Virus record (IMG/VR): IMGVR_UViG_3300032086_004532
Span: 1 to 64,000 of that record
Source of the DNA: a virus
Length of the DNA stretch: 64,000 nt
Reading direction: 5' to 3' (one strand)
Shown here: in pieces, positions 1 to 64,000 of the stretch
Numbering within the stretch: position 1 is the first letter of the stretch
How the letters are laid out: each line of letters begins with the position of its first letter
Made by a program: the position numbers and the translations under genes
The notes under the pieces: generated by a model
Database searches by the model: none
What the model saw: only the letters and a program-made list of their open reading frames with translations
What the model was told of the DNA's origin: nothing

Positions 1-672
1 GGCCTTGCCGTTGGTCTTTACGAAGACCCCAAGGCCGCGCACTTCCGCCTTGTCCGGGATGGGAAGGTTGTAGTTCACTCCCACCAAGACGCCGGTAACC
101 GCGGGTTGAACTGCGTAGGCGCTTCCGTTCGTGAACAGGCTCATTCCCGAAGGACCGCCCTGCACTGGGTCAAACAGTCCAGGGATGACATAGCCAACCA
201 GCTGCTTGCCTGTGGCAGCATTGGTCACCTTGTACATGCCGAAGCCTTGGGCAGGAGCAGCCTGCTCCGCCATGGGGTCAGGCTCAGCCTGCACATTGGT
301 CAGCGTAGCAGCGCCCTGTTGATCGGCTGCTTGAAGCATCTCAGGGGGAAGAGCCTGCTGCGCCTGCTGGGCACTGACCTGAGTTTCTTGCGGAGCCATT
401 CCCTGCGGAGCAGCGGACACCTTGATGCTGTAGCCGTAGCCGGATGGACGAACCTGGATGACATCAGTGCCATAGCTAAAAGCTGATGAGGCAATCGAGG
501 CCAGCTTCGATACCGGCTCGATGGGCCGCGAGGTCAGGCGATGCAGACACTCCATCACGGACGCGTTCTTTTCGATCATGCGGCGGACTGCAGGATCTTC
601 AAACTCATCGTTGAAGCGCTGAAAATCAGACTCGTTGATGGTACCGGCGATTGCCGAACAGATGGTGCTCAT
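1..672 (-). CDS. Hypothetical phage protein, 3' end outside the window
   Basis: The minus-strand frame is open from an ATG at 672 to the left edge, giving at least 224 residues; I read every codon and found no stop. The ATG overlaps the TGA of the upstream gene (ATGA), and a GGAG lies about 8 bases before it. The first 60 residues are acidic and hydrophilic. They are followed by a VSKLASIA stretch, a Gln/Ala-rich linker at roughly residues 88-135, and a more globular part from about 145 with alternating hydrophobic residues and many glycines. I do not recognise the family. It is the last visible gene of an operon of virion-type genes, so a structural role is likely but unproven. Confidence 0.75.
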   Translation of the reverse strand, partial: MSTICSAIAGTINESDFQRFNDEFEDPAVRRMIEKNASVMECLHRLTSRPIEPVSKLASIASSAFSYGTDVIQVRPSGYGYSIKVSAAPQGMAPQETQVSAQQAQQALPPEMLQAADQQGAATLTNVQAEPDPMAEQAAPAQGFGMYKVTNAATGKQLVGYVIPGLFDPVQGGPSGMSLFTNGSAYAVQPAVTGVLVGVNYNLPIPDKAEVRGLGVFVKTNGKA

Positions 673-917
673 TTCAGAAATCTCCGGCGAAGTCTCTCGG
701 CTACGGTGGGGGCAGAGGAAGTCTTCATGCGCCCAGCGGCAACAAAATCGTCGCACACACTGGCGGGCTCTGCCTCAAAAGAAAACTGCTCGCAGTATCC
801 AGATCCATCGTTGGTTGCTCTGAAGTACGAACAGACCTCACAGCGGTTATCCCCCGCTGTGGGGCCATAGTTGGGAGCGTCTTCAACTCCCGCTATTTTT
901 GGGAAAAAGTGAAACAT
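669..917 (-). CDS. Small four-cysteine metal-binding protein
   Basis: An 82-residue protein with cysteines at 26, 29, 42 and 55 (C-x2-C-x12-C-x12-C), followed by an acidic DDF segment. This spacing resembles the small phage proteins often annotated as high-potential iron-sulfur-like or zinc-binding; which metal is bound cannot be told from sequence. Residues 59-82 are basic. Its start overlaps the stop of the 637-residue gene upstream, and its stop overlaps the start of the next gene, so translation is probably coupled. Its function is unknown. Confidence 0.7.
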   Translation of the reverse strand: MFHFFPKIAGVEDAPNYGPTAGDNRCEVCSYFRATNDGSGYCEQFSFEAEPASVCDDFVAAGRMKTSSAPTVAERLRRRFLK

Positions 918-2830
918 CAGGAAGCCGGGGCGGTGGGCGGAGCGTCCGCAATGTCACGCCACTTGTCTTCGCGCTTGCGGAACATGTTTTTGAGGCGAGC
1001 ACCGACTCCTGCCTTTGCCTGGCGAGCCTGCTCTGCGGCGGCCTCTCGGGCTCCAGCAGCCATGTTGGGAACCGCGTTACGAACCTGCCTCTCTACTCTC
1101 TTGTCGATGTCAGAAACATGCTGCCCCATAGCTTCGTTGATTTTGTCGACCTTCTTGTCCAGTGTCTTATCGACTTCCTTCATAGCTTCTCGCGCGGCAT
1201 CTCTGGCCTTACGGTCCATGAAGGTTCCGGCTTCATCAGCGACACGCTTGATTTGCGGTACCGCCAGCTTCTTCACTGCGGCCGTACCGCCAACCCCGAG
1301 TCCACCTCCCACTGCGGCGTCAATTGCCGCCGATCCTGCGTACTCCTTCACGCGCCGCTTGAACTCATTGGAGTCAATCTTCCCGGAACGTCGATCTCGC
1401 ATGTCTTGGATCATCTGATTCTTGTTTTTCAGCAGGGATCGAGTTCCCATGGCTCCTGCACCAAGGGTTCCCATTGCGACATACGGGTTCTTGAGTACGG
1501 AAGCAGACTTTACTGCCTGCGGATCCTCAAGGGTTCCTACTCTCGGCATCCCGATCTCGGCTCGCTGCTGCTGACGCTTGGCAAGTCCGCGCTCCTTGAG
1601 GCCGATATTTGCGGCGGAAATCGCACCAGAGGTAATAAGCCCCTGCTTCATTCCCTTTTTTGCCCCAGCTTGTATCGCCTTCAGTCCACCCTTTCGGGCT
1701 CCAAAGCCTCCTCGGACGCCAGCTACCGCAAGTCCTGCACCTACCGGAAGAGCAAGGTTCTTGAGATTTGACTTGAGCCGGCCCCCGAGCCCTTTCTGGG
1801 CCTGGTATCGGTCTTCAGTCTCTCGTCCGCGCAGCTTTGCGATGGTGCGAAGGCGGTCAGGGTCCATGGTGAACGCATCTGCTTGCGCCCCCTTCTCTTG
1901 GAAGTAGACACCGGGAAGCCCGGCGGCAGATGTAACGCCGCCACCAATCAGCGCTCCCTTCAGTGCCGACTTCTTGGCATCTGATCTGTGCATTTCGGAG
2001 GCATCTCGGAGCATTTCCTTTGCGGTATCTCCCAGCTCCCTTGCGCGGGCAGACAGGTACTGGCGCTGCGTGCCGCTAAATGCCTTACGGGCGCCGGCCT
2101 TCGCTGCTGCAGCTTGATCGGCCAGTCGCTTGAACTTCTTTGAACTGCGGAGAACTCCCTCCGCCTTCATGGCGCGCAGTGCCCCCGGCGCGTACCCAAG
2201 GCCGGCACCAAGACCGATTCCCGTACCGATCATGTGCGCGACATTTGCACGGCGCTGTGTCGTATCTCTCGCGTTGCTGCCTCTGGGGCGAGGATTGGGA
2301 GCAGAGGAAAGCTTGGTGACGCCCATCGACGAAGTTCCAGCCCCAACAGTCCGGCCGAAGCCCTGACGCTGCTGGTACGGCGGGTACATCTGGTCGATGA
2401 GGGACTTCTGGCGGTGCGGCTGGCGTGCTGGACCTTCGAAGACTGCGGGATTGAGCAGGGCAGCCTCGACCCTCTCTGAAGTCAGGGGATAGACATTGCC
2501 ACCCAGCTCGAAGGTATGGAAGGGCTGGAGCTGTCGATCTGCGATGATCACGGGGATCTTGATCATGTTCTGCGGGTTCTTCGACTCGGTCGCTGCAGCG
2601 GGATCGTTCTTCGCCATCAGCAGTGCATGGCCGAAAGCAAACCCAGCCTCGGGCTCTACCCGCTGCAGGCTCAGATCGACCTCGTACTGACTGAGGAAGG
2701 GCAGCTGCTGGTGCAGATTGCTCAGCACATGCGCGGGCCACTTCGTGTCGTCATCCGGCATCTTGGCAATCGACGCCTGCTTCTCGAAGAAAGCATGCGG
2801 ATCGACCTCGGGAAGGAAAAGAGGGGTCAT
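917..2830 (-). CDS. Ala/Gly-rich internal virion or ejection-type protein
   Basis: This 637-residue protein has an N-terminal globular part (about residues 1-170) and then a long Ala/Gly/Lys/Arg-rich part. That part contains several glycine-rich hydrophobic stretches, for example near residues 200-215, 290-310 and 360-375, separated by basic helices. A predicted charged helical region rich in DKK and EAM repeats covers roughly residues 530-600. Amphipathic proteins of this style in phage structural operons are often internal or ejected proteins that contact membranes. Here that is inference from composition and position only. The N-terminus contains FFEKQASIAKM, reminiscent of short motifs in other virion-type proteins of this window. 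The gene starts 15 bases downstream of the spike gene. Confidence 0.6.
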   Translation of the reverse strand: MTPLFLPEVDPHAFFEKQASIAKMPDDDTKWPAHVLSNLHQQLPFLSQYEVDLSLQRVEPEAGFAFGHALLMAKNDPAAATESKNPQNMIKIPVIIADRQLQPFHTFELGGNVYPLTSERVEAALLNPAVFEGPARQPHRQKSLIDQMYPPYQQRQGFGRTVGAGTSSMGVTKLSSAPNPRPRGSNARDTTQRRANVAHMIGTGIGLGAGLGYAPGALRAMKAEGVLRSSKKFKRLADQAAAAKAGARKAFSGTQRQYLSARARELGDTAKEMLRDASEMHRSDAKKSALKGALIGGGVTSAAGLPGVYFQEKGAQADAFTMDPDRLRTIAKLRGRETEDRYQAQKGLGGRLKSNLKNLALPVGAGLAVAGVRGGFGARKGGLKAIQAGAKKGMKQGLITSGAISAANIGLKERGLAKRQQQRAEIGMPRVGTLEDPQAVKSASVLKNPYVAMGTLGAGAMGTRSLLKNKNQMIQDMRDRRSGKIDSNEFKRRVKEYAGSAAIDAAVGGGLGVGGTAAVKKLAVPQIKRVADEAGTFMDRKARDAAREAMKEVDKTLDKKVDKINEAMGQHVSDIDKRVERQVRNAVPNMAAGAREAAAEQARQAKAGVGARLKNMFRKREDKWRDIADAPPTAPAS

Positions 2831-2845
2831 GGTGTCCTCGAGGAT

Positions 2846-3922
2846 TCAGTCAGTCTCAAGAGTACTTGAGAGAAGCGGTGCCCGGTCAGAGAGTGACGCT
2901 ACAATATCACTTAGCAGCAAATCTGTCTGTGTTGTCGGATAGCCCAGTGTATTCAGGGCGGTCTTAATCTCAGTCAGAGATGCGCTGAGTTTTGTGAGAA
3001 AAGTCGTCCCCTGTACTACGGGCTCGGTAGTGCCAGTATCAAGAGTCTTTGCGACTCGAATCTTCTCATTGGTCTCGATAAGCGTGGCGCCGTTTCTCGC
3101 GACCCCGAGATTTAGGGCAGTCGGCTCTCCGAAGTAGAGGGTTTCTTGGCTCTTGACCTGGAAGGAGACAACCCTCTTTGCGGGATCTGGCGCAGACGGC
3201 TGAAGTGTGGTGACCGTCTCCACGGTGCCGTCTGACAAGATCAAGGGCTTCGTAACGGGGAGGAGCGGAGGCTCAGGAATCGGGGCATCGAGCTCGATTC
3301 TCGCACCCTCGGTGTTGCCCATTTGAGTGCGGACAGTCCAGGACTTTGCCGTAGCGAACTCCTTGACCTCCTCCGTTTTTCTCGTGGTCAGATCTCCGAA
3401 GTTGTCCTCTTCCCTTGTCAGGGTCTTCCACTCGGTCGATCCCCCAAGAGTCTCGACCTTCCAGTTCTCAGCAATGCAGAGCAGCTGGTTCTTGAATGGA
3501 TTGGTGATGATACGCGAAAGAGCAGTTCCTCGAAGCTCGGTCACTCCTCCTCTGCGCACAATCAGACCATTCCCATCTCGAGTCAGGACAGTCATGTCCC
3601 CCGGGTTCAGGAACGGGCGGTTGGAATGATAGGAGCCAGGCTGCCCATCTTCTGTGCTCGCAGAAGCAAACGGCGCAGAGAGAAGCAGGAACGACTCGCT
3701 GCCGTCGGACGGGACGCAGACAAATACCTGCGCCCCGATTTCTGGCATGTAGTGAACTCCCTCTCCGAACGGAGTCGAGTACAGAGAGGGAATCGTGACG
3801 TTCTGAAAGCTTCTTTTTGCAGCGAGGCAATCGACCACACAGACCCATCGGGATGGATCAACGGAAGTAATCCTTCCCTGATAGATACGGGCATCTACAG
3901 GCTGTAGGCCGGAAGAGGGCAT
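2846..3922 (-). CDS. Baseplate spike / gpV-like assembly protein
   Basis: A 358-residue protein. Residues about 12-85 look like the OB-fold of phage baseplate assembly protein V / T4 gp5: G-x-ITSVDP-x2-W, then IPSLY, a glycine pair, YMPEIGAQVFV and an FLLLSAPF strand. The rest is beta-rich with many Thr/Val strands and ends in a helical tail, compatible with a trimeric spike. The ATG at 3922 lies 7 bases after the RNA polymerase stop, and the stop codon itself is part of the AGGAA ribosome site, so the two genes are translationally linked. A VgrG-like or tail-fibre chaperone role is less likely given the OB-type start. Confidence 0.65.
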   Translation of the reverse strand: MPSSGLQPVDARIYQGRITSVDPSRWVCVVDCLAAKRSFQNVTIPSLYSTPFGEGVHYMPEIGAQVFVCVPSDGSESFLLLSAPFASASTEDGQPGSYHSNRPFLNPGDMTVLTRDGNGLIVRRGGVTELRGTALSRIITNPFKNQLLCIAENWKVETLGGSTEWKTLTREEDNFGDLTTRKTEEVKEFATAKSWTVRTQMGNTEGARIELDAPIPEPPLLPVTKPLILSDGTVETVTTLQPSAPDPAKRVVSFQVKSQETLYFGEPTALNLGVARNGATLIETNEKIRVAKTLDTGTTEPVVQGTTFLTKLSASLTEIKTALNTLGYPTTQTDLLLSDIVASLSDRAPLLSSTLETD

Positions 3923-3929
3923 TCTGTTC

Positions 3930-6900
3930 CTACAAGAAAGAGAAGAATCTAGTCTTTTTGGGTTGGGCAGTCTGCGACTTGTCGGCGGGCTTTGGAGTCG
4001 CCGTCGATAGACTTACTGGCGTCACAGGCTTTGGTAGTCCTGGGGTCTTTACTGTCTGCGAGGGCTCGAGGCCAAACTCGGCTCCGTGCGCGATGCCAGA
4101 AATCGGGTGACCGTGGATGTCGGACTTCCAGTTCTGCGCTGCACCTTCGATGTATGTTTCCTTGAGGCGCTGGAAGTTCAGTCGTGCCATCCAGTCTTCC
4201 TGCCCTGCAAGAGGCATCTGGTTCATAGCCTTCAGCTTTGGCTTGTGCTTGATGGGACGCTTGCCCATTGCCTTCAGGTCGCGGTTCTTTGCCTCGACCT
4301 CTGACATCGGTACAAGCTGTCCGCGCAGGTATGAAGAGTCATCTCCTGGATCGTCGATGCGGGTCAAGTCGGTCATCGCACGAATCACCGTCTCAATGTT
4401 TCTGCGCCTCTCGTGCCCGGTAGTCGGCACATACAGCGCACTGAGGGAATCGGTAATGTGGTTTCGAACCGCCCCCATGCTCTTCGTAATCCGAAGAATG
4501 TCATGGGGATTTTTTCTACCCGTAGAAAGCGCCTCGGCCTTCTTGACCTCGTATCCTACGCGAATCTGAGGAAGGAGCTGGTTCGTATGCGGAACGACAT
4601 GCTTCTTCCCATCGATCGTTACAGTCTTTCCGCCCAGTGCGTCTGTCTCAATCTTTTGGATCTTCCCAGAAATCTCGGCAAGAGTCGCCGATCCCTTCAG
4701 AGTTGAAGGAACCTTGAACAGGTCCTCTGCTGCGGTGAAGTAGTCGCCGACATCGCTCTCTCCACCCACACCGCCAGTGTGGAAGGTCTTCATCTGCATC
4801 TGCGTGATCGGCTCACCAAGAGCGTGGCCGGCGATAACCCCGACATTGGTGCCGACCGTGTAGAGCGTTCCCCGCTCGTTGAGGCCGTAGCAGGTGGAGC
4901 AGATGCCCTTCACTTCTTTGCAATTCAGGGGAGAGCGGACCAAGACCTTTGCGGGTCCAGACTTCTTGATTTGCTGTCGAACCTGAGATGTAACCAGCGA
5001 CCCCCTTTTCAGGGTCTGCCCGTCCTTGAGGGGGACATCTCCAGCAAGGAAGCGCCCCTCGACATCTGCATCCATAGAAGGCAGCAAAGTACCCTTTGTG
5101 GTGCCGCAGTCTTTGGACCGAATCTTGTTGTCGATGACCGTGTTGATCAGCTCCTTTGTCAGAGCTCCGGGCTTCGCAGTGGAAGATGCCCGGTCGATTG
5201 TTCCCTTACGCGCACCGTGAAGTGACGCATAATACTGGGAGATCGGAAGTCCTTCTCCGAAGGACTTTGTGATCGGGAATGCAACTGGCTTGTTCATGGG
5301 ATCCTGAACAATCATGGGGCCCATGACCATCTGGCTAAACTGGCCCCAGTTTCCGCGTGCCCCAGACTGCGCCCATTCCCACATTCGGTTGTCTTGGCGG
5401 CGGTTGTAGCGATCCTCGCCGACAGACTTCAGCTCCTTTTGGGCCTTCAGGTACAGCTTGACGATCTTGTCGTCCTTGCTTTGCTGGCTGCCGCCGCTCT
5501 TTCTGATCTTTGCTTCCTCTGCCTTGTACTTCTTTAGAACCTGGTCCCGGATCTCCTTGCCGTCGTGGAAGTCATTCAGACTGAAGCTTGACCCGTTCTT
5601 ATAGGACAGGTTGAAGCCCAGATTCTTCCACTGATCGATCATTTTGGAGAACTCTTCTGGATTGGCTCTCGCAATCTCGGTGGCAAAACCCTTCATGCCG
5701 CCCTTGGCCATACGAAAATCCTTGTCGTACAGCAGGTCGTCTCGGTTTTTGAACTCCTTAGGGAGAGTGCTGTTGATCAACAATCGGCCCGGTGTCGTTG
5801 GACGCTTGTAGCCCATCACTGTGATCACATCATAGGACTTCAGCTTCCCGGCCTTGAGGGCCTTGATTGCTTGCACATCCGTGTATGTGCCGGACTTTTT
5901 CTTGCCCCATTTGGTCGCCTGATAAATACCGAGAACGGCGTCCATACTCGGAGCAACCATCAGCTTATTGCTGGTAGGAGAAAACAGATTCTTGGAAGGC
6001 ATCATGGCCTTTGCCTCGTCCACCGCCTTTTCGGTGATCGGGACATACATGGCCATCGTGTCGCCATCGAAGTCAGCGTTGAAACCTCCTGTGACGAGGG
6101 GATGAATTTTGATGGACTTCCCTTCTACAAGTTTCGGGCGGAACGCCATGATTGAAAACATGTGGAGAGCGGGGTCGCGCTTCATCATTGCTGGGCGGTC
6201 TTTGATGACTCTTTCAAGGGCCTCATAGACTGCTGGGTGCTTCTTCTTGACCATGATCCGCGCTTGCATCGGAGATGATGCGCGGCCCATGTCCTTGACC
6301 AGAGCCTTGATGACGAACGGCTTGTACATCTCGAGCGCCATCTCTCGGGGCATGCCGACTTCATCCAGTGGCATCTCAGGGTCTGGAGTAATGACAGAGC
6401 GACCAGAGAGGTCCTGTCGTTTACCCAGAACTCCAGATTGGAAGAATGACTGCTTCGGCTGGTTCAACCCAGACAGCTTGTCCATCAAGCTGGGAGCATG
6501 CCTTCCCTCAATCTGCATCCCTGTCAGCCGCAGAGACTTGACCAGCTTGTACACCTCGGCCTGGTTCTTTTGGATTTCCTGAACCGGGAGGCGCTCCTTC
6601 TCAGACTGCTTGAGCTGGCGAACCATCGCCCCGGTCTGTGCGTACATCACATTGACGGGATCGATAATCTGTGTCCCATCGAAGCCGATGCTCACCCTTC
6701 GCAGTGTCGGTGGAAGGATCGGCAATACAGAGTTCATGTAGGCGTCGACCGGCTTTACTCCCAGATCTTTGAGAGCGCGAAGATAGCGAACTCGCTTGTA
6801 TCGGACATTCAGCTCCGCTTCTTTTGCGGTCTTGAGCTCGGCCTCTGCCTTCTTCAGCTCAGCATCGACATTCATCTTTGAGAGCTTCTCTTCAATGACC

Positions 6901-9900
6901 TTGAACCCAGACTTGCTGCCCACGGCCCCTTCAGCAGTCAGCAGCTTTTGGAACTCAGGCTTCTTCATCCCAAGAAGAGATCGAATTGGTTCCTCAAAAA
7001 GAGGATTTGGAACTTTCATCCCGAGGTCCATGTGGGACCACTTCTCTCCTTGAAGGCCTCCGGTCTTGCCGCGGTCGAAGAGACCGCCTCTCTCTTCTTT
7101 GGTCAAAGACCCTTTCGCAGACAGAGTCTTTTCTGGGAATGCCAGCGCACCAGAGCTCTGTGCCTTTGTCTGGGCATCCGTCATCGGCATGAGGGAGTAC
7201 TCTCTGCCGCTGCGCTCGGAAGACACCCCCATCGCCTTCATGTACTTCTGGAACTGAAGCATGGAGCGCGGCACCTTTGGAGTAGGTGGGCGCTGCCCAA
7301 GAAGAATCCGCTTCCAGGTGTCCTCTGCCTGTTCCTTGTCAGACTTGTAGGTCTGCATCTCGCGGAGGTTGAACTTCGCGCCATGCGCGAGCAGCGTGTA
7401 GGTATCGAGGCCACCAATTCTCTGGCCGCCCTTTCCGATACCTGAACCCTGCGCTGCCTCACCGGTAGTCTTGTATCCGTAGCCAGCTCCACCAGAGCGA
7501 GCAGAGATCTTCTTCTCAGCCTGGTGGTCGAGCTTCAGCAGATACTGCGGCCCAGTGAATACTGGTCCAAGACTTTCTCCAGTCTCGGGGTCGAACAGCT
7601 CTTCGGTATCTGAGATCTTGTGCTTCTTCAGCTCGGACTTCACGAGTGCCGAGTAGTCGACATCCGGATTGAAGTTGTCCACCACGAAGGGCTTGCCAGT
7701 CTTGAGCGCGATCTTGCCTGCCGCAGTCTCGAGAATCTGCCCGGGGTTCATACGGGACGGAACACCGGCAGGAGACATCAGAACCTGGACTGCGTTGCCC
7801 TTCTTGTCCTTGGGCATCTGATCATCAGGAAGGATTCTAGTGACGATGCCCTTGTTACCATGGCGACCAGAGAGCTTGTCTCCGACTTCCATGGTCTGCT
7901 CGGTACGGATGAAGACCGCGATCTTCTTTCCAGTGCTTACGACACGGACGACCTTTCCTCCGTACTCGTGCTTCCAGCGTTCTTCGGACGGGTTGAAGTC
8001 TCGGATTGCGCCCTTGAGCTGCTTCTTGATGTTTGCGGTCTCTCGGCTGTTGTCTTGCTTTACCAGCTTTGCGATCAGAACATCATCGGGCTCTACAACA
8101 GTGCCGACCTTTACGATTCCGCGGTCATCCAGTTTACGGAGAATGTCCGGGGTTGCCTTTTCAGGACCTGCATACCGACGCCACAAAGCCTTATCGACCA
8201 CCACATTCGAATACATCTCCGTCTCAACAGAGTGAAGGTGGTTTGACACGAGCTTCTTCGCTGCAGACTCTGAGATGACGATTCCGTCCTCAAAGTTGTA
8301 GCCCTTGTACGGGATGTAAGCGACGCGCAGATTTGTTCCCAGAGCGAGCTTTCCGCCCTTCGTGAAGTTGGAATCTGCGAGAAGCTGCCCCTTCCTGACT
8401 TTGTCCCCGACCTTTACGGCTGGAGTGGAATCCAGCATGTGCTTTGCGCCGTTCAGCGGGTAGTTGTCGTACAGGGCGTGGACATACCTCTTCCCGTCGG
8501 CACCCTTCACTACGATCTGCTTCTTGTTGACGCTGATGACTTGGCCAGTTGCACTGCTCGTGACCGAGGCGGTCGATCCTACTAGGTCTTCGTATGCTGC
8601 ACCCTTTGCTGCGGCCGTCTGAACAAGTGGAGCTTCGCGCTCTTTGAGGCCGACCGCTTGCTCCTGGTGCTTGGCAGCCATCATCGAACGGTTGCCGTTG
8701 TCGTTCTGGATGAACGGAATCAGGTTTGCACTGACCGCAAACAGCAACTTTGCTGACGGCAGGACATAGTCCACCTCTTTCCACTGGCGCTTTGAGGTGT
8801 TGCGATCCTTGTCGTAAACAACCACATCAGGCGTCTTTGGCTTTACAGAAACAGTGCCGTCAGACTTCTTCGTAATCTTGACCTGATCGGGGAACGCAAC
8901 AACTGCCCGTTCCAGATCTGCCGCTGACTTTCGCTCTACCTTACCAGTACGTACATTCACAACCTGCGCCATCAGATCGTGCCCGACCTTCTGGGCTCCC
9001 ATCGGCACATGCAGGTGGATACCAGTCTGCTGGCTCTCTGGGGTCTGCAGAGGATCGAGCACACCCAGATGACTGGGGTTGATCATCTTGTCCTGCATCA
9101 GGTTGACATTGTCGCCCTTGATCCCACCAAATGCTGCGCCAAGAATCGTCGTCTTCGTGTGATTGGAAACGAACTGCAGGGGATTGGTCTGGGTGGGAAG
9201 CTGTGCCGCCTTGAACGGCTTGAGAATCGCAGCGCCGTACCCAGATGCCGACGCAGGGATGATCTCTTGGATTGAGTTCTTGCGGTCAACATTGTTTCGG
9301 ATCTTGCGAGTCAGGGAATATGCCGTCTTCCCCTTTGTCAGCTCTTCTGCGACAAAGTCTTCGACCCCGTAAAGGCGCTTGTTCGCGATTGACTGTCGGT
9401 CGTCTTCCTTCGCGCGCCCCTTACTGATGTCCACCAGCTTCTTCGCAGAGAGAAGGAGTGCCTCTCCAGTGATGCTGGAAAACTCCTTTCCGAGCGCAGA
9501 CTTCATGGTCTGCTTGCTGACTTCCGCACCCTCAAAAGTAGCGCGGGTAAATTCTCGCGCAACGGCAAGGCTGGGCTGCTTGTACTTCGTCTTGTCCCTA
9601 CGACCTTCAATGGCTTCGTGAAATTTGACGATGTCAGCTGGCTTGCTGTACCGCTTGTTGACCTCGTAGACCCCATCTCCGAGCGCAGCTCGAATCTTGG
9701 CGTCGTCGATTCCCATCGCGTTGAGAATGGGGATTACTGGAATCTTACGAGTAGAAGATCCTCCGCTTTTGATCTGAAGGTAGATGAAGCCAACCTTCTT
9801 GGGGTCTCTTCTTTCGATGAAGATGTCGAACGAGCCCACCTTGCTACCTGCTGCCACATTCCACTTGGCAACCAAGTCCCCGTTCTGGGCCTCTGCGTGG

Positions 9901-10283
9901 TACGCGCCGGGGTTTAGGCGGAACACACTATCGAACTGCTTCTCATTTCCATCAACAATGAAGCTGTAGCGCGTGGTGATCTTGGGCAGCTTCCCCAAGG
10001 TTCTCTTTCGCTGATCAATGACCTTGCCGGTTTCTTTTTCAATCAGCCGAAAATGTCCGACAATGTCAGGTCCCCAAGTGTTGCCATTGAGTCGTGCATC
10101 CAGCTGGCTGTCATAGTTCGCGGGATTGAACTTGGCAGATCCTGTCGCAGAGTCGTCTTCGATCTCGAGCTTTGTCAGCTCAAGCCGGTGAACGTTTCCC
10201 TCGATCGGAAACTGCGAAGAAATGGCTTCTTTGGTCTTCTGGACCAGAAGCCTGTAGGACTCGAGGGGATTCAGATTCGGCAT
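3930..10283 (-). CDS. Single-chain multisubunit-type RNA polymerase: fused beta and beta-prime
   Basis: A 2117-residue DNA-directed RNA polymerase core in one chain. The beta half (about 1-1025) shows GYNFEDGIVISES, GRHGNKG at 806-812, GVPSRMNPGQILE and the C-terminal GAKFNLREMQTYKSD block. The beta-prime half follows almost without linker, with VLPILPPTLRR, LGKRQDLSGRSVI, the catalytic magnesium loop NADFDGD at 1402-1408, the bridge-helix SGARGNWGQ, the trigger-loop-region block GVIAGHALGEPITQMQ and the second zinc site (DCGT, then C-x6-C-x2-C near 1788). The beta-prime N-terminal zinc domain is absent. Its length is well below separate E. coli beta plus beta-prime (about 2750), with lineage-specific inserts missing and a Pro-rich tail. 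No alpha or omega gene is seen. It is cotranscribed with the spike gene, so it could be a virion polymerase. The enzyme assignment is very sure; where it acts is inference. Confidence 0.97.
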   Translation of the reverse strand: MPNLNPLESYRLLVQKTKEAISSQFPIEGNVHRLELTKLEIEDDSATGSAKFNPANYDSQLDARLNGNTWGPDIVGHFRLIEKETGKVIDQRKRTLGKLPKITTRYSFIVDGNEKQFDSVFRLNPGAYHAEAQNGDLVAKWNVAAGSKVGSFDIFIERRDPKKVGFIYLQIKSGGSSTRKIPVIPILNAMGIDDAKIRAALGDGVYEVNKRYSKPADIVKFHEAIEGRRDKTKYKQPSLAVAREFTRATFEGAEVSKQTMKSALGKEFSSITGEALLLSAKKLVDISKGRAKEDDRQSIANKRLYGVEDFVAEELTKGKTAYSLTRKIRNNVDRKNSIQEIIPASASGYGAAILKPFKAAQLPTQTNPLQFVSNHTKTTILGAAFGGIKGDNVNLMQDKMINPSHLGVLDPLQTPESQQTGIHLHVPMGAQKVGHDLMAQVVNVRTGKVERKSAADLERAVVAFPDQVKITKKSDGTVSVKPKTPDVVVYDKDRNTSKRQWKEVDYVLPSAKLLFAVSANLIPFIQNDNGNRSMMAAKHQEQAVGLKEREAPLVQTAAAKGAAYEDLVGSTASVTSSATGQVISVNKKQIVVKGADGKRYVHALYDNYPLNGAKHMLDSTPAVKVGDKVRKGQLLADSNFTKGGKLALGTNLRVAYIPYKGYNFEDGIVISESAAKKLVSNHLHSVETEMYSNVVVDKALWRRYAGPEKATPDILRKLDDRGIVKVGTVVEPDDVLIAKLVKQDNSRETANIKKQLKGAIRDFNPSEERWKHEYGGKVVRVVSTGKKIAVFIRTEQTMEVGDKLSGRHGNKGIVTRILPDDQMPKDKKGNAVQVLMSPAGVPSRMNPGQILETAAGKIALKTGKPFVVDNFNPDVDYSALVKSELKKHKISDTEELFDPETGESLGPVFTGPQYLLKLDHQAEKKISARSGGAGYGYKTTGEAAQGSGIGKGGQRIGGLDTYTLLAHGAKFNLREMQTYKSDKEQAEDTWKRILLGQRPPTPKVPRSMLQFQKYMKAMGVSSERSGREYSLMPMTDAQTKAQSSGALAFPEKTLSAKGSLTKEERGGLFDRGKTGGLQGEKWSHMDLGMKVPNPLFEEPIRSLLGMKKPEFQKLLTAEGAVGSKSGFKVIEEKLSKMNVDAELKKAEAELKTAKEAELNVRYKRVRYLRALKDLGVKPVDAYMNSVLPILPPTLRRVSIGFDGTQIIDPVNVMYAQTGAMVRQLKQSEKERLPVQEIQKNQAEVYKLVKSLRLTGMQIEGRHAPSLMDKLSGLNQPKQSFFQSGVLGKRQDLSGRSVITPDPEMPLDEVGMPREMALEMYKPFVIKALVKDMGRASSPMQARIMVKKKHPAVYEALERVIKDRPAMMKRDPALHMFSIMAFRPKLVEGKSIKIHPLVTGGFNADFDGDTMAMYVPITEKAVDEAKAMMPSKNLFSPTSNKLMVAPSMDAVLGIYQATKWGKKKSGTYTDVQAIKALKAGKLKSYDVITVMGYKRPTTPGRLLINSTLPKEFKNRDDLLYDKDFRMAKGGMKGFATEIARANPEEFSKMIDQWKNLGFNLSYKNGSSFSLNDFHDGKEIRDQVLKKYKAEEAKIRKSGGSQQSKDDKIVKLYLKAQKELKSVGEDRYNRRQDNRMWEWAQSGARGNWGQFSQMVMGPMIVQDPMNKPVAFPITKSFGEGLPISQYYASLHGARKGTIDRASSTAKPGALTKELINTVIDNKIRSKDCGTTKGTLLPSMDADVEGRFLAGDVPLKDGQTLKRGSLVTSQVRQQIKKSGPAKVLVRSPLNCKEVKGICSTCYGLNERGTLYTVGTNVGVIAGHALGEPITQMQMKTFHTGGVGGESDVGDYFTAAEDLFKVPSTLKGSATLAEISGKIQKIETDALGGKTVTIDGKKHVVPHTNQLLPQIRVGYEVKKAEALSTGRKNPHDILRITKSMGAVRNHITDSLSALYVPTTGHERRRNIETVIRAMTDLTRIDDPGDDSSYLRGQLVPMSEVEAKNRDLKAMGKRPIKHKPKLKAMNQMPLAGQEDWMARLNFQRLKETYIEGAAQNWKSDIHGHPISGIAHGAEFGLEPSQTVKTPGLPKPVTPVSLSTATPKPADKSQTAQPKKTRFFSFL

Positions 10284-10303
10284 GAAACTTCTCTCCGGAA
10301 ACC

Positions 10304-10320
10304 GTCATAACTATAACAGC
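10304..10320 (-). promoter_or_regulatory. Candidate phage promoter motif upstream of RNA polymerase
   Basis: A 17-base sequence reading GCTGTTATAGTTATGAC on the minus strand, 20 bases upstream of the polymerase ATG. It matches a second copy at 16121-16137 at 13 of 17 positions (GCTnTTAnnnTTATGAC). Both lie just upstream of minus-strand virion operons. The TTATGAC end resembles a -10-like element, but no clear -35 box is seen. This is a candidate only. Confidence 0.4.
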
Positions 10321-10395
10321 CGGAACATAGCCACCGGCATTGGAGTACACATGACCACGATGTTCATTCATTTGTCGTTCTGCAGCACCGATCCC

Positions 10396-10428
10396 GCCGA
10401 TGAAGGGGGCAACGACCCCTTCGGCGGC
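10396..10428. other. Imperfect hairpin in divergent intergenic region
   Basis: GAAGGGG (10402-10408) pairs with CCCCTTC (10416-10422) around a 7-base loop. The stem is extended by a T-G wobble, one mismatch and four more pairs. There is no T-run on either side, so it is not an ordinary terminator. It lies between the polymerase gene and the plus-strand zinc-finger pair. Confidence 0.55.
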
Positions 10429-10467
10429 ACTGACCGCTTCGGAGAGTGGTAGTGATTTCGACGATCT

Positions 10468-10500
10468 TCTGGATGGCTGCCATTGTAGCAGCCATCCAGA
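10468..10500. other. Perfect 13-bp hairpin with 7-base loop
   Basis: TCTGGATGGCTGC (10468-10480) and its exact reverse complement (10488-10500) flank the loop CATTGTA. No T-run follows on either strand. It ends 21 bases before the first possible start of the plus-strand zinc-finger gene, so it would fall in that gene's leader. It could be a processing, attenuation or protein-binding element. Confidence 0.65.
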
Positions 10501-10521
10501 GTTCTTCGGACATCATCGACG

Positions 10522-10866
10522 ATGAGATCAATGCCGAAGAGTAAGAAAAGCAGCCTCCGGGCTCGGCTTCGTGCCGAGCTCGGGGCGCTGCCCGATCGAC
10601 CACACGCTACTGTTTTACTCCCTAAAACTCAAGAGGAGGACACGCTACAGCACTACTGTCCGCTGATTGAGGAGAAGTGCGGACTGATGGAGTGCCGGGG
10701 GTGTGAGGCCATTCACAGCGCAATCTCCTACGACGAAACCTGGGTCTGCTCAGAGTGCGTGGGAGAGGGCCTCAAGCCACATCCGTACTGGACTGCTGGA
10801 GATTGCGACAGCTGCGGGGACTACAGTAGCTTTCTGATCTTGGTGACAGATGCCGATACCGTATGA
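10522..10866 (+). CDS. Small zinc-finger protein, first gene of a reversed pair
   Basis: The frame encodes up to 114 residues. After a basic Arg/Lys-rich N-terminus come three cysteine groups: C near 46 and 53, the MECRGCEAIH motif, WVCSECVGEG, and CDSCGD near the C-terminus. Together they resemble two or three zinc ribbons. The start is uncertain: ATGs at 10522 and 10531 have weak ribosome sites, while a strong AAGAGGAGG at 10631-10639 lies inside the frame with no standard start right after it. Its stop overlaps the next gene. It is encoded against the surrounding virion operon. Function unknown; an RNA- or DNA-binding regulator is possible. Confidence 0.55.
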   Translation: MRSMPKSKKSSLRARLRAELGALPDRPHATVLLPKTQEEDTLQHYCPLIEEKCGLMECRGCEAIHSAISYDETWVCSECVGEGLKPHPYWTAGDCDSCGDYSSFLILVTDADTV

Positions 10867-11101
10867 GTGTGAATGGTGCGGAGCAGCGGCAGCAAGGAAT
10901 GAGAAGATGGTGTGCCTCTCTCGGCACACCGTTCTTCGTGGCCCTCGCCACTACCGCCTCAAAGAAGCAGAATTCTCAGACCAGGGACCTGAGATCATGC
11001 TGCACGAAGCCTGCCTCATCCAGAACTCAAAGGAGATTCTGGAGAGGCTGTACGAGGGAGTTCAGGTCGATCCTCCGAAGAAATGGAAGATCTCGGCTTA
11101 G
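10850..11101 (+). CDS. Small CxxC protein, second gene of the reversed pair
   Basis: An 83-residue protein starting at the ATG in the end of the preceding gene (17-base overlap). It has an N-terminal CEWCG knuckle, a single cysteine near residue 22 and a HEAC group near residue 52, consistent with one zinc site. The C-terminus is Lys/Pro-rich. Its TAG overlaps the TAA of the converging portal gene by two bases, leaving no room for a terminator, so the two transcripts must run into each other. I do not recognise the family. Confidence 0.6.
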   Translation: MPIPYECEWCGAAAARNEKMVCLSRHTVLRGPRHYRLKEAEFSDQGPEIMLHEACLIQNSKEILERLYEGVQVDPPKKWKISA

Positions 11102-13152
11102 CCGACCTGTCTTCCGGGATCGGCCTGCGGATTTCCGGCCGGCGCGGGGTTCTTCATCGCGTCGGCCGGGTTTGTCTGGGAGCCCCGGTCATTCATTAGC
11201 TGTACTACCAGCTTGTAGAGCGGCGGGTTTTCCATCTGCATCTGCTGGAGGGCCTGGTACATGGCGTCCTCACCCTGCTCTCTTTTTAGCGTGCGGAAAT
11301 ACGACGCCGCTCTTTGCGCGATGTACCGAAGGTCTACGCCGCCAGAACCAGGCTGAACTTGCGACTGCATCCCTGCCATTGCGGCTGGCATGCCTGCCTG
11401 GTTCGGGCCTTGCGCGTTTTCTTCGTACGCTGTGGCCCCTTCCGGAAGTCCTGGCGTCTGCTGGGCAGCATCTCCGCCCTGCTGCTGCTGCTGCTGCGGC
11501 TGTTGGGCCTGCGCAGCTTGCTGTTGCTGCATCTGCTGAGCCTGGGCCTGCTGCTGCGCCTGCATCTGCTGCTGCTGCATTTCCATCTGGGCTTGCCCCT
11601 GCGCCTTGAGCGTGAGGGCTTGAGCTTTTGCCTGATACCGAGAAGTACGGAGCTGGGCCTCGCCCTGAATATCGGCAGCAGCGACCTGCATTCTGCGGTT
11701 GGACTGGAGCTGCTTCTTGATCTCCTCGCCCATGCGCTCGGATTCCAGATCGAAGTTCTCTCCGATCTCCTCCATGAGGCGGCGATCCGAAATCTTCTGT
11801 GCCTGGTTGAGCTGCAGATAGAACATCGACCGCTGAAGGTCGTCTGCCATGCGGAACTTGTCGAACCGAGTGGGCACCTTCGGCCACTGCATGAACGATG
11901 CGATTTTGCCCATGATGAAGCGGTTCACGAGCTCATGGCGCTGCTTGTTGTACCCGAGGAACATGTTCTCGAGTGCGCGCAGCGAGGTGCTCGATCCACT
12001 CCACTGCAGGCCGCCGAAGATGAACTCGACCGGGATACCCGCACCCGCAAGCATCTGCTCTGCCAAAAGCCGCATCTCTTGGTACATCAGCAGGGCTCGA
12101 CCCTGTCCGCCGATCTGCTGAAACCCAATGTTCACGGGCAAGACCGGGATGTAGTTGTGATCGCGCTTCCACATGTTGATCTCTTCATCAACGCGGCGCT
12201 TCCAGTTGGTCAGGTTGTACGACCCATACGGCCCTTCATTACCTCCCGTGTTCTGTCCCGGGAAGATCATCCGCATCGGGACGATGTTCTCCATCAAGAC
12301 AGCCTCGTTCGCCTTCTTCATCACCTGCAAGTAGAACGCATCCTTGAGCAGGGGGAAGATCAGGGGAGTGCCCCAGCCCTGATCCTTCTGCGCGATGGTC
12401 GGGCGCTTGAGGTGGTAGAGGTTGTCCTCTGAGAACAGGAGCGACTTTCGCTTGCGCGCAGCTTCAAGAAACTCGATGGGCAGAGACTCGACCGTGTCCT
12501 TGTCCCCCATCTTGATGTCGTTGACGACACTACGAGGGAGCCGGAAGTAGTACTTCGTGTGGCCGGTGATCTCGTTGTGCTTGATATCGATGTTCTCGGG
12601 GTTCCAGCGCACGAGACGGATCTTGCGGAAGCTCCGCATGTAGACATCGTGCTGCTTGGCGTAGCCCTGGTGTCCGCAGTCACACTTGTGGATGTAGAAC
12701 TGTGAGTTGCGCCACTTGTAGCGGAAGCGGTTGGTCTTTGCGCGGTACCGGGTCTTGCAAGAGGAGCAGATCAGGTACTTCTCAAACGGCAGGAAGACCG
12801 AAACAAACGCGTTGCCGTAGACGAAGTAGTCGAGACCGACCTCGACTTGGAACGACCGCAGCTTTAGGTGGTCCTCTACCCCCTTGTAAAGCTTCTGCAG
12901 CTCCGGATCTTCGGTCTCGAATACCAGCGGAGTAACTGGATACTCTGCCATCTTCGAACATGCGGCGTTGATGACCGGATTCGTCAGGTAGTAGTACCGA
13001 CACCACTTATGCAGCTCATGCTGGTTCGCTGGAAGAAACTGCTGAGAAACATCGAAGAAGGGGGACGGGTAGCGAATCCCGAAGCCGCGACCACCCTCGG
13101 CCGTGACTGGGCGCGGATTGAACCGGTTTACTTCGCTTGTGATCACATTCAT
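11098..13152 (-). CDS. Portal protein with inserted zinc ribbon and Gln-rich tail
   Basis: A 684-residue dodecameric-portal candidate. The core has the expected early helices (HKWCRYYYLTNPVINAACSKM), a YGNAFVSVFLP strand, a RLVRWNPENIDI wing segment, a long stem-like helix around AFYLQVMKKANEAVL, and the AGIPVEFIFGG-x-QWSGSSTS crown segment typical of phage portals. Two unusual parts are present: a zinc ribbon with C129-x2-C132 and C157-x-C159-G-H inserted in the wing, and a Gln/Ala-rich C-terminal region (about 515-560). The gene is the fourth of an overlapping minus-strand operon and ends tail-to-tail on the zinc-finger pair. The portal call is by pattern rather than alignment but fits the neighbours well. 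Confidence 0.82.
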   Translation of the reverse strand: MNVITSEVNRFNPRPVTAEGGRGFGIRYPSPFFDVSQQFLPANQHELHKWCRYYYLTNPVINAACSKMAEYPVTPLVFETEDPELQKLYKGVEDHLKLRSFQVEVGLDYFVYGNAFVSVFLPFEKYLICSSCKTRYRAKTNRFRYKWRNSQFYIHKCDCGHQGYAKQHDVYMRSFRKIRLVRWNPENIDIKHNEITGHTKYYFRLPRSVVNDIKMGDKDTVESLPIEFLEAARKRKSLLFSEDNLYHLKRPTIAQKDQGWGTPLIFPLLKDAFYLQVMKKANEAVLMENIVPMRMIFPGQNTGGNEGPYGSYNLTNWKRRVDEEINMWKRDHNYIPVLPVNIGFQQIGGQGRALLMYQEMRLLAEQMLAGAGIPVEFIFGGLQWSGSSTSLRALENMFLGYNKQRHELVNRFIMGKIASFMQWPKVPTRFDKFRMADDLQRSMFYLQLNQAQKISDRRLMEEIGENFDLESERMGEEIKKQLQSNRRMQVAAADIQGEAQLRTSRYQAKAQALTLKAQGQAQMEMQQQQMQAQQQAQAQQMQQQQAAQAQQPQQQQQQGGDAAQQTPGLPEGATAYEENAQGPNQAGMPAAMAGMQSQVQPGSGGVDLRYIAQRAASYFRTLKREQGEDAMYQALQQMQMENPPLYKLVVQLMNDRGSQTNPADAMKNPAPAGNPQADPGRQVG
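11478..11592. repeat. CTG/CAG-rich low-complexity tract
   Basis: Runs of GCTGCTG and related triplets encode the polyglutamine/alanine segment of the portal C-terminus on the minus strand. Triplet repeats like this can change length by slippage. They also produce misleading open frames on the opposite strand. Confidence 0.8.
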
Positions 13153-14207
13153 GACTGCTCACCACTCTGCCCGAATGCCCGGTCTACCAAAGATCCTGCG
13201 CCTCCGGCAATGTCTCCTGCCGCTCCCTCAAGAGGGGCCATAGCCAAGCCCGCAGCCGCGGGAACGAGCATCTTCTGACTGAAGAGTGACCTCTGGCTTG
13301 CCAGGGAGGGATCGATCTTCTTGAGGAGGGGATTGAAGACATTGGACTTTGAGAGTCCCATGTTTCTTCCAGCCAGAAGATGCGCAGTCCCTGCCGTAAG
13401 GCCGGCACCGACTGCTCCTCTGGCCAGCCTCTCTGTGACGCCCCGCTTGTTACCGTACTCGTCAGTACTTGGGGCTGCCCCACCGAGACCCCCGATAGCT
13501 GCGCCGCCAACTTCCATAGCGCGCTCTCCCGGAATGTACGTCCCGATACCTCCGCGAAGGTTGACGCCCTGATCGGCCGCTTCTTGCCCGATCCTTCGGT
13601 ATACGGACTCAATGTCTTTGTAGTCTACTCTGCCTGCCTTCTGGGCTTCTTGAATAGCCTTGATGTCTCTCTGAAGCCCTGCGCTGGCCTCAAATCCCTT
13701 CTCACCTTTAAGCCAGCTGCGCAGACCTCCCGATGAACGCTCGCCGACAGACATCCAGCCGCCACGTCTGGCCGCTCCCGCCCCTTCTCTTAGAGCATCA
13801 TGCTGTGTGGCAGTTCCCCTAAGCGCGTCTTCGAAGGCCTCGTTCATGATCTCTACACGCTTTGACTGAGCGGCTCTCCGAGAAAACTTGTCGGCGCCTT
13901 CTCCAACGAAGCTCGCTCCGGTGTTCATCCCTCGGCGCATAGCCTGAACTGGGTTTTTGGCCGCGGCCGATACGTTGCCCAAAAACTTCTTGGCAGCTTT
14001 CGGGTTTGTAGCCAGCGCGCCAGCTGCGACAAGGCCTCCAGCAGCGCCCAGGGCGCCCATGGTTCCGCCAAAGTTTCTTTTGAAAAACCCAGGCTTCTTC
14101 TGTTGCTGTTGCGGCTGTGGCTGAGCAGCAGTCACGGGCTTGGCAGGCTGAAGCGCAGACAGCTTGGTCATCTCTTCAGAAAACGCCCGAAACACCAAAG
14201 TGTTCAT
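13149..14207 (-). CDS. Ala/Gly-rich putative internal virion protein
   Basis: A 352-residue protein. Residues 11-18 read EEMTKLSAL, a motif echoed at the N-terminus of the 79-residue protein at 61237-61476. After a Gln/Pro/Lys linker, a glycine-rich hydrophobic stretch (about 47-68) could be membrane-active. The middle is charged and helical, and two more Gly/Ala-rich hydrophobic stretches lie near 235-290 and 320-345. The composition parallels the 637-residue protein at 917-2830, suggesting the two belong to the same functional class of internal or ejected proteins. The start overlaps the upstream stop (ATGA) and the stop overlaps the portal start, so it is tightly coupled to portal synthesis. 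Function is inferred from composition and position only. Confidence 0.55.
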   Translation of the reverse strand: MNTLVFRAFSEEMTKLSALQPAKPVTAAQPQPQQQQKKPGFFKRNFGGTMGALGAAGGLVAAGALATNPKAAKKFLGNVSAAAKNPVQAMRRGMNTGASFVGEGADKFSRRAAQSKRVEIMNEAFEDALRGTATQHDALREGAGAARRGGWMSVGERSSGGLRSWLKGEKGFEASAGLQRDIKAIQEAQKAGRVDYKDIESVYRRIGQEAADQGVNLRGGIGTYIPGERAMEVGGAAIGGLGGAAPSTDEYGNKRGVTERLARGAVGAGLTAGTAHLLAGRNMGLSKSNVFNPLLKKIDPSLASQRSLFSQKMLVPAAAGLAMAPLEGAAGDIAGGAGSLVDRAFGQSGEQS

Positions 14208-14998
14208 CTTCTTACTCCCGCCGAAGCTCGATAAGAGAGCAACTGCTGAACTCCCTCAACTATCTTGTACGCGCAGATGTCATCTGCAGTTTCTTTGGCT
14301 GCCCGCCTACCGGTCAGTAGGTCTACCAGAGCTTTCTGTACTCCGGCAGTCGGGTACTTCTGGACTGTTCGGACCTTAGACCCGTCGTACCTTTTTTTGA
14401 GATCGGGACATGGCTCCAGCTTCATCAAGCTGTCTGCATTGTACCGATCGGTACAGTAGCTACAAAGGCCATCACGCTTCGGGCTTTCCTCATTTCCGCA
14501 TTCGTCGCAGATCTGAGTCACACCTGAGATGAGCTCATTCACGAAGTCCAAAGGCTCGGGTACATACCAGATTCCAGAATCCAGGAGCTGCGCAGCGATG
14601 TACCGCTGAACCTCTTCTGCGTAGTCTGGAACATTCGTGGCCGGTCCCAGCTCTCTTCGGATCTGATTGGCTACATCCACCGCCACCATCATCTCGCCAA
14701 CAGAGTGGTCATCGAGATGGGAGACGGTAGGGATCTTGCCATTCAAGCCCTGACAGACAGTATGAAAGGTCTGCCAGCTATCCCAGAACCTGTCGTGATT
14801 CGCGACAGCAATCGCGGACAACAGCTTGAAAAATGCTGCACGAGAGATGTTGGCCTGGGTTCGATCTTCCACCGACTGCTTGATGACCGCAGGCTCCCAT
14901 TCGAGTGCCTCCGGCCCAAACATAGCCAGATAAGACTTGAGAAGAACGATCGGGTGCGTTTTCTCGTCTTTGAAGATTTCGGCCTCAGTAGCCGCCAT
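14204..14998 (-). CDS. Zinc-ribbon protein of the head gene cluster
   Basis: About 264 residues when started at the ATG at 14998, which begins MAATEAEIF and overlaps the upstream stop by 14 bases; a longer frame starts at 15037 but would overlap more. The first 150 residues are mostly helical with no recognisable motif. A treble-cleft-like zinc site, CDECGNEESPKRDGLCSYC, lies near residues 164-182. A basic stretch (KKRYDGSKVRT) and a helical C-terminus follow. It sits directly upstream of two genes that precede the portal. It may be a structural, head-completion or DNA-handling protein; nothing allows a finer call. Confidence 0.6.
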   Translation of the reverse strand: MAATEAEIFKDEKTHPIVLLKSYLAMFGPEALEWEPAVIKQSVEDRTQANISRAAFFKLLSAIAVANHDRFWDSWQTFHTVCQGLNGKIPTVSHLDDHSVGEMMVAVDVANQIRRELGPATNVPDYAEEVQRYIAAQLLDSGIWYVPEPLDFVNELISGVTQICDECGNEESPKRDGLCSYCTDRYNADSLMKLEPCPDLKKRYDGSKVRTVQKYPTAGVQKALVDLLTGRRAAKETADDICAYKIVEGVQQLLSYRASAGVRR

Positions 14999-16079
14999 TG
15001 TCGGTATCCCGGGACTGCGATGCCAGTCGTGCCACAAGGACCTGCTGCTCGAGAGGCATCGACTTGAACGATGCTACTGGATCCTTGCGGAACCGATCAC
15101 GAATGTCCTCGGTGAACACATCTTCCATCGCGTTCGAAGCCATGCTGCCGGAGTAGCGGCGAAGCTGCGTCTCGGTAACGTAATCACCGCCGTGATTCCA
15201 AGAGTATTCCGCTTGCTTTTCCGTAGCAAAAACAGCAAGAACCGGGTTGGGCAGTGCCGACCCATACTTGTTCAGGAGACCTGCACGCTCATCCATCAGG
15301 AACAGCGCCTCAACCACATCATCTGGATCCATCGCTGAAGCCATCTTGCTGAGGCGGATGTAGTCCTTCTGGTAGTCCTCGTTTGCGGTGTACTGCGCTC
15401 TGCGCGAGGCAACCTTTTCGAACCGAGGGTTCAGGCTTGTTCCACTGTACTGGAAGATGTGCGAAGGGACGGAAGCACCGACAGCAGATGCCAGCTTGAC
15501 GACATCTACCGCTGCTTCGTGCTTGTCGTAGGGATCCATCTCGTCCCAAGCACGGATAGTCTCGGAGATAGCATCAAAGGCACTGGCTTCCTTGACCTGA
15601 CCTCGGTGCGTGGGCTCTGCCATGCCGCGGCCCATGGGGCGCATGACCTGAGAAGGCTCATACACATCGGGGTTGCTGTACTGCGTTGATGAAGCGGTCT
15701 TGACATAGAGCCGGCGACCGTCTCCCGGAGTGTCCAGGTCTTGTGCTGCCAGCAAGGCCAGAGCAGGATGCGGACCCATTCCGAAGTCCTCAGCCGCGTT
15801 CAGCAGATTTGCAGAAGCAACCTTCACAGCCTCGGGAGGGAGGTTGTGATCGACATTCATCAGGTACCACTGAGACATCAGAGTGTTGCCCGGATCGTGG
15901 CAGGCGAACTTTCTGTGCTCCTTGCCCTCGCTGTCTACGAGGATGACAGCGAAATCTCGATCAAGGAGATCGTCCCGCTCTTTCCACTGGGCGGTCTTCA
16001 GCAACTCAGCGGCAGATTGGGCCATTCCTGACTGCCGAAAGCTCGCGCAGAGATCGTCGTGCTGGTCGATCACGGGCAT
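14985..16079 (-). CDS. Hypothetical protein, first gene of the portal operon
   Basis: A 364-residue protein with a good AGGAG site 8 bases before the ATG at 16079. It is hydrophilic and mainly helical. Short KxAS-type sequences (KVASANLL, VKTASS, VKLASAVG, EKVASRR, SKMASAM) recur along its length. Its C-terminal 120 residues contain YSWNHGGDYVTETQLRRYSG. No family was recognised. It is the promoter-proximal gene of the operon that leads through two more genes to the portal, and a promoter-like motif lies 42 bases upstream. A structural role is likely from context. Confidence 0.6.
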   Translation of the reverse strand: MPVIDQHDDLCASFRQSGMAQSAAELLKTAQWKERDDLLDRDFAVILVDSEGKEHRKFACHDPGNTLMSQWYLMNVDHNLPPEAVKVASANLLNAAEDFGMGPHPALALLAAQDLDTPGDGRRLYVKTASSTQYSNPDVYEPSQVMRPMGRGMAEPTHRGQVKEASAFDAISETIRAWDEMDPYDKHEAAVDVVKLASAVGASVPSHIFQYSGTSLNPRFEKVASRRAQYTANEDYQKDYIRLSKMASAMDPDDVVEALFLMDERAGLLNKYGSALPNPVLAVFATEKQAEYSWNHGGDYVTETQLRRYSGSMASNAMEDVFTEDIRDRFRKDPVASFKSMPLEQQVLVARLASQSRDTDNGGY

Positions 16080-16120
16080 TTTTTTGCTCCTAAAGAGGGA
16101 TGCAAGATTTCGAATACGCT

Positions 16121-16137
16121 GTCATAAGCGTAATAGC
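16121..16137. promoter_or_regulatory. Second copy of the candidate phage promoter motif
   Basis: GTCATAAGCGTAATAGC on the plus strand matches the copy at 10304-10320 at 13 of 17 positions. It lies in the 81-base divergent gap, 42 bases from the minus-strand start at 16079 and 23 bases from the plus-strand start at 16161. It overlaps an inverted repeat, TACGCT-GTCATA-AGCGTA. Both operons could be controlled from here; direction is not settled. Confidence 0.4.
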
Positions 16138-16160
16138 ACACCAAACGGAGGTTAGTGCAA

Positions 16161-16601
16161 ATGGGAAGATTCTCTAGCCGGTTTTCCGACGACGATGACG
16201 ACGATACACGCCGCCCATCAAAGCCGGAATGCTATGGCGATCCTGACTACTACGATATCACGCACCAAGATTGTCGCGCATGCAGTTTCAAGGGTACCTG
16301 CAAGCTGAAGGTATCCGCGCTTGAGCGAGAAGAGAGTAGGGGCCGGCGCAAAAGTCGGTCTCGCAGTGAAGAAAGAGGCCGATCTTCCGGCAGGATGGTG
16401 CGGAAGAGGGACCTCGACCTCGACCGTGAGTACGAGTACGAAGATGCGAATGAGGAAGACACTTTCTTCTCGGTGCTCGCCTACAACTCGACGCTAAATG
16501 CCGCAACGGTGATGGCGTCGACCCTCACAAATTCCCTCGGGGACCTACCTCGCAAGAGATACCGACCCCAGGCACAGAGAAAGCGGAGGATTGAAGATTG
16601 A
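16161..16601 (+). CDS. Basic Arg/Ser-rich protein with cysteine cluster, first early gene
   Basis: About 146 residues from the ATG at 16161, which has GGAGG at a 9-base spacing; an in-frame GTG at 16155 is too close to that site. The protein has an acidic DDDDDD run near residue 11, then four cysteines in CYGDP, DCRACSFKG and TCKL that could bind a metal. A strongly basic region of Arg/Ser dipeptides (about 60-85) and a basic C-terminus follow. It opens the replication operon and its TGA overlaps the helicase TTG. I do not recognise it; a nucleic-acid-binding role is plausible from charge and cysteines. Confidence 0.65.
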   Translation: MGRFSSRFSDDDDDDTRRPSKPECYGDPDYYDITHQDCRACSFKGTCKLKVSALEREESRGRRKSRSRSEERGRSSGRMVRKRDLDLDREYEYEDANEEDTFFSVLAYNSTLNAATVMASTLTNSLGDLPRKRYRPQAQRKRRIED

Positions 16602-17971
16602 TCAGACTGCCGATCCTGGAAGACGATGTCGCCTACCAAGGTCGGCATCTTTTTCTTCCAAAAACTCGTGTGAAGAAGAGTGTGATGGAAGGGATGCTGA
16701 CATTCGGGGACGATCCCTCGGTTGGAAGCAGAGATCTGGTGGTTGACCACATCAATCACATCCAGGTCCCTCGCTACACACTGAGCGATGAGCAGTTGGA
16801 TGCGCTGGGATGTGAGGTAAAGAAGATTCAGCCCACATTTGAGCGCATCTCTCTGAACGCAAAATCCACCTTCTCGATTCGCCCGAATCAGAGAGAGGCG
16901 TGGGAGCATCTTCGGGAAGCCGATCGAGGGGTCTTGAACTTAGCCTGCGGCAAGGGAAAGACTGTCCTCGGCTGGCTAAAGGCTGCGCACGAGAAGGTTC
17001 CGACCCTCGTTGTTAGCCCGCAGAGAGCGCACCTCGACAACTGGCTTGCGGAGCTCAACGAGTTCTTCGACCATGACGGAGAGGTGGGCTGGATTCAGGG
17101 AAAGAGATTCGAGTACGAAGCAGACATCTGCATGTCTACCGTGCAGACCCTCGCTGCTCGCGCGGAAGAAGGGAGACTGCCGCCGGACTTCTACAGTCGA
17201 TTCGGTCTCGTCATCTACGACGAGTGCCACATCATGGCTGCGGACTTCTTCTCGAAGGCAAGTGCCGTGGGCTCAGGCATCCGCCTGGGCCTTACGGCCA
17301 CGCCGACAAGAACAGACAAGTGTGAGGGGGTCTTCTTCTCTCACTTAGGTCCTGTGTTCTACAGCGACATCACGCAAGACCTGACCCCGACTGTCTTTGT
17401 TCTGGAGACCGGGGTGTTCTATTCGGATGCCGAACGGCGCTCGATGCTGGACAAGACCGGGCAGATGAACATTGGTCGCCTGCACAAGACGCTGGCGGCA
17501 AGTGCGGACAGGAACGTGTTGATCCAAGAGATCATCGACCAGTGCCTGGCGAGAAAGAGAACGATCTACGCGCTGTCCCACGGGCCAGAGCACATCGAAG
17601 AAATGCAGAAGCAAAACCCCGGCAGCACGGTGATTCATGGTGGGACGAAGTCTTCCGACCGCCTTGAGCTATTGAACGCAGGGAGCTTGGTGTTTGCATC
17701 CATCGGAGTGGGCGCAGCAGCCTACAATCGGAAGGATTTAGACACGCTTATTTTGATGACTCCGTTCGCTGCACGGGCTCACTCAGCCATCACATTCCAG
17801 CAGAGTGTGGGGAGGATCCTCCGGGCCTTGCCCGGAAAGAGGGATCCATGGGTGTTCTTGCTGATGGACAAGTCTATCGACACCTGCCGGGGAATGATTC
17901 ACTCGTTGATCCGGAAGTCAAAAGAGAGCGGATATCGAGTGATAACGAAATGGAACTGGAAAGACATATAG
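16598..17971 (+). CDS. Superfamily 2 DNA helicase (UvsW/XPB-like)
   Basis: A 457-residue ATPase. The Walker A motif is ACGKGKT at 116-122, the DEAH-box variant DECH is at 208-211, motif III is GLTATPTR, and motif VI is QQSVGRILRALPG near the C-terminus. The arrangement fits compact SF2 enzymes such as phage T4 UvsW and the restriction-type helicase family, which unwind branched DNA or RNA-DNA hybrids and act in recombination-dependent replication. The start is TTG, overlapping the upstream stop as TTGA, with AGCGGAGGA about 7 bases before it; no better ATG exists nearby. It is the second gene of the replication operon. The helicase call is firm; the exact substrate is inferred from family. 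Confidence 0.9.
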   Translation: MIRLPILEDDVAYQGRHLFLPKTRVKKSVMEGMLTFGDDPSVGSRDLVVDHINHIQVPRYTLSDEQLDALGCEVKKIQPTFERISLNAKSTFSIRPNQREAWEHLREADRGVLNLACGKGKTVLGWLKAAHEKVPTLVVSPQRAHLDNWLAELNEFFDHDGEVGWIQGKRFEYEADICMSTVQTLAARAEEGRLPPDFYSRFGLVIYDECHIMAADFFSKASAVGSGIRLGLTATPTRTDKCEGVFFSHLGPVFYSDITQDLTPTVFVLETGVFYSDAERRSMLDKTGQMNIGRLHKTLAASADRNVLIQEIIDQCLARKRTIYALSHGPEHIEEMQKQNPGSTVIHGGTKSSDRLELLNAGSLVFASIGVGAAAYNRKDLDTLILMTPFAARAHSAITFQQSVGRILRALPGKRDPWVFLLMDKSIDTCRGMIHSLIRKSKESGYRVITKWNWKDI

Positions 17972-17980
17972 GAGGTTCGA

Positions 17981-18694
17981 ATGATCGGACTCGACGCAAT
18001 CCGCGCGCTGAGCGAGGAGTACAGTCACTGTGACCGGTGCCCGGTTCTGTGCGAAAGTCGAACAGCGCCCGTGTTCGGGACTGGAAGTGTGACGGCAGAC
18101 ATCCTCTATGTGGGAGAAGCACCGTCACTTGAAGAGGATGAGCAAGGGCTGCCTTTTGTTGGCCCCTCTGGAAGGATGCTCCTGCAGCTACTCGAAAAGA
18201 AGTGGCCAGCAGACGAGGAGCTGGATCAGATCCGCACGATTGAAGACAACGACGAATACTTCGATCAACTGGCGGACTACATGTACGACCGGGTGTTCAT
18301 CACCAACTCGGTCCTCTGTCGGACAGAAGATGACCGCACTCCTTCGGCTACTGAGCTTAAGGAATGCCGGGAGCGGCTGCATCAGACCATCTATGCCGTC
18401 GATCCTATCATCATCTTGGCCGGCGGTAAGACGGCGGCCAGCAACCTGGTTGGAAAGAAAGTGGGGATTCTGGATCGACGCGGAGACCTGATGGACATCA
18501 CCATCCAGTCTCCGGTGACGGGAAGGGACATCCGCTACGCGATGCTGCCAGTGCTCGACTGTGGCTTCCTCCTTCGCAAGGGGGACAGCGCGCTGGTGAG
18601 AGAGAAGAAGGGCCACACCTACGACACTCTGGGCGACTTTGGCTACGCCTTGGAGATTGTGAAAACCCATAAACGCCTGACAAGGAGGGCATGA
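17981..18694 (+). CDS. Family-4 uracil-DNA glycosylase with iron-sulfur cluster
   Basis: A 237-residue enzyme that removes uracil from DNA. The four cluster cysteines of the family are present: C17-x2-C20 at the N-terminus (CDRCPVLC), and the pair in NSVLCR and ECRERL separated by 16 residues. The catalytic and uracil-binding motif GEAPSLEEDEQGLPFVGPSG is clear. The family's later HP-type motif is not obvious; the C-terminal third is diverged. A strong AGGAGG precedes the ATG. It lies among replication genes, suggesting repair of deaminated phage DNA or exclusion of uracil. The other possible reading is an inactive scaffold member, which only assay could exclude. Confidence 0.88.
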   Translation: MIGLDAIRALSEEYSHCDRCPVLCESRTAPVFGTGSVTADILYVGEAPSLEEDEQGLPFVGPSGRMLLQLLEKKWPADEELDQIRTIEDNDEYFDQLADYMYDRVFITNSVLCRTEDDRTPSATELKECRERLHQTIYAVDPIIILAGGKTAASNLVGKKVGILDRRGDLMDITIQSPVTGRDIRYAMLPVLDCGFLLRKGDSALVREKKGHTYDTLGDFGYALEIVKTHKRLTRRA

Positions 18695-19116
18695 TGGAAG
18701 CGGTAAACAAGCTGACTGAGGTAGGGGCTCGGCTCCAAGAGGTCCGGGATGCGCTGAGCGCGAGCGAGCCTGAGCTGATGGAAGAGCTGGAATCTCTGAC
18801 AGCAGAGAAGGAGAAGCTGGCTGAGCTGGCAAAGAAGGAACTTCGCGAGAAGGGAGTTGGCAAGCACGAGATCGGAGGATTCTCGTTCCGCGTGTCTCCC
18901 GGCAAGACTGTCCGCAAGTGGGACATTGAGGAGATCAAGGAGCTGGCCGAGGAGCTGGGCCACGAAGAGCTGCTTGAGAAGTACAATGTGTTCAAGGTCG
19001 ATGTGGACACCAAGCAGATCGAGCGGCTTCCGCCGGAGATCAAGGTCCACTACCAAGACCTCTACGAAGAGACCGCGTACTCAGCTCGAGTCACGATTCC
19101 CAAGGAACTCAAGTGA
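18691..19116 (+). CDS. Coiled-coil hypothetical protein in replication operon
   Basis: A 141-residue acidic protein. Residues about 5-50 form a likely coiled coil rich in Glu, Leu and Lys, followed by a compact domain with GGFSFRVSPGKTVRKWD and a C-terminal beta segment ending in RVTIPKELK. ATGs at 18691 and 18694 both fit the GGAGG; the first gives the ATGA overlap with the glycosylase stop, the second a better spacing. I cannot assign a family. Position suggests an accessory replication or repair factor, but nothing in the sequence proves it. Confidence 0.65.
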   Translation: MMEAVNKLTEVGARLQEVRDALSASEPELMEELESLTAEKEKLAELAKKELREKGVGKHEIGGFSFRVSPGKTVRKWDIEEIKELAEELGHEELLEKYNVFKVDVDTKQIERLPPEIKVHYQDLYEETAYSARVTIPKELK

Positions 19117-19424
19117 TCCGAGTCGAGGTCATTCATGGAGATGACCGTAGGCTGGCGCACATTCCCGTAGAGGAGGTACTGGACATGGACGATTTGCAAG
19201 AACTGGTAGGGGATGGCAAAGGGCATGTCAGTGTCGCCATGTCCTACGGCGACAAGGACTATGGCAACGGATTCGAGGTCCGGGTATCTGTGGGGCTGAC
19301 CTGCAACCAGGATCGAGATACCCTCGACGAGGCCCGCTCGCTGGCTCTTGAGCTGGCGGTGGATCACCTCGTAGAAGCCAAGACGCAGGCAGAGGAAACC
19401 TATGCGGAGCTCTCACGCAAGTGA
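19113..19424 (+). CDS. Hypothetical small acidic protein
   Basis: A 103-residue protein starting at a GTG that overlaps the previous TGA (GTGA), with AAGGA before it. It shows an N-terminal beta strand (IRVEVIHGD), a likely two-strand central sheet (VSVAMSYGD, FEVRVSVGL) and a C-terminal helix rich in Ala/Glu. The topology suggests a small alpha-beta fold. No motif or family was recognised. It overlaps the next gene by 23 bases, keeping it firmly in the replication operon. Confidence 0.6.
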   Translation: MIRVEVIHGDDRRLAHIPVEEVLDMDDLQELVGDGKGHVSVAMSYGDKDYGNGFEVRVSVGLTCNQDRDTLDEARSLALELAVDHLVEAKTQAEETYAELSRK

Positions 19425-19689
19425 TGTAGACATCGACATCGTGCGCGTTGAGATCACTCCAGCAACTGCCGAGATCAAAGTGACCTACTTCGTACGCCTT
19501 GAAAACAAGGTGTACGAAGGGATCATCGGAGGGGGAGAAACCCAGTTCTCGAATGAGACACTGGGCCCCCAGATCTTGGAACTCGTAGAGAAGATGCAGG
19601 CCCAGATCAAGATCGATCTGGGTCTTGCGTCCGAAGATGCTCAACCCATTGACTCCCTAACAACCACACGAGACGAGATTGAACTGTAA
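19402..19689 (+). CDS. Hypothetical small protein upstream of helicase
   Basis: A 95-residue protein using the ATG at 19402, which has a GAGG about 6 bases upstream and overlaps the preceding gene in another frame. It has two beta strands (VRVEITPA, IKVTYFVRLE), a glycine loop and a C-terminal helix (LELVEKMQAQIKIDLGL). The strand pattern is loosely similar to its upstream neighbour, so a duplicated small fold is possible. Its stop shares a base with the DnaB-like helicase start, and function is unknown. Confidence 0.6.
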   Translation: MRSSHASDVDIDIVRVEITPATAEIKVTYFVRLENKVYEGIIGGGETQFSNETLGPQILELVEKMQAQIKIDLGLASEDAQPIDSLTTTRDEIEL

Positions 19690-21098
19690 TGTCGCACCCA
19701 GAGCTGGAGCTGATCAGCAACATTCTCGAAGCTGGAGACTTTCAAACCGTAAAGAAGAAGGGACTGACCTCAGAGTGGTTCACTCTTGAAGCCGCTCAGG
19801 AAGCCTACACTTGGCTGTGGTCAGAGTTCCATGACCCGCAGCAGCGGGGAGAGGTCCCGACTGTAGACAGGTTCCTGCGGAAGTTCCCGAACTTCGACTT
19901 CTGCCCTTCCCGGAACTCGCTCAATGCCCTGATTGATGATGTTCGCACTCAGAAGGTGCAGGCAGATCTACAGGGCATCCTGAATGAGATGCAGGAAGAC
20001 ATTCTCGAAGGGGAAGATCCCGCACTGATCCTCGACTCGTTCCTTCCCAAGATTCGCAAGATGAATGTGGAGGCGCATGAGGATGACGGCATCCTCCTGT
20101 CGAGTTCCGTCGAGCTACTGCGCCAGCAGTACAACACGCATGCCGAAGCAGGCGGCGTTGTTGGGATCCCCTATCCGTGGGAAATCCTGAACCAAAAGAC
20201 CGGTGGCATGAGAGATGAAGAGTTCATCGTCATCTATGGCCGACCCGGCAACATGAAGACCTGGATCGCTTGCGTCATCGCGGCAAGAGCGTATCTGGAC
20301 AACTACCGCGTGATGGTTTTCTCAAAAGAAATCTCTCGCGAAGCCATGCTGACGCGTATCAGCTCAGTACTTGGCGAAGTGGACTACGACCGGCTTCGCC
20401 GCGGAGTCCTGTCCGATGATGATGCCGACGACTTCTTCGACTTGATGGAGGACTTGGCAGAGACAGAGGAGGAAGATCAGGAGGGTGCCCATCGTAGAGC
20501 CCTGCTGTTCATCAGCGACAAAGGGAAGCGGAAGGGCAGCACTGTTGAAGACTTGATTGCCGCAGCAGAGCGATTTCGACCCGACCTGATTGTTGTTGAC
20601 GGCTTCTACCTGATGCGCGATGGTCGCTCTGGTCAGCGTACAGCGGACTGGAAGCAGATCAGCCACATCTCACAGGACTTGAAGGGCATGGCTCAGTTCG
20701 TGTCCTGTCCTGTAGTCGGCACCACACAGGCAAACCGGGCAAATGCCAAGGAGCCTTCGGGAGATCTGGACGACCTGTCTTTCGCAGACGGTATCGGTCA
20801 GGACGCGGACATTGCGTTCCGCGTGTTCCGCGGTCCGAACCCCAGTGGTAGAGGGGCTTCCGTCTTGTTCGTGTTCTCTAAGAGCAGAGAAACTGTCATT
20901 CCGCCATTCGTCATCAACGCATGGCCCGGTGGAGACTTCTCTGTTCAGCAGGCAAACGCGAACATCAAGCAGTTCCTTGAGCAGAAGAAGCAGATGGAGA
21001 TGCAGGAACGTGCCGACCAAAATGGCGGCGCAGGAGAAACCGAAGAAAAGAAGAAGAAACGCAAGCCCAAGAAGAGGGACGGTGGATTCAGAGCTTGA
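19689..21098 (+). CDS. DnaB-like replicative DNA helicase
   Basis: A 469-residue RecA-fold hexameric helicase. The N-terminal 130 residues resemble the DnaB helical domain (HPELELISNILEAGDF, then helices). The ATPase domain starts with PYPWEILNQKTGG. Its Walker A is GRPGNMKT at 184-191, the Walker B is LIVVDGFYLM, and later come an acidic loop and a QxxRA-type segment. The C-terminus is Lys-rich and may contact primase or DNA. It is followed, with overlap, by the primase gene, the usual replisome pairing. The methionine before the Walker lysine (NMKT) is unusual but also seen in divergent phage helicases. Confidence 0.9.
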   Translation: MSHPELELISNILEAGDFQTVKKKGLTSEWFTLEAAQEAYTWLWSEFHDPQQRGEVPTVDRFLRKFPNFDFCPSRNSLNALIDDVRTQKVQADLQGILNEMQEDILEGEDPALILDSFLPKIRKMNVEAHEDDGILLSSSVELLRQQYNTHAEAGGVVGIPYPWEILNQKTGGMRDEEFIVIYGRPGNMKTWIACVIAARAYLDNYRVMVFSKEISREAMLTRISSVLGEVDYDRLRRGVLSDDDADDFFDLMEDLAETEEEDQEGAHRRALLFISDKGKRKGSTVEDLIAAAERFRPDLIVVDGFYLMRDGRSGQRTADWKQISHISQDLKGMAQFVSCPVVGTTQANRANAKEPSGDLDDLSFADGIGQDADIAFRVFRGPNPSGRGASVLFVFSKSRETVIPPFVINAWPGGDFSVQQANANIKQFLEQKKQMEMQERADQNGGAGETEEKKKKRKPKKRDGGFRA

Positions 21099-22047
21099 TT
21101 ATCTCGATGTCTACCAGAAGTACGTGTCCGGACTCCGCAAAGGGTCTGGGCACAACTTTATGGGATTCTGCCCGATACACGGAGAGGAGCCAGGAAAGAG
21201 CAAGCCCAGCCTCTCTGTGAACATCGAAAATGGACTGTGGAACTGCTTTGCGGGATGCGGAGGAGGAAACCTCAAACAGTTCTTGGAGCAAGTGGGCGAG
21301 AAGCGGTCAACTATTGACCGAGTAGCAAAGAAGTTCAAGTCAAAGCCGAGGAAACGTAGTACAAAGAAAAGGTCGGAACCGGCCACCGAACTGCCTGAGC
21401 GTCTGCTTGGTTTGTTCGACTGGTGCCCCACACAGCTATTGCGTGAGGGTTTCGACGAGAAAGTGCTCCTTGACAATGATGTTGGATACGACAAGAAATA
21501 CTCCCGGATTACATTCCCTATTCGGAATAAAAAAGGGAGATTAGTTGGGATCGTCGGAAGGCGCCCAACCGGAGAGCCGGGAGGCAAGTACAAGGTCTAC
21601 ACGACCGAGCTTTCTGGCTATGGACTCGACGTTCCTTCATTCTCGAAGGGACAACATCTTTGGCGGATCGACAAGGTCGCCCAAGAGCTCCGGCGAGCAC
21701 GGAAACCCGTGTACATCGTCGAGGGCTTCAAAGCGGCACTGTGGTTCTGTCAATCCGGGCTGACGAATGTGGTGGCTCTCATGGGCAGCCACATGACCGA
21801 TGCCCAACAACGGTTGATTGAGTCTCTCGGACCGGTCGCGATTGCGTGTCTCGATAATGATGATGCGGGTCGTAAAGGAACGCTGAAACTCAGTCAAAAA
21901 CTTCAGGCGACACGGCTATATGTGGTCCCCCTTCCAGAAGGCATCCATCAACCAGATGACCTGACAGGAGAGGAGCTGCGTGAGCTGTGTAGCACCCCAG
22001 TAAACATCAGTGAGGCCAAGAGACAATGGCAAGAAAAATCCCTCTGA
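21082..22047 (+). CDS. DnaG-like primase
   Basis: A primase of about 321 residues from a GTG at 21082, preceded by AGAGGGAC; the in-frame ATG at 21022 would overlap the helicase more and has a poorer ribosome site. A CHC2 zinc site is formed by C30, H33, C55 and C59. After a basic linker comes the RNA-polymerase-like core, with the TOPRIM acid in VEGF (E214) and LDNDDAG (D258, D260). It is shorter than bacterial DnaG (about 580) because no separate helicase-binding domain is present, as is common for phage primases. It overlaps the helicase upstream and the double zinc-ribbon protein downstream. Confidence 0.9.
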   Translation: MDSELDYLDVYQKYVSGLRKGSGHNFMGFCPIHGEEPGKSKPSLSVNIENGLWNCFAGCGGGNLKQFLEQVGEKRSTIDRVAKKFKSKPRKRSTKKRSEPATELPERLLGLFDWCPTQLLREGFDEKVLLDNDVGYDKKYSRITFPIRNKKGRLVGIVGRRPTGEPGGKYKVYTTELSGYGLDVPSFSKGQHLWRIDKVAQELRRARKPVYIVEGFKAALWFCQSGLTNVVALMGSHMTDAQQRLIESLGPVAIACLDNDDAGRKGTLKLSQKLQATRLYVVPLPEGIHQPDDLTGEELRELCSTPVNISEAKRQWQEKSL

Positions 22048-23153
22048 GTGCAAACCGCGGGCGTCGCGGTGGAAATGGTGGTGGCCGTCGCCGCCGTAAT
22101 GGCTGGTCCTGCAAGTGGTCGGACGAGCTGAAAGTAAAGAAAGACGAGAGCGCTTGGATCCAGTTGACCAAGGCTACCTACCGGGCACATGGCGAAGATG
22201 GGGAAGTTCCCTTCTTCTCCGCCCCGATGTTCAAGCTCCAGTACGCGAACAGATGGGGAGGCACCTCCTACGGCTACTTCCGTGGGAATGGTGGCGATGA
22301 CTGCACGCTGCAGCAGCTTGCGGACAGTCAAGATCCGAATGTCCAGGAGCCGAAGTACGGAGAGCCGAACCGGTTCTTTGTCAATGTGGTCCACTACGCT
22401 CTCTACCACCGAGAGCCGGTGGTCAAGAACGGGGAAACCCTGACCTACTCGCAGGGCAAGCTCAAGGGCCAGCCCGTGTACCGCTGGGAAGAGGTCAAGT
22501 CCATTCGGGACCGGAAGCAGTTGCTGAAGGATCCGGATAGCGAGAACCTCGGGTTCTACCGCAAGAAGTTCCTCGAGCTTCCTGCTACCCAGTTCCGTGT
22601 TGTGCAGGAGATCAACCGCAAGGCTCGATCCATGTGCAAGTGCGGCGGTGCCCTGTTCCCGTCCGTCTTCATCTGCGGAAACTGCGAAGAGGTTCTCCTC
22701 GATGTAGATGATGCAGACATGACAGATTCGGAGATTGCCAACTATGGCGATCAGGACATCCGCTGCCGTCACTGCGGCGAGGTGGATTTCCCGCAGGCGG
22801 AGTACGACTGCGACTCCTGCGACAATCCCCGTCCGCACGAGTACTACGAGGTCGCTGCCAAGATCAAGAAGGTCATTGGTAGCACTGGGTACCCCACCCT
22901 TGCGCTCGATACCGTTGTCCCGCTTACAGAGATGACTTTCGAGAACAAGGAACCGGTGGTTGAGCCGGATCCAGATGACCCCGAAAAGATGGTCTACACC
23001 GAGGAACCCCTCGAGAAGATCGCAGAAGCCCAGTTCGACTTCGATGAGTACACCACCCCGAAGACGAACGCAGAATACTCGGACATGCTCGGACTCCGAG
23101 AGGGCGACATTGGCTATGCGTCGAGCGCGAAGCGGTACAACAAGTTCCGCTGA
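22026..23153 (+). CDS. Double zinc-ribbon protein, possible single-strand DNA-binding protein
   Basis: A 375-residue protein with a basic Gly/Arg N-terminus (RGRRGGNGGGRRRRNG). Its middle contains aromatic-rich strands, and two zinc ribbons follow: MCKCGGALFPSVFICGNC, and CRHCGEVDFPQAEYDCDSC. An acidic linker and a short C-terminal tail follow. It lies between primase and DNA polymerase, where phages often encode a single-strand binding protein, and T4 gp32 also carries a zinc site. That parallel is inference only, because I see no OB-fold signature I would trust. It overlaps the primase by 22 bases and is followed by a UUCG hairpin. It could instead be a replication loader or scaffold. Confidence 0.6.
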   Translation: MARKIPLSANRGRRGGNGGGRRRRNGWSCKWSDELKVKKDESAWIQLTKATYRAHGEDGEVPFFSAPMFKLQYANRWGGTSYGYFRGNGGDDCTLQQLADSQDPNVQEPKYGEPNRFFVNVVHYALYHREPVVKNGETLTYSQGKLKGQPVYRWEEVKSIRDRKQLLKDPDSENLGFYRKKFLELPATQFRVVQEINRKARSMCKCGGALFPSVFICGNCEEVLLDVDDADMTDSEIANYGDQDIRCRHCGEVDFPQAEYDCDSCDNPRPHEYYEVAAKIKKVIGSTGYPTLALDTVVPLTEMTFENKEPVVEPDPDDPEKMVYTEEPLEKIAEAQFDFDEYTTPKTNAEYSDMLGLREGDIGYASSAKRYNKFR

Positions 23154-23160
23154 ATGAACT

Positions 23161-23188
23161 GAGGGGCGGCCCTTCGGGGCTGCCCCTC
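23161..23188 (+). other. UUCG-tetraloop hairpin between operon genes
   Basis: GAGGGGCGGCCC and GGGCTGCCCCTC pair around a TTCG loop, giving a 12-bp stem with one G-T wobble. There is no T-run after it, so it probably is not a strong terminator. It could be a processing or mRNA-stability element that raises expression of the upstream zinc-ribbon gene over the polymerase gene. Confidence 0.75.
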
Positions 23189-23204
23189 CTATGCGGAGAT
23201 TGTT

Positions 23205-25610
23205 ATGAGGTTCAAGAATGTCATTACGCCTGAACCGCTGTACATAGACACGGCGAAGGAGGCGCAGAAGCTGGCGCAGACCATGATGGGTCTGGATCGC
23301 GTAGGCTTCGACACAGAGACCACTGGCCTGAACAAGGTCGGGGCTCGCATCAAGTTCTTCTCCTTCGGGTGGGAAGGAACACGATTTTGCGCACCTGTGC
23401 GACTTCTTGCGGAGTTTGCCGAGGTGCTTGAAAACCCCGAGATTGCGAAGTGCATGACCAATGCCAAGTTCGACATGCACATGGCATACAACCACGGGAT
23501 TCTGATCCAGGGCCACATCTATGACACTGTTGCGATGGACTGGCTGCTGGATGAAAACAGGCAAGGCCGACACGGCCTGAAGTTCTGCGCTGCGGACTAT
23601 CTCGGGCTTCGTATGGCGCCTTTCAAGCAGGTCTTTGGGTCTGTGGGCAAGATCGACAAAGAGGTAGAAACGCTGTGCCACATGCACGATGCGCTTGAGG
23701 CGGAAGATCGTGGCGCAGCCCTTGAGCTCTTAGCCCTTGTTGGGCAGCTTGAGATGGACGAAGAGGTCTTGGATGACCTGAAGAAAGTGTCTCAGAAGCT
23801 CAGCGTTGGACGCGAAACTCCATCAAAGCTGTGGGGTGCTAGCCAAGTCCTGAAGATCGCGCGTAAGTACGGCCTTTGTCCGACTACGCGCGGCAAGGGC
23901 GGCTACATCTCTGACTTCTCCGAGCTTGTTGGCATGGGCCCAGTGGCGAAGGAAGACAGAGAAGAGGAGCGTTATCTCATCTCAGACACCTATGCGCTGA
24001 TTGAGGCACACGAGTACATTATTCAGGAGCTGTCAACGAAGTCTTCGGACGACTTGGAGCCGCTGGAGCTGATTCAGCTTCTTGTAGGAGACTACGCCTC
24101 TCTTGATGCGTGGGCTTCGTTCAAGCTGACTGCGGTACTTGAAGAGCTGCTCCGAGACGAGGAGATGCAGCCTGGAATCAGTCTGATGGACTACTACGAA
24201 AGCAAGACCGCAGACATGATGAAGATCCTTTGGATGATGGAGCGCAGAGGATTCCAGCTTGATGTGGATGCGATTGGAGAGCTGAACGCTCCCATGGAAA
24301 AGGACATTGAGCGGCTGGAGCGCGAGTTCGTCGCACTTGCCGGCTGGAATGCAAATCCCAACAGCCCGAAGCAGATGGTCGAACTTTTCTTTGAAGAAAA
24401 GAACGGCAAATGGGTCGATCCATTTGGGAATCAGCCCAGAAAGATGAGCAAAGGCGGAACTACTGGGGTCAAGCGTCCAAGTATTTCCAAAGATGTGATT
24501 GAGGACTGGGCTGAGCGCGGGAATGATCTTGCGATCTGTCTTCGAGATCACCGCGTCCTGAAGAAGCTGCACAGCACCTACATCGACGCCCTGCCAAAGA
24601 AAGTAGATGGCAGGCATCGAATCCACACAGATCTCAAGATTGCGGGCACGGTCACTGGCCGTCTCTCCTCTGGAGATCCCAACCTCCAGAACATCCCTTC
24701 TCGCGGGGATTGGGGGCGTAAGATTCGAGAGTTCTTTGTCGCAGGTCAGTGGGGATCGGCAGATGATTTCTGCCTGCCTAGTGTGGCGCACATTTCCCCG
24801 CCAAAGCTCAAACGCTCACAGCAAATGAGCTTGATTGTTGCGGACTACGAGCAGCTTGAGATGCGGATCATGGCCCACATGAGTGGAGACAAGACCATGA
24901 TCGACACCATTCGTAGTGGGAAAGACCTTCACTCTATGACTGGTGCGCTGGCTGTGGGTGCTGACTACGATCTCATCGTCGCGGCAAAGAAGGCGGACGA
25001 TCCTACGAAGGAGCAGAAGGCGCTGATCGAGCTGCGCGCAGCGATGAAGGCAGTTGGTTTCGGCCTGCTGTACGGCATTGGGGCAAAGAAGCTCGGCATG
25101 CAGCTCGGACTGCCGATGGTCAAGAAGCTGAGCCGGAGCGGTCGCTACTACGAGACCTGCCCAGAAGCAGAGGAGTTGATCGAGAAGTACTTCAACATCT
25201 ATCCAGAGGTCTACAACTTCATTGAGGACACGCACTTCCAGTGCGAGGACGATCTGTTCGTTCAGACCATCTTGGGCAGATACCGGAGACTTCCAGACAT
25301 CCTCTCGAAAGAGAAGGGTCTTTCGCTCCAGGCACAGCGTCAGTCGGTGAACTCTCGGATTCAGGGTTCGGCGGCAGACATCGTGACAGAAGCGATGATC
25401 AACTGTGAGACCAGCCCTCTGCTGCGCAAGCTTGGCGTGCGGATGCTGATGCAGATCCACGACGAGCTGGTGTTTGAGGTGCCGAAGATTCCGGAGATCG
25501 AAGAACAGGCAAAGGAAGAGATTCGCCGGTGCATGGAGAACCCCTTCGACATGGAGGTGCCCATTCTCATCAGCATGGACTGTGCTCACTCATGGGGTGA
25601 AGCAAAGTGA
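23205..25610 (+). CDS. Family A DNA polymerase with 3'-5' exonuclease
   Basis: An 801-residue DNA polymerase I-type replicase. The proofreading domain has DTE at 36-38 (GFDTETTG), NAKFDMHMAYNHG and a YASLDAW Exo III-type segment. The polymerase domain has TGRLSSGDPNLQNIP, motif A DYEQLEMR (D547), motif B KAVGFGLLYG, and motif C HDE at 752-754. There is no 5' nuclease domain. Between TGRLSS and motif A lies a small insert (GQWGSADDF onward) compared with the compact family. It is the likely replicative polymerase, following helicase and primase in the operon, with a CGGAG site before the ATG. Confidence 0.95.
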   Translation: MRFKNVITPEPLYIDTAKEAQKLAQTMMGLDRVGFDTETTGLNKVGARIKFFSFGWEGTRFCAPVRLLAEFAEVLENPEIAKCMTNAKFDMHMAYNHGILIQGHIYDTVAMDWLLDENRQGRHGLKFCAADYLGLRMAPFKQVFGSVGKIDKEVETLCHMHDALEAEDRGAALELLALVGQLEMDEEVLDDLKKVSQKLSVGRETPSKLWGASQVLKIARKYGLCPTTRGKGGYISDFSELVGMGPVAKEDREEERYLISDTYALIEAHEYIIQELSTKSSDDLEPLELIQLLVGDYASLDAWASFKLTAVLEELLRDEEMQPGISLMDYYESKTADMMKILWMMERRGFQLDVDAIGELNAPMEKDIERLEREFVALAGWNANPNSPKQMVELFFEEKNGKWVDPFGNQPRKMSKGGTTGVKRPSISKDVIEDWAERGNDLAICLRDHRVLKKLHSTYIDALPKKVDGRHRIHTDLKIAGTVTGRLSSGDPNLQNIPSRGDWGRKIREFFVAGQWGSADDFCLPSVAHISPPKLKRSQQMSLIVADYEQLEMRIMAHMSGDKTMIDTIRSGKDLHSMTGALAVGADYDLIVAAKKADDPTKEQKALIELRAAMKAVGFGLLYGIGAKKLGMQLGLPMVKKLSRSGRYYETCPEAEELIEKYFNIYPEVYNFIEDTHFQCEDDLFVQTILGRYRRLPDILSKEKGLSLQAQRQSVNSRIQGSAADIVTEAMINCETSPLLRKLGVRMLMQIHDELVFEVPKIPEIEEQAKEEIRRCMENPFDMEVPILISMDCAHSWGEAK

Positions 25611-25909
25611 ATCAAGCAGAGATGGAGAAGGAAGTCGCGAGGCGCACTGGGCTGCCATTACCCGCAGTACGCCTCGTGATTTCCTCATTAAAAGAGGTGA
25701 TGTCGGAGAGTCTTCGGAGACAGCAAGATGTTGTCTTCCGGGGCCTGTTCCGCATCACCTGCGTTTCGCGGGACATGACGACCTTCCGCACAGCGCAAGG
25801 ATCAGACGAGCCAGAGAGGTATACGAGTAGTAAGTTGATCATGGGCATCCGCCCTGTTCGTGCCTTTCGAAAGGAGCTCAACAAATGGACAAGTACGCAG
25901 TCGTCGTAG
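25607..25909 (+). CDS. HU/IHF-like DNA-binding protein
   Basis: A 100-residue protein starting at GTG in a GTGA overlap with the polymerase. The first half (KEVARRTGLPLPAVRLVISSLKEVMSES) matches the HU two-helix dimerisation part; a strand pair around VVFRGLFRITCVSRD and a C-terminal IRPVRAFRKELNKW helix follow, in HU order. The DNA-clasping arm is shortened and lacks the usual Pro-rich tip. It probably bends or compacts phage DNA in replication. The assignment is by pattern with moderate assurance. Confidence 0.7.
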   Translation: MNQAEMEKEVARRTGLPLPAVRLVISSLKEVMSESLRRQQDVVFRGLFRITCVSRDMTTFRTAQGSDEPERYTSSKLIMGIRPVRAFRKELNKWTSTQSS

Positions 25910-26067
25910 ATGAGTCTCACGCCAAGACCGCAGCAGCGAAGGGTTCCTGCCCTTCATGCGGGTCGGGGCGTGTCAACACAACGGGGCTTACGCCCCACTG
26001 CCCCAACTGTGGCACACAGCCTTGGGAGAAAAATGCCAAGAGGAAAGAAGCCCGCAGCCGCTGGTAA
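25885..26067 (+). CDS. Small zinc-ribbon protein
   Basis: A 60-residue protein with one zinc ribbon, CPSCGSGRVN followed by CPNCG, flanked by a short N-terminal strand and a basic C-terminus. AGGAG lies about 8 bases before the ATG. It overlaps the HU-like gene by 25 bases and the RecA gene by 35. Small ribbons like this may modulate neighbouring enzymes; no function is assigned. Confidence 0.7.
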   Translation: MDKYAVVVDESHAKTAAAKGSCPSCGSGRVNTTGLTPHCPNCGTQPWEKNAKRKEARSRW

Positions 26068-27184
26068 AGGCGCTGCTGGAGTCATCAACAAGCTGAAGAG
26101 CAAGTACCCTGGCCGGGTGTTTACGGCCGGGGAGTACACGATGCCCTGGATGATCAAGAGACTTCCGACTGGGATTCTCGATCTGGACATCGCACTGGGA
26201 GGAGGTCTGCCCGCTGGAGGCATGACCTTCCTGACGGGAAAGCAGGGCGTGGGCAAGAACTGGCTTGCCAATCAGGTGATTCGCAATCATCAGGAGCGCC
26301 ACGGAGATGCAACGAATGTCGCAGTAGTCTCTACTGAGATGGTCTACGACAAGGAGTTCGCACAGCTTTGCGGCGTGCGGATTGCAATGTCGGACTCAGA
26401 GATTGAGGCCCTGCGGCAGATCTACGAAGATGAGGGCGAAGAGTTCACCGATGAGTACGAAGCTCAGCTTCGATCTCAGATTGGGGAGTTCGTTACTGTC
26501 CCTCCCTCGATCGCAGAAGAGTCCCTTCAGATCGCAATCGACTTGATCGCCAGCCGAGAGTTCGATCTGGTCTTGATTGACTCCTTCGGCTCTCTGCTGA
26601 CGGAGCACGATGACGAGTCCGAGCTTGGGGATTCCGCACGAGTGGGTGGAGCAGCGATGCTCAATACTCGGTTTGCGCGAAAGCTGAACACTGCGCTCGG
26701 ACCAGACAAGGACGGCAACCCCAACCTGACCTGTGTGATCGGCATCAACCAGGTGCGTGACAACACGGACAGAGCCAACAAGTACAGTCCAAAGACGATT
26801 GAGGCGGGTGGCTGGGCTCTGAAGCACGCCCGATGGGTGACGATTCAGATGTCTCCGCAGGCAAAGGTCAAGAACGGCAAGATCCCTATCGGAAAGACTG
26901 TACGGTGGGAGATCACCAAGCAGAAAGCCGGCGGGCATGAAGGAGCCTCTGGCACCTATGACTTCCTGTTCAGCCATACTGGGATTGACCACCCAGCTCA
27001 CACGGTCTCTGTCGCCGCGGATTACGATGTGCTCACCCGTAAGGGAGCCTGGTACTTCTACGGTGACGATCAGATTGGGCAGGGCGCATCAAACGCTGCC
27101 GAGTTTGTGATTGAGAACGGCCTGCTCGAGAAGATCGAAGCAGACACGCTCCGTGCAGCGGGTGTTCGCTGCCGGTACGGGTGA
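26033..27184 (+). CDS. recA: RecA-family recombinase
   Basis: About 383 residues from the ATG at 26033, with GGGAG just upstream; a longer in-frame start at 25910 lacks support. The Walker A region is GKQGVGKN at 69-76, Walker B is LVLIDSFGS, and VIGINQVRDNTDR resembles the strand leading to loop L2. TGILDLDIALGGGLPAGGMT is the classical RecA entry segment. The usual Thr/Ser after the Walker lysine is Asn (K75-N76). It forms the strand-exchange filament for recombination-dependent replication and repair, with nuclease and resolvase genes immediately downstream. A UvsX-type phage recombinase is an equally fair name. Confidence 0.9.
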   Translation: MPRGKKPAAAGKGAAGVINKLKSKYPGRVFTAGEYTMPWMIKRLPTGILDLDIALGGGLPAGGMTFLTGKQGVGKNWLANQVIRNHQERHGDATNVAVVSTEMVYDKEFAQLCGVRIAMSDSEIEALRQIYEDEGEEFTDEYEAQLRSQIGEFVTVPPSIAEESLQIAIDLIASREFDLVLIDSFGSLLTEHDDESELGDSARVGGAAMLNTRFARKLNTALGPDKDGNPNLTCVIGINQVRDNTDRANKYSPKTIEAGGWALKHARWVTIQMSPQAKVKNGKIPIGKTVRWEITKQKAGGHEGASGTYDFLFSHTGIDHPAHTVSVAADYDVLTRKGAWYFYGDDQIGQGASNAAEFVIENGLLEKIEADTLRAAGVRCRYG

Positions 27185-27657
27185 GCAAGAGACCAACCTG
27201 CCCGGTCTGTAAGGGTATCAATCTCTCGTCATGGTCAATGGGGAAGGTCCGCTGCAAAACCTGCGGCAGGGCCTTCCCCAAGCATGAGATCATGTCCGAA
27301 GAGTATGTGCCGAAGAAGCCGAGAAAGGGCAGGAGTACGCGCAAGCAGGCAGACAAGCAAGAGCGGCGCGTCGCGAAACAAGTGGGCGGTAGGCAGACCA
27401 TCGCCTCTGGGCAGACTCCGGTGGATAAAGCAGACGTGCGGTCAGATACTGTCCGCGTCGAATGTAAATACACCGATAAGAAGTCATACTCTCTAAAGGC
27501 AGCGGACTTAGCGAAAGTGGCATCACAGGCCACCGGGGACCAAATGCCGCTGTTCTATGTCGAGTTCAGGGAAGAAGGAGAGGCATACTACGTGGTCCCC
27601 GAACACTGGTTCTTACAGCTATTGGAGCTCTACGAGAATGATCAGAACGATTGCTGA
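27181..27657 (+). CDS. Resolvase-like PD-(D/E)XK endonuclease with zinc ribbon
   Basis: A 158-residue protein from a GTG overlapping the RecA stop. An N-terminal zinc ribbon (CPVCKG, then CKTCGR) and a basic linker are followed by a small nuclease-like core: KADVRSDTVRVECKYT contains the D and E-x-K of the PD-(D/E)XK fold, and SYSLKAADLAKVASQA resembles the helix after it in Hjc-like and phage resolvase-type nucleases. It likely cuts branched DNA produced by recombination, but a general nicking enzyme is also possible. It sits between RecA and the Cas4-like nuclease. Confidence 0.7.
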   Translation: MSKRPTCPVCKGINLSSWSMGKVRCKTCGRAFPKHEIMSEEYVPKKPRKGRSTRKQADKQERRVAKQVGGRQTIASGQTPVDKADVRSDTVRVECKYTDKKSYSLKAADLAKVASQATGDQMPLFYVEFREEGEAYYVVPEHWFLQLLELYENDQNDC

Positions 27658-28447
27658 CCTCGAGGGTCTGACCCCCGAGGAGATTGAAGAAGCGAGAAGT
27701 CGAGTAAACCTTCGCGGCCTGTACTACCTGGGCGTGAAGAGAAATGGGCAGCAAGAGGGACTGACCCTTGATGAATACGAGCAGTGGCGGGAGCAGGAGC
27801 CCGACCTCAAGTGTGCCCCTTGCCGCGGTACAGGTCTGACCAAGACCTACCACCGTAGCGTCGGCACCATTCACGCAAGTTCTGCCCATACCTGCGTGCG
27901 TCGCCTGTACTACGATGTAGACGGGTCATACCGTCCGAAGCAGTACATCAAGCCAGAGCTGCAGATCACATTCGCGATGGGTCACGCCATTCACGATGTG
28001 GTCCAGAAGGCGCTGCATACGGCGCTGCCCGGCAAGTTCCAAGATGAGGTCAAGGTAGACCTTGATGAGGCCATGGTGCTGGGCAGCAGCACAGACGGCG
28101 TTGTTGAGCTTGATCATGCGCGGGTGCTTTTGGAAATCAAGAGCATTGGCAGCGAGTTCGACAAACTCACCAAGCCCAAGCGCGAGCACCTTACACAGGC
28201 GGCAGGCATCTACGCAACCGCAATGGATACGCCGTTCATCAGCTTCTTGTATGTGAGCAAGAAGTGGCCGCACGATGTGAAGGAGTTCGTCGTTACCTAC
28301 GATGAGAAGTACTACCGTCGCTGGTGGAAGAGCAAGGGCTCCGTCGTAGAGGAAGCGCTGGACAAGGGAGAACCGCCGATTGCGGACGGGACGAAGGATG
28401 ACTGCGGGTTCTGTCCGTATGCGTACTTCTGCCCGCAAAAGCAGTAG
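27638..28447 (+). CDS. Cas4/RecB-like exonuclease with iron-sulfur cysteines
   Basis: About 269 residues from the ATG at 27638, with GGAG 10 bases before it; an earlier in-frame ATG at 27557 would overlap deeply with the upstream gene. The PD-(D/E)XK core includes FAMGHAIHDVVQ, STDGVVELD and LLEIKS (E166, K168). Cluster cysteines fit the Cas4/AddB layout: C86 in TCVRRLYY and the C-terminal C-x2-C-x5-C of CGFCPYAYFC. An extra CAPC knuckle lies near residue 65. These proteins resect DNA ends to feed the recombinase. No CRISPR array is present, so this is a recombination nuclease rather than an adaptation protein. Confidence 0.87.
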   Translation: MIRTIADLEGLTPEEIEEARSRVNLRGLYYLGVKRNGQQEGLTLDEYEQWREQEPDLKCAPCRGTGLTKTYHRSVGTIHASSAHTCVRRLYYDVDGSYRPKQYIKPELQITFAMGHAIHDVVQKALHTALPGKFQDEVKVDLDEAMVLGSSTDGVVELDHARVLLEIKSIGSEFDKLTKPKREHLTQAAGIYATAMDTPFISFLYVSKKWPHDVKEFVVTYDEKYYRRWWKSKGSVVEEALDKGEPPIADGTKDDCGFCPYAYFCPQKQ

Positions 28448-28455
28448 GAGGGGAC

Positions 28456-29004
28456 ATGGCAAGAGGGAAGAAGACTGACTTCACTGTCAGCCTGCAAGAG
28501 GGCGAAGACATGTACTCTGGTGCCGCAGAGCGGGCACTGGAGCGTGTCGCAGACTTGGGGCTTGATGTCCCAGCGCGCCCGATCGACAACAACGGCAATC
28601 TTTTCGATGGCCGAATCCCGCCGAATGTGTCGGACTTCACAACTCGAGAGCTGGCTGACCTGTACACGATGATGTGCGGGTATGCCGACTATCTCGAGAA
28701 CCTCTGCACGGTAGCGCGCGCAGATGTGCTGAACTCCGACAAGAAGCTGAAGATGACGAAGGCTCTTGTTCGCAAGAGCAAGACTGGTACTGCACAGGAC
28801 AAGGAAGACCTCTGCATCTCCGATGTTCGCTACATCGAGGCAGACATTTCCTATGTCGAGGCGAAGACCTACCTCGAACTACTCGAGGGCTTGAACAAAG
28901 CTGCTTCTCGGGACCGGTCAGTGCTGTCGCGCCTGATCGAGACCAAGAAGATGGAGCTGGACAACAAGCGCCGAGATCGAAATGCCCGAAACTACCGCTC
29001 TTAG
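28456..29004 (+). CDS. Hypothetical helical protein in recombination cluster
   Basis: A 182-residue protein with a strong AGGAGGGG site. It is Lys/Arg-rich at both ends and mainly helical. A long charged helix covers about residues 60-170, including TRELADLYTMMCGYADYLENL and a region alternating acidic and basic residues, and the C-terminus is basic. I do not recognise the family. It lies between the Cas4-like nuclease and RusA and overlaps RusA by 23 bases, so an accessory recombination role is plausible. Confidence 0.65.
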   Translation: MARGKKTDFTVSLQEGEDMYSGAAERALERVADLGLDVPARPIDNNGNLFDGRIPPNVSDFTTRELADLYTMMCGYADYLENLCTVARADVLNSDKKLKMTKALVRKSKTGTAQDKEDLCISDVRYIEADISYVEAKTYLELLEGLNKAASRDRSVLSRLIETKKMELDNKRRDRNARNYRS

Positions 29005-29455
29005 TCTTTGGGTGCCGTTCCTTCCTCCGTCGGAGAACCGCATTCGAGTTCACCGGCGGCAGGGAGGGCAGGTCTACAGCAAGGAAGCCAGAGACTTCAA
29101 AACGCAGTTCTCGGACTATATGCGAGAGAACTACTTCATTCAGATCAACCAGTTTGTTGCGGAGCATACCGAGCAGTCCATCTACTCGGTAACGATGGTC
29201 TTCACTATGGAGACGCTCATCAACAAAGGGTGGGCTAAAAAGAAGGCGAAAACGCTCTATAAGAAAGTAGACGTCGGCAACCGGCGTAAGCTCATAGAAG
29301 ACTGTCTTTCTACTGCCTTTGGCGAGATCGACGATTCACTCTTCTTTGAGCTTCATCTAAGGAAGGAGATGGGTCCTGAACAAGGTGTTGAGATCCTTGT
29401 TGAGAGGGTCGCTCCAGAGCTGTTTGGAGTCCCCCATGTCACACGAGCTGAATAA
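28982..29455 (+). CDS. rusA: RusA-family Holliday junction resolvase
   Basis: A 157-residue protein with the RusA layout: an N-terminal LPPSENRIRVHRRQGG strand-turn, YSKEARDFK, and the metal site in KKVDVGNRRKLIEDCLSTAFGEIDDSLFF, which supplies the D-x-x-N-x-x-K and D-x(8)-DD pattern of the family. It cuts four-way junctions symmetrically. Its length is slightly above the usual 120-140. It overlaps its upstream neighbour and the following small gene, and works logically after RecA and the Cas4-like nuclease. Confidence 0.85.
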   Translation: MPETTALSLWVPFLPPSENRIRVHRRQGGQVYSKEARDFKTQFSDYMRENYFIQINQFVAEHTEQSIYSVTMVFTMETLINKGWAKKKAKTLYKKVDVGNRRKLIEDCLSTAFGEIDDSLFFELHLRKEMGPEQGVEILVERVAPELFGVPHVTRAE

Positions 29456-29729
29456 GACAGAGCTGATCGAACTCCTTCGGGAGGAAGACCACGGCAATGT
29501 CAGTAGAGCAAACAAGCGAGACTCGCTTGAGGCGGCATTGGATAGCGATGTCGACCTGGAGGAGTGCCCGCTTGAAGAAAGACGCGCTTCGATGCAGCGA
29601 CACATCAAGCGCAACTGGAGAAGGATTCGGACTCAGCTGCCCCGGTGCAACGGCAAATGCGAGACCTTCGGGTGTCCAGATGCCATCGTCATCGGCTGCT
29701 GGTTCCGATTCAAGGACGAAATCCTATGA
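29436..29729 (+). CDS. Small protein with C-terminal cysteine cluster
   Basis: A 97-residue protein from the ATG at 29436 (GGAG about 7 bases upstream), overlapping RusA by 20 bases. The N-terminal half is a helix-turn-helix-like or SAP-like segment (LNKTELIELLREEDHGNVSRANKRDSLEAALDS). The C-terminal half carries four cysteines in CNGKCETFGCPDAIVIGC, fitting a metal knot. Its stop overlaps the next ATG. The SAP-like reading would suggest nucleic-acid binding; that is inference from a weak pattern. Confidence 0.6.
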   Translation: MSHELNKTELIELLREEDHGNVSRANKRDSLEAALDSDVDLEECPLEERRASMQRHIKRNWRRIRTQLPRCNGKCETFGCPDAIVIGCWFRFKDEIL

Positions 29730-30622
29730 CTTGGGAGCCCTGCGTCACCTGCGCGAGGCTCCGCAAGTGCAATGAGGTGGATCACAACCTCCTCCTTGAG
29801 GGAGGGGGTTGTTCCCTTCACGAGGTCGTTCACGAAGGCGTTGTGTGCGCCCGCCTTCGAATCATGGACGAGTTTGGCGCTCAGGCAATACCCACAAAAA
29901 GTAACCTAAAGAAAGGGGTTATCGTTATGGCTGGAAAAGTTTCCAAGACCGCAGCAAACAAGCGCACTCTCCGCGCACTCGGCAAGGCGCTCGGGGTCAT
30001 CCCCCGTGGCGGCGCAAGCTTCAAGCTCTCTGCCGAAGAGATCTGCCAGATGATCATGGATACCGGCGACGAGCGGTTCGCCAACCTCGATCAGATGAGC
30101 GACGACGAAGTATCCTCGATCGATGTTGACTCTACATCCGCCCCTGCTCCGAAGAAGGAAGAGCCCGCTGAGGAGTCTGCTGAGGAAACGGCAGGGGAAG
30201 AAGCTGCAGAGGAAGTCGAGGAAGAGAAGCCCGCGCCCAAGAAGCGCACCCGCCGTGCGCGCAAGCCGAAGGTAGAGGAGCCCGTAGAAGAGGAGTCGGA
30301 TGATTCCGACGAGGACACCTCTGACGAGGACAGCGCACCGTCGAAGCGCAAGCCCGCTGCACGCCGTGGTCGCCGTCCCAGCCGCAAGGCACCGGCCAAG
30401 TCTGAGTCGGCAGGGTCTGTCGATCTCAGCAAGCTGGAAGAGATGGTCAAGGTCATTGGCGAGGCAGGCGACGATCGCGACAAGAAGATCAAGGCCCTCG
30501 GCAAGATGCTTGAGGCTCTGGTCGAGAAGATCGACGCGATCGACGGCTTCCTGACCTATGAGTACAACCAGGACGCCGAGGGAAACGAGATCGGCAGCCT
30601 CACGGAAGTGGACTGGACCTGA
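29726..30622 (+). CDS. Cysteine-cluster domain in frame with an acidic/basic low-complexity protein
   Basis: A single open frame of 298 residues. Residues 1-55 form a small Cys/His module (CVTCARLRKC, GGCSLHEVVHEGVVC). After a short linker comes an ATG at 29927 with GAAAGGGG 8 bases before it, so a second product of about 231 residues could start there. The long part has a helical head, then a low-complexity stretch of Glu/Ala and Lys/Arg blocks (about residues 135-230 of the long form), then a helix-rich C-terminus (SVDLSKLEEMVKVIGEAG). It may be one fused gene or two genes whose intervening stop was lost. The charged stretches recall nucleoid-like or histone-like tails; function is unknown. 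Confidence 0.6.
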   Translation: MTWEPCVTCARLRKCNEVDHNLLLEGGGCSLHEVVHEGVVCARLRIMDEFGAQAIPTKSNLKKGVIVMAGKVSKTAANKRTLRALGKALGVIPRGGASFKLSAEEICQMIMDTGDERFANLDQMSDDEVSSIDVDSTSAPAPKKEEPAEESAEETAGEEAAEEVEEEKPAPKKRTRRARKPKVEEPVEEESDDSDEDTSDEDSAPSKRKPAARRGRRPSRKAPAKSESAGSVDLSKLEEMVKVIGEAGDDRDKKIKALGKMLEALVEKIDAIDGFLTYEYNQDAEGNEIGSLTEVDWT

Positions 30623-30651
30623 TCGAGCGCAGCGAAGCTGAGCTCCTGCAG

Positions 30652-30750
30652 ATGGGAGAGCAGGCACTTGCCTCCCTATTGCAGGAGGCCGGCTACTTGC
30701 TCGGAGAAGGGGAAGAGGCGCTCAATATGATTCGCCGTCTTTCCGTGTAG
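30652..30750 (+). CDS. Possible very small ORF at operon end
   Basis: ATG at 30652 to TAG at 30750 encodes 32 residues rich in Leu, Ala and Glu (LASLLQEAGYLLGEGEEALN), a likely helix. It has no clear ribosome site. The frame stays open upstream of the ATG but without a canonical start there. It fills the space between the last clear gene and the terminator. It may be noise. Confidence 0.3.
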   Translation: MGEQALASLLQEAGYLLGEGEEALNMIRRLSV

Positions 30751-30753
30751 CTG

Positions 30754-30786
30754 CGAGGCCCCTGCAAATGCAGGGGCCTCTTTTTA
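30754..30786 (+). terminator. Strong intrinsic terminator of the replication operon
   Basis: GAGGCCCCTGCA pairs with TGCAGGGGCCTC around a two-base AA loop (the end pairs may open), followed directly by TTTTT. It lies 4 bases after the last possible plus-strand stop and before the converging 2239-residue tail gene. On the minus strand the stem is preceded by A5 but not followed by a T-run, so it mainly stops plus-strand transcription. Confidence 0.93.
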
Positions 30787-30789
30787 GCC

Positions 30790-33700
30790 CTACCAACCGC
30801 CGTCAGACAGTCGGTCGGTGATCCATGAGAGCTTCGCCCCGCGGAACTTGACGACAGGAGTGGCAATTTCTGAGTCAGACCGGTCACAGAGCTCAAAGAG
30901 TTTTGAAAAGAGAGCCTGAGACCTAAACTCGTTTCGGAACTGCTGGTAGGACTCGCTTGCTCCCGATGGCGTAACTACCGTAGTGAAGGCAATTGGGCCA
31001 TCAGCGGTAGTGTTGATGGTAGCGTCAAGCGCAGTCTTGACTGCCGCCATCCATCGGGGGGCCATGTAGAGCTCAGATCCCAGCTTACTGGCTGCACTGT
31101 AAAGCGCCCTGCCAATTGACCACCCATTAGAGTTGTCAATAGAGGACCAGATTCCGCCGTGCGGGATAGAACCGGGCCATGACCCTGTTTTGTCAATCTG
31201 CGACTGGTCTGACGTGAGAGAAAACGCCGTCCCGAACAAGACCACGGACCTATTATCGGATCTCTTGTTTCTTCTGCGAATCAGGTGGCCAGAAAACGAT
31301 GTAGCAGAATGAACCATGCTGCCGTTCAATACTGCCGCGTTACTCGCGCCGTCTGCCGCAGAGTCTGCCAAGGGACGTGCTGCGAGACGGAACTCCCCGT
31401 ACTCCCCCACAGCAGTCGGCTTGATACCAGGAAAGGCCTCTGTCCAAGAGTAAGCCGCAGTGCGCTTTGCATCTTCGGTTTCTCCTGGAGCCCACCCAGG
31501 AATGAAACACTGAGATCCTTCTTTCCGCCTACAGCCAATGTAGAACTCTACTGTCGCAAAATACGTGTAGCGTCTACGGTCGCAGAACCTCTTGTTTAGA
31601 GCCCCAGCGGTCATGTCAATCACGACAGGGAACTGCTTCTCGACGTCCCCCGTCCCTACTGATTCAGAGGACAGGTCCAACTCCTGTTCGTGCAAGAGTT
31701 CAGAGAATCCGAGCAAAGAGGTCTCATCTGTAGCAGCCGTGCCCCGGCTGTACAGATGCTGGGGCTGATTTTCGTCTCCGGAGATGTTGTACCTCCAAAG
31801 TCGAACTGTGACGCCCTCCCGGGCACGCCACGCGGAAAGATCCGACCAATCGGTAAACGCAGAGGTTTTTGTCGGAGAGCTTCTCCAGACCCCAAAAGTC
31901 CTGTACTGGGTGTAGCCAAGCGTCCCGCCGGGAACAGTCCTTCCGTCCGCAGGCACAAAGCCCAAGTTGATCTGGAGCTTGGACAGCATTGCGCCGTGGG
32001 GTGGGGACAGGGGAACCACGAAGCCGGTTTTTCCGGGCATTTGCCAGAAATCCGGATTTACACGGTCATCACCAGTTCGGTACGAACCAGTCGAGTCAAG
32101 AATATCGGATGGGTCAATGTGGTTTTTGGAAAACTCCCATTTTTCAGCATCTGAATCCGAGTCCTCTGGCTGATCGGCCCCATAGGACGTCAGGCCAAGA
32201 ATGTCCTGATCGTCGCTCGTCATCTTTCTTCCAGCACCGAAGTAGCAATACTGGAAGTAGAAAAGCGGGTCGTAGTACGGGTGGTACGCGTTGATCGTCG
32301 CGGCGTTAGAGCCCACCTTGAAGAACGAAGATCCTTCGTAGTAGGGGCGGTAATACCGCACTACGGTCAGTACGTGCGACACATACGCCTCAATTCCGCC
32401 CGTAGTGTTGGAAGTTACGATCTCTCCCGAAGAGTTCTCAGGCTTGGTGTTCTGCGGCCCTTCCCACAAAATCAAGGGAGTGGCGTAGCTCGGATACCGC
32501 CATCTGCGGATATTCGACGAGTAGGATCGACCTCGAACATCGGCGCGGACATATGCCCCGTATCCGGTGTAGACCCTCAGTTCCCTACTCACCGCCGGGT
32601 AGGATGCATAGTGCGTCACGTAGTTATTATCATCGGAATATGAAACAAGCCAGAATGCCCCATTACTCGTGTTCGTGACATTACCGAGCGAGTACTCAGT
32701 CAGCAGCGGGCCCTTATGGGCATCGCCATAGGGCGTAAAGGTGAGTGAAGTGGTTTGTTCGGAAGCTAGGCGATGCCCTGGATGAGTAACCTCGCCAGTT
32801 GGGGCCTTTTGTGGATCACTCAGCTCAAAGATAGGGAGCACTCCCGTATCGGCGCCCTCTTGAACACCGGTAGAGTCGGTAGGCCCGTAAACAAACTGCT
32901 CTGTTGCCAGCACAGAATCATCGAACCACCGCTCTCCCAAAGTCAGGTTTGAGCTATTCGTATCGTTTTCCGCCAGCGGCAAGTCTTCGTTCTGCAGCTG
33001 CTTGACTTCCGCTGGACCTACGACTTGATGCCCCAAGATCGGAGTATGGGTGCGAAGGCCGGCGGCGCGAAGGACGCCCTGAAGCTTCAGATTGCCCTTG
33101 AACAAGCCCTCTTCAAGAGCCTGGACTCGGAAACTGCGGATGTAGTAGACGCCGTACTCTGTCAGCCCAAAGAAATGTGGACCGAGAGCACCTGATAGTG
33201 ACGGATACGATCCCGGCGGGAGAGTCATGTCGAGACGAACAGCAAACGAGTTAGGATCTCGAGTGTCCGTGAAGCTCTGGTCTGGGTTCCATTGAAGGAA
33301 ATCTACCGTGTACCGATTGAGCGTGGTCCCTCGTGATACGGTGACTCGGTGTGTGTTGCCAATGATCGTCTCAGTTGCTGGATCTCCCACATTGTCCACG
33401 AGGGCTACGGTAATATCCCGCTCATCTACAGACCCGTAGTAAACCGCGTCAAACACGATTCTAAACGCCGTGTTGTTGGCGATCAGATCTGACAGGCCCT
33501 TGAAGTACAGCTGTACTCTGCCTGCCTCCGTGCTCAACTTGTAGACTACGATCTTAGTGCCGGAACCCTTGAAAATATCTCCGGGCAGACCCTCGTTTGG
33601 AGCAATCCTGGCTCTGGTAGTAGACCCAGAAACAACCCGAGCAAACACCTCATGCTTGTGAGAGGTGTAATCCAAGAAGGTATCTTCTCCGCTGCTCAGG

Positions 33701-36700
33701 CCAGACTCGTATAGATCTCCTGAGACAAACGGCAGGTTTGAGGCCCCTGGAATTCGGGTACGAACCCCATCAAGGGCACTCTCAACAGCCTGCCAGACCG
33801 TATAGTCTCTGGCATCGAGGCTACCGAGACTTTCGCTCTCGAAGAAAAGCTGCCCAGCATGTCCCCCAAGAGATCTCTCGGAGAACAAGTCTCCAAAGAA
33901 GTTTCCGAGGGCACCTCGAGCAGACTGCCCGTGCTGCGCAGTGATCAGTGGGCGCAAGCTGCCGGCCCCAACCTCTTCTTCAATAGAGGATGAAACGGGC
34001 CCATATTGGGTTCCGTAGCCCATGCTCGCACTGACAGACGAGGTCTGGGTGGTTGCCCCGGGCTCTGCATCGAAGGCAATGATGCCCGTGCCGATCTCTG
34101 AGTAGTCTGCAAGGTCTAGGTACGAGTAATGCCACCTACGACCATACGCGCGCAGAGAGTATGTGCTGTCCGGGGGAACAGAAGTTGAATCCTGCTTTTT
34201 GAGGGCAAAGACAATGTCCCCGGCAAGTTCCCGTACTGCTACAACGGTGCCCGCGTAGGTACCGCCATCAAGCTCGATACCAAGATGCACCAGCTCGCTC
34301 AGAGAGCGGCTTGAGATTCCCTCTGGGATGTCAGCTTGGGCGACCACCACGGTGTAGTCATAGGACAGATTGAATAGGCGCGTGGCGGTGGGAGATGCTG
34401 ACGCAGCAGGAGCAGCTGTAGTCTGAACGCTCGAAACTTCCGCGACCAGGTAGGGGCTTCCAAGCCAAGCGGCACCATCTCCCCAGAATACCGGAGGAGG
34501 ATTTGAGAGGTCGGTGTACCCCGGACGGAGTTCGTTGAAGGTGCCGGAACCTCCGGTGTAGATACCAGAGGATTCGTGCCTCGGAGAAAAGAGACTGCCC
34601 CGAAGGGTCATCCCTTCTCCCGCCCCTACATGGGTGGCCTCCCACTCCTCCACTACGAGAGTGGCCGGATACAGGTCTTCAGACTGCAGCCCCGTAGAAA
34701 AAGTCTTCTTTCTCCAGAAAACTCCGGCGGGGTCATGGCCCTCTTGCTCTGACCGAACCCCTGCCGCTCCCCAGTTTCCTCCGATGCTCCGGTCGGACTC
34801 TGTAAATCTCAGATCGTGTGTAGAAGTATCAGAGATGACATGCACACCGCTCTGCCCACGCCCAGCAGAGGTAGAGGCAGACGGGGATCCAGTAACTCGG
34901 ATCAATGCACCGTACGCGGGAGCATAAGAAGTCACCTGAATCGCCGGCCCAACACTGACATCGTGCATACTGGCAGTGGTGTTCAGGGCACTAAATCTCG
35001 AGTCATTTGCGGTAACCAAAAGGCCCGCGCCAAGACCCGACCATCCCGCACGGATTCCATACCCGTAGGGAGCTACGGGGGATCCCGGAACCAACGGTCC
35101 CATTTCCTGATGTACGCTGAGAGCCGCGCGAGCCTCTACCACTGTGCCGAAAATCGGAACGCCTACCCCTACGCGAAGCGTGTAGAAGGCAAAGGTCACC
35201 GCAGTAGGAGTAGTGACGCTAAGTGGTGAGCCGTCGAGTCCTCGCAAAGTACAAGTACTGGGGCCAAGCTGGTACAGCTCGTACATACCCGCGTACTCAG
35301 TGGATGTGACCTTTACGAAGGTCTTCCCACCATGGATGTTTGCGGAGCGAAGAGATGTACTTGCGTGCGTGACCGGGTAGATTCCACGAAGATCATCTAC
35401 ATCAAGTAGCGCACCCCCTGCAGAGATAGCAGAAATCGCGCTTCCGCTAAGAGTGCCTTCCAGCTCAGCCAGGTTCGAGTTTGAACCAGTAGTGCTGATG
35501 TACGCAGCCTTCGTCACATGCTCGAAGTGCGCGAAGGACAGGTCGCTACCAGATGTCCCGTCGTTGACCTTTGTGTGATGGAACCCACCAGCGAGGGCAG
35601 ACTCGGTCACCGAGCTGATTGCAGCTTGGAAGTCGGGGAGGAAGTCGTCGTACAGCGTCCATGCGGAAACACTCGATCCTGAATCGAGAAGATCGACGCT
35701 AATCTGGTGTGGAGGCGGAACCAGCTCGACTGTGCGCGCATCCAACAGTCGGTGGACACGCCAGTCCACATACTCATCGGTGCCGATGGTGAGGTCGATT
35801 GAGCGCCCTACATCTGCGAGGGTGAACTCATCACCATCGCGAACTTGAAGCAGGTTTCCGGCCAAGATCTCGTCTGCAGAAGTGGAACCAGAGCGAACTG
35901 CCGAGCGGCTGTTTGTGGACTCCTGCATGTGCAGCGTGATGGGACGGCCATCTACTGTGGCGTGGAAGCCGCCACCCTTGTCGTTGCCCTGCCCCTGGTA
36001 CACGCCATCGAAGTTGAGCTTTTGGTGCAGGTTCTTGAGAACCCAAGCATCCACTTCTTCTGCCGAGTTCACCGCAGGAACAAGCAGGAAGTCCCGGGGA
36101 ACCTCGCCAAACTCATTCTTCATGCCGAGGACGATCTTGATGCCGCCGGCAGGCATACGGGGCAGTCGGGGCTCAAAGCCGAGGTAGAGATTGTTCTCGA
36201 ATACCCCGTTGGCTTTTACAATCAGAGAGCCGCCAGCATCGTTGTTCAGCAGGTGCAGATTGTTTTCATCAATCGGGCGAACAACAATCTCGGTCTCAGA
36301 GACCACCACATCAACGATGTAGTCGCCGTTGTGGTTGATTGGTGTCGAGTAGGACGAGCTGGAGATGGTGACGATGTCTCCGGGCTCTACGAGATTTGTC
36401 TCGAACGTAGCGGAGGAGCACTTGATCGTCGCCCCGTCGATGATCTCGGTGATCGTTACCGAGGTCTGCTTCGTCGCGTCTGTTGCAGGAGTCTGCGAAA
36501 GCACACTCCTGTACGTATCGAACACAGTGTCGTTACTGATTGGGAGGAGACTTGCGCCAGTGTTGTCGAATACAGACGACGCACCCGGGCCTGTAGGCGC
36601 GTACGCAACGGTTCCGACTCCCACGACCCGGCTACCGGGAACTGTGTCGTCCCAGTGCAGAATCTCATTCCAGTCGCTATCGAGGACTGCGAAGTACTTT

Positions 36701-37509
36701 GAGATGTCCGCAAGGCTGGCATCGTGCGGGAGATCGACGAAAATGTCTGTGGCCAAGATACCAGAAAGGCCATCCGAAACGCTGGCTCTAAGATCGATGC
36801 CCTTGATTTCCCCAGTGACTCCATCAATATCCAGTCGAGGGCTTCCCGCGGGGATATCAAGCACAACCGGGACCGCTACACCACGGACCATCTTCACCTG
36901 GTGGTTGTCCAAGTTCTTCGACAGGCTGTGAAGTGCGCGGTTGAAATTCTCGCTGGTCCGATCTTCTCCTCGCGCAACGAAGCTCGAGCTCGGGCGGTTG
37001 CCCTGCGTCATGGCGCGAGGTGAAGAGGATGCCAGGTCTCCGGCTGTGACCGTAGCGGCTGGATGCGGGTGGACCGCAAACCCCAACAAAGGGGCCAGAT
37101 CGTTGAAACCGCTCGTCTCCGGAAGAACGCGAATTAGGGCCGGAGTAGTTCCTCCCACATATCCAGATTGCGTTGACCGAATCGCCAGTACGCCTTCTTC
37201 TGCCGTCGCCTCTACAGGCACGGGGCTAAAAGAGGATGCCCTCAAATTGATCGCATCTACAATCTCTTGCAGGGTCAGAGACCCCACACCGGAGAACTGG
37301 ACATCGATCAGGTTCACCGATTCCGTGCTGAGGGCCAGTTCAAATGATGCGCTACCGCCGCCAATTACGGCGTTGACGGTATCAAATTCGCCATCAAGGT
37401 TGATGTGCTCAGTCCCGAAAATCACGGGCTGAGAAATGACGGCGTTGTCGGTCTGGCTCGCCAGGAAGGGCCGGCGGGTGTAGTCACTCACAGAAACCTC
37501 ACTTCCCAA
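30790..37509 (-). CDS. Giant beta-rich tail or fibre protein (2239 residues)
   Basis: The last and second-largest gene of the tail block. It is Ser/Thr/Gly/Val-rich with short strands throughout, few cysteines and no signal peptide, as in phage fibre and baseplate-rim proteins. The N-terminal part (about 1-170) includes a LTLQEIVDAINLRASSF segment like those in bacterial and phage adhesin linker domains. Around residues 370-450 there is a LVEPGDIVTIS - NGDYIVDVVVSETEIVVRP module that also occurs in neighbouring giant proteins. The last 900 residues are aromatic-rich, with many Tyr/Trp, and could be the receptor-facing part. The start overlaps the 216-residue gene upstream. A host-recognition role is inference from size, composition and position. 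Confidence 0.75.
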   Translation of the reverse strand: MGSEVSVSDYTRRPFLASQTDNAVISQPVIFGTEHINLDGEFDTVNAVIGGGSASFELALSTESVNLIDVQFSGVGSLTLQEIVDAINLRASSFSPVPVEATAEEGVLAIRSTQSGYVGGTTPALIRVLPETSGFNDLAPLLGFAVHPHPAATVTAGDLASSSPRAMTQGNRPSSSFVARGEDRTSENFNRALHSLSKNLDNHQVKMVRGVAVPVVLDIPAGSPRLDIDGVTGEIKGIDLRASVSDGLSGILATDIFVDLPHDASLADISKYFAVLDSDWNEILHWDDTVPGSRVVGVGTVAYAPTGPGASSVFDNTGASLLPISNDTVFDTYRSVLSQTPATDATKQTSVTITEIIDGATIKCSSATFETNLVEPGDIVTISSSSYSTPINHNGDYIVDVVVSETEIVVRPIDENNLHLLNNDAGGSLIVKANGVFENNLYLGFEPRLPRMPAGGIKIVLGMKNEFGEVPRDFLLVPAVNSAEEVDAWVLKNLHQKLNFDGVYQGQGNDKGGGFHATVDGRPITLHMQESTNSRSAVRSGSTSADEILAGNLLQVRDGDEFTLADVGRSIDLTIGTDEYVDWRVHRLLDARTVELVPPPHQISVDLLDSGSSVSAWTLYDDFLPDFQAAISSVTESALAGGFHHTKVNDGTSGSDLSFAHFEHVTKAAYISTTGSNSNLAELEGTLSGSAISAISAGGALLDVDDLRGIYPVTHASTSLRSANIHGGKTFVKVTSTEYAGMYELYQLGPSTCTLRGLDGSPLSVTTPTAVTFAFYTLRVGVGVPIFGTVVEARAALSVHQEMGPLVPGSPVAPYGYGIRAGWSGLGAGLLVTANDSRFSALNTTASMHDVSVGPAIQVTSYAPAYGALIRVTGSPSASTSAGRGQSGVHVISDTSTHDLRFTESDRSIGGNWGAAGVRSEQEGHDPAGVFWRKKTFSTGLQSEDLYPATLVVEEWEATHVGAGEGMTLRGSLFSPRHESSGIYTGGSGTFNELRPGYTDLSNPPPVFWGDGAAWLGSPYLVAEVSSVQTTAAPAASASPTATRLFNLSYDYTVVVAQADIPEGISSRSLSELVHLGIELDGGTYAGTVVAVRELAGDIVFALKKQDSTSVPPDSTYSLRAYGRRWHYSYLDLADYSEIGTGIIAFDAEPGATTQTSSVSASMGYGTQYGPVSSSIEEEVGAGSLRPLITAQHGQSARGALGNFFGDLFSERSLGGHAGQLFFESESLGSLDARDYTVWQAVESALDGVRTRIPGASNLPFVSGDLYESGLSSGEDTFLDYTSHKHEVFARVVSGSTTRARIAPNEGLPGDIFKGSGTKIVVYKLSTEAGRVQLYFKGLSDLIANNTAFRIVFDAVYYGSVDERDITVALVDNVGDPATETIIGNTHRVTVSRGTTLNRYTVDFLQWNPDQSFTDTRDPNSFAVRLDMTLPPGSYPSLSGALGPHFFGLTEYGVYYIRSFRVQALEEGLFKGNLKLQGVLRAAGLRTHTPILGHQVVGPAEVKQLQNEDLPLAENDTNSSNLTLGERWFDDSVLATEQFVYGPTDSTGVQEGADTGVLPIFELSDPQKAPTGEVTHPGHRLASEQTTSLTFTPYGDAHKGPLLTEYSLGNVTNTSNGAFWLVSYSDDNNYVTHYASYPAVSRELRVYTGYGAYVRADVRGRSYSSNIRRWRYPSYATPLILWEGPQNTKPENSSGEIVTSNTTGGIEAYVSHVLTVVRYYRPYYEGSSFFKVGSNAATINAYHPYYDPLFYFQYCYFGAGRKMTSDDQDILGLTSYGADQPEDSDSDAEKWEFSKNHIDPSDILDSTGSYRTGDDRVNPDFWQMPGKTGFVVPLSPPHGAMLSKLQINLGFVPADGRTVPGGTLGYTQYRTFGVWRSSPTKTSAFTDWSDLSAWRAREGVTVRLWRYNISGDENQPQHLYSRGTAATDETSLLGFSELLHEQELDLSSESVGTGDVEKQFPVVIDMTAGALNKRFCDRRRYTYFATVEFYIGCRRKEGSQCFIPGWAPGETEDAKRTAAYSWTEAFPGIKPTAVGEYGEFRLAARPLADSAADGASNAAVLNGSMVHSATSFSGHLIRRRNKRSDNRSVVLFGTAFSLTSDQSQIDKTGSWPGSIPHGGIWSSIDNSNGWSIGRALYSAASKLGSELYMAPRWMAAVKTALDATINTTADGPIAFTTVVTPSGASESYQQFRNEFRSQALFSKLFELCDRSDSEIATPVVKFRGAKLSWITDRLSDGGW

Positions 37510-38138
37510 ATCACGCGGAGAGTAAACGAAGGTGTCTTGGTCACGGGCTCAAAGGTCTTGTACGCCATTGGCGCACGATCTTTGGAGCCTGCCCAACCAG
37601 TCACAACAGTAGGATTTCCGCTGCTATCGAGCGTGCTCCAATCATCTGTCGGCTCACCGTCCGTAAAGAGCCCGGCCTCAGTCAAGATGACATTGGAGCC
37701 GATGCTCAACTCAGTCTGTCCGAACTCGCGAACAAAGCGAACAGCAGTTCTGGATGAGGTCGAGCTCAGAACAGGGAAGGTAGCGGGCACCTTCAGCGGG
37801 GCGAGGAACTCGCCGGGAGCATATGGCAGGCCATCTACGAGGCTGGTGATGTTTGCAACCTCCGGCTGAGATCCGCCGCCCATGCCAACAAAGGCAATAC
37901 GGTCATTGCGAAAGGCCCACTCATCGCCCGTTGCAGAAGCACGGAATGTCTTGAGGGAGATCAACTCGGCAAGATACTCACGGCCAGTCAGGGTCCAGAT
38001 ATTTGAGCCCTCGACATGCTGCCGGAGTCTGCCGTTCTCGTGCGTCTCGATGTTGACATATCCCTCGATGGCGGGCGCAGACTTGCAGTCTTCTACGACC
38101 TTACGGCCGAACCAGGGAATGAGCTTGGCGATGTTCAT
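37488..38138 (-). CDS. Tail-associated structural protein
   Basis: A 216-residue protein with a good GGAGG site 9 bases before the ATG at 38138. A segment DRIAFVGMGGGSQPEVANITSLVDGLPY recalls the phage tail or fibre-connector domain in which a glycine-rich strand precedes a conserved Leu/Thr loop and an Arg/Glu-containing strand (RTAVRFVREFGQTEL). It ends with a hydrophobic beta strand (LRVIWEVRFL). It overlaps both flanking genes. A connector between baseplate and the 2239-residue fibre would fit; the family assignment is tentative. Confidence 0.6.
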   Translation of the reverse strand: MNIAKLIPWFGRKVVEDCKSAPAIEGYVNIETHENGRLRQHVEGSNIWTLTGREYLAELISLKTFRASATGDEWAFRNDRIAFVGMGGGSQPEVANITSLVDGLPYAPGEFLAPLKVPATFPVLSSTSSRTAVRFVREFGQTELSIGSNVILTEAGLFTDGEPTDDWSTLDSSGNPTVVTGWAGSKDRAPMAYKTFEPVTKTPSFTLRVIWEVRFL

Positions 38139-38323
38139 AGCGACAGCCTCCGGCTGATGTCTTCTGCTTCCTCTAAGCTGACGCCGAAGTTCTTCGCAAT
38201 CAGTTTTGGATCCACAGGTCCGCCGTCAAAGGATTGTAGCCCACCTCTGCGGTGCTGGCTTTTTTGGCCGCCCTGAATGAGGAGGGTGTCCTGCACTTTG
38301 GGCGTATCTTTTTTGGAGATCAT
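38135..38323 (-). CDS. Small hypothetical tail-operon protein
   Basis: A 62-residue protein whose start overlaps the stop of the 1619-residue gene (ATGA) and whose stop overlaps the next start, so it is a genuine link of the operon. The N-terminal half is Lys/Gln/Gly-rich. The C-terminal half (DPKLIAKNFGVSLEEAEDISRRLS) looks like a short helix-turn-helix. It may be an assembly factor or minor structural peptide. Confidence 0.6.
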   Translation of the reverse strand: MISKKDTPKVQDTLLIQGGQKSQHRRGGLQSFDGGPVDPKLIAKNFGVSLEEAEDISRRLSL

Positions 38324-41300
38324 ACCTCAACCTTGCCCTTCGCAGGAGTCTCTCTGCGGAAGATCCTACCAGTAAAGAAGGCGGCGGGAGATACCGATGG
38401 ATCTTCTGCCAGCTCGAATGTCGAGTTGACTGCGTCAATCGACAGAATCAAGATCTCCCACAGAGACCCGTCATATTCGAACTCAAAAAAGTCTCCGGGA
38501 CGTACCCCGATGGTATCTGGGTTCTCCTGAGTGGTCGTTACGGTAGTTCCGCTGATGTAGAAGTCAGCATCCCTTGTGAAAGTCCCTCCGGTAAGTGTCT
38601 CAGCAGAGGGGAACGAGGACTCGATCGTCACATCGGCCCCGGAGACCCCAGAGATGATGTAGACGCCGTGTGAGAGGGACGTAGTCTCGGAGTCGGTGGC
38701 CGGATCTACGCTCTTACCGTCTACGGGGTTCGGGTACCCATCGCTATCAGGATCGGTCCATGTAGGATCGAGCACGAGCAAGTCTCCAACAGCGGCACTG
38801 GAGGCGCTGGAGAGGGTGGCCGTGTTCCCGCTCACGAAGACACTTCCACTTGCGTCTACAGCTGTGAGCGGGACATAAATATCCAGCTCCACAGTGTCGT
38901 AGCCCATCAGCCTCTCGAGGCGGGTGTCGGAGTCTTCCTCCGAGTCCTCGAAGACGAGCTTATGGATCTCGATATTTTCGATCGGATTTGGGCCAGGTAT
39001 TGCGCGGTCAATGTAGACCTTATCCCCAACAACGCCGACAATCTCATAGACATCATTGTTGTCTGTATCGTAGAGCCGATCGTCTCGCTCAATATCGTAG
39101 AGCAGGGCATCTGTAAGGGTCACGAACGATTCGCCGACAACGCTGCTTGCGGCGCTCGTTAGAATCGGGTTGTCGGCAAGTGCCCATCTCTCGATGCGGT
39201 AGGTGCCTGTGTCTGTGCTGGGCAGGGCCGTAGCAAGGGTCAGCTTGGTCTCTTGGTCTTCGAACAGCTCTGGCAGTCCAGTTCCCGCCCCACTTGCTGT
39301 GTCGTAGACTCCTACATCTTCGATTAGGTACACACCCTTGTTGGTGCCGCTGGTCACAATCAAGCGATCACCTGCAGCGGCCCCATCTGACTTAAACGAA
39401 GCCGCGGTATCTACGAGCACTACGCGTGAGTACGTCACGGCCTCTACTGAGGTGAAGTCTTCAACGGCTGTTGATGTGCCGGAGCAAATGACCGGGCCGT
39501 CGTCCCGGAAGATTTGGAACTTGACGTCCGTGTCTGCCACGATTGAGCCAATCGGCATGGCCCTTGGTGTCTCCCCCGAAACCTGCACCACAGTCAGTTG
39601 AGTAGCAGAGTCGACCGAGCTCACTTCAAACACACTGCGGTTGTACCCTGTGAGTACAAACAGCTTGTCTCCTTCCTTGATGAGATCTTTGCCCAAGACC
39701 TCTACTTCGTCCGGGAACTTCTCGTTGATGCGCGGCAGCGTCGTCAATGTGCCCGTGAAGCCGCCTCTGGCCGATGTGACAACACCGGAACCAGCGGTCA
39801 TCACGAGATCGTCCCCCTGAAAGAGGGTGCGCGTGGACCGGCTTCCGAAGTCTGCGCGGCGCAGTACCATGCCGCTGCCGTTGTAGTCGTCGAAAGCTGC
39901 GGTCGCTTCACGGCTAAACGCAGGGTCGTCCTTGAAGTACATGTCCATTTCAAGGTCGAAATCGACCTCTACCTGCACGGTATCGAGCAGTGATAGGACA
40001 GCGACAATGCTGGGCTTGGTGTAAATCGGTCGGATTTTTGAAAGAAAATCCGCCGCAAGCGGGATGTCACGAGAGTCTACTGCCCGGACATCAATCTCGG
40101 CTTGCCAGGTGTGGTACTTCTGAAGCTCGGTCGCACCCGGTACATCGGAGTACTCCCTCCACCAGTTTGGTCGAACCAAGCGATCCGTGATGATGACGGA
40201 GTTGGTCAGCGGAGTAAAGGGAGGGAGGAAGTCTCCTTCTGCAAAGGTAGACCCGGTCAGCGGGTTCGTGCCGAGGCCCTTGAACTTACTGAGGCTGTAG
40301 AGGTCTGAGCGCCGGTATCTGTAGACATTTAGAAGACCTGTACCCGTACCTTCGTTGTCCAGCTCCTCGACGATCACTCGCCCATAGGTCGCGCTAAACT
40401 CGGGTTCAATCGTGACAATCTCGCTGGGCTTTTCAGTGACTGGAAGATCCAGAACGATGTGCGATCCGATCTCTGAGCTACGAAGCGTAGGCCCCGATGC
40501 CCACGAGTACATCAGTCCGGCGATCGCGGAGCGGTAAGTGAGCTGGGTGGTGCCGAACTCGTCCAGCCGGGCCTTCGTCATCCCTACCAGTACACCAAAG
40601 TTGTCCTCAATGTACTTCGAGTTGTCCAGCAGCACCATTGGTGCCCACAGAGACGCAGGAGCAGGATCTGCCGCGGTAAACGAACGGTTCAGCTCGATGA
40701 ACTGGCCTTGCCCGCGCCTGCGAATGACATACTCGAGAGAGGTCTGGGATGCGACAGGGAGCTTTCCGTCTGCGACTCGACCGCTGATTCTCATCTCTGT
40801 TTCGGAGATCACAGCGGTAATCGCGAACTTGCCCTGGCTGAGACCCGTTGTGATCTCAAGCTCATCCCCTGGACGAACACCCCGAAAAATGAGAGAGGTG
40901 TCGTCTACCAGAACCCGCGAAGACCCGGATGTCGTAGAGAGGGCCGCTCCCGTCAACTCCGTCTGAGTCAGCGCGTAGTCGTTATTCTCCGACATCTGTA
41001 CTGGAGCTCGGGAAATGGAGCGGGTTGTGGAGTCTGTGAAAGACTGCACATACCCCTCATCTGCTTCACTCACCTGCTCGGGCTTGATGTACTCGAAGAG
41101 CGCGGGGATCGAGAAAACCTCGTGTTCCATCTCCCCTTCGGGATCAATCGCGACTCTCGAGTTGCGAATAATTCGCGTAGGGCGGACCAAGATGTTGAAG
41201 TACTCGGGAACTCGGATCGATGTGGTGGGATCGAGGGGGAGGTTCCGGTGATCGTTCTTGAACTCGGAGCTGTGAAGGAGAGAGTAGATATCCAGTGCGT

Positions 41301-43179
41301 GCGAGGAAAGAGTGGCCTCTCCAGACTCGGACAAAGTGACTGTCGGGATCGCCAAACGGGATGAGATCTCAAGCAGGTCTTCGTCATCGATAGTACCGGT
41401 ATGGAATCCGGTGTCTGTCCTTCCAAGCGGAATCTCTTCGGTCCCAAAGTCGAAGGCAATCTCGTTTCTTTGCGCCCCAAGCACCTGTGCGGAGAACTTC
41501 GCTGCGATCTCCAGGTCTGTCCGCATCACCTCAAACTCGAGCAGGTCTCCGGCAGAGACCCCGTATGCCTCGAAGTCTTCGATCTCGTGACTCCGGAGAG
41601 TAGGGCAAACCCTCCACTTGATGCCCTCTCTCCCAGAAGGAGCGGTCTTTCCCTGTAGGGTAACGGCCCACAGGTCTCCTCGACCGCCCTCGTCCTCTGG
41701 GGAGAGCCCAGTCAGCTCCTCAACTGCCGCAATCTTGTGCCCGACTCCGTCAAGCACCATCATTCGGTCGCGAATGCCGAGATGGAGATTGATAGAGTAT
41801 GAAATTTCCTCTGGATAGACTGTGCCCTCAATGGCGTTCGCGACTACAACCCCAGTGAACGAGTCATTGATAGAGGCGATCTCGTACGATCTGTCTGTGC
41901 GCTCTCCGCTGGTGATACGAATTCTCGCGCCCTCTACTGAATCTACGACATGCCGAGATTCCAGCAAGACTTCAAAATTGCTGGTGACTGTCCCTGTGCC
42001 GACAAGCGCGCCGGTATTGAACTCACTGAAGTCAGCATCTGCTTTTGGAATGTAGACAGTATCGGTAAACGCAGTCTGCGGAACCTGAAAACTTGCGCGC
42101 ACTCCCTTGAGCACCTCATACACCATATTTGAACCTGCAATGGTGACAGAAGATTCAAGCTCAATTCGCGTCGAAGACAGCACCTGCTTCACTACATGAA
42201 GTCCAGAGTTTCTTCCGCGGAGAATACGAACCCTGTCTCCGGGCTCTACTCCCAAAGCTACGAAATCCTTAGAAAGGTCGTAGACTTCATCCAGCGCGGA
42301 TGCCGAGGCAACAAGGTTTGTGCCAGAAGTCTTCAGCTCTGGTCCAATCAGAGGCTTCCCTTCTGACAGGATGTAGCCTGTGCGCGCCGCATTGAGTCGG
42401 TTGATCAGGTACGACCCGGCGCTGGTGCCGCTGTACAGGGTCATCGTAGAACCAATAGCGCGGATAGTAGTGGGACCAGAGATGATTACTTCTCTCTTGG
42501 AAATCACTACGGCCGATCCGACGAACGACACCGATCCCGTAAATCCGGAATCCCCACTCTGCATCCCGCCGTAGATCACATCAACCGTGCTGGGGTCGAG
42601 TGTCATTTCCGGGCTGTACTTCATCCACCGAGTCTGGAAAAGCGGCTGCACAGAAGAGATGGACTTGGCTCTATCCACCTGAAATGCGCGCAAAAAGTCT
42701 GAGGCAACAGACTGGCTGATCCCCGACCACACAATCGGAAAGACCTCTCGATCGTTGACCAGGGACCAGAAGTCGGACAGCACATTGAACATGAAAGTGC
42801 CGTCGACATGATTTCTGCGAACCGCAGGAACTACCGCAGGAGAGAAAAAGGCGGCGCACTCCACAGTATCGCTACGAACGCCGTCTGCTACAACATACAG
42901 GGCAACCACATAGGTCCCCGTGACATCCCCCTCAAGCTCGACCGCCTTGTCTGAGGTCTCTGATACAACCAGCGCCGCAGTGCTTCCATCTGGCTTTACT
43001 GTCAGCTCCCAGTAGAGAGTCAGTCCCTCATAAGAGCCATCCACTGTAGATCCCGCGCCGCTAAACAGGATGCGGGTACCGATGACGCCAGTGGACTCTT
43101 CTGGCGTGACTCGAGCAACCGGCTTTGCCCTGAATGCTTCGACTTCAAAGCGAGTAGTCTCGGTTGCGCTACTGCTCAT
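38320..43179 (-). CDS. Giant baseplate/tail protein with repeated beta modules (1619 residues)
   Basis: The N-terminal 110 residues look like a PKD/Ig-type domain (ARVTPEESTGVIGTRILFSGAGS, then strand-rich). The rest contains at least five copies of a module in which a GDRVRIL or GDELEIT strand is followed by SGLHVVKQV or GKFAITAV and then a LEL-type strand. They lie near residues 300, 770 and 1150-1300 and in the C-terminal 300 residues. A YFNILVRPTRI / LYSLSKFKGLG middle region lacks the module. There is no catalytic motif. It sits between the 760-residue lectin-like protein and the small connector genes. A structural role in the baseplate rim is likely from composition and neighbours. Confidence 0.75.
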   Translation of the reverse strand: MSSSATETTRFEVEAFRAKPVARVTPEESTGVIGTRILFSGAGSTVDGSYEGLTLYWELTVKPDGSTAALVVSETSDKAVELEGDVTGTYVVALYVVADGVRSDTVECAAFFSPAVVPAVRRNHVDGTFMFNVLSDFWSLVNDREVFPIVWSGISQSVASDFLRAFQVDRAKSISSVQPLFQTRWMKYSPEMTLDPSTVDVIYGGMQSGDSGFTGSVSFVGSAVVISKREVIISGPTTIRAIGSTMTLYSGTSAGSYLINRLNAARTGYILSEGKPLIGPELKTSGTNLVASASALDEVYDLSKDFVALGVEPGDRVRILRGRNSGLHVVKQVLSSTRIELESSVTIAGSNMVYEVLKGVRASFQVPQTAFTDTVYIPKADADFSEFNTGALVGTGTVTSNFEVLLESRHVVDSVEGARIRITSGERTDRSYEIASINDSFTGVVVANAIEGTVYPEEISYSINLHLGIRDRMMVLDGVGHKIAAVEELTGLSPEDEGGRGDLWAVTLQGKTAPSGREGIKWRVCPTLRSHEIEDFEAYGVSAGDLLEFEVMRTDLEIAAKFSAQVLGAQRNEIAFDFGTEEIPLGRTDTGFHTGTIDDEDLLEISSRLAIPTVTLSESGEATLSSHALDIYSLLHSSEFKNDHRNLPLDPTTSIRVPEYFNILVRPTRIIRNSRVAIDPEGEMEHEVFSIPALFEYIKPEQVSEADEGYVQSFTDSTTRSISRAPVQMSENNDYALTQTELTGAALSTTSGSSRVLVDDTSLIFRGVRPGDELEITTGLSQGKFAITAVISETEMRISGRVADGKLPVASQTSLEYVIRRRGQGQFIELNRSFTAADPAPASLWAPMVLLDNSKYIEDNFGVLVGMTKARLDEFGTTQLTYRSAIAGLMYSWASGPTLRSSEIGSHIVLDLPVTEKPSEIVTIEPEFSATYGRVIVEELDNEGTGTGLLNVYRYRRSDLYSLSKFKGLGTNPLTGSTFAEGDFLPPFTPLTNSVIITDRLVRPNWWREYSDVPGATELQKYHTWQAEIDVRAVDSRDIPLAADFLSKIRPIYTKPSIVAVLSLLDTVQVEVDFDLEMDMYFKDDPAFSREATAAFDDYNGSGMVLRRADFGSRSTRTLFQGDDLVMTAGSGVVTSARGGFTGTLTTLPRINEKFPDEVEVLGKDLIKEGDKLFVLTGYNRSVFEVSSVDSATQLTVVQVSGETPRAMPIGSIVADTDVKFQIFRDDGPVICSGTSTAVEDFTSVEAVTYSRVVLVDTAASFKSDGAAAGDRLIVTSGTNKGVYLIEDVGVYDTASGAGTGLPELFEDQETKLTLATALPSTDTGTYRIERWALADNPILTSAASSVVGESFVTLTDALLYDIERDDRLYDTDNNDVYEIVGVVGDKVYIDRAIPGPNPIENIEIHKLVFEDSEEDSDTRLERLMGYDTVELDIYVPLTAVDASGSVFVSGNTATLSSASSAAVGDLLVLDPTWTDPDSDGYPNPVDGKSVDPATDSETTSLSHGVYIISGVSGADVTIESSFPSAETLTGGTFTRDADFYISGTTVTTTQENPDTIGVRPGDFFEFEYDGSLWEILILSIDAVNSTFELAEDPSVSPAAFFTGRIFRRETPAKGKVEV

Positions 43180-45458
43180 GGGTCTGTGTCCACAAAGTCG
43201 ATGAAGGTATTGGCCTTAGTGCCGTAGATCTTCGACTCAAGTGTCTCACGGCTGGCCCCGAGGGTCACAGCGTAGTCATAGCCGGAACCCAGACAGACCG
43301 CCGCCATGCGGAGATCGACATCCATTCTATTGTACTTCGTCCCGAAAGACAGCGTAGGAATGGAGCCGATGGCTACTGTCAGTCCAGACAGGAGGTCGTC
43401 TACGTCCGCCTTTGAGGCGACGCTGACATCTTCCCAGGGGATGTCGATGCTGGGCTCAGACTCAAAATCGATGAAGAGGCGAAGTCCTTTGCCGGGCTGG
43501 TACGAGAGCAGGTAGTAGTGCTCGGTGGTTGGATCGATTGAAGTAGAGATCAACTGACCAGTTTCGGATGTGGGATTCAGGACCTCTTTGTAGTCCTGCG
43601 CGTCTTGACTGACGAAGGCGAAGGTCTCTGAACCGTCTTCACTTGTTACGAACTGAAGCTGAATGTATCCAGTTGCAGTCGAACTGATTCCCAGCAGTGC
43701 CGGTGACGGAATGCGGACTGCGTTTACCTGATCAAACTGGTCTGTGATGTCTCCAATCTTTGCGCGGAAAAGAACTGAGATCCCGCTGATGCCCTCAGAG
43801 TACTTTTGGGAGGCATAGGACAGGGAGTAAAACCCGTACTGGTCTGTGCCTGTTGGGCGCAGCTGCAAGACTTTGGAAACCACTGTGGCCGGCGCAGTAC
43901 CGTTGTACACCCACGAGCTAAAGTCTCCTTCATGCGCAATCGCTGCTTCGGGCATAAAGAAGAAGTTTTCTACGGTAAAGTACCCCTCATAGGAGTAGGT
44001 AGACCCGTCTTGGTCCAAGAAACCAAGATCGAGCCGAGGAGACCCCGTATCCGTCAGCGCAGTCAGGGCAGTAGACCGAAATGAGAAGTCTGTCTCCGCA
44101 AGCAAAGACTCTGCGGCCGTGCAGAACAGCTCCGATGACTTGAGATAGGTCAAGATTTTTGGAGCCGTAGCACCCCAATCAAACTCCACGGTCTCATAGT
44201 TGCTTGGGAGCTCCAGATTTCCAGTTCCAGTTCCCCCTGCATCATCGTAAAAGCCGAACTGCTTTGTTCCGTCGTCAAGAAATCTAAGCCGGTACTGGTG
44301 GCTGCCATTTCCGACACTAAATCCGACTCCTGTATTCCAGGAGGCCGCATGGACAGATTGCTGTGGTCGGCCCCATAGAAACATCAACCAAGAGTCATTG
44401 GCACAGCGAGGCTCCTCTGAGCGCACCACGGAGTTCTGGCTGCCAGCACTCTGAAAGATCAAAGACTCAGAGGTATCCAAGTAGGTAAATAAGTTTCTGC
44501 GCATCCGGCTTACATCTGCGCGCGTAGCTGCGTGGAGTAGCCCAGTTGCCTCCGCAGTCCCCGCTTGTCCGAAGACAACTCCGCCTCCGGAAACGAGAGC
44601 TTCGCCATGGCCCTCGAGGATCATTTTGTAGATCTCAAGCTCGCCCGCACGATTTTGGTCAATGCCAATGAATGCCGAGACCACGTCTCCGGCTCCAGGC
44701 TCAATGAATCCGAGCCGCGTAGATGCAAGGAACTTGCTCAAAGACGAGATGTTGACTTCGTAGGCTCTTTCTTCGTCACCGGTAGACTCGTCAGTCAGCA
44801 GAACATACGCCTTGCCTGTGTGTCCTGACGCGTCGAATACGATTCGGATGGAGTGCGTAGGCTGGTCCCAGTCGTGGTCAAATCTGACTGTTGTGCGGGT
44901 GCCAGAGGAGTCCTCTGCTGGGCCCCCAATCTCCAGGTACTTGTTGGCACCGTCATCGCAGCAAAAGATGAAGATGCCAGTATTGCTGGCCCAATGCGCC
45001 ATTCCCAGCATTACACCGTTGTACTCGCTGTTGGTCTGGTACTCGGTCGCGGGCCCTGTGCCTGGAAGTACAGGGACAGAGAATCGGAACTCTGCCCCAC
45101 AAGTGCGGGATGGGGTAGATGCCGCCCTACAAAACATCGTATTTGAGGACTTGGTTCCTGGAGCGGTCAGGACCAGAACATCATCCCCTACAGTCATAGA
45201 GGACGTGTCCAGAACCAGAGTAGCCCGGTCGGCTGTGGCTGTATCAGGAACCCCATCTCGAAAGATGTCGAACAGAAACGGAGCTTGTAGGGGGAGCTCT
45301 TGCGCTTCGTAGACGACACTCGAAAATGTAGCCAGAGCAACTACCGAGCTTCGATCCACTCGATTGTCTGAGTCCCTGACTCCGAAGTAAATCGGCTGAG
45401 TCGGGGAAAACTCCTCACCCTCCGAAGGAGTGAGGTTGACCTCGACGGGATCAGCCAT
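43176..45458 (-). CDS. Lectin-like (jelly-roll) tail protein
   Basis: A 760-residue beta protein. It appears to have an N-terminal all-beta domain (about 1-95) and then three stretches resembling concanavalin/LamG jelly rolls: each has an aromatic strand and a YLEIGG, QYRLRFLDDG or YIQLQF type centre followed by a SIRIVFD or LLSYQPGKGLRLFID type strand. The last ends with SFGTKYNRMDVDLRMAAVCLG. Such domains bind glycans or stabilise fibres in phage tails. The gene overlaps the J-like gene by 8 bases and the 1619-residue gene by 4. Carbohydrate binding is inference from the fold-like pattern only. Confidence 0.65.
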   Translation of the reverse strand: MADPVEVNLTPSEGEEFSPTQPIYFGVRDSDNRVDRSSVVALATFSSVVYEAQELPLQAPFLFDIFRDGVPDTATADRATLVLDTSSMTVGDDVLVLTAPGTKSSNTMFCRAASTPSRTCGAEFRFSVPVLPGTGPATEYQTNSEYNGVMLGMAHWASNTGIFIFCCDDGANKYLEIGGPAEDSSGTRTTVRFDHDWDQPTHSIRIVFDASGHTGKAYVLLTDESTGDEERAYEVNISSLSKFLASTRLGFIEPGAGDVVSAFIGIDQNRAGELEIYKMILEGHGEALVSGGGVVFGQAGTAEATGLLHAATRADVSRMRRNLFTYLDTSESLIFQSAGSQNSVVRSEEPRCANDSWLMFLWGRPQQSVHAASWNTGVGFSVGNGSHQYRLRFLDDGTKQFGFYDDAGGTGTGNLELPSNYETVEFDWGATAPKILTYLKSSELFCTAAESLLAETDFSFRSTALTALTDTGSPRLDLGFLDQDGSTYSYEGYFTVENFFFMPEAAIAHEGDFSSWVYNGTAPATVVSKVLQLRPTGTDQYGFYSLSYASQKYSEGISGISVLFRAKIGDITDQFDQVNAVRIPSPALLGISSTATGYIQLQFVTSEDGSETFAFVSQDAQDYKEVLNPTSETGQLISTSIDPTTEHYYLLSYQPGKGLRLFIDFESEPSIDIPWEDVSVASKADVDDLLSGLTVAIGSIPTLSFGTKYNRMDVDLRMAAVCLGSGYDYAVTLGASRETLESKIYGTKANTFIDFVDTDP

Positions 45459-48400
45459 TGTTCACTTCCGAGGAAACAAGGATTCTCTCTTGCCCGATTC
45501 CTGCGGTGTCCGTTGTGACCGGAGTACCGGGGATGTAGAAGGTCGTACGGTGACTGCCGTTGAAGTCGTTCTCTACATTCCCGATTCTATCAGTAGAACG
45601 AGTCAGTACGCGCCTACGATCGAGGTCATGGGTCACGATCTGCAGGATGATCGGATGCCGGTAAGAGCCGACGTTGTTGGAGTGCAGGAACTTCTCCAGC
45701 TCAGACACATCCAGCACATCTTCAGGCTCCAGCCCATTGATGTAGTTCGCAATCTCCAGCGCCATCTTCGCCCTGTTGCCCCCTGTTGCGGAGATGTCCA
45801 GGTACACGAAGGAGGGCAGGAAGTGACGAGCCAGGGGATCGGCACACAGGATTCTATTGAGGTTCGAGCTCAGTAGTGCCTGTACCCGTCCCACATCCGA
45901 CGAGAACTCGTGAGTGACCAAGAATCCAGCACCATTGAGCGGGATCCGGTTTTCGAGGGTGTCGTCGAGGTCATCCGGCAGGAAAGACGGAGAGAAGTAG
46001 ATCTTGCACTGCTCAGCCGCACTGTAGGAATAGAGCGGGTCTACGACCTGCATGCGGTAGCCATCCGACTCGTATGTCCCGAATACGGGAGTCAGGATGG
46101 TGTCCTTTGGCAGGTTGTAAACCGGTCGGCCTCCGAGAGACTGGGCCCGCAGGTCCATGTAGTACAGACCGTTCTCGGTTCCCTGCGCTTTCATCTCGGT
46201 AGAGGACATGTGGACCACATGGGGACGCACCACCTCGTAGGGCTGCTTGTACCCGCGAATCGGCCCATAGGTCTCAAGGTTGCGCTGCTGCTCATAAGGA
46301 GTCTTGAGCATCCCGCCGTCGTATGCGCAGAGCAAGTATGAAGAGGACCGCTCAGTTGAGGCATGGACATAGACCACTCTCCACTGAGACGGAACACCGC
46401 TGTAAATGCGGATTGGCCGCACTCCAACCAGCTCCGATCCTCCGTCGATTGAGGACTCCTCAACCTCGTCGATAGGGGCCTTGACCACACTCCAGTGGAT
46501 GCCCGTCTCTGTGACCGGGAACGCATCTCGATCAAGGGTAACGGTGGCGCCATCCGAGCTGACAGAGAGGATCTGGTAGCTGCCATCTACACCCGGATAG
46601 TCGGACAGGTACATGGTGAGATACCGGCCAACATCGTCCTGAATGAAAGGAGCGTTCAGGTCCGTAAAGGTATCCGTTTCCTCGATCGATCCTTCATTCC
46701 CCGAGCGGTAGATGTGCCGCGTGGTGATCGGCATCGGAGAGTCAATCGAGATGTAGGTGTCTCCTACTTCGGTGATTCTGTATCCAGAAGCCCCGTCTCC
46801 TTCTTCGATGAATACATAGTCACCCGGACGAACGGTGTCGGTGTCCAAATCCGAAGAAGGAGACAGGAACGAGAACTCGGATGACCCGTAGTTAAGCGAA
46901 GGGATACGAAGGACGGACGACCCCACCTGCATGGTGACGGCAACCACTCGATCCTGCTTTGCTGGAACAGACTCAGAGCCCGTGGTCGCGGTCTCAAGCA
47001 ATCTCCGCTGCTCGTACACATGAAGGAAGTCCGATCCCGCGCGCACTCCTCCTGTCAAGAACGAGGGGAGCAGTGGGTCAGAGGGCAGTACCTTGAATGC
47101 GGTAGCCTCCGCGTAGTGTGCCCCCAAAGCAGAATCTCTTGGAAGCTCATTGGGAAGGGTGCGACCCTCTCTCGTTGCCCCCGGAAACACCTGTTGCGGA
47201 AGCTCTGTGGCAGTTGCCGTAAACAGCAGCTCCTCTGCCCCGGAGGGAACAGACAGCAAGGTCGGAGCGTGCGGATGGTGCATCCGCTCCTGCAGCTCCC
47301 CAGGAGACGAAGTTCCGTAATCTACCGATTCGATTTCAAAAAATCTCTGCAAAGTCGGGGCAACCGCCGAAAGGGATGCCACGCCAACTAGGGGAGCAGC
47401 CAAAGTAGCTGAGTCAAGAGGGGACAGATATCTGACAGCTACGGTTGCGCTTCCTCCAACCGTGATTGCAGTTCCCGGAGGAATAGTCTCTGGTACGAAG
47501 AACTGGACGACATCGTTCCCGCCAGATCCCACACGAACAAACTCAAGCGCGTTGAGTTCGCGGCAAATGACGTGGTGGTCGAGGATTCCGTGTGATGGCG
47601 TGACATACGATGCTGCGGAATAGAGGCTAGTAGCCTCTTCCTTGGTGCCGGGAACCCCTCCCCAAGAGATTGTTGTAGTCCCCGATGTAGACGATCCGGA
47701 CAGTTCCAAGTCTGCGTAGTTTACGCTGTCAAAAGTAGCGGCAGTACTCGAAGCGTTGAGGGTCGCGGTGCTTCCCGTAGTCACCCAGTTTCCGTTTGAG
47801 CTTCCAGTGCTCCTAGCAAACTCAATACTCTGCAGGAAGCCGCTATCGCCTGGAGTAAGCGTCATTGACAGATCAATGCCTGTTGCGGAGTCTACTGCCT
47901 CAAAGCTCAAGCTGAAGTCGAATGTACCAAAAACAGTAGATCCGATTTCCGAAAACTCAAAACTTGGGTAGCTCGTAAGCCCTCCGACAAAACGGTCGAT
48001 CACACACTTTTTGATGAATTCAGTGATCTCTGTGCCGCTTAGGCCTCCCAGTCCAGCGTAGATGGAGGTCGGAGTTGCCTCGCTCAGATCTGCCAGCAGA
48101 AGTGCTGGGGAAGACGCCCATTGAGTGGGATCGTCGATCTGTGGATCCACATGAGTAGTCCCTGTTGGAGGAGCGCCTCCCTCTGCCGTAGCCCCCGCTA
48201 TATCGATTTCCGTAAAGGTGGATGCGGCACTTACTGAAGATGGGGCCGATACCGCAGTTCCATTAATCGTCACGGCATCCGCAGTATTAAGCGTAGCATC
48301 CACGAGAAGAGTGACCACGCCGTCTGCCGTAGAATAAATGACGCCGCGAATTGTCGCGTTTGTGGACCCTTGGGTAACGGTATCCCCGATTGAGGGATTG

Positions 48401-51400
48401 CCGATGGTTCCGACACTTCCCGCAAATGTGGCTGACCCCAAAAGAACTGTGACTGTAGCCCTAAACTCCGTCTGTGTGCGGTCGAGGCTGTCTACGGCGT
48501 ACGCGGCGCTTCCGAGATTGAGATACGCTTCGTAAAATGGAATCCCGTCGTCGGTAAATCCAAGGTGGCGGAAGCCATCTTCTGCGTCCCCCGCGACAGC
48601 CGAGAGGTAAGTTCCCTCTCCCTGCACCACAGAAGTTAGAGTTACGGTCACCGAGGGAATCGGAAGTCCGCCGAAGGCGCTGATTCTGGAGGTTTGCACT
48701 CCGGTGACCGTGACCAATACTCGCCCTTCAGAGGTGTCGAGCGCATCCTGTAACAGGGTTTGCAGCTCCTCAATATCGGTCGTCTCCGAGATCTCCGCAG
48801 AGACGGTAGCCGTCAGGGTTTCTCTGGATAGGCCCTTTTCGATAATACATGTAAGAGTTTTTCCAGCTGCGGAAGTAAGTGGGAGCGTCACTACTGCTCC
48901 AGTGATGGACGCAGCCTCAGTTACTTCTTCATTCCACGAGTAACCCAAGCACGCGCTGGGTCCGTAGGCCGTGACTGAGGTGGGCTCCGTGAAGTACAGG
49001 CGGGCAATCTGCTCCGCCGTAGGCGAACCCACAACGTAGTCGTCAAAGAATCCTGCTGTGATCTTCTTGAGCACCGATTCGGGAGACACCACCAGCTCAG
49101 ACGGGACGGTGTAGCCCGCTGAATCCAGCGTCTTAAACAGCCAAGTAAAGGATTCCTGTACGATTTCCCAGGGGTTTACAGTATCCCCTGCAGTAGGGCC
49201 TGTGCTGACGCTTGCAGACACATTGAATGTGGGACCACTCAATGACAGGCCACCAGAAGATGTACTGGCAGGGAAGAAGTCGGACAGCCCCTGGTATGGG
49301 TTGACCGGAAACTCGTTTTTGATCTTTACGATGGCAAATGTGTAGGCCACGCGGTCATCGAGGTAGTCCGGAGTCCCCGACGAGCTGTCTGCGGTGACAA
49401 TGCTGCCGCCATGGTACAGCTTGTAGGTGTAGACCTTGTCGATGACATAGGAGCCCGCGTTTGCGCCATGCGACACAGTCAGGATGTCTCCAGACTTTGC
49501 GCGAGACAGCGCAGCCGGTGTGTTCCGCAGTTCGCCGTTGTTGTAGTCCTCCATCGCACGAACGAAGGTCGTCTCGTCACTAAAGGCGCCCTTCCAGTCG
49601 AACTCTGGAGCAGCAATGAAGGTGTTGTTGCAGTTGTCGAACAACGCCTTCGGAATCAGAATTTCGTACTGCGCGATGATGGAATGCGAAGCATCAATCG
49701 GATCGAGCGTAAATGGAGCGAACAGGTCGAAAAATGACCGGAAGTCGTCACCCAGCCCGAAGTCCTCAGTAAGGGAGGTCAGCCAAGACCTGATCTCTCC
49801 CAAGAAATCTGTCACCTCTGTAGGCAGATTGATGCTGAGATGGTTTTGCAGGGCATGGCCTGAAGTCCCGGAGGCATCTTGAGCCAGCGTAATGACGGCG
49901 ACATAGTCGTCATCTGAAGGCAGGCACTCGTCAGTAATGCAGGTTCCCGGACGACCTGAATACTGCGTGATGGTCTTCATGTCCGCCTGAAGAATCGTTC
50001 CATCAGGGGACCGCAGACCGGAACCGTTGCTGACGGCACCAGTTGCGCTGTCTACATCGTAAGCGACCAGTCGTACATGGGATGTCGGTGCCCAGTTCTG
50101 TCCGGCATCGGGCATCACAAAGCCGTTGAGGCCGCGGTAGGATTCCCGTGCCCCAGAGAAGCTCTCTACCGCCCGTGCCCCGACAGGGAGAGCCGGAGGC
50201 ACGGCGTAGCCAGTAGACTGTCCCTGCGCGTCTTGGACGACCATCCCTTGCGGGGAAACTCGAACCAGCGGCCGGGAAAGGCCGGAGCCTGCCGCAAACA
50301 GCCTGAAACTGGCATTGGCATCTGTAGACGGCATGACTGTATCGAGGATTGGTGCTCTTCCTCGGAGAGCTGCGTCAAACCCGGTGATCTCGTAGACTCC
50401 CACATTTGGGCCGTCCAATACCTCGATAGTCGCCCCCTCTGTCGCCCCGTAGCTGATGAGGTCCACAGAAGTCCGGACAGTGGCAGAGCCGATGACCATG
50501 TCCAGATCATTCGCGGCTTGCCCAGCAAAGGGGTACAGCGGCGCTCTCGGCTCGAAAGCATCAACCACTACCTCATCCACTACTCGGAATCGGTAATCGC
50601 TGCCAAGAACCGTCATCGCAGAATCAAGGACAAGCTCCGGTCCCTGCACATCCATGATCTTGTAGGTGCCCGAATCAGGGCTGTCGATGATCGTCAGGGT
50701 CATGCCCCGAGTCACTCCGTAGTCTGCCCACAGGGTCTGCTCTACCGAGGTGATGGTGCCGATTGCTCCGGAGGACTCACCAATGATTTCCGTGTACTGC
50801 GTCCACTCGTTGTCTCGGGTGTTCCCGACGAGATCGATGTACTGATCGGTGTTATTGACATCGACCGCGATGGCGCCAGTATCCATCTCCTTCGTCGCCG
50901 TGGAGCTGTTGTAGAGACGGATTACCTCTCCCTCGATGAACACAGGGACTGAAGATCGGGAGAAGGTCAGGCGAAGACGGGCATTGACCTTGTTTTCGAG
51001 TGCCCCGTACTCCTTCAGAGTCGCAGGAATCTCATCCTTGCTGATGGTACAGAGCGTCGTACCCTCGAGTACGCTCACTTCACTTGATGCGGAAGAGAGC
51101 ACAGAGCTGGTCGAAGAGCTCTGCGATGGGCGCACGAATACATCGTAGTGGCCGCCGATGTGGACTTGGTCGTCGCGGACCACAATCTCATCAGCATCAT
51201 CTGGGTTGGTAATACCGCCTGGAATTCCGGAGATGCGAATCTCAGCCCGATCATACGCGGAGGCAAACACGGCAGGCAGCAGCCCAGGAATCATGGCTCC
51301 TGGAGGAGCATCCACTTCTGGTGCTTGGTTGAGCCGAAGCAAGTAGATCGTAGGAATGCCCTCAAGGTCTCCAGAGCTTTCGTAGAGTACTTCCTCAACT

Positions 51401-52449
51401 GTAAACCGCTGGTTCTCGGCGATTGCCTGAGTCCCGTACAGAAACTGCCAGAAGTTCAGGTCGATTGAACCGCCGTCGCGAATCCGACGATTACCGTCTC
51501 TGCCCTTGTTTTCAAACATCGAGAGCAGGAACATGTACCTGCCGAGGATGAAGCTCATCCCAGAGCAGATGACATCGGACCCACCTGCGCCGGTAATCTT
51601 GTCCCGCTGCATCTCGGGATCTCCGAAGCCCACGACCTCGATGTTTCGGATGCCGGGGAACTCAGAGAACAGACGCGCACGGATACCGCGCCGAGTGTTG
51701 AGACTGCGCTCAGTCAGCGCGGTCTGAGTCCGAGCGAGCAGCTCCGGACCGGTCTCTTCATCCGAACCATTGCTGAACCCGACCAGATTTGTCACTCGGA
51801 TGGCAGAGCCGATACCCGATACCGTGCTGATCTGTTCTGGCTCGATGTTGAAGGCGTCGCCTACATCTTCTGCGATCACGCCAATATCGACATAGTAGAG
51901 CTGGCCGGAACGCTGGGCAGCCACGATTTCGGGACGGAAGAACTGGGGCGTGATTGGGAAGAAGCCCAGTCCGCCCGCGTCAAAACGGACATCGGCAAGA
52001 ATGGAGACGAATGTAGGATTCGCGAAGAAGATGCGGACGGTGCCCGTGGCACGAGAACCCGTCTTGCGAGTCACAAAGAAGTTGGCCGCAAGGTCTTCGG
52101 CATCTACCGTTCGCATCTGCTCCGCGTTGCGAACAGACTGCCCCGTGCGGATGATCTGAATCTCGCGCTTGAACGCTTCTAGCATCAGCTGCAGAGGGCG
52201 TACTACAATATCGACGATGGCATCGCCGTTCTGAGCGGAGATCGAAGGGAACTCTTGGCGAAGGCGGGTAATCAGGAAGTCTTCGATGTCTGTATCGAAC
52301 GGGTCAATAGACAGCGCCTCAAAGACAGGGGCAACAACCTGCCCATAGATCGACCCGTTCTCAGACAGGTCGAGCGTGGGGTCGTATGCCTCGAGACGCT
52401 CAACGAGGAGGTCCCGGATCTGGGAGGCCTGAGTTCCGGTGTTTGCCAT
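45451..52449 (-). CDS. Baseplate J/gp47-like protein, greatly enlarged (2332 residues)
   Basis: The first 300 residues match the baseplate J pattern: helical start, SENGSIYGQVVAPVFEA, then DLAANFFVTRKTGSRATGTVRIFFA, LADVRFDAGG, a PITPQFF strand and LLARTQTALTERSLNTRRGIRARL followed by the FPGIRNIEVVGFGDPEMQRD segment. Typical J proteins are 300-500 residues. Here roughly 1900 further residues follow, made of beta modules including GVTRGMTLTIID-SPDSGTYKIMDV and RPGDYVFIEEGDGASGYRITEV, plus an EPEDVLDVSELEKFLHS segment near the C-terminus. AGAGGAA precedes the ATG. It would ring the hub as a baseplate wedge and support fibre attachment. The J call is firm for the N-terminus. Confidence 0.82.
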   Translation of the reverse strand: MANTGTQASQIRDLLVERLEAYDPTLDLSENGSIYGQVVAPVFEALSIDPFDTDIEDFLITRLRQEFPSISAQNGDAIVDIVVRPLQLMLEAFKREIQIIRTGQSVRNAEQMRTVDAEDLAANFFVTRKTGSRATGTVRIFFANPTFVSILADVRFDAGGLGFFPITPQFFRPEIVAAQRSGQLYYVDIGVIAEDVGDAFNIEPEQISTVSGIGSAIRVTNLVGFSNGSDEETGPELLARTQTALTERSLNTRRGIRARLFSEFPGIRNIEVVGFGDPEMQRDKITGAGGSDVICSGMSFILGRYMFLLSMFENKGRDGNRRIRDGGSIDLNFWQFLYGTQAIAENQRFTVEEVLYESSGDLEGIPTIYLLRLNQAPEVDAPPGAMIPGLLPAVFASAYDRAEIRISGIPGGITNPDDADEIVVRDDQVHIGGHYDVFVRPSQSSSTSSVLSSASSEVSVLEGTTLCTISKDEIPATLKEYGALENKVNARLRLTFSRSSVPVFIEGEVIRLYNSSTATKEMDTGAIAVDVNNTDQYIDLVGNTRDNEWTQYTEIIGESSGAIGTITSVEQTLWADYGVTRGMTLTIIDSPDSGTYKIMDVQGPELVLDSAMTVLGSDYRFRVVDEVVVDAFEPRAPLYPFAGQAANDLDMVIGSATVRTSVDLISYGATEGATIEVLDGPNVGVYEITGFDAALRGRAPILDTVMPSTDANASFRLFAAGSGLSRPLVRVSPQGMVVQDAQGQSTGYAVPPALPVGARAVESFSGARESYRGLNGFVMPDAGQNWAPTSHVRLVAYDVDSATGAVSNGSGLRSPDGTILQADMKTITQYSGRPGTCITDECLPSDDDYVAVITLAQDASGTSGHALQNHLSINLPTEVTDFLGEIRSWLTSLTEDFGLGDDFRSFFDLFAPFTLDPIDASHSIIAQYEILIPKALFDNCNNTFIAAPEFDWKGAFSDETTFVRAMEDYNNGELRNTPAALSRAKSGDILTVSHGANAGSYVIDKVYTYKLYHGGSIVTADSSSGTPDYLDDRVAYTFAIVKIKNEFPVNPYQGLSDFFPASTSSGGLSLSGPTFNVSASVSTGPTAGDTVNPWEIVQESFTWLFKTLDSAGYTVPSELVVSPESVLKKITAGFFDDYVVGSPTAEQIARLYFTEPTSVTAYGPSACLGYSWNEEVTEAASITGAVVTLPLTSAAGKTLTCIIEKGLSRETLTATVSAEISETTDIEELQTLLQDALDTSEGRVLVTVTGVQTSRISAFGGLPIPSVTVTLTSVVQGEGTYLSAVAGDAEDGFRHLGFTDDGIPFYEAYLNLGSAAYAVDSLDRTQTEFRATVTVLLGSATFAGSVGTIGNPSIGDTVTQGSTNATIRGVIYSTADGVVTLLVDATLNTADAVTINGTAVSAPSSVSAASTFTEIDIAGATAEGGAPPTGTTHVDPQIDDPTQWASSPALLLADLSEATPTSIYAGLGGLSGTEITEFIKKCVIDRFVGGLTSYPSFEFSEIGSTVFGTFDFSLSFEAVDSATGIDLSMTLTPGDSGFLQSIEFARSTGSSNGNWVTTGSTATLNASSTAATFDSVNYADLELSGSSTSGTTTISWGGVPGTKEEATSLYSAASYVTPSHGILDHHVICRELNALEFVRVGSGGNDVVQFFVPETIPPGTAITVGGSATVAVRYLSPLDSATLAAPLVGVASLSAVAPTLQRFFEIESVDYGTSSPGELQERMHHPHAPTLLSVPSGAEELLFTATATELPQQVFPGATREGRTLPNELPRDSALGAHYAEATAFKVLPSDPLLPSFLTGGVRAGSDFLHVYEQRRLLETATTGSESVPAKQDRVVAVTMQVGSSVLRIPSLNYGSSEFSFLSPSSDLDTDTVRPGDYVFIEEGDGASGYRITEVGDTYISIDSPMPITTRHIYRSGNEGSIEETDTFTDLNAPFIQDDVGRYLTMYLSDYPGVDGSYQILSVSSDGATVTLDRDAFPVTETGIHWSVVKAPIDEVEESSIDGGSELVGVRPIRIYSGVPSQWRVVYVHASTERSSSYLLCAYDGGMLKTPYEQQRNLETYGPIRGYKQPYEVVRPHVVHMSSTEMKAQGTENGLYYMDLRAQSLGGRPVYNLPKDTILTPVFGTYESDGYRMQVVDPLYSYSAAEQCKIYFSPSFLPDDLDDTLENRIPLNGAGFLVTHEFSSDVGRVQALLSSNLNRILCADPLARHFLPSFVYLDISATGGNRAKMALEIANYINGLEPEDVLDVSELEKFLHSNNVGSYRHPIILQIVTHDLDRRRVLTRSTDRIGNVENDFNGSHRTTFYIPGTPVTTDTAGIGQERILVSSEVNNG

Positions 52450-52457
52450 GGATTCCT

Positions 52458-53096
52458 CTAAAGCACGACGCCCGCGACGACGCTTGAACCGCTCTCTGCG
52501 ATGAGGCGTAGCCTAACATCCAGGGCGGTATCTCTGGCGCTGTATTCCGCGGTAAGAACTTGCACAGAAGAGAGCTTCTCTTCTGGCGAAAGGTCGATGC
52601 GATCGGATTGATCCTCGAGTATTTGCGACACTGCCGTTTGTACCTTCGTAGCCACAAGTGCCCCAACTGCCGTAGCCGCTACAGGAATCGGGCCCAGAAG
52701 ACTAAGAAGACCGCCACCCCGGTTGGGCGCAAAGATGTCTCGAGAGGGAGAGGTCAGCAAGATCTTCAAGAAGCGCTGAACCAAGTAGGTTGATGCGTTG
52801 AGCATCGTAGAGGGGACTGCCGACTCGAAGGAAATGACCGTGCTGCGGGCGCCATCTACCTCCGTCTTCAGAACGCTGACACTGCGGATAGGGGTAGCAA
52901 ACTGGGTACTGGGGACATCTGCAAGGATTCTCGTGCTGCTGAGAACCACGAATGTCGGGGACTTGTCACCATTGATGAGCACGGAAGCCGTGTTCTGGAA
53001 ATCTTCCCCCTTGATGTCGAGGGACGAGCCGCCAGAAAAGAAGTCGATCGCGGAGACCTTTGCAGTGCTCTGAAAAGCAACGAGAGGGAAATCCAT
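52458..53096 (-). CDS. Baseplate wedge protein, gp25-like, with Ig/IPT N-terminus
   Basis: A 212-residue protein. Residues about 10-90 look like an IPT/TIG-type Ig domain (SAIDFFSGGSSLDIKGEDF, SVLINGD, ADVPSTQF). The remainder resembles phage GPW/gp25: YLVQRFLKILLTSPSRDIFAPNRGGGLLS, a VAT-x-VQTAVSQI helix and the C-terminal DTALDVRLRLIAESG strand pair. The gp25 family normally lacks the Ig domain, so this is a fused form. It immediately precedes the J-like gene, the usual gp25-J pairing of contractile baseplates. Confidence 0.75.
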   Translation of the reverse strand: MDFPLVAFQSTAKVSAIDFFSGGSSLDIKGEDFQNTASVLINGDKSPTFVVLSSTRILADVPSTQFATPIRSVSVLKTEVDGARSTVISFESAVPSTMLNASTYLVQRFLKILLTSPSRDIFAPNRGGGLLSLLGPIPVAATAVGALVATKVQTAVSQILEDQSDRIDLSPEEKLSSVQVLTAEYSARDTALDVRLRLIAESGSSVVAGVVL

Positions 53097-53099
53097 GGA

Positions 53100-53483
53100 C
53101 TACTCCCAAGTAGACAAAAGCTGCTGCAAAGAGGAGATTGCTCCGCCAGGGGAAATTGGCGTGCCCATCAGCGCCGCGCGAAGGCCCCGGATCCTTTGAA
53201 GTTTGCCCGAAGTCGCGCGAGTAGGCAATGTGCCAGTGGAGTAAGTCGTGGTAGCCGTCCCTGCACTGGGGAGCCCAGGAATCTCTACGATCTCCTTCGC
53301 CTCTGAGTCGATACGTAGCACCTCATCTTCGATGCTGGTCACGATTGTCGTGCCTTGAACGAAGTTCGCGTACTCCTCCGACGCCACTTCAGTCAGCGCG
53401 GATGTGATCAGGTTAAGCACCTGTGCGGCAGTCTCTCGGGTCTGGGCCCTACGCTGCAGGGCGGAACGGTACGATCCCTTCAC
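53100..53483 (-). CDS. Hypothetical baseplate-cluster protein
   Basis: A 127-residue protein, helical for the first 50 residues (RRAQTRETAAQVLNLITSALTEVA), then a beta pair (TTIVTSIEDEVLRID) and a flexible Thr-rich loop, ending in a helix. No family was recognised. It overlaps its upstream gene by 4 bases and is 3 bases from the gp25-like gene, so it is likely a small baseplate component. Confidence 0.6.
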   Translation of the reverse strand: MKGSYRSALQRRAQTRETAAQVLNLITSALTEVASEEYANFVQGTTIVTSIEDEVLRIDSEAKEIVEIPGLPSAGTATTTYSTGTLPTRATSGKLQRIRGLRAALMGTPISPGGAISSLQQLLSTWE

Positions 53484-54823
53484 AGCGCACTCCGGAGGTT
53501 GGTGACAAACCGGCCGAGTGCCTCGTCAATGCCGGCGATCGAAGAAGATGCTCCACGAGGGTCTTCCTCAAAGAGGGCAGTAATATCCCCGCGCAAGATC
53601 TTCTCGTCTGCGGCGAAGAAGCCTTCGTCCCGGAACAGATCCCGAAGCCGATCAATCGTGGCGGTAGCGGCGGGCGGCTCCTCTACATTTAGCGCCCGCA
53701 AAGCAGCCAGCGCGTCCGTAGAGTCATCCACATCGGTTCCCAGTACTGACAAGGAGTGCTGTGCGTCAACGGTCAGAGGGGCAATCAGTACGGCTTGGCC
53801 CGCAATCCGCGCCGCAGCCTTACTCGCGTCTGGACGGCTGTGCAAAGACAGAGGCCTGGTCACTTGCTGCGCGCTGATGTCGAATACGAACTGCACGGCA
53901 TCCGAGAAGGCCCTGAAGGTCGCATACCCCGGGTCCGCGATGAACACTGACTCCACAGAGGTCACCTCATCTGCCACCGTCACCGAGCTCTCTGCTACGG
54001 CAGACACCGCCGTCTGTACACCGCCTATGTTGATCACATCACCGACCTGGATACCGAGCAGGGCGGGGCTGGTGTCGAAGGTCAGAGTGGTCCCAGAAGC
54101 CACAACACCGAAGGGGAACGGGATCGAGAGGTCTTTATGGAGCTGGTAGCGAATCGAGGGAGAACGCGACATGGACTCGAGCGAGCCGATAGACAGGGCA
54201 ATCTCCACTGCCCGATCCATTGAAGGCGTCTGCTGCGCGGCTTGAAACAGCTTCTCGTACACGGGGCCAGTTGCCACAGATTCAAGCAGGGACAGGGACT
54301 GGCCCTCAAAGGCTGCGACCGACAGGATTGAGCGCACATCAGACAGGCGCAGCTCGACTTCACGCTGAATGGCTGACAGGCGATCAAGGGTGACCGGCTC
54401 AGTAGACCTTCTTCTGCGGACAGACTGCTGTGTGATGCCCCGGAGCGCCGAAGCGGCCTCCGACTTCAGCGCGGACAGCGGCACCTGTGTGCCGTTGATC
54501 CGCTTCTGAACCAGCGTGCGGAGACCTTCCGCATTGTCTTCGAGGTCTGCTTCCGGGCCTTCGATGAAGTCTGAGATCAGGGAGACCAGCTTGCACAGCA
54601 GTCCGTGGATGTTGGACATCTCCTGCAGAACTGTGCCTCGATGCCGGGCCTTCATGTAGTTGAGGATGCCGGGCTCGCTCATCAGCAACTGGGCAGCGGC
54701 AGCTCGAGTCTGGTCCCAAGTCTGCCGACGCTCCTCATACCCTACGCGCGGAGCGTCCTCCCGCCTCTTGATCGAGAGGCGAGACGCTACAAGGTCGTCG
54801 CTAAGGGTAATCTTGGAAGACAT
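53480..54823 (-). CDS. Hypothetical baseplate-cluster protein with one beta module
   Basis: A 447-residue protein. The first 230 residues are mainly helical with a basic RRRRST segment near residue 138. Residues about 240-300 contain the dispersed module (TTLTFDTSPALLGIQVGDVINI, then VTVADEVTS). The last 120 residues are helical again. The mix of a helical shell and a single inserted beta unit suggests a structural scaffold or tail component. It ends with a 4-base overlap into the next gene and shares one base with its upstream gene. I cannot name a family. Confidence 0.6.
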   Translation of the reverse strand: MSSKITLSDDLVASRLSIKRREDAPRVGYEERRQTWDQTRAAAAQLLMSEPGILNYMKARHRGTVLQEMSNIHGLLCKLVSLISDFIEGPEADLEDNAEGLRTLVQKRINGTQVPLSALKSEAASALRGITQQSVRRRRSTEPVTLDRLSAIQREVELRLSDVRSILSVAAFEGQSLSLLESVATGPVYEKLFQAAQQTPSMDRAVEIALSIGSLESMSRSPSIRYQLHKDLSIPFPFGVVASGTTLTFDTSPALLGIQVGDVINIGGVQTAVSAVAESSVTVADEVTSVESVFIADPGYATFRAFSDAVQFVFDISAQQVTRPLSLHSRPDASKAAARIAGQAVLIAPLTVDAQHSLSVLGTDVDDSTDALAALRALNVEEPPAATATIDRLRDLFRDEGFFAADEKILRGDITALFEEDPRGASSSIAGIDEALGRFVTNLRSAL

Positions 54824-55719
54824 CAGGTCACAGTCACCGTGATGGTATCGAATGTGACAGATACCTCAGGAGTGCGCGTAGCAGCAGTAAATGGTGAGCT
54901 GAAGGAAATCGTGCAAGAGCCGGCAGAGACTCCCTCAATGGTCAGGATTCCCTCGCTCAGGGACACAGTAGCCACATCCGTGTCGCTGCTTTCCACAGAC
55001 ACGAGGCCTGCAGCGTACTGCGTGGACGTTTCCGTGGTGTACGGCGTGGTTCTACCGCTGGAAAGAACTGCAGACACCGAGACGGTCGTAGACGCATCCG
55101 CAGCCACAGACACGGTACTGCTGCCCAGATCTACTCGAGCAACGTAGGGCCAGATCAAGTCTGTAAAACCCGCCGAGCTCGTATCAGGGACATGAACGGG
55201 AAACACCGTGTTGCCATAGGACTCGACTACCGCGTCGTAGATACAGTTGCGGAGCAAGTCGAACTCGAAGTACCCATCAGAGTCAGAGACCGCAATGACC
55301 TTTTCGTTGCCGGTAGCCATACCTCCGCTGATACGGATCTTGTCGAGGAGCATGAACTCAGCCGTGACTTCAGGCAGATATTGTCCAGCAGCCCCGATCA
55401 CATAGCCACTGATACGACAGAGGTTTGTCTGGGTAGCTGGGGGGCGAGTATCAAGATTATCTCCCGACACCTCGAACTCAGAATCCTCCGTGACCTCAAC
55501 GCTGAGTTTCTTCGCAAAACTAAAGCCCTGCTTGAAGAATCTGACCCAGTAAGTCGCCAGAGGAAGCTCAAAAGTCACTTCCCCAGAAGAGTCGGTATCT
55601 CCGCTGTCAATGAAGGTCGCGCCATCAGATGAGAACACGAAAACCGTGACTGCGGTGACGGGCGTAGCCTTCGTGGCATCGCTCGCGTCATAGGTGTAGA
55701 GCGTGACTGATGCCATCAC
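54823..55719 (-). CDS. Multi-domain Ig-like tail protein
   Basis: A 298-residue all-beta protein with three apparent domains: a carboxypeptidase-regulatory-like sandwich (about 15-85, VFVFSSDGATFIDSGDTDSSGEV), a second similar one (about 100-190, CRISGYVIGAAGQ and SDSDGYFEFDLL), and a C-terminal Big2-type Ig domain (about 215-298, SSDTDVATVSLSEGILTIEGVSAG). Ig-like domains decorate phage tails and can bind cell-surface sugars weakly. It shares a base with the next gene's start and overlaps the previous gene by 4 bases. Confidence 0.75.
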   Translation of the reverse strand: MMASVTLYTYDASDATKATPVTAVTVFVFSSDGATFIDSGDTDSSGEVTFELPLATYWVRFFKQGFSFAKKLSVEVTEDSEFEVSGDNLDTRPPATQTNLCRISGYVIGAAGQYLPEVTAEFMLLDKIRISGGMATGNEKVIAVSDSDGYFEFDLLRNCIYDAVVESYGNTVFPVHVPDTSSAGFTDLIWPYVARVDLGSSTVSVAADASTTVSVSAVLSSGRTTPYTTETSTQYAAGLVSVESSDTDVATVSLSEGILTIEGVSAGSCTISFSSPFTAATRTPEVSVTFDTITVTVT

Positions 55720-56381
55720 GACCTCCGAGGCAGTTCGGTGAGCTCAAGCTCTTGTACCTCAAGGAGATCGTCCCCTTGTGCGGCAAGCTCAAAGATGTCG
55801 ATCGTGGACTGGTCGGGAATGGTGACATTTCGCACCAAGGAAGTCCCAGAGATTGCGAGAAGTCCCGTAATACCTCGGACAACAGTAAAGGACACTGCCC
55901 CGGTAGCGTCTGATACCGCAGTCACATCTCCTGCAACGAATCCCACACCGGTGAGTCGCGAATCTTCCGTGTTTGGCGTAAACCGAACATAGACGCCCTG
56001 CTTGTAGTCTCCAGCTGCGTCAATGAACGTGCCGGTAAGTGTGCAGGTATTGCTTGACCCTACATCGGGCGCATCGGGGACATCGACCTCTGATGCCTCC
56101 GTTAGCGCAAAGATGGTGTCCGTTGACGAGTAATCGGTTCCCGAGACCGTGAACTCCCACAGCAAAGAGTACTCTCCCGCTGTCGCAGGGGTCCAAGCTG
56201 CCTCGTAGACTCCGGTGCTGGAATTGGTCGGGCTTGTGATCGTTTCTACGACCGCGGCATCTTTACTGATCGTCAGAGTCGGGGCTGAATCCGCATTGAT
56301 CAAGTACGCGCTTCCGCCTTCGGTCGTGAACTGGATCGTAAGTATTGAGGTCGTTTCCTGACCTACTGCTTTGAACGCCAT
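55716..56381 (-). CDS. Ig-like tail protein
   Basis: A 221-residue beta protein. The N-terminal half (SILTIQFTTEGG, TLTISKDAAVVETIT, GVYEAAWTPATAGEYSLLWEFTVSG) has the GxYxxxWTPxxxGxY signature of a bacterial/phage Ig-like sandwich, and the C-terminal half (CTLTGTFIDAAGDYKQGVYVRFTPN) resembles a regulatory-like beta domain. It is part of a run of three adjacent Ig-type genes and overlaps the next gene by 4 bases. A surface or fibre-attachment role is inferred. Confidence 0.7.
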   Translation of the reverse strand: MAFKAVGQETTSILTIQFTTEGGSAYLINADSAPTLTISKDAAVVETITSPTNSSTGVYEAAWTPATAGEYSLLWEFTVSGTDYSSTDTIFALTEASEVDVPDAPDVGSSNTCTLTGTFIDAAGDYKQGVYVRFTPNTEDSRLTGVGFVAGDVTAVSDATGAVSFTVVRGITGLLAISGTSLVRNVTIPDQSTIDIFELAAQGDDLLEVQELELTELPRRS

Positions 56382-56794
56382 CAGGAGCTCCTGACCGAAA
56401 AGGCGAGGGTGCCGGCAGTCCCTTCAATGATCTTTGGCACTGAGGTAGAGGTGCCGCCCTCGGATGGGTTTTCTGTGATTACAGAGGTGGATGCAGCTTC
56501 GGTAGCCGACGCGGTTGCGGCATAGAACCGAGAGACTGTCGTTCCCTGGATCACATTACTGGAGTCTCTTGCGACATACTGTACGAAGTACCACCCGGCC
56601 GAAGCCGGGGTGTACGTGCCGGTATACACCTTTCGATCATCGGTGCTGAACGCCGACTTTTCGGTCAAAGTCACATCAGAAGACGAGTCATCTTCCGCAA
56701 AAACAACCGATGCGGTAACTGCAAGGCCCGTTGAGTCCGAGAAGAACGACAGCACAAACTCTTCGCCAGTGTGGGCTGAAGTAGAAGAGATCAT
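56381..56794 (-). CDS. Small Ig-like tail protein
   Basis: About 137 residues from the ATG at 56794, which has AGGAG 7 bases upstream and overlaps the previous TGA (ATGA); a longer start at 56821 lacks this fit. It contains the pattern VYTGTYTPASAGWYFVQYVARDS, nearly the same as in its downstream neighbour, and a Ser/Thr/Ala-rich linker. Two adjacent genes with the same sandwich suggest duplication. It is likely structural. Confidence 0.65.
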   Translation of the reverse strand: MISSTSAHTGEEFVLSFFSDSTGLAVTASVVFAEDDSSSDVTLTEKSAFSTDDRKVYTGTYTPASAGWYFVQYVARDSSNVIQGTTVSRFYAATASATEAASTSVITENPSEGGTSTSVPKIIEGTAGTLAFSVRSS

Positions 56795-57282
56795 GCAGAG
56801 ACTCCTACGCCACCCAGACAAGATGCGGTACCGCCGTACACTCCGTTGACAACTCGGAGAGGGGCGAACTTCTGCCCGTCAAAGGCGGCACAAAAGGTTC
56901 TTTGGATGGAGTTCGAGACAAATATACCATGCAGGTGAAAGACATACTCTCCAACGTCGATGATCTTCCCAGGGATGCCCAGCAAGATCTGCGACTGCTG
57001 CTGCGGAGTGTGCTCGCCCTCCCACTGTTTTTGCGGGATGGGGTCTCCTGGAAGAAAGACCATATACGCGAAGCAGTCTTCTTCTGGAAGAAAATGAGTT
57101 GATATTTCCTTTCCAGTGGGGTCGTTTGACAGCTGGCTGGGGACTGCACTGAAGGAGTCCTCACCTGTGCGAACAAAACGAATAAGGCTCGCAACCACTG
57201 CAGCGGAGCGAGCCTCTCTTCTTTTTACGCAGCCGTCAAGAATCTGGCTGCTCATTTTTAGGGCTTCCCAGTCCAGACGCAT
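56791..57282 (-). CDS. Hypothetical tail-operon protein
   Basis: A 163-residue protein. An ATG at 57282 has AGGAG just 3 bases away, and a second in-frame ATG at 57255 has a better-spaced GGAA; I keep the longer form. It starts with a helix (ILDGCVKRREARSAAVVASLIRF), has a middle with several prolines, and its C-terminal half is strand-rich (KIIDVGEYVFHLHGIFVSNS, FAPLRVVNGVYGG). No family was recognised. The stop overlaps the next gene's start, and it lies at the upstream end of the Ig-like run. Confidence 0.6.
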   Translation of the reverse strand: MRLDWEALKMSSQILDGCVKRREARSAAVVASLIRFVRTGEDSFSAVPSQLSNDPTGKEISTHFLPEEDCFAYMVFLPGDPIPQKQWEGEHTPQQQSQILLGIPGKIIDVGEYVFHLHGIFVSNSIQRTFCAAFDGQKFAPLRVVNGVYGGTASCLGGVGVSA

Positions 57283-57640
57283 CGTCTCCTACCTCTGCGG
57301 CCTTTGCCAAGGTGGCAGCTAGCTGTTCCGCAGCAGTCTTTACGTCGTTGAAGACAGATCCGCCACACTGCGCAATGATTGAGGGAATCATGTGCTTTGG
57401 GATATCCAGACCAACCGAGTAGTTAGCCAGCAGAATACCCAGTACGCTGATGATCTTCTCATACTGATGGCGAACCAGGGGAGGATACTCATTCCCGAGA
57501 AGGTCATAGAGCTGGCCAGTCTCGCTGTTGTAGATGGCTCGCTCTCCCGCAGGATCGGCTACTACGGCTGAAACTGCTGCCTTGAGGGAGGTACGAGCAG
57601 ATTTTCCACCGCCTACAAACTTCCATACACGCTTTGCCAT
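57236..57640 (-). CDS. Hypothetical protein after the fibre terminator
   Basis: A 134-residue protein that follows the terminator of the 630-residue gene, so it must have its own promoter in 57641-57721; GGAG lies 9 bases before its ATG. An N-terminal basic segment (AKRVWKFVGGGKSART) is followed by helices, including a central one (YEKIISVLGILLANYSVG) that is hydrophobic enough to resemble a membrane helix. The C-terminus is Ala-rich. It overlaps the next gene by 47 bases. Function unknown. Confidence 0.6.
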   Translation of the reverse strand: MAKRVWKFVGGGKSARTSLKAAVSAVVADPAGERAIYNSETGQLYDLLGNEYPPLVRHQYEKIISVLGILLANYSVGLDIPKHMIPSIIAQCGGSVFNDVKTAAEQLAATLAKAAEVGDDASGLGSPKNEQPDS

Positions 57641-57721
57641 TTTCTAGGTGCTCCGTTACAATTTGTGCAGAAGTAGGTGCCTTCCCCAGCACAGTAGCAC
57701 CCAGCCTAGCCCTCGGCAAAC

Positions 57722-57755
57722 AAAAAGCCCCCTCCGGCATCCGCCGGAGGGGGCT
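57722..57755 (-). terminator. Strong intrinsic terminator after the 630-residue gene
   Basis: On the minus strand, AGCCCCCTCCGGC and its complement form a 13-bp stem with a 4-base loop, followed by five T's (A's at 57722-57726 on the plus strand). It lies about 20 bases after the stop of the gene at 57773-59665, separating it from the rest of the tail block. Confidence 0.92.
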
Positions 57756-57772
57756 ACTACTATGCAACTAGA

Positions 57773-59665
57773 TCAGAACGAGCCGAACTGACCAAGCGGA
57801 GCGACCGCGTTGCGCAGGGTGAGGTTGCGGGTAGCGTAGAAGAACGCACGCGTCGAGGAGGGGTCCGAGTCAGCGCACTGGAAGTCGAACTGAACGACAC
57901 CGTTGTGGCCAGCAGGAACCTTGAGGAAGATCTCAAAGACGCCAGTGGAGACCCGCTTCATCAGGTGCCAGCCGTCGAAGAGGCCGCTGCTGCCGGAAGC
58001 CGTAGCTGTGGCAAGGGCGGTGGAGCCGGAGTCCTCGTAGACGCGGTTGTTGCCGCTGGCGGTGATCTCCGACCCATTCTCGTACACCTTGACAGCGACA
58101 TGACCGTTGCCGGAGGTGCCGCCAGTCTCAGTATCGGGCTCCTCAAGCTGGCCGGTGACACCGTCGCGCACCTGAACGGCAATGCGGACGTAGGTGTCCG
58201 TGCTGCCAGCGTAGATGAGCTCGGGAGCCGAGGGGATGAGGCGGGCATTCACGCCAGTCTGCAGGGCATCAACCTTGGCAGCCATTGCAGCGATCTTACC
58301 GAAGACGGTGGCATCGCTGGACACGTCAGCGTTGTCACCAAGCTCGCTGATCAGGGTACCAAGGTCAGAATCCAGGGCGGACAGACCGTGGGTGCCGTGG
58401 GTCAGGTTGTCGGCAAGGGCCTTGACTGCGGCAATGTCTGCAGACACGGACGCTCCGGCAGGAGCACCGAGGCGATCGTAGTTGTCAGTCACGGCAGTCT
58501 TGATGGCACCGAGGCCGTCGGTGCCGTTGTCCAGATCATTCTGAACTCCAGCAACTGCTGACTTGATGGCAGCGAGGCCGTTGGTACCATCTTCGAGGTA
58601 GCTGTTGGTCTCGTCGATTACGCCCTTAGCCGTGGACAGGTCGTCGCCAAGCTTCCGAACCTTTGCGTGCAGCGAGCCAGAGCTGTAGTTGGTGGCAGCC
58701 AGATCACTGGCAGCGCCCACGGCGGTGACAATGGCATCTACCTCGGTATCAACCTTGGCGTACACATCGGCAACATCGGCACCCAGCTTACGGACCATTG
58801 CCATCAGCTTCTTGTCGGTGCCGTAGTCAGCGGCAGCGCTGTCGCCGAGCGCGCCAAGCATGCCCTCAATGTCATCCACGTTGCCGCTGATGGTATTGAG
58901 CTTGCCGTCCATGGTGGACAGGGTGCTATCAATAGCGCCAGTATCGGTCACGATACGGTTGTGGATCTCGGCAAGAGCAGCAGAGACGGTAGCGGGGGAG
59001 GTGATTCCCGTGTAGCTAGCGGCGCTGATGTCACCAATTTCTGTCTGCATGTTGCCAAGAGCTGTATCGATGTCGTCCGTCTCAGCTGCGACCTGCTTGA
59101 TGGCAGCGAAGAGGGATCCGCTCAGAGATGCAGCATCGGCGTTGGTGCCGATCTTGGTCTTGTTGCTGCCCGCATCGGTGGCAGCGGCCTGAGCCTCGTC
59201 AAAGACGATCTTGAGGGCAGCAGCAACGCTTGCCGGGCTACCTGCGATACCAGCTGCACTGACATCGCCGATCTCGGTCTGGACTTCCTGAATCTCTGCG
59301 TACAGGTTGGTGCTGTCGTTGAACAGGCCTCCGGCACCAGTTGCACCCATTGCGCTCAGGGCATCACCAATGTGGTCCTGGGGGGCGTAGGCCCAGGCCT
59401 GAACACGGACAACCTCTTGCCCTGCTGAAACCGTGGCGTAGTACATCTTGCCGGCGGTCATGTTGCCGGCGGCAACCTTGAGGGCGTACAGGCCGCCAGC
59501 AAGCTCTACGGTGCTGGAGGTGACGGTGCTATGGGCGCTGCCGGAGGTAGCGTCGTTTACCTCATAGACATTGGCCGTCAGAGTCAGGCCGGTAGAGGAG
59601 AACTGAAGCGGGAAGTAGGCATCTTTCCCGGAGGGAATAACGCGCTCGAACATCATGGAAGCCAT
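57773..59665 (-). CDS. Coiled-coil fibre-like protein with tandem repeats (630 residues)
   Basis: The N-terminal 90 residues form a beta sandwich-like head (VYEVNDATSG, YATVSAGQEVVRVQ). The middle (about 90-465) is a long Ala/Leu/Ile-periodic coiled coil with repeats. MQTEIGDISAA and VQTEIGDVSAA occur twice, each followed by a glycine and SPATVSAAL or SPASVAAAL. DGTNGLAAIKSAV, NGTDGLGAIKTAV and HGTHGLSALDSDL are three aligned units, and two KLGxD segments recur. The C-terminus (about 470-630) is an all-beta domain (VAVKVYENGS). GAGG precedes the ATG and a terminator follows. This is consistent with a trimeric whisker or short fibre made in quantity. Confidence 0.7.
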   Translation of the reverse strand: MASMMFERVIPSGKDAYFPLQFSSTGLTLTANVYEVNDATSGSAHSTVTSSTVELAGGLYALKVAAGNMTAGKMYYATVSAGQEVVRVQAWAYAPQDHIGDALSAMGATGAGGLFNDSTNLYAEIQEVQTEIGDVSAAGIAGSPASVAAALKIVFDEAQAAATDAGSNKTKIGTNADAASLSGSLFAAIKQVAAETDDIDTALGNMQTEIGDISAASYTGITSPATVSAALAEIHNRIVTDTGAIDSTLSTMDGKLNTISGNVDDIEGMLGALGDSAAADYGTDKKLMAMVRKLGADVADVYAKVDTEVDAIVTAVGAASDLAATNYSSGSLHAKVRKLGDDLSTAKGVIDETNSYLEDGTNGLAAIKSAVAGVQNDLDNGTDGLGAIKTAVTDNYDRLGAPAGASVSADIAAVKALADNLTHGTHGLSALDSDLGTLISELGDNADVSSDATVFGKIAAMAAKVDALQTGVNARLIPSAPELIYAGSTDTYVRIAVQVRDGVTGQLEEPDTETGGTSGNGHVAVKVYENGSEITASGNNRVYEDSGSTALATATASGSSGLFDGWHLMKRVSTGVFEIFLKVPAGHNGVVQFDFQCADSDPSSTRAFFYATRNLTLRNAVAPLGQFGSF

Positions 59666-59713
59666 GGTAGAAACCTCGGAGTGTCAGTGAGAGGCGCTGT
59701 ATCTACGCGGCGC

Positions 59714-59926
59714 TTAGACTTTTCTGATTTGATTTTTCAGAGTCTGGTATGTGTTGAAGAACCGGCACTCAGGCGTACTGGGCCAGGTTGACTCCATGCT
59801 GTCCAGATCGGAATCTGAGATCTCGAATACCCAGGATACTCTACGTCCTGATCGCTTTACGGATGCAATCCGGTATCCGTTTGCCACCAGGTATGCGGCA
59901 AAGCTCATGTCTTGTGTTTCGTACAT
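59714..59926 (-). CDS. Small DUF5659-like protein
   Basis: A 70-residue protein whose FAAYLVANGYRIASVKRSG, the following VSWVFEISDSD and the C-terminal FFNTYQTLKNQI fit the pattern I know as DUF5659, short phage proteins of unknown function. Its start overlaps the previous gene's stop. It has an alpha-beta topology suitable for a small dimer. Role unknown. Confidence 0.65.
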   Translation of the reverse strand: MYETQDMSFAAYLVANGYRIASVKRSGRRVSWVFEISDSDLDSMESTWPSTPECRFFNTYQTLKNQIRKV

Positions 59927-60162
59927 TACGTCAAGGCCGCGGACAGCAGGGGCAGGAACTCGGCAGCAAAGGCCTCGGAGTGCAGTCTTCCCAATTCTAT
60001 CGTACGGCGTTGGAGTTGTCGAGTGCCGGTCCTGCCCTCAAGCACTACCAGTAGCAGCTCTTTTTCTCGCAAAAGACGGGCTTCTTCTTTGCGCAAGAGG
60101 GCATCGACCTGCGCTCCCAAAGACGCGACCATAGAGGCATACGGGCCTGCTGCTTCAGCCAT
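59926..60162 (-). CDS. Small helical protein downstream of sigma
   Basis: A 78-residue, mostly helical protein with a Glu/Lys/Leu-rich central helix (VDALLRKEEARLLREKELLLVVLEG) of the sort that forms a coiled coil, and an Ala-rich C-terminus. It overlaps the sigma-like gene stop at its start and shares a base with the next gene. It could be a small partner of the transcription factor or a structural peptide; only the helix is visible. Confidence 0.6.
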   Translation of the reverse strand: MAEAAGPYASMVASLGAQVDALLRKEEARLLREKELLLVVLEGRTGTRQLQRRTIELGRLHSEAFAAEFLPLLSAALT

Positions 60163-60992
60163 CAGAACGCATCCATGTAGTCTTTGTACTTTTTGGCAAT
60201 CCGGTTTTTGACCTGAGAAACCTTCGACGGGCTCCAGCCAAGATTCTTTGCGATCTGACCCATGTTCTCGGTCTTTGGCTTCCCATTCTTGCCAAACAGA
60301 TATTCGAAGACTGCCTGCTCCTCCAGGGTCAGGTCATAGGGCAGCATTTCGACGATTTCTCGGTGAACTGAGGAAGTCTCCTCAAATGGATTCACATCGA
60401 ATCCGCCCTCACCGAGTGTAGGAATCGCAAAGATGTCGGGGCGCACCTCTTTTGCGAGCCGCTCGACCTTCTTGACGCTGATCTTCATTCGATCTGCGAT
60501 CTCAATGGAGGTCGGATCTCTATTGAGCTCTTCGCGCAGGATGTCTTTGGTGCGCTGATACTCGCCGATCTTGTTCGCCTGAGACTCCACGATTCTTGTG
60601 AAGTTCTGGTGCTTCTTCACATACCGGTTCAGGCCACGGAGGTTGTTCGTGACATGAGTGGAAATCACCGCGCCCTTGGCGGGGTCGTACTTGCGCAGAG
60701 CCTTCACAGTCAGTGACCGCGCCTCTGCCTCGACCGTGGGGCGGTACATGCGCGGAGGCGTATGTCGGTTGACCTGAGACGTGATGACCGGATTGAGCGC
60801 AGTCAAGAGGGGCTGCAGCTTCTCAGGGTCCTCATTGGAAGTCTTCCACTGGCGCCACAGATCGATCTCCTTGGCCGCCTTGCCCGTGTACGGGCGAAAC
60901 TTGCCAGTCTTGTAGTCCTTGGTCCCCCAGGTTTTCGGAAACTGGTAGGGGTCCTTGGCTGCAATTTTGAGGAGTCGATCCTTGACGGCCAT
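60162..60992 (-). CDS. Sigma-70-like RNA polymerase sigma factor
   Basis: A 276-residue protein with sigma regions 2 to 4 in order. Region 2 covers about residues 55-130 (LLTALNPVITSQVNRHT, ALRKYDPAKGAVISTHVTNNLR). A region 3-like helical part follows (IGEYQRTKDILREELNRDPTSIEIADRM). A C-terminal region 4 follows (LTLEEQAVFEYLFGKNG, then the helix-turn-helix MGQIAKNLGWSPSKVSQVKN with basic RIAKKYKDY). Region 1.1 is absent. Such factors direct RNA polymerase to promoters. It could serve the phage's own fused polymerase or recruit host polymerase, as T4 gp55 does. It lies inside the tail operon with no dedicated promoter seen. The sigma call is solid; its partner is inference. Confidence 0.87.
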   Translation of the reverse strand: MAVKDRLLKIAAKDPYQFPKTWGTKDYKTGKFRPYTGKAAKEIDLWRQWKTSNEDPEKLQPLLTALNPVITSQVNRHTPPRMYRPTVEAEARSLTVKALRKYDPAKGAVISTHVTNNLRGLNRYVKKHQNFTRIVESQANKIGEYQRTKDILREELNRDPTSIEIADRMKISVKKVERLAKEVRPDIFAIPTLGEGGFDVNPFEETSSVHREIVEMLPYDLTLEEQAVFEYLFGKNGKPKTENMGQIAKNLGWSPSKVSQVKNRIAKKYKDYMDAF

Positions 60993-60994
60993 GG

Positions 60995-61240
60995 CTACTT
61001 CTTCTGCGCGCGGTCCACGAGCTTGCCAGCCTCTCGAGCAGACATGCCCAGTCGGACATTGCGGCCGTAGTGCTCTTTGTTCGTGTAGAGGCTGCTGAGC
61101 TGCTTGTATGCACGCTCACCAAGAACATCCCGACTCTTGAACAGTTCATCGAGGAGCTGATTCGTGTGTCGAACATTGAGTTTTTCGGCACCCTCAGAGA
61201 GCTGGCCATCTACACTGCGCTGAAAGAGCTCGGACATCAC
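60995..61240 (-). CDS. Small basic helical protein upstream of sigma
   Basis: An 81-residue protein. Its helix-rich sequence (AEKLNVRHTNQLLDELFKSRD, ERAYKQLSSLYTNKEHYGRN) and basic C-terminus (REAGKLVDRAQKK) suggest a small DNA-contacting or scaffold protein. It starts with two Mets, and its start overlaps the stop of the 79-residue gene. It ends 3 bases before the sigma-like gene. No family known. Confidence 0.6.
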   Translation of the reverse strand: MMSELFQRSVDGQLSEGAEKLNVRHTNQLLDELFKSRDVLGERAYKQLSSLYTNKEHYGRNVRLGMSAREAGKLVDRAQKK

Positions 61241-61476
61241 ATTCCCTCGTTTTTGCGGAATCTGCTCATAAACCCGGTCTGCTTGAGCAGCTGCTTTTGC
61301 TGGTACTCACGCTGACGGCGTGCCACCTTACCCTCCCGGGCATCTTGCAGCAGGTCTTTACCGAGAGCACCAGCAGCAAGTCCGCCAGCCCCGATAAGCA
61401 CTCCTTGCCCACGAGTAAGGGCAGCAATCTTGTGCATTTCGTCAAAGCAGGCAGCAAGCATCGCCGAGTGGATCAT
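61237..61476 (-). CDS. Small virion-type protein with hydrophobic segment
   Basis: A 79-residue protein. Residues 12-19 read DEMHKIAAL, close to EEMTKLSAL in the 352-residue virion protein. A glycine-rich hydrophobic stretch (GVLIGAGGLAAGALG, about 25-39) could insert in a membrane and is followed by a basic Arg/Gln-rich tail. It sits directly after the hub gene. Its composition resembles a miniature of the internal-type proteins, so virion location is a fair inference. Confidence 0.6.
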   Translation of the reverse strand: MIHSAMLAACFDEMHKIAALTRGQGVLIGAGGLAAGALGKDLLQDAREGKVARRQREYQQKQLLKQTGFMSRFRKNEGM

Positions 61477-61477
61477 A

Positions 61478-64000
61478 TCAACCTCGTTTTCCGATTCCGG
61501 AGGCTCCGGACAGAGCGACGGAACCCTGGATTCGCCTCTTGTATAACTCTACACGATCGGCTCGTTCAAGTCTCGGATCCATCCTATCACCTTCTCCGCC
61601 ATTCAGGTTGAATGTGGGAGTTCCAGATGAAGTGAGGCTACTGGACAGATCTATGTCTTTTAGATCAAGGTACTCGAGCTTTCCACCATACTCCGCAGAC
61701 GAAGAGAAACATACGGCATTCGAGTGGTATCCACCGTAGTATTTTGGAGCGTCCCCGACAGGGGCCGGAGCAGCAGAGAATGACCTAGTCGTAGTGTCGT
61801 AGAAATAGGATTTCGAAGCCAAAACCTCGAGCTGATTTGCGATCGGCCTTCGAGTGAAGTCGTAGATGTAAGACAGCGTATCCTCAGTGATGCCGCCAGT
61901 TACTTGCGCTGCAGATTTCTTGGCGTATCGCAAAGCCACGACATCTACTGCCTCTTCGACGCTTCGCACGGAATATCTCGTATTGGTCACGAGGTCTGTG
62001 ATCGCCGCCGTCCCAAAAAACGGACCATAAATCTTCCCGGTAATGTTGTTTGCGCTGTAATCATCGGAGATCCAGATCGGCCGAATTGCCTCCTCTACCG
62101 GAAGCAGGGCCGATCTTCTTGATCTCTCTGAAATTACACCAACAAACCGATCTCCCGGAAGAACAGCTGGGATGACCAGGTCGTTGCCCACCATGTAGCC
62201 TACAAGGTCCATATAGTCGGCGAACTCAAACTCCATGCCCGGCTCGGGAAAGTACTTCTTGATCTGAATCTCAACATCGCCTACATCACCAAGAAGCGTA
62301 AAGAAGGCAGGACTCCTAAAGTCTTTTACGATGATCAAGACTTCTGAATTTCCGTTTTCCCACGTACCCGATGTGACGGTGCCACCCTGATATTCGACCT
62401 CTGGCAGGGTCAGCTCTTTCCGCGCTTCTTGGTCAACTGCTCGATCACCCAAGTCTCCTGTAAGTACCGATGCAGAGAGCGAGGGCTGAGGATCGGATGT
62501 AACTGTGAGCCCGTAAATCAGATCTGAGAATGACTGAAAGCCCAAGGTAGCCGCCACGGCGTACCAAAAAAAGGCTTGATCTCCCGTCGCAGTACTGGCG
62601 ATGTTTGAAGTAATTCCTCCGCCAATAGACAGGTCAGCATTTCCAGAGGCTTCTACTCTGGTAATAACTGCATCTTGAATTGTCAGGGTGCCGTCACTGC
62701 CAATCAGCTCAGAAAATATATCATCCGACTGGTCTCCAGTACGGTGTGAGCGCACCTGAGACAGACGCACCTGAGTCTGTGCTCCGCCCTGACTGATTGA
62801 GTGAGTGACAGACTGAACCATGCCTAGCTTGAATGATCTCGGAGAAGATGTAGGAGACGAAAGCGCATCCTCCATCGCAATCTCTGAAGATGTCATTGTC
62901 GAGTCGATGACCAGAGCGGGGAACCCGGGAATGATGTGGGGGCTGATGCTCAGGCTTAGGGATGCGGATCTAGCTGCGTATCGACTCGTAAGAAGACGAA
63001 AATGCGCAACCTTTGAGGCATAGGTACCGAAAGTTTCTCTATCTTCGACTGTAGATGCGTCGGTAACAGGATTCTTGAGGCCGAAGTAGATGGCGTCAGT
63101 CATGCGCTCGAACTTCGGGACGATGCCACTGAATTTCTCGTGGTCGAAGATCAGATTGGATGTGGCCCGCTCCCCCAGTGCGGAAGCAAGGCTGGCCCCA
63201 GTCAGCTCCGGCGCAAAGAAGTACCGGTTCAGGATCGCGCTATCTGATGTCGCAAACTCGAATCCCACATCGAGTTGAAGACGGGAAGCTTCCCGGATCA
63301 ATTCTCGGCTTGTAGAAAACGACTGGATCATGTCAGGGAAGATGACATTGCTCTTTGGCGGCGGACAAAACCACACGTCTGGACGAACGATGTGCGTGTA
63401 GAGGGCTTCCCGACTCCCAGATACGCCTGTGCCTATGATCTCTGAGGCCTTGGTGGTTGTGACGTTGTTCTTTCCGACACCAAAGTCTTTAATTTGGACA
63501 TGCACCGGGTCCCACCCTAGCCCCATGACTTCGACAAGCAGCGGGCACGTCGTGCCCCCAAAGAGCTTTTCTTTCCCCGCCCCGAGGTATGCGAGGTTGT
63601 GGGCTGCAGCCAACGTCTCTGCTTGTTGGTAGAAAAGGACATAGTCCTTGGCAATTTGAATGTCCAAGTCGAAGCGAGTCAGGCCGCCCGGGTACTTGTC
63701 GCCAGTCAGATGAAAGCGGACTTGGGTTTCAAAAGCTGCGAGATTGAGGGTAGAAGGATCTACGCGCGTAGTTGTCGCCAACGTGAAAAGGGCTCGGCGC
63801 AGGTTTTTGTACCAAGTACCGGTGGTGGTCGCGTCCTTAATGGGCGTGCCTGGCTTATGAAACTCATAGGGTAGGCCTACGCCCCACTTGGAGGGGTTTC
63901 CCTTTGACTCTGTGTCGTCCTTGTAGGAAAACACGAAGTCCATCGCAAGCCCCCACTCATGGGCGATTGCCTTGTCATCGGTGCCGGGCTCTCTAAACGC
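61478..64000 (-). CDS. Hub-like tail protein with M15 peptidase-like motif, 5' end outside window
   Basis: The frame is open to the right edge (840 codons plus stop visible), so the ATG at 63943 is probably internal. The first visible residues include AIAHEWGLAMDF, an H-x6-D with G and A in the places expected for the zinc site of VanY/M15 D-Ala peptidases; EFH further on might supply the third ligand. The next several hundred residues are a beta-rich tail protein: RFHLTGDKYPGGLTRFDLDIQ, many SISP/LSLS-type strands, and a C-terminal KYFPEPGMEFEFADYMDL segment. Together this suggests a baseplate or hub protein that could cut peptidoglycan during entry. The M15 reading rests on one motif and needs the missing start. 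Confidence 0.6.
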   Translation of the reverse strand, partial: AFREPGTDDKAIAHEWGLAMDFVFSYKDDTESKGNPSKWGVGLPYEFHKPGTPIKDATTTGTWYKNLRRALFTLATTTRVDPSTLNLAAFETQVRFHLTGDKYPGGLTRFDLDIQIAKDYVLFYQQAETLAAAHNLAYLGAGKEKLFGGTTCPLLVEVMGLGWDPVHVQIKDFGVGKNNVTTTKASEIIGTGVSGSREALYTHIVRPDVWFCPPPKSNVIFPDMIQSFSTSRELIREASRLQLDVGFEFATSDSAILNRYFFAPELTGASLASALGERATSNLIFDHEKFSGIVPKFERMTDAIYFGLKNPVTDASTVEDRETFGTYASKVAHFRLLTSRYAARSASLSLSISPHIIPGFPALVIDSTMTSSEIAMEDALSSPTSSPRSFKLGMVQSVTHSISQGGAQTQVRLSQVRSHRTGDQSDDIFSELIGSDGTLTIQDAVITRVEASGNADLSIGGGITSNIASTATGDQAFFWYAVAATLGFQSFSDLIYGLTVTSDPQPSLSASVLTGDLGDRAVDQEARKELTLPEVEYQGGTVTSGTWENGNSEVLIIVKDFRSPAFFTLLGDVGDVEIQIKKYFPEPGMEFEFADYMDLVGYMVGNDLVIPAVLPGDRFVGVISERSRRSALLPVEEAIRPIWISDDYSANNITGKIYGPFFGTAAITDLVTNTRYSVRSVEEAVDVVALRYAKKSAAQVTGGITEDTLSYIYDFTRRPIANQLEVLASKSYFYDTTTRSFSAAPAPVGDAPKYYGGYHSNAVCFSSSAEYGGKLEYLDLKDIDLSSSLTSSGTPTFNLNGGEGDRMDPRLERADRVELYKRRIQGSVALSGASGIGKRG

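Follow-up and report, generated by a model that had tools for sequence, protein, structure and literature searches.

A one-piece RNA polymerase, beta joined to beta', encoded by a phage

Bacterial RNA polymerase requires the alpha subunit for assembly of beta and beta'. In a 64,000-nucleotide stretch of viral DNA (IMG/VR record IMGVR_UViG_3300032086_004532, positions 1 to 64,000; "the window"), a first-pass annotation described a phage gene for complete beta and beta' in one polypeptide, perhaps without alpha. Is this really one chain, is it intact, and how might the phage use it? We confirmed that the ORF encodes beta and beta' in one chain. Judging from the sequence, the best explanation is that it codes for a working two-barrel DNA-dependent RNA polymerase core.

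Domains and catalytic residues of the fused chain

The gene is indeed a single ORF. It lies on the minus strand, which the annotation had not stated, with GGAGAG about 10 nt ahead of its ATG. Its parts are:

3930..10283, minus: fused RNA polymerase beta/beta' gene, ATG to stop, 2117 amino acids (ORF, family models, and 109 distinct full-length single-ORF relatives)
7209..10283, minus: beta half, residues ~1-1025 (NCBIfam rpoB at 230-1021; AF2; PDB matches are bacterial beta chains)
7848..7868, minus: GRHGNKG, residues 806-812, with the beta active-site lysine K811; K803 is just before
7083..7208, minus: beta to beta' junction, residues ~1026-1067; the beta' N-terminal zipper starts immediately
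4059..7178, minus: beta' half, residues ~1036-2075, with clamp helices, DPBB-A, bridge helix, and trigger loop; zinc ribbon 1 is missing
6060..6080, minus: NADFDGD, residues 1402-1408, the catalytic magnesium triad
4890..5108, minus: second zinc site (C1726, C1788, C1795, C1798); all four cysteines are in 26/26 phage sequences
4761..4841, minus: trigger loop with H1835 (E. coli H936)
3933..4058, minus: C-terminal tail, residues ~2076-2117, predicted to be disordered and poorly conserved

RpoB and RpoC domains were both found along the chain. Pfam matches (Rpb2_6 at 4.5e-64, Rpb1_2 at 3.7e-32, Rpb1_5, Rpb1_3, Rpb2_7, and Rpb2_2) are in bacterial order, and NCBIfam places rpoB at residues 230-1021 (3.2e-120) and rpoC at 1121-2055 (8.8e-163), which bears out the description of beta followed by beta'. 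The top-scoring NCBIfam models are those for fused beta/beta' (1.2e-183), with scores under those models' curated cut-offs. The motif positions given in the annotation were correct (GYNFEDGIVISES from residue 661, GRHGNKG, NADFDGD, and the trigger-loop segment GHALGEPITQMQMKTFHTGG).

The residues expected of a two-barrel polymerase are present. DPBB-A has the DxDxD aspartates (D1404, D1406, and D1408, equivalent to D460, D462, and D464 of E. coli), which were found in every phage sequence compared, and DPBB-B has the two lysines (K803 and K811); the equivalents of E. coli K1065 and K1073 are in 26/26 phage sequences. So "complete" is correct for the key catalytic residues, but not for the N-terminal zinc ribbon of beta' (C70, C72, C85, and C88 in E. 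coli), which is absent from all 26 phage sequences compared. Furthermore, by sequence comparison, the clamp-helix arginines that contact sigma in E. coli are not retained in the phage chain. At the D516, H526, and S531 positions the window's chain has T, N, and T, which predicts insensitivity to rifampicin.

The annotation had suggested predicting the structure of the chain. AF2 was run on each half separately (limit of 1200 residues), rather than on the whole chain, and each half is predicted to fold like bacterial beta or beta', as expected for a two-barrel polymerase. The beta half (pLDDT 83, pTM 0.72) best matches bacterial beta chains in the PDB over about 1100 columns (TM 0.67/0.75), and the beta' half (pLDDT 86.6, pTM 0.81) matches bacterial beta' chains (TM 0.80/0.77). 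In the tail, pLDDT is below 50 from model residue 1117, with a block of 45% identity to one relative (L005).

Beta runs straight into beta', as had been described. From the last conserved lysine of beta (K980) to the GLF of beta' (G1067) there are 87 residues, compared to 103 when the separate E. coli chains are summed, so no linker has been added. The junction is as conserved as the flanking chain, and its spacing is 82-88 residues across the fused and Arash/D69 groups (see below).

A clade of phages with the fused gene

A stop or frameshift at the junction would have meant two separate proteins. Instead, 109 of 166 distinct viral loci have the identical full-length one-ORF architecture, which rules out an assembly or frameshift artefact, and none of the 166 has a gene break at the junction, although breaks do occur elsewhere. 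Between two relatives (L006 and L007), we counted 371 synonymous and 43 non-synonymous codon differences, so purifying selection is acting on the chain. The annotation called this chain unusual for a phage: the one-chain enzyme is real, but it is the common form of a large phage clade and not a lone oddity.

These relatives were recovered by alignment-based scans. Pattern scans based on a single sequence recovered none, in viral or in cellular genomes, and a scan with a Rhizobium phage beta' as the query had no matches. Three GenBank entries (Staphylococcus phage SA 1306 Kay, Enterococcus phage Efs 1-1-1, and Acinetobacter phage MD-2021a) have the architecture of bacterial rpoB-rpoC pairs and so were not counted among the phage relatives.

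Phylogenetic trees, as the annotation had proposed, placed the phage clade outside all sampled bacteria. A deeper fused branch, the fused group, and a split group form one clade (support 98), so the fusion is most simply basal. The split group includes two cultured phages, Arash and D69, whose chain is cut within beta' and away from the junction; most simply, this cut is secondary.

Alpha, sigma, neighboring genes, and a proposed virion role

At the level of genes, the guess that the enzyme is alpha-free holds: alpha domains were found in 0/18 records, and the same search was positive in 13 of 14 control genomes. Each of the 18 records has one ORF with the Rpb1 catalytic domain, which indicates a single such polymerase in each. 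(A search for T7-type polymerases with PF00940 had no match in any control genome, and no positive phages were added.) Sigma region 3 was matched in 15 of the 18 records, including the window's; fragments or divergence may account for the other three. The sigma factor and the genes next to the polymerase are:

60162..60992, minus: sigma-70 family factor, 276 amino acids (Sigma70_r3 1.6e-10, phrog_351 1.1e-14)
11098..13152, minus: portal protein, upstream of the polymerase gene (phrog_2833 4e-7)
10304..10332, minus: candidate promoter block GCTAT...TTATGAC, before the polymerase start and shared with L005-L007
2846..3922, minus: conserved downstream gene, 358 amino acids, no function assigned (78/166 loci; median 4 nt after the polymerase gene)
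917..2830, minus: conserved downstream gene, 637 amino acids, no function assigned (86/166 loci)

The window's sigma factor is 31% identical to Arash gp10 over 153 amino acids (E = 1e-24). The annotation had proposed assaying promoter-independent RNA synthesis; we would amend this, as the likely partner is the phage sigma factor. The portal family HMM also matches the portals of Arash (gp204, 7.7e-136) and D69 (D69_0259, 2.4e-142), and a portal gene is the same-strand upstream neighbor of the polymerase gene in 136/166 loci. The 637-amino-acid protein has a weak likeness to Arash structural protein gp218 (HMM E = 0.0025 only).

TTATGAC occurs just twice in the window, each time shortly upstream of a minus-strand gene start; TCTTAT(G/C)CC is a further candidate element. 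Matches to sigma-70-type promoters are rarer in the window than in shuffles (0 vs. 5.1, 4 vs. 6.9, and 0 vs. 8.4), and a search for k-mers common to the window's intergenic gaps yielded nothing useful.

We propose, at a probability of about two in three, that this is a sigma-dependent, alpha-free, one-piece polymerase that is packaged in the virion for the first round of transcription. The two barrels would pack against one another within the single chain, with no need for the alpha dimer, on which assembly of beta and beta' depends in bacteria. The phage sigma factor would dock on the core and steer it to phage promoters, and the holoenzyme would be packaged in the particle, enter the host with the DNA, and transcribe the early genes without the host's enzyme. 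In the Arash/D69 group the chain would later have been cut within beta', near the site of the cyanobacterial rpoC1/rpoC2 split, with the pieces still packaged. The proposal rests on homology along the whole chain, on catalytic residues, a bridge helix, and a trigger loop that are all intact, on the lack of any detected alpha, on there being one such polymerase per genome, on the sigma-70-family gene, and on the location beside the portal gene. We infer that the enzyme is active, is packaged in this phage, and does not depend on host alpha.

For packaging, the argument is by homology to Arash, a member of the split group. In mass spectrometry of purified Arash particles, gp206 had 128 unique peptides and 3516 spectra, the most of any protein; gp216 had 40 and 1210; and the sigma factor gp10 had 24 and 467 (PMC10585845). 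For scale, the portal had 32 unique peptides and the major capsid protein had 30 (PMC10585845). The window's phage probably delivers its one-chain polymerase to the host together with a sigma factor of its own.

We also considered that the polymerase might be a non-virion enzyme, produced once infection is under way to transcribe middle or late genes, and that the peptides in Arash particles are carry-over. Among the 116 proteins listed for the virion are replication enzymes, primase, ligase, and nucleotide enzymes, and the authors themselves raise the possibility of carry-over (PMC10585845). Also, sigma-70-like elements lie just before the polymerase gene in 19/51 relatives' loci (compared to 12/907 coding controls), so the host's polymerase could transcribe the gene during infection. 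However, much of the background in Arash is far lower (2 unique peptides each for primase, DNA ligase, and two ATP-dependent helicases, with 11 and 2 for the reductases; PMC10585845), and the polymerase and sigma peptides stand apart from it. The adjacent portal gene also argues against this reading, which we consider unlikely. It seems more doubtful still that the fused core recruits host alpha (and omega) after entry, and so is not truly alpha-free. The well-preserved bacterial-like folds that are predicted for beta and beta' would allow this, but an enzyme in the virion must be assembled before it is used, and the polymerases of jumbo phages function without alpha (PMC7598289).

Proteins from phage structural modules often undergo processing, and the junction is plausibly an exposed segment, so a phage or host protease might cut the whole chain between beta and beta' to give a two-subunit enzyme. 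This seems quite improbable given the conservation and constant spacing of the junction and the lack of gene breaks there. Finally, cellular fusions of rpoB and rpoC do exist, such as a 2610-amino-acid fusion in a metagenome-assembled genome (L096), so the window could be bacterial DNA with a Helicobacter- or Wolbachia-like fusion, or an assembly join. But 109 loci share this ORF, the window's virus record also has phage genes for replication, portal, baseplate, and sigma, and its polymerase lies outside all sampled bacteria, whereas L096 falls inside. This gene context and tree position rule out cellular contamination, and we give the idea almost no weight.

More broadly, and at a little under even odds, a large and widespread lineage of tailed phages that branches beside Bacteria, not within them, may inject, with its genome, a complete cellular-type RNA polymerase that depends on sigma and has a single polypeptide, without alpha or omega, as its core. 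The one-piece form would be basal, with splitting in the Arash/D69 group coming later. A bacterial-type core that is naturally one chain and has its own sigma factor would reveal what the cellular enzyme can do without, and one chain plus sigma would be a two-protein system for structural, engineering, and promoter studies. A one-piece phage polymerase could serve as a simple model for the transcription machinery of cells. Because Arash and D69 are in culture, packaging and early transcription can be tested now.

Comparison with known systems

We did not find a published description of a clade of phage polymerases that are fused, bacterial-type, and equipped with sigma. Related kinds are known, including the single-chain polymerases of crAss-like phages and the mReC phages. 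The closest to the window's are Arash gp206/gp216 (from a Salmonella phage) and D69 VPHD69_0261/0264 (from a Vibrio phage), which are collinear with the window's chain from residue 1 and 32% identical over beta and the N-terminal part of beta'. They share the fusion of beta to this part of beta', a portal gene directly upstream, a sigma gene, and the lack of a detected alpha. They differ in the cut within beta', which falls near window residue 1500 (with another near 1110 in some relatives), in having AADYDGD instead of NADFDGD, and in an altered trigger-loop segment. They are annotated as "beta subunit" or hypothetical, and these annotations are silent on the fusion.

The mReC (multi-subunit-RNAP-encoding Caudovirales) were described with beta and beta' subunits, and a fusion is not mentioned (Weinheimer and Aylward 2020, PMC7481178). 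Like the window's phage, they are tailed phages whose polymerase is close enough to bacterial ones for HMM detection, keeps NADFDGD, and forms a clade outside Bacteria (PMC7481178). The window has the COG0085/COG0086-type protein with NADxDGD on a tailed-phage contig that defines them, but as one ORF. The mReC capsid family PF07068 was found in 0/23 records (14 fused, including the window's, 5 deeper fused, and 4 of the Arash/D69 type). No control genome matched PF07068, and positive phages were added as controls: it is present in RHph_Y65, Carin-5, GN1, and the record of L375, all four of which have separate polymerase genes. As a capsid protein was detected in only 8 of 97 mReC (PMC7481178), the absence of PF07068 does not exclude every mReC. 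Separately, one fused locus (L311) comes from the same source metagenome as mReC1 and mReC3, which is only suggestive of kinship.

Helicobacter and Wolbachia have fused rpoB-rpoC genes that lie within Bacteria, alongside alpha and omega. They resemble the window's gene in having beta and then beta' in one chain. However, the window's chain does not sit inside a bacterial lineage that has alpha: it falls outside the sampled bacteria, and no alpha was found. Also, the bacterial fusion L096 keeps zinc ribbon 1, unlike the phage chains.

The virion and non-virion polymerases of phiKZ-like jumbo phages are also alpha-free, phage-encoded kin of beta and beta', and a virion form exists (PMC7598289). 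But they comprise 4-5 polypeptides, with two polymerases per genome and no recognizable initiation factor (PMC7598289), whereas the window has one ORF, with one Rpb1 catalytic ORF per record and sigma in 15/18. The crAss-like virion polymerase (phi14:2 gp66; Drobysheva 2021) and P23-45 gp96/gp64 (PMC10770324) are virion enzymes; like the window's chain, they have both barrels in one polypeptide. They are highly divergent, and bacterial beta and beta' models miss the crAssphage polymerase; in contrast, these models recognize the window's chain (8.8e-163 for rpoC and 3.2e-120 for rpoB), which also has its own sigma gene. The fused chain aligns well with its bacterial counterparts and can therefore serve as a marker when viral polymerases are placed on the tree, unlike the crAss-like and phiKZ-like enzymes.

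A fused polymerase family in tailed phages

The RNA polymerase (RNAP) ORF is open from ATG to stop and encodes 2117 amino acids. Pfam and NCBIfam RNA polymerase domains confirm that it is a single chain in the bacterial order, with beta first and beta' second, as the first-pass annotation had it. The IMG/VR record has 78,495 bases (the window covers the first 64,000) and encodes a tailed phage, with genes for family A DNA polymerase, DnaB helicase, primase, a UvsX-like recombinase, a Baseplate_J protein, a portal, and a sigma factor. Features of the window include:

3930-10283, minus strand: fused beta/beta' RNAP
17981-18694, plus strand: member of the uracil-DNA glycosylase superfamily, with homology overlapping a DNA polymerase PHROG
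30755-30780: likely terminator, a strong symmetric hairpin then T5, between convergent gene blocks

Two PHROGs of "unknown function" (phrog_24349 and phrog_25354) match RNAP beta and beta' over most of their length.

The fused chain is not an accident: it defines a family of phage loci. One alignment-based scan gave at least 298 relatives in IMG/VR among the matches listed, and other scans added more. We surveyed the architecture of 166 distinct loci among the matches listed, with near-copies removed. The whole chain is one ORF in 109 of these (about 2000-2200 amino acids, with a few longer), and several further loci are interrupted solely by the contig end. In a second survey, which includes a deeper-branching fused group (ORFs of 2244-2329 amino acids), 70 of 76 loci had an ORF of over 1900 amino acids. 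The third codon position was the most variable in all comparisons made; for instance, between loci L006 and L007 there are 371 synonymous and 43 non-synonymous codon differences. We set aside GenBank records labelled "phage" (for example OR844998.1, OR846602.1, and CAKLQH020000005.1) in which what matched was a bacterial rpoB-rpoC pair.

It had been asked whether a stop or frameshift at the beta/beta' junction yields two proteins. We saw no gene break at the junction in the surveyed loci. In the group of Salmonella phage Arash and Vibrio phage D69, the chain is cut within beta', at about window residue 1500, and in some also at about 1110. In locus L306 the frame contains stops, including one some 40 residues ahead of the junction; their pattern resembles stop-codon recoding. 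Two other RNAP genes contain in-frame TGA codons (11 in L055:9986-16057 and 1 in L065:9989-16060). Because several of these fall at columns with Trp in nearly all relatives, TGA is probably translated as Trp by these phages or their hosts. Intein-like in-frame inserts of about 265-415 amino acids occur in five RNAP ORFs (L068, L076, L080, L082, and L084), located at the HGNKG, NADFDG, and beta C-terminal KSD motifs or close by.

Anatomy and phylogeny of the chain

The window protein is a genuine polymerase whose anatomy is of the bacterial type but whose form is unusual, and its sequence predicts enzyme activity. In an alignment of 26 phage sequences with E. coli (whose numbering we use), beta K1065, K1073, and R1106, beta' R425, D460, D462, and D464, trigger-loop H936, and the four cysteines of the second zinc site are kept in all 26, while the first zinc ribbon is absent from all 26. 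The stretch between the final conserved beta lysine and the beta' GLF is 87 residues long, versus 93 in a bacterial fusion (L096) and 103 in total for the two unfused E. coli chains. For residues 1-1180 (pLDDT 83, pTM 0.72) and 960-2117 (pLDDT 86.6, pTM 0.81), the AlphaFold models match almost the full length of bacterial beta and beta' structures, respectively. Two long helices (about 1209-1229 and 1234-1254) are equivalent to the clamp coiled coil, which is the docking site of sigma region 2 in bacteria. The sigma-contacting arginines of the E. coli clamp are not kept in the aligned phage sequences.

We built two maximum-likelihood trees (quick mode, with SH-aLRT support only and no archaeal outgroup). 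In the first, the fused chains join the split Arash/D69 group in a single clade that excludes all sampled bacteria (support 100). In the second, the clade including the deeper fused group is again apart from the sampled bacteria (support 98). Within this clade, the deeper fused group is the sister lineage of the remaining fused chains plus the split group, so most simply, fusion is basal and the Arash/D69 cut is secondary. L096 lies inside Bacteria, so its fusion is independent of the phage fusion. Another fused RNAP, of 2200 amino acids (L331:4152-10751, on a 36.9-kb viral contig), branches next to Bacteria and away from the phage clade; either it fused independently or the contig is cellular and was mis-sorted.

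Partners, promoters, and packaging

We searched for partners in 16 IMG/VR records (the window's included) and the Arash and D69 genomes. None of the 18 records gave a match to either alpha domain, while 13 of 14 control genomes were positive. Because many records may be fragments, absence from any one is weak evidence; the Arash and D69 isolate genomes agree with the others. Of the 18, 15 had a match to sigma region 3, and Rpb1 catalytic matches were confined to a single ORF in each. The window's sigma factor (60162-60992) is homologous to Arash sigma gp10 (E = 1e-24).

Sigma-70-like elements precede the RNAP start in 19 of 51 relative loci, versus 23 of 309 other genes with non-coding upstream sequence and 12 of 907 coding controls. 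A TCTTAT element does so in 24 of 51 (versus 20/309 and 18/907). Because these patterns were picked from the same sequences, we consider both to be leads only, and they are compatible with expression of the RNAP gene by the host enzyme. Across window positions 1-57000, there are 4 sigma-70 consensus matches versus about 20 expected from dinucleotide shuffles, which ignore coding constraint. TTATGAC occurs just twice in the window (10304-10310 and 16121-16127, minus strand), both times shortly upstream of a minus-strand gene start. It resembles the TCTTAT(G/C)CC found upstream of RNAP in relatives and is a candidate phage promoter element.

We propose, by homology to the split group, that the fused core and the phage sigma would be packaged together as holoenzyme in the phage particle. 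This is because of the adjacent portal and the presence of RNAP and sigma in Arash particles. In 136 of the 166 loci, a portal homologue is encoded upstream on the RNAP strand, at a median distance of 831 nt, and the HMM for this family matches the Arash portal gp204 at 7.7e-136. In mass spectrometry of sucrose-gradient-purified Arash particles, gp206 had the most spectra of any protein, and gp216 and gp10 were also well covered (PMC10585845). Although gp206 was named "beta" there (PMC10585845), in our comparison it comprises all of beta together with an N-terminal portion of beta'. Carry-over is a possible explanation for RNAP in these particles. The cultured relatives offer a good test system.

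Comparison with known polymerases

In the literature searched, whose coverage leaves out most subscription journals, we found no paper describing the fused clade as such. A 2023 study noted a viral gene labelled "RNAP beta and beta prime" in a basal position in the clade of multi-subunit-RNAP-encoding Caudovirales (mReC), with the fusion undiscussed (PMC10159854). mReC are the closest published lineage; their description refers to beta and beta' as subunits and sets mReC against the fused crAss-like enzymes (PMC7481178). All 23 fused-clade and Arash/D69-type records searched were negative for the mReC capsid family PF07068, and phages with beta and beta' in separate genes carry it. The fused clade may therefore differ from capsid-typed mReC. 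However, it could overlap with mReC more broadly, since most mReC have no capsid call. Three viral contigs (L375, L381, and L404) have separate adjacent genes, beta' then beta, of about 900 and 1020 amino acids, and keep zinc ribbon 1. They may be of the published mReC kind, because L375's record carries a PF07068 capsid protein. Unlike the fused chain, phiKZ-like polymerases are divided into several pieces, come as two enzymes per genome, and lack a sigma. CrAss-like polymerases are likewise single-chain, and are virion enzymes as proposed here for the fused chain, but are far more divergent.

Follow-up and report, generated by a model that had tools for sequence, protein, structure and literature searches.

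A phage sigma70-family factor that may form a virion-borne holoenzyme with the phage's own fused RNA polymerase

Introduction

A phage that encodes an RNA polymerase as well as a sigma factor raises the question of whether the two act together, at which promoters and at what stage of infection. We analyzed this question for a 64,000-nucleotide stretch of DNA (the window) from a 78,495-bp linear IMG/VR record, in which an earlier note had described a sigma-70-like factor within the tail operon and had proposed that it could combine with a phage core enzyme into a phage holoenzyme. The reading that we consider probable, with some reserve, is that of a virion-borne phage holoenzyme which starts early transcription.

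Results

A sigma70-family factor among structural genes

The sigma gene is an open reading frame with an ATG start on the minus strand of the window. The features of the gene, its product and its surroundings are as follows.

60162-60992, minus strand: sigma70-family factor of 276 aa, a relative of Gp10 of Salmonella phage Arash (profiles, matches to solved chains, AlphaFold2)
60597-60884, minus strand: sigma2 domain, residues 37-132, with melting aromatics and DLIxxGNxGL replaced (AlphaFold2, VIA-align, residue table)
60447-60587, minus strand: sigma3 domain, residues 136-182 (Pfam Sigma70_r3; helices 136-156, 162-169 and 173-182)
60168-60371, minus strand: sigma4-like domain with a helix-turn-helix (HTH), residues 208-275 (helices 208-220, 223-233, 244-251 and 255-275; Pfam r4 below cut-off)
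59926-60162, minus strand: small ORF immediately downstream of the sigma gene
60995-61240, minus strand: small ORF immediately upstream of the sigma gene; many relatives have a short ORF at the same position, compared by position only
61478-64000, minus strand: large structural ORF upstream of the sigma gene, running off the window end (weakly similar to the Arash virion protein gp8, E 4e-4)

The identification as a sigma-70-like factor was borne out by a Pfam Sigma70_r3 match above cut-off (residues 141-184, E 1.6e-10), by PHROG 351 'RNA polymerase sigma factor' (E 1.1e-14), by matches to solved SigA chains (E down to 3.4e-7) and, in a one-to-one comparison with E. coli sigma70, by an alignment spanning region 2.2-3 (E 5e-6). 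TIGR02479 matched at E 9.3e-11, which is under its subfamily cut-off, Sigma70_r4 gave a weak match (residues 221-268, E 0.0024, 17.8 bits vs a cut-off of 24.1), and the Pfam search reported no match for Sigma70_r2. The reading frame is intact in orthologues that are 71% and 66% identical to the window protein. One in-frame TGA was observed inside the sigma frame of three other relatives (G046, G045 and G050; L159, L160 and L162) and may represent a reassigned stop codon in those phages.

The AlphaFold2 single-chain model (25 sequences; mean pLDDT 78.7, pTM 0.50; linker 186-206 unreliable) contains predicted helices that fit sigma2 at residues 37-132, sigma3 at 136-182 and a sigma4 HTH at 244-251 and 255-275. 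This agrees with the regions 2, 3 and 4 and the HTH near residue 245 that had been noticed before, although the HTH is predicted by AlphaFold2 while Pfam r4 falls under its cut-off. When the sigma2 part of the model was superimposed on solved structures of this domain, 76-94 residues matched at 2.0-2.5 A, with Z about 10. The significant Sigma70_r3 match and, in the predicted model, the sigma2 helical fold thus place the protein in the sigma70 superfamily. Its assignment to the tail operon is a fair description, with Baseplate J encoded downstream and the Arash homologue located among virion protein genes.

The fused polymerase and its neighborhood

The phage core enzyme named in the earlier note proved to be real: a single chain of 2117 aa combines bacterial-type beta and beta' and matches Rpb2_6 (E 4.5e-64) and Rpb1_2 (E 3.7e-32) of Pfam.

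3930-10283, minus strand: fused beta-beta' RNA polymerase, 2117 aa (profile matches)
6060-6080, minus strand: catalytic NADFDGD, intact, residues 1402-1408 (alignment)
6522-6659, minus strand: beta' clamp helices, the usual sigma2 docking site, residues 1209-1254 (AlphaFold2, alignment to E. coli rpoC)
8019-8045, minus strand: beta flap helix, the usual sigma4 docking site, residues 747-755, low confidence (AlphaFold2)
11098-13152, minus strand: gene for the portal protein, which lies upstream of the polymerase gene in the window and in Arash alike (match to Gp204 of Arash at 31% identity, E 1e-94)

Arash has the same portal-polymerase order and carries the sigma relative Gp10 in its structural operon. 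It differs from the window in chain layout, as the polymerase of both Arash and Vibrio phage D69 consists of about 1525 + 606 aa with a late split in beta' (L008, L007). In G014 and G020, two further relatives, the split comes after about 1136 aa. Comparison of the ORFs that directly follow the window polymerase with the Arash helicase Gp217 and with Gp218 did not support homology. The minus strand of the window also encodes a 2239-aa ORF (30790-37509) with no Pfam or PHROG match.

Co-occurrence of sigma factor and polymerase

An initial scan with the sigma sequence yielded three close relatives and an alignment-based scan yielded 39 records. Together with the window record, Arash and D69, the 39 IMG/VR records form a set of 42, which includes near-duplicates (23 distinct sigma sequences among 36 new loci). 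As computed here, the polymerase was present in 21 of the 42, among them each of the 16 records that reach 120 kb, while the 21 records in which it was not found were all below 120 kb. The fused polymerase as a single query recovered no relatives among viral contigs; with an alignment of three as the query, a polymerase-only scan gave 298 relatives, 80 of which were kept for a sigma check. A sigma profile match was obtained in 22 of these 80 records (17/19 at 120 kb or more, 5/61 below). One of the 17, G070, has the canonical sigma only, hence the sigma type found in the window and in Arash particles occurs in 16/19. The 80 records were checked in two lots, 47 and then the other 33 with 13 repeats, and the 0/46 matches in the second lot are weak evidence of absence since that scan was run without a known positive. 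Neither sigma type was found in G051 (171 kb) and G055 (150 kb), which have the polymerase, and no sigma was found in Rhizobium phage Y65, for which beta' only was recorded; these cases and G070 count against the reading that we favor. A search of 50,697 phage records gave strong matches to the sigma (E 5e-16 or better) for Arash, D69, D148 and D181 only, all four of which were also polymerase matches.

A second, canonical sigma gene accompanies this type in many of the larger relatives (L184 38757-39794; similar genes in L190-L205). The annotation of D69, a phage with a polymerase of its own, includes a T4 Srd-like anti-sigma factor (L003 23371-23910), and genes for NAD salvage (nicotinamide phosphoribosyltransferase and adenylyltransferase) are present in Arash (L184 8855-12342) and D69 (L220 33059-34054, L221 10803-12617).

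T4, which is without a polymerase of its own, encodes gp55, a diverged sigma that works with the host core. By analogy, the window sigma could redirect the host core, with the presence of a phage polymerase being incidental. Most phage sigma factors do work with the host core, and in reviews polymerase and sigma are set as alternative, opposite strategies, with jumbo phages having a polymerase but no sigma or the reverse. The co-occurrence described above argues against this explanation, as do the particle and docking data given below.

The sigma relative in Arash particles

Arash particles have been analyzed by LC-MS (BMC Microbiol 2023, PMC10585845). The beta subunit Gp206 tops the virion table with 128 unique peptides and 3516 spectra, and beta' (Gp216) is represented by 40 unique peptides and 1210 spectra (PMC10585845). 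Gp10, the homologue of the window sigma, was detected with 24 unique peptides and 467 spectra at 100% coverage, while the second canonical sigma, Gp196, is absent from the table (PMC10585845). The authors explain the polymerase and sigma in the virion by early transcription or by carry-over from the lysate (PMC10585845).

We computed peptide density relative to gene length for 35 of the 116 rows of this table. Gp10 had the highest unique-peptide density of the 35 rows (10.3 per 100 aa), and enzymes that are probably carried over, for instance primase and ligase, reached 0.2-0.6. Spectra per residue were alike for Gp10 (2.0), Gp216 (2.0), Gp206 (2.31) and the helicase Gp217 (2.43). The gene for this DNA helicase adjoins that for beta' (L185 9862-11280), and with 38 unique peptides in the same rows it is as abundant as the polymerase in Arash particles; it may be a polymerase partner.

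The joint presence of sigma and polymerase in these particles speaks further against a sigma that serves the host core. Because the sigma of this relative sits in the particle together with the polymerase, phages of this type, by analogy with Arash, probably inject a ready-made transcription machine. Counting against packaging in the window's phage, the Arash sigma is only about 27% identical to the window sigma and the particle data come from Arash alone.

Divergence of the sigma factor and of its putative docking surfaces

In the sequence alignment, the sigma70 positions Y430, W433 and W434 are occupied by H, N and N in the window sigma, which therefore lacks the melting aromatics of region 2.3 that characterize primary (group 1) sigma factors. 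The second group 1 hallmark, the DLIxxGNxGL motif of region 2.1-2.2, is replaced across the relatives of the window sigma. Among 34 sequences of this type, D403 was changed to A in 27, Y430 to H in 29 and W433 to N in 23, while T440 to R and R448 to N were found in 34/34; overall, D403, G408, N409, Y430 and W433 are replaced in most of the 34. The 17 canonical second sigmas retain most of these five residues. G411, Y430 and W434 were unchanged in 17/17 and G408 in 15/17, and DLIxxGNxGL, the host-type binding motif, is mostly preserved. Use of the host core may thus persist in the relatives through the second sigma, which leaves some room for the host-core explanation.

The polymerase was modeled with AlphaFold2 over residues 560-1480 (55 sequences, mean pLDDT 86.9), and the model resembles bacterial beta and beta' with Z 23-30. 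Long helices at 1209-1229 and 1234-1254 occupy the clamp position, and a short flap helix (747-755) was predicted with low confidence. The E. coli beta' residues R275, R278, E295 and A302 are contacts of sigma2. The phage clamp helices keep their shape while these positions are mostly replaced, and the position of E. coli Q300 is Y in 51/57 rows. The sigma and the core are therefore both off the canonical pattern and the second sigma is not, which is consistent with this sigma being the partner of the phage core but does not prove it. With the canonical beta'-binding residues lost in sigma and the clamp helices changed to match, we consider a sigma that redirects the host core unlikely.

Sigma residue 120 is G or S in the lineage with CATAAG sites and K, Q or R in the lineages with TATAAG sites, and resembles sigma70 residue 437, a contact of base -12. 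It was set aside because the difference counts as no more than one evolutionary event and varies with gap placement (BLAST places the residue elsewhere).

The lack of the melting aromatics had been named in the earlier note as an observation that would refute its proposal. It holds at the level of sequence, but we do not regard it as decisive because ECF sigma factors are also without most of these residues. The same loss, together with a sigma4 that is poorly conserved and under the Pfam cut-off, would suit a sigma-derived relic that does not initiate transcription and is packaged as an assembly or storage factor that prevents polymerase activity inside the particle. Conservation of the region 2.3-3.0 core over the 34 sequences and the existence of phage-specific promoters, described below, which need a reader, both argue against such a relic, which we consider highly improbable.

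Two classes of phage promoters

Two promoter classes were found in these phages: TGkTATAAG (class I) before non-structural genes and CTAAAATA (class II) mostly before structural genes. Counting k-mers de novo upstream of Arash genes gave GGTATAAG 8 times vs 0.2 expected and, with improved start calls, TGGTATAAG and CTAAAATA; counting in D69 gave TGTTATAAG and CTAAAATATA. For TGkTATAAG, 18 sites were located in the Arash genome and 16 in that of D69. Every one lies on the minus strand, which carries the non-structural genes, and for 12/18 and 12/16 of them, respectively, a called start is no more than 120 bp away. CTAAAATA has 5 sites in Arash (4 on the plus strand) and 10 in D69 (7 on the plus strand). 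Some class I sites have a CAATAA-like element at offset 21-22, with a spacer of 15-16 bp, in Arash (4/22), D69 (5/23), G009 (5/5), G010 (7/14) and G014 (1/5); it was not found at this offset in G059 (0/5), G077 (0/5) or the window lineage (0/15 sites).

The window lineage, which is GC-richer, has a kCATAAG version of class I. CATAAG was located upstream of genes in 4/10 cases in G001, 6/8 in G002 and 4/6 in G040, with p-values (9e-4, 1e-6 and 2e-4) that are nominal, the patterns having been picked after k-mer counts. Enrichment on the opposite strand was nearly equal (6 vs 4 in G002, 4 vs 3 in G001 and 4 vs 3 in G040), so CATAAG marks an intergenic position more than a direction, and the overlap of a stop codon with a Shine-Dalgarno sequence (TAAGGAG) may explain some of these sites. 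Class I enrichment was weak in G014 and G059 and was not found in three 20-kb stretches of G077; three 20-kb stretches apiece were also covered for G040, G059, G009, G014 and G010. The window contains a single class I site, ahead of the replication operon. This, the opposite-strand counts, the missing CAATAA element in the window lineage and the result for G077 count against our reading.

16120-16128, plus strand: TGTCATAAG, the core of a class I promoter, 41 bases ahead of the called start (motif; homologous site in G001, the record of L004, at about 37004)
16155-30622, plus strand: replication operon with helicase, UDG, DnaB-type helicase, primase, DNA polymerase A and RecA

The G001 site shares the sequence surrounding the window site.

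A phage holoenzyme might also use other promoters, with class I being read by the second sigma or by host sigma70 and the sigma studied here being late or confined to the particle. Apart from its final G, class I looks like an extended -10 site (TGnTATAAT), and the sigma gene lies among late structural genes, both of which agree with this possibility. Against it, the final G is strongly preferred over T in Arash, where GTATAAG was found upstream of genes in 21/40 cases (expected 2.3) and GTATAAT in 4/6 (expected 0.3). Moreover, the window lineage has class I-like sites, while neither a second sigma nor class II sites were found in its records, which are incomplete. A factor that is made late and then packaged would also be expected to serve best when the following infection begins. 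We regard such a division of labor as distinctly unlikely.

Discussion

The proposal of a phage holoenzyme is supported indirectly, by the co-occurrence of sigma and polymerase, the Arash particle, the phage promoters and the changed docking surfaces, while the loss of the melting aromatics weighs against it. In the virion-borne holoenzyme that we favor, the sigma would act as the subunit through which the phage RNA polymerase recognizes promoters. It would be produced late, by expression of the structural operon, and packaged together with the fused beta-beta' enzyme. Both would enter the host as a holoenzyme, with sigma2 docked on the diverged clamp helices and sigma4 on the flap. This enzyme would read class I (TGkTATAAG, with CAATAA 15-16 bp upstream in several relatives, and kCATAAG in the window lineage) and thereby start the early and replication genes. 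The second canonical sigma, where present, would be made in the infected cell only and probably serves class II (CTAAAATA) before structural genes.

That a large and widespread lineage packages and injects a complete holoenzyme and runs a two-sigma, two-promoter program from early to late with little or no need for host RNA polymerase is a wider claim, to which we give somewhat less than even credence. If true, polymerase and sigma in one particle would constitute a self-contained bacterial-type transcription system outside cells. Arash and D69, with their concrete promoters, are tractable for testing sigma-core co-evolution, and the same system bears on whether deeply branching phage polymerases began with a sigma.

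Our search of the open-licence literature found no papers that treat such a polymerase and a sigma70-family factor as a holoenzyme or that describe these promoters. Class II is similar to the T4 late-type TATAAATA promoter. The virion RNA polymerases of N4 and phiKZ are packaged and injected for early genes, and we know of no sequence-recognizable sigma70-family factor in their particles.

The Arash paper lists the sigma among virion proteins without holoenzyme or promoter analysis, the word 'promoter' occurring 0 times (PMC10585845). The mReC group comprises Caudovirales with a deeply branching multi-subunit RNAP, for which IMG/VR was among the sources, and the paper mentions sigma 0 times (PMC7481178). 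In a comparison by profiles alone, the window appears similar to mReC in that beta and beta' are recognized by bacterial or cellular profiles on a tailed-phage contig.

The non-virion RNA polymerases (nvRNAP) of AR9 and phiKZ also combine a phage core with a sigma-derived promoter subunit. AR9 gp226, which is required for initiation, and phiKZ gp68 are now seen as homologues of sigma that have diverged (PMC9209446, PMC12809450). This softens the contrast that the earlier note drew with phiKZ-like enzymes. The AR9 and phiKZ subunits are without detectable sigma sequence similarity, whereas that of the window sigma is detectable, which keeps it out of their class. Their cores consist of four chains, are non-virion and use other promoters, while the window core is one chain. 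The system described here is set apart by a sigma that is recognizable from its sequence, a one-chain core of bacterial type and the presence of both in the particle of a relative.
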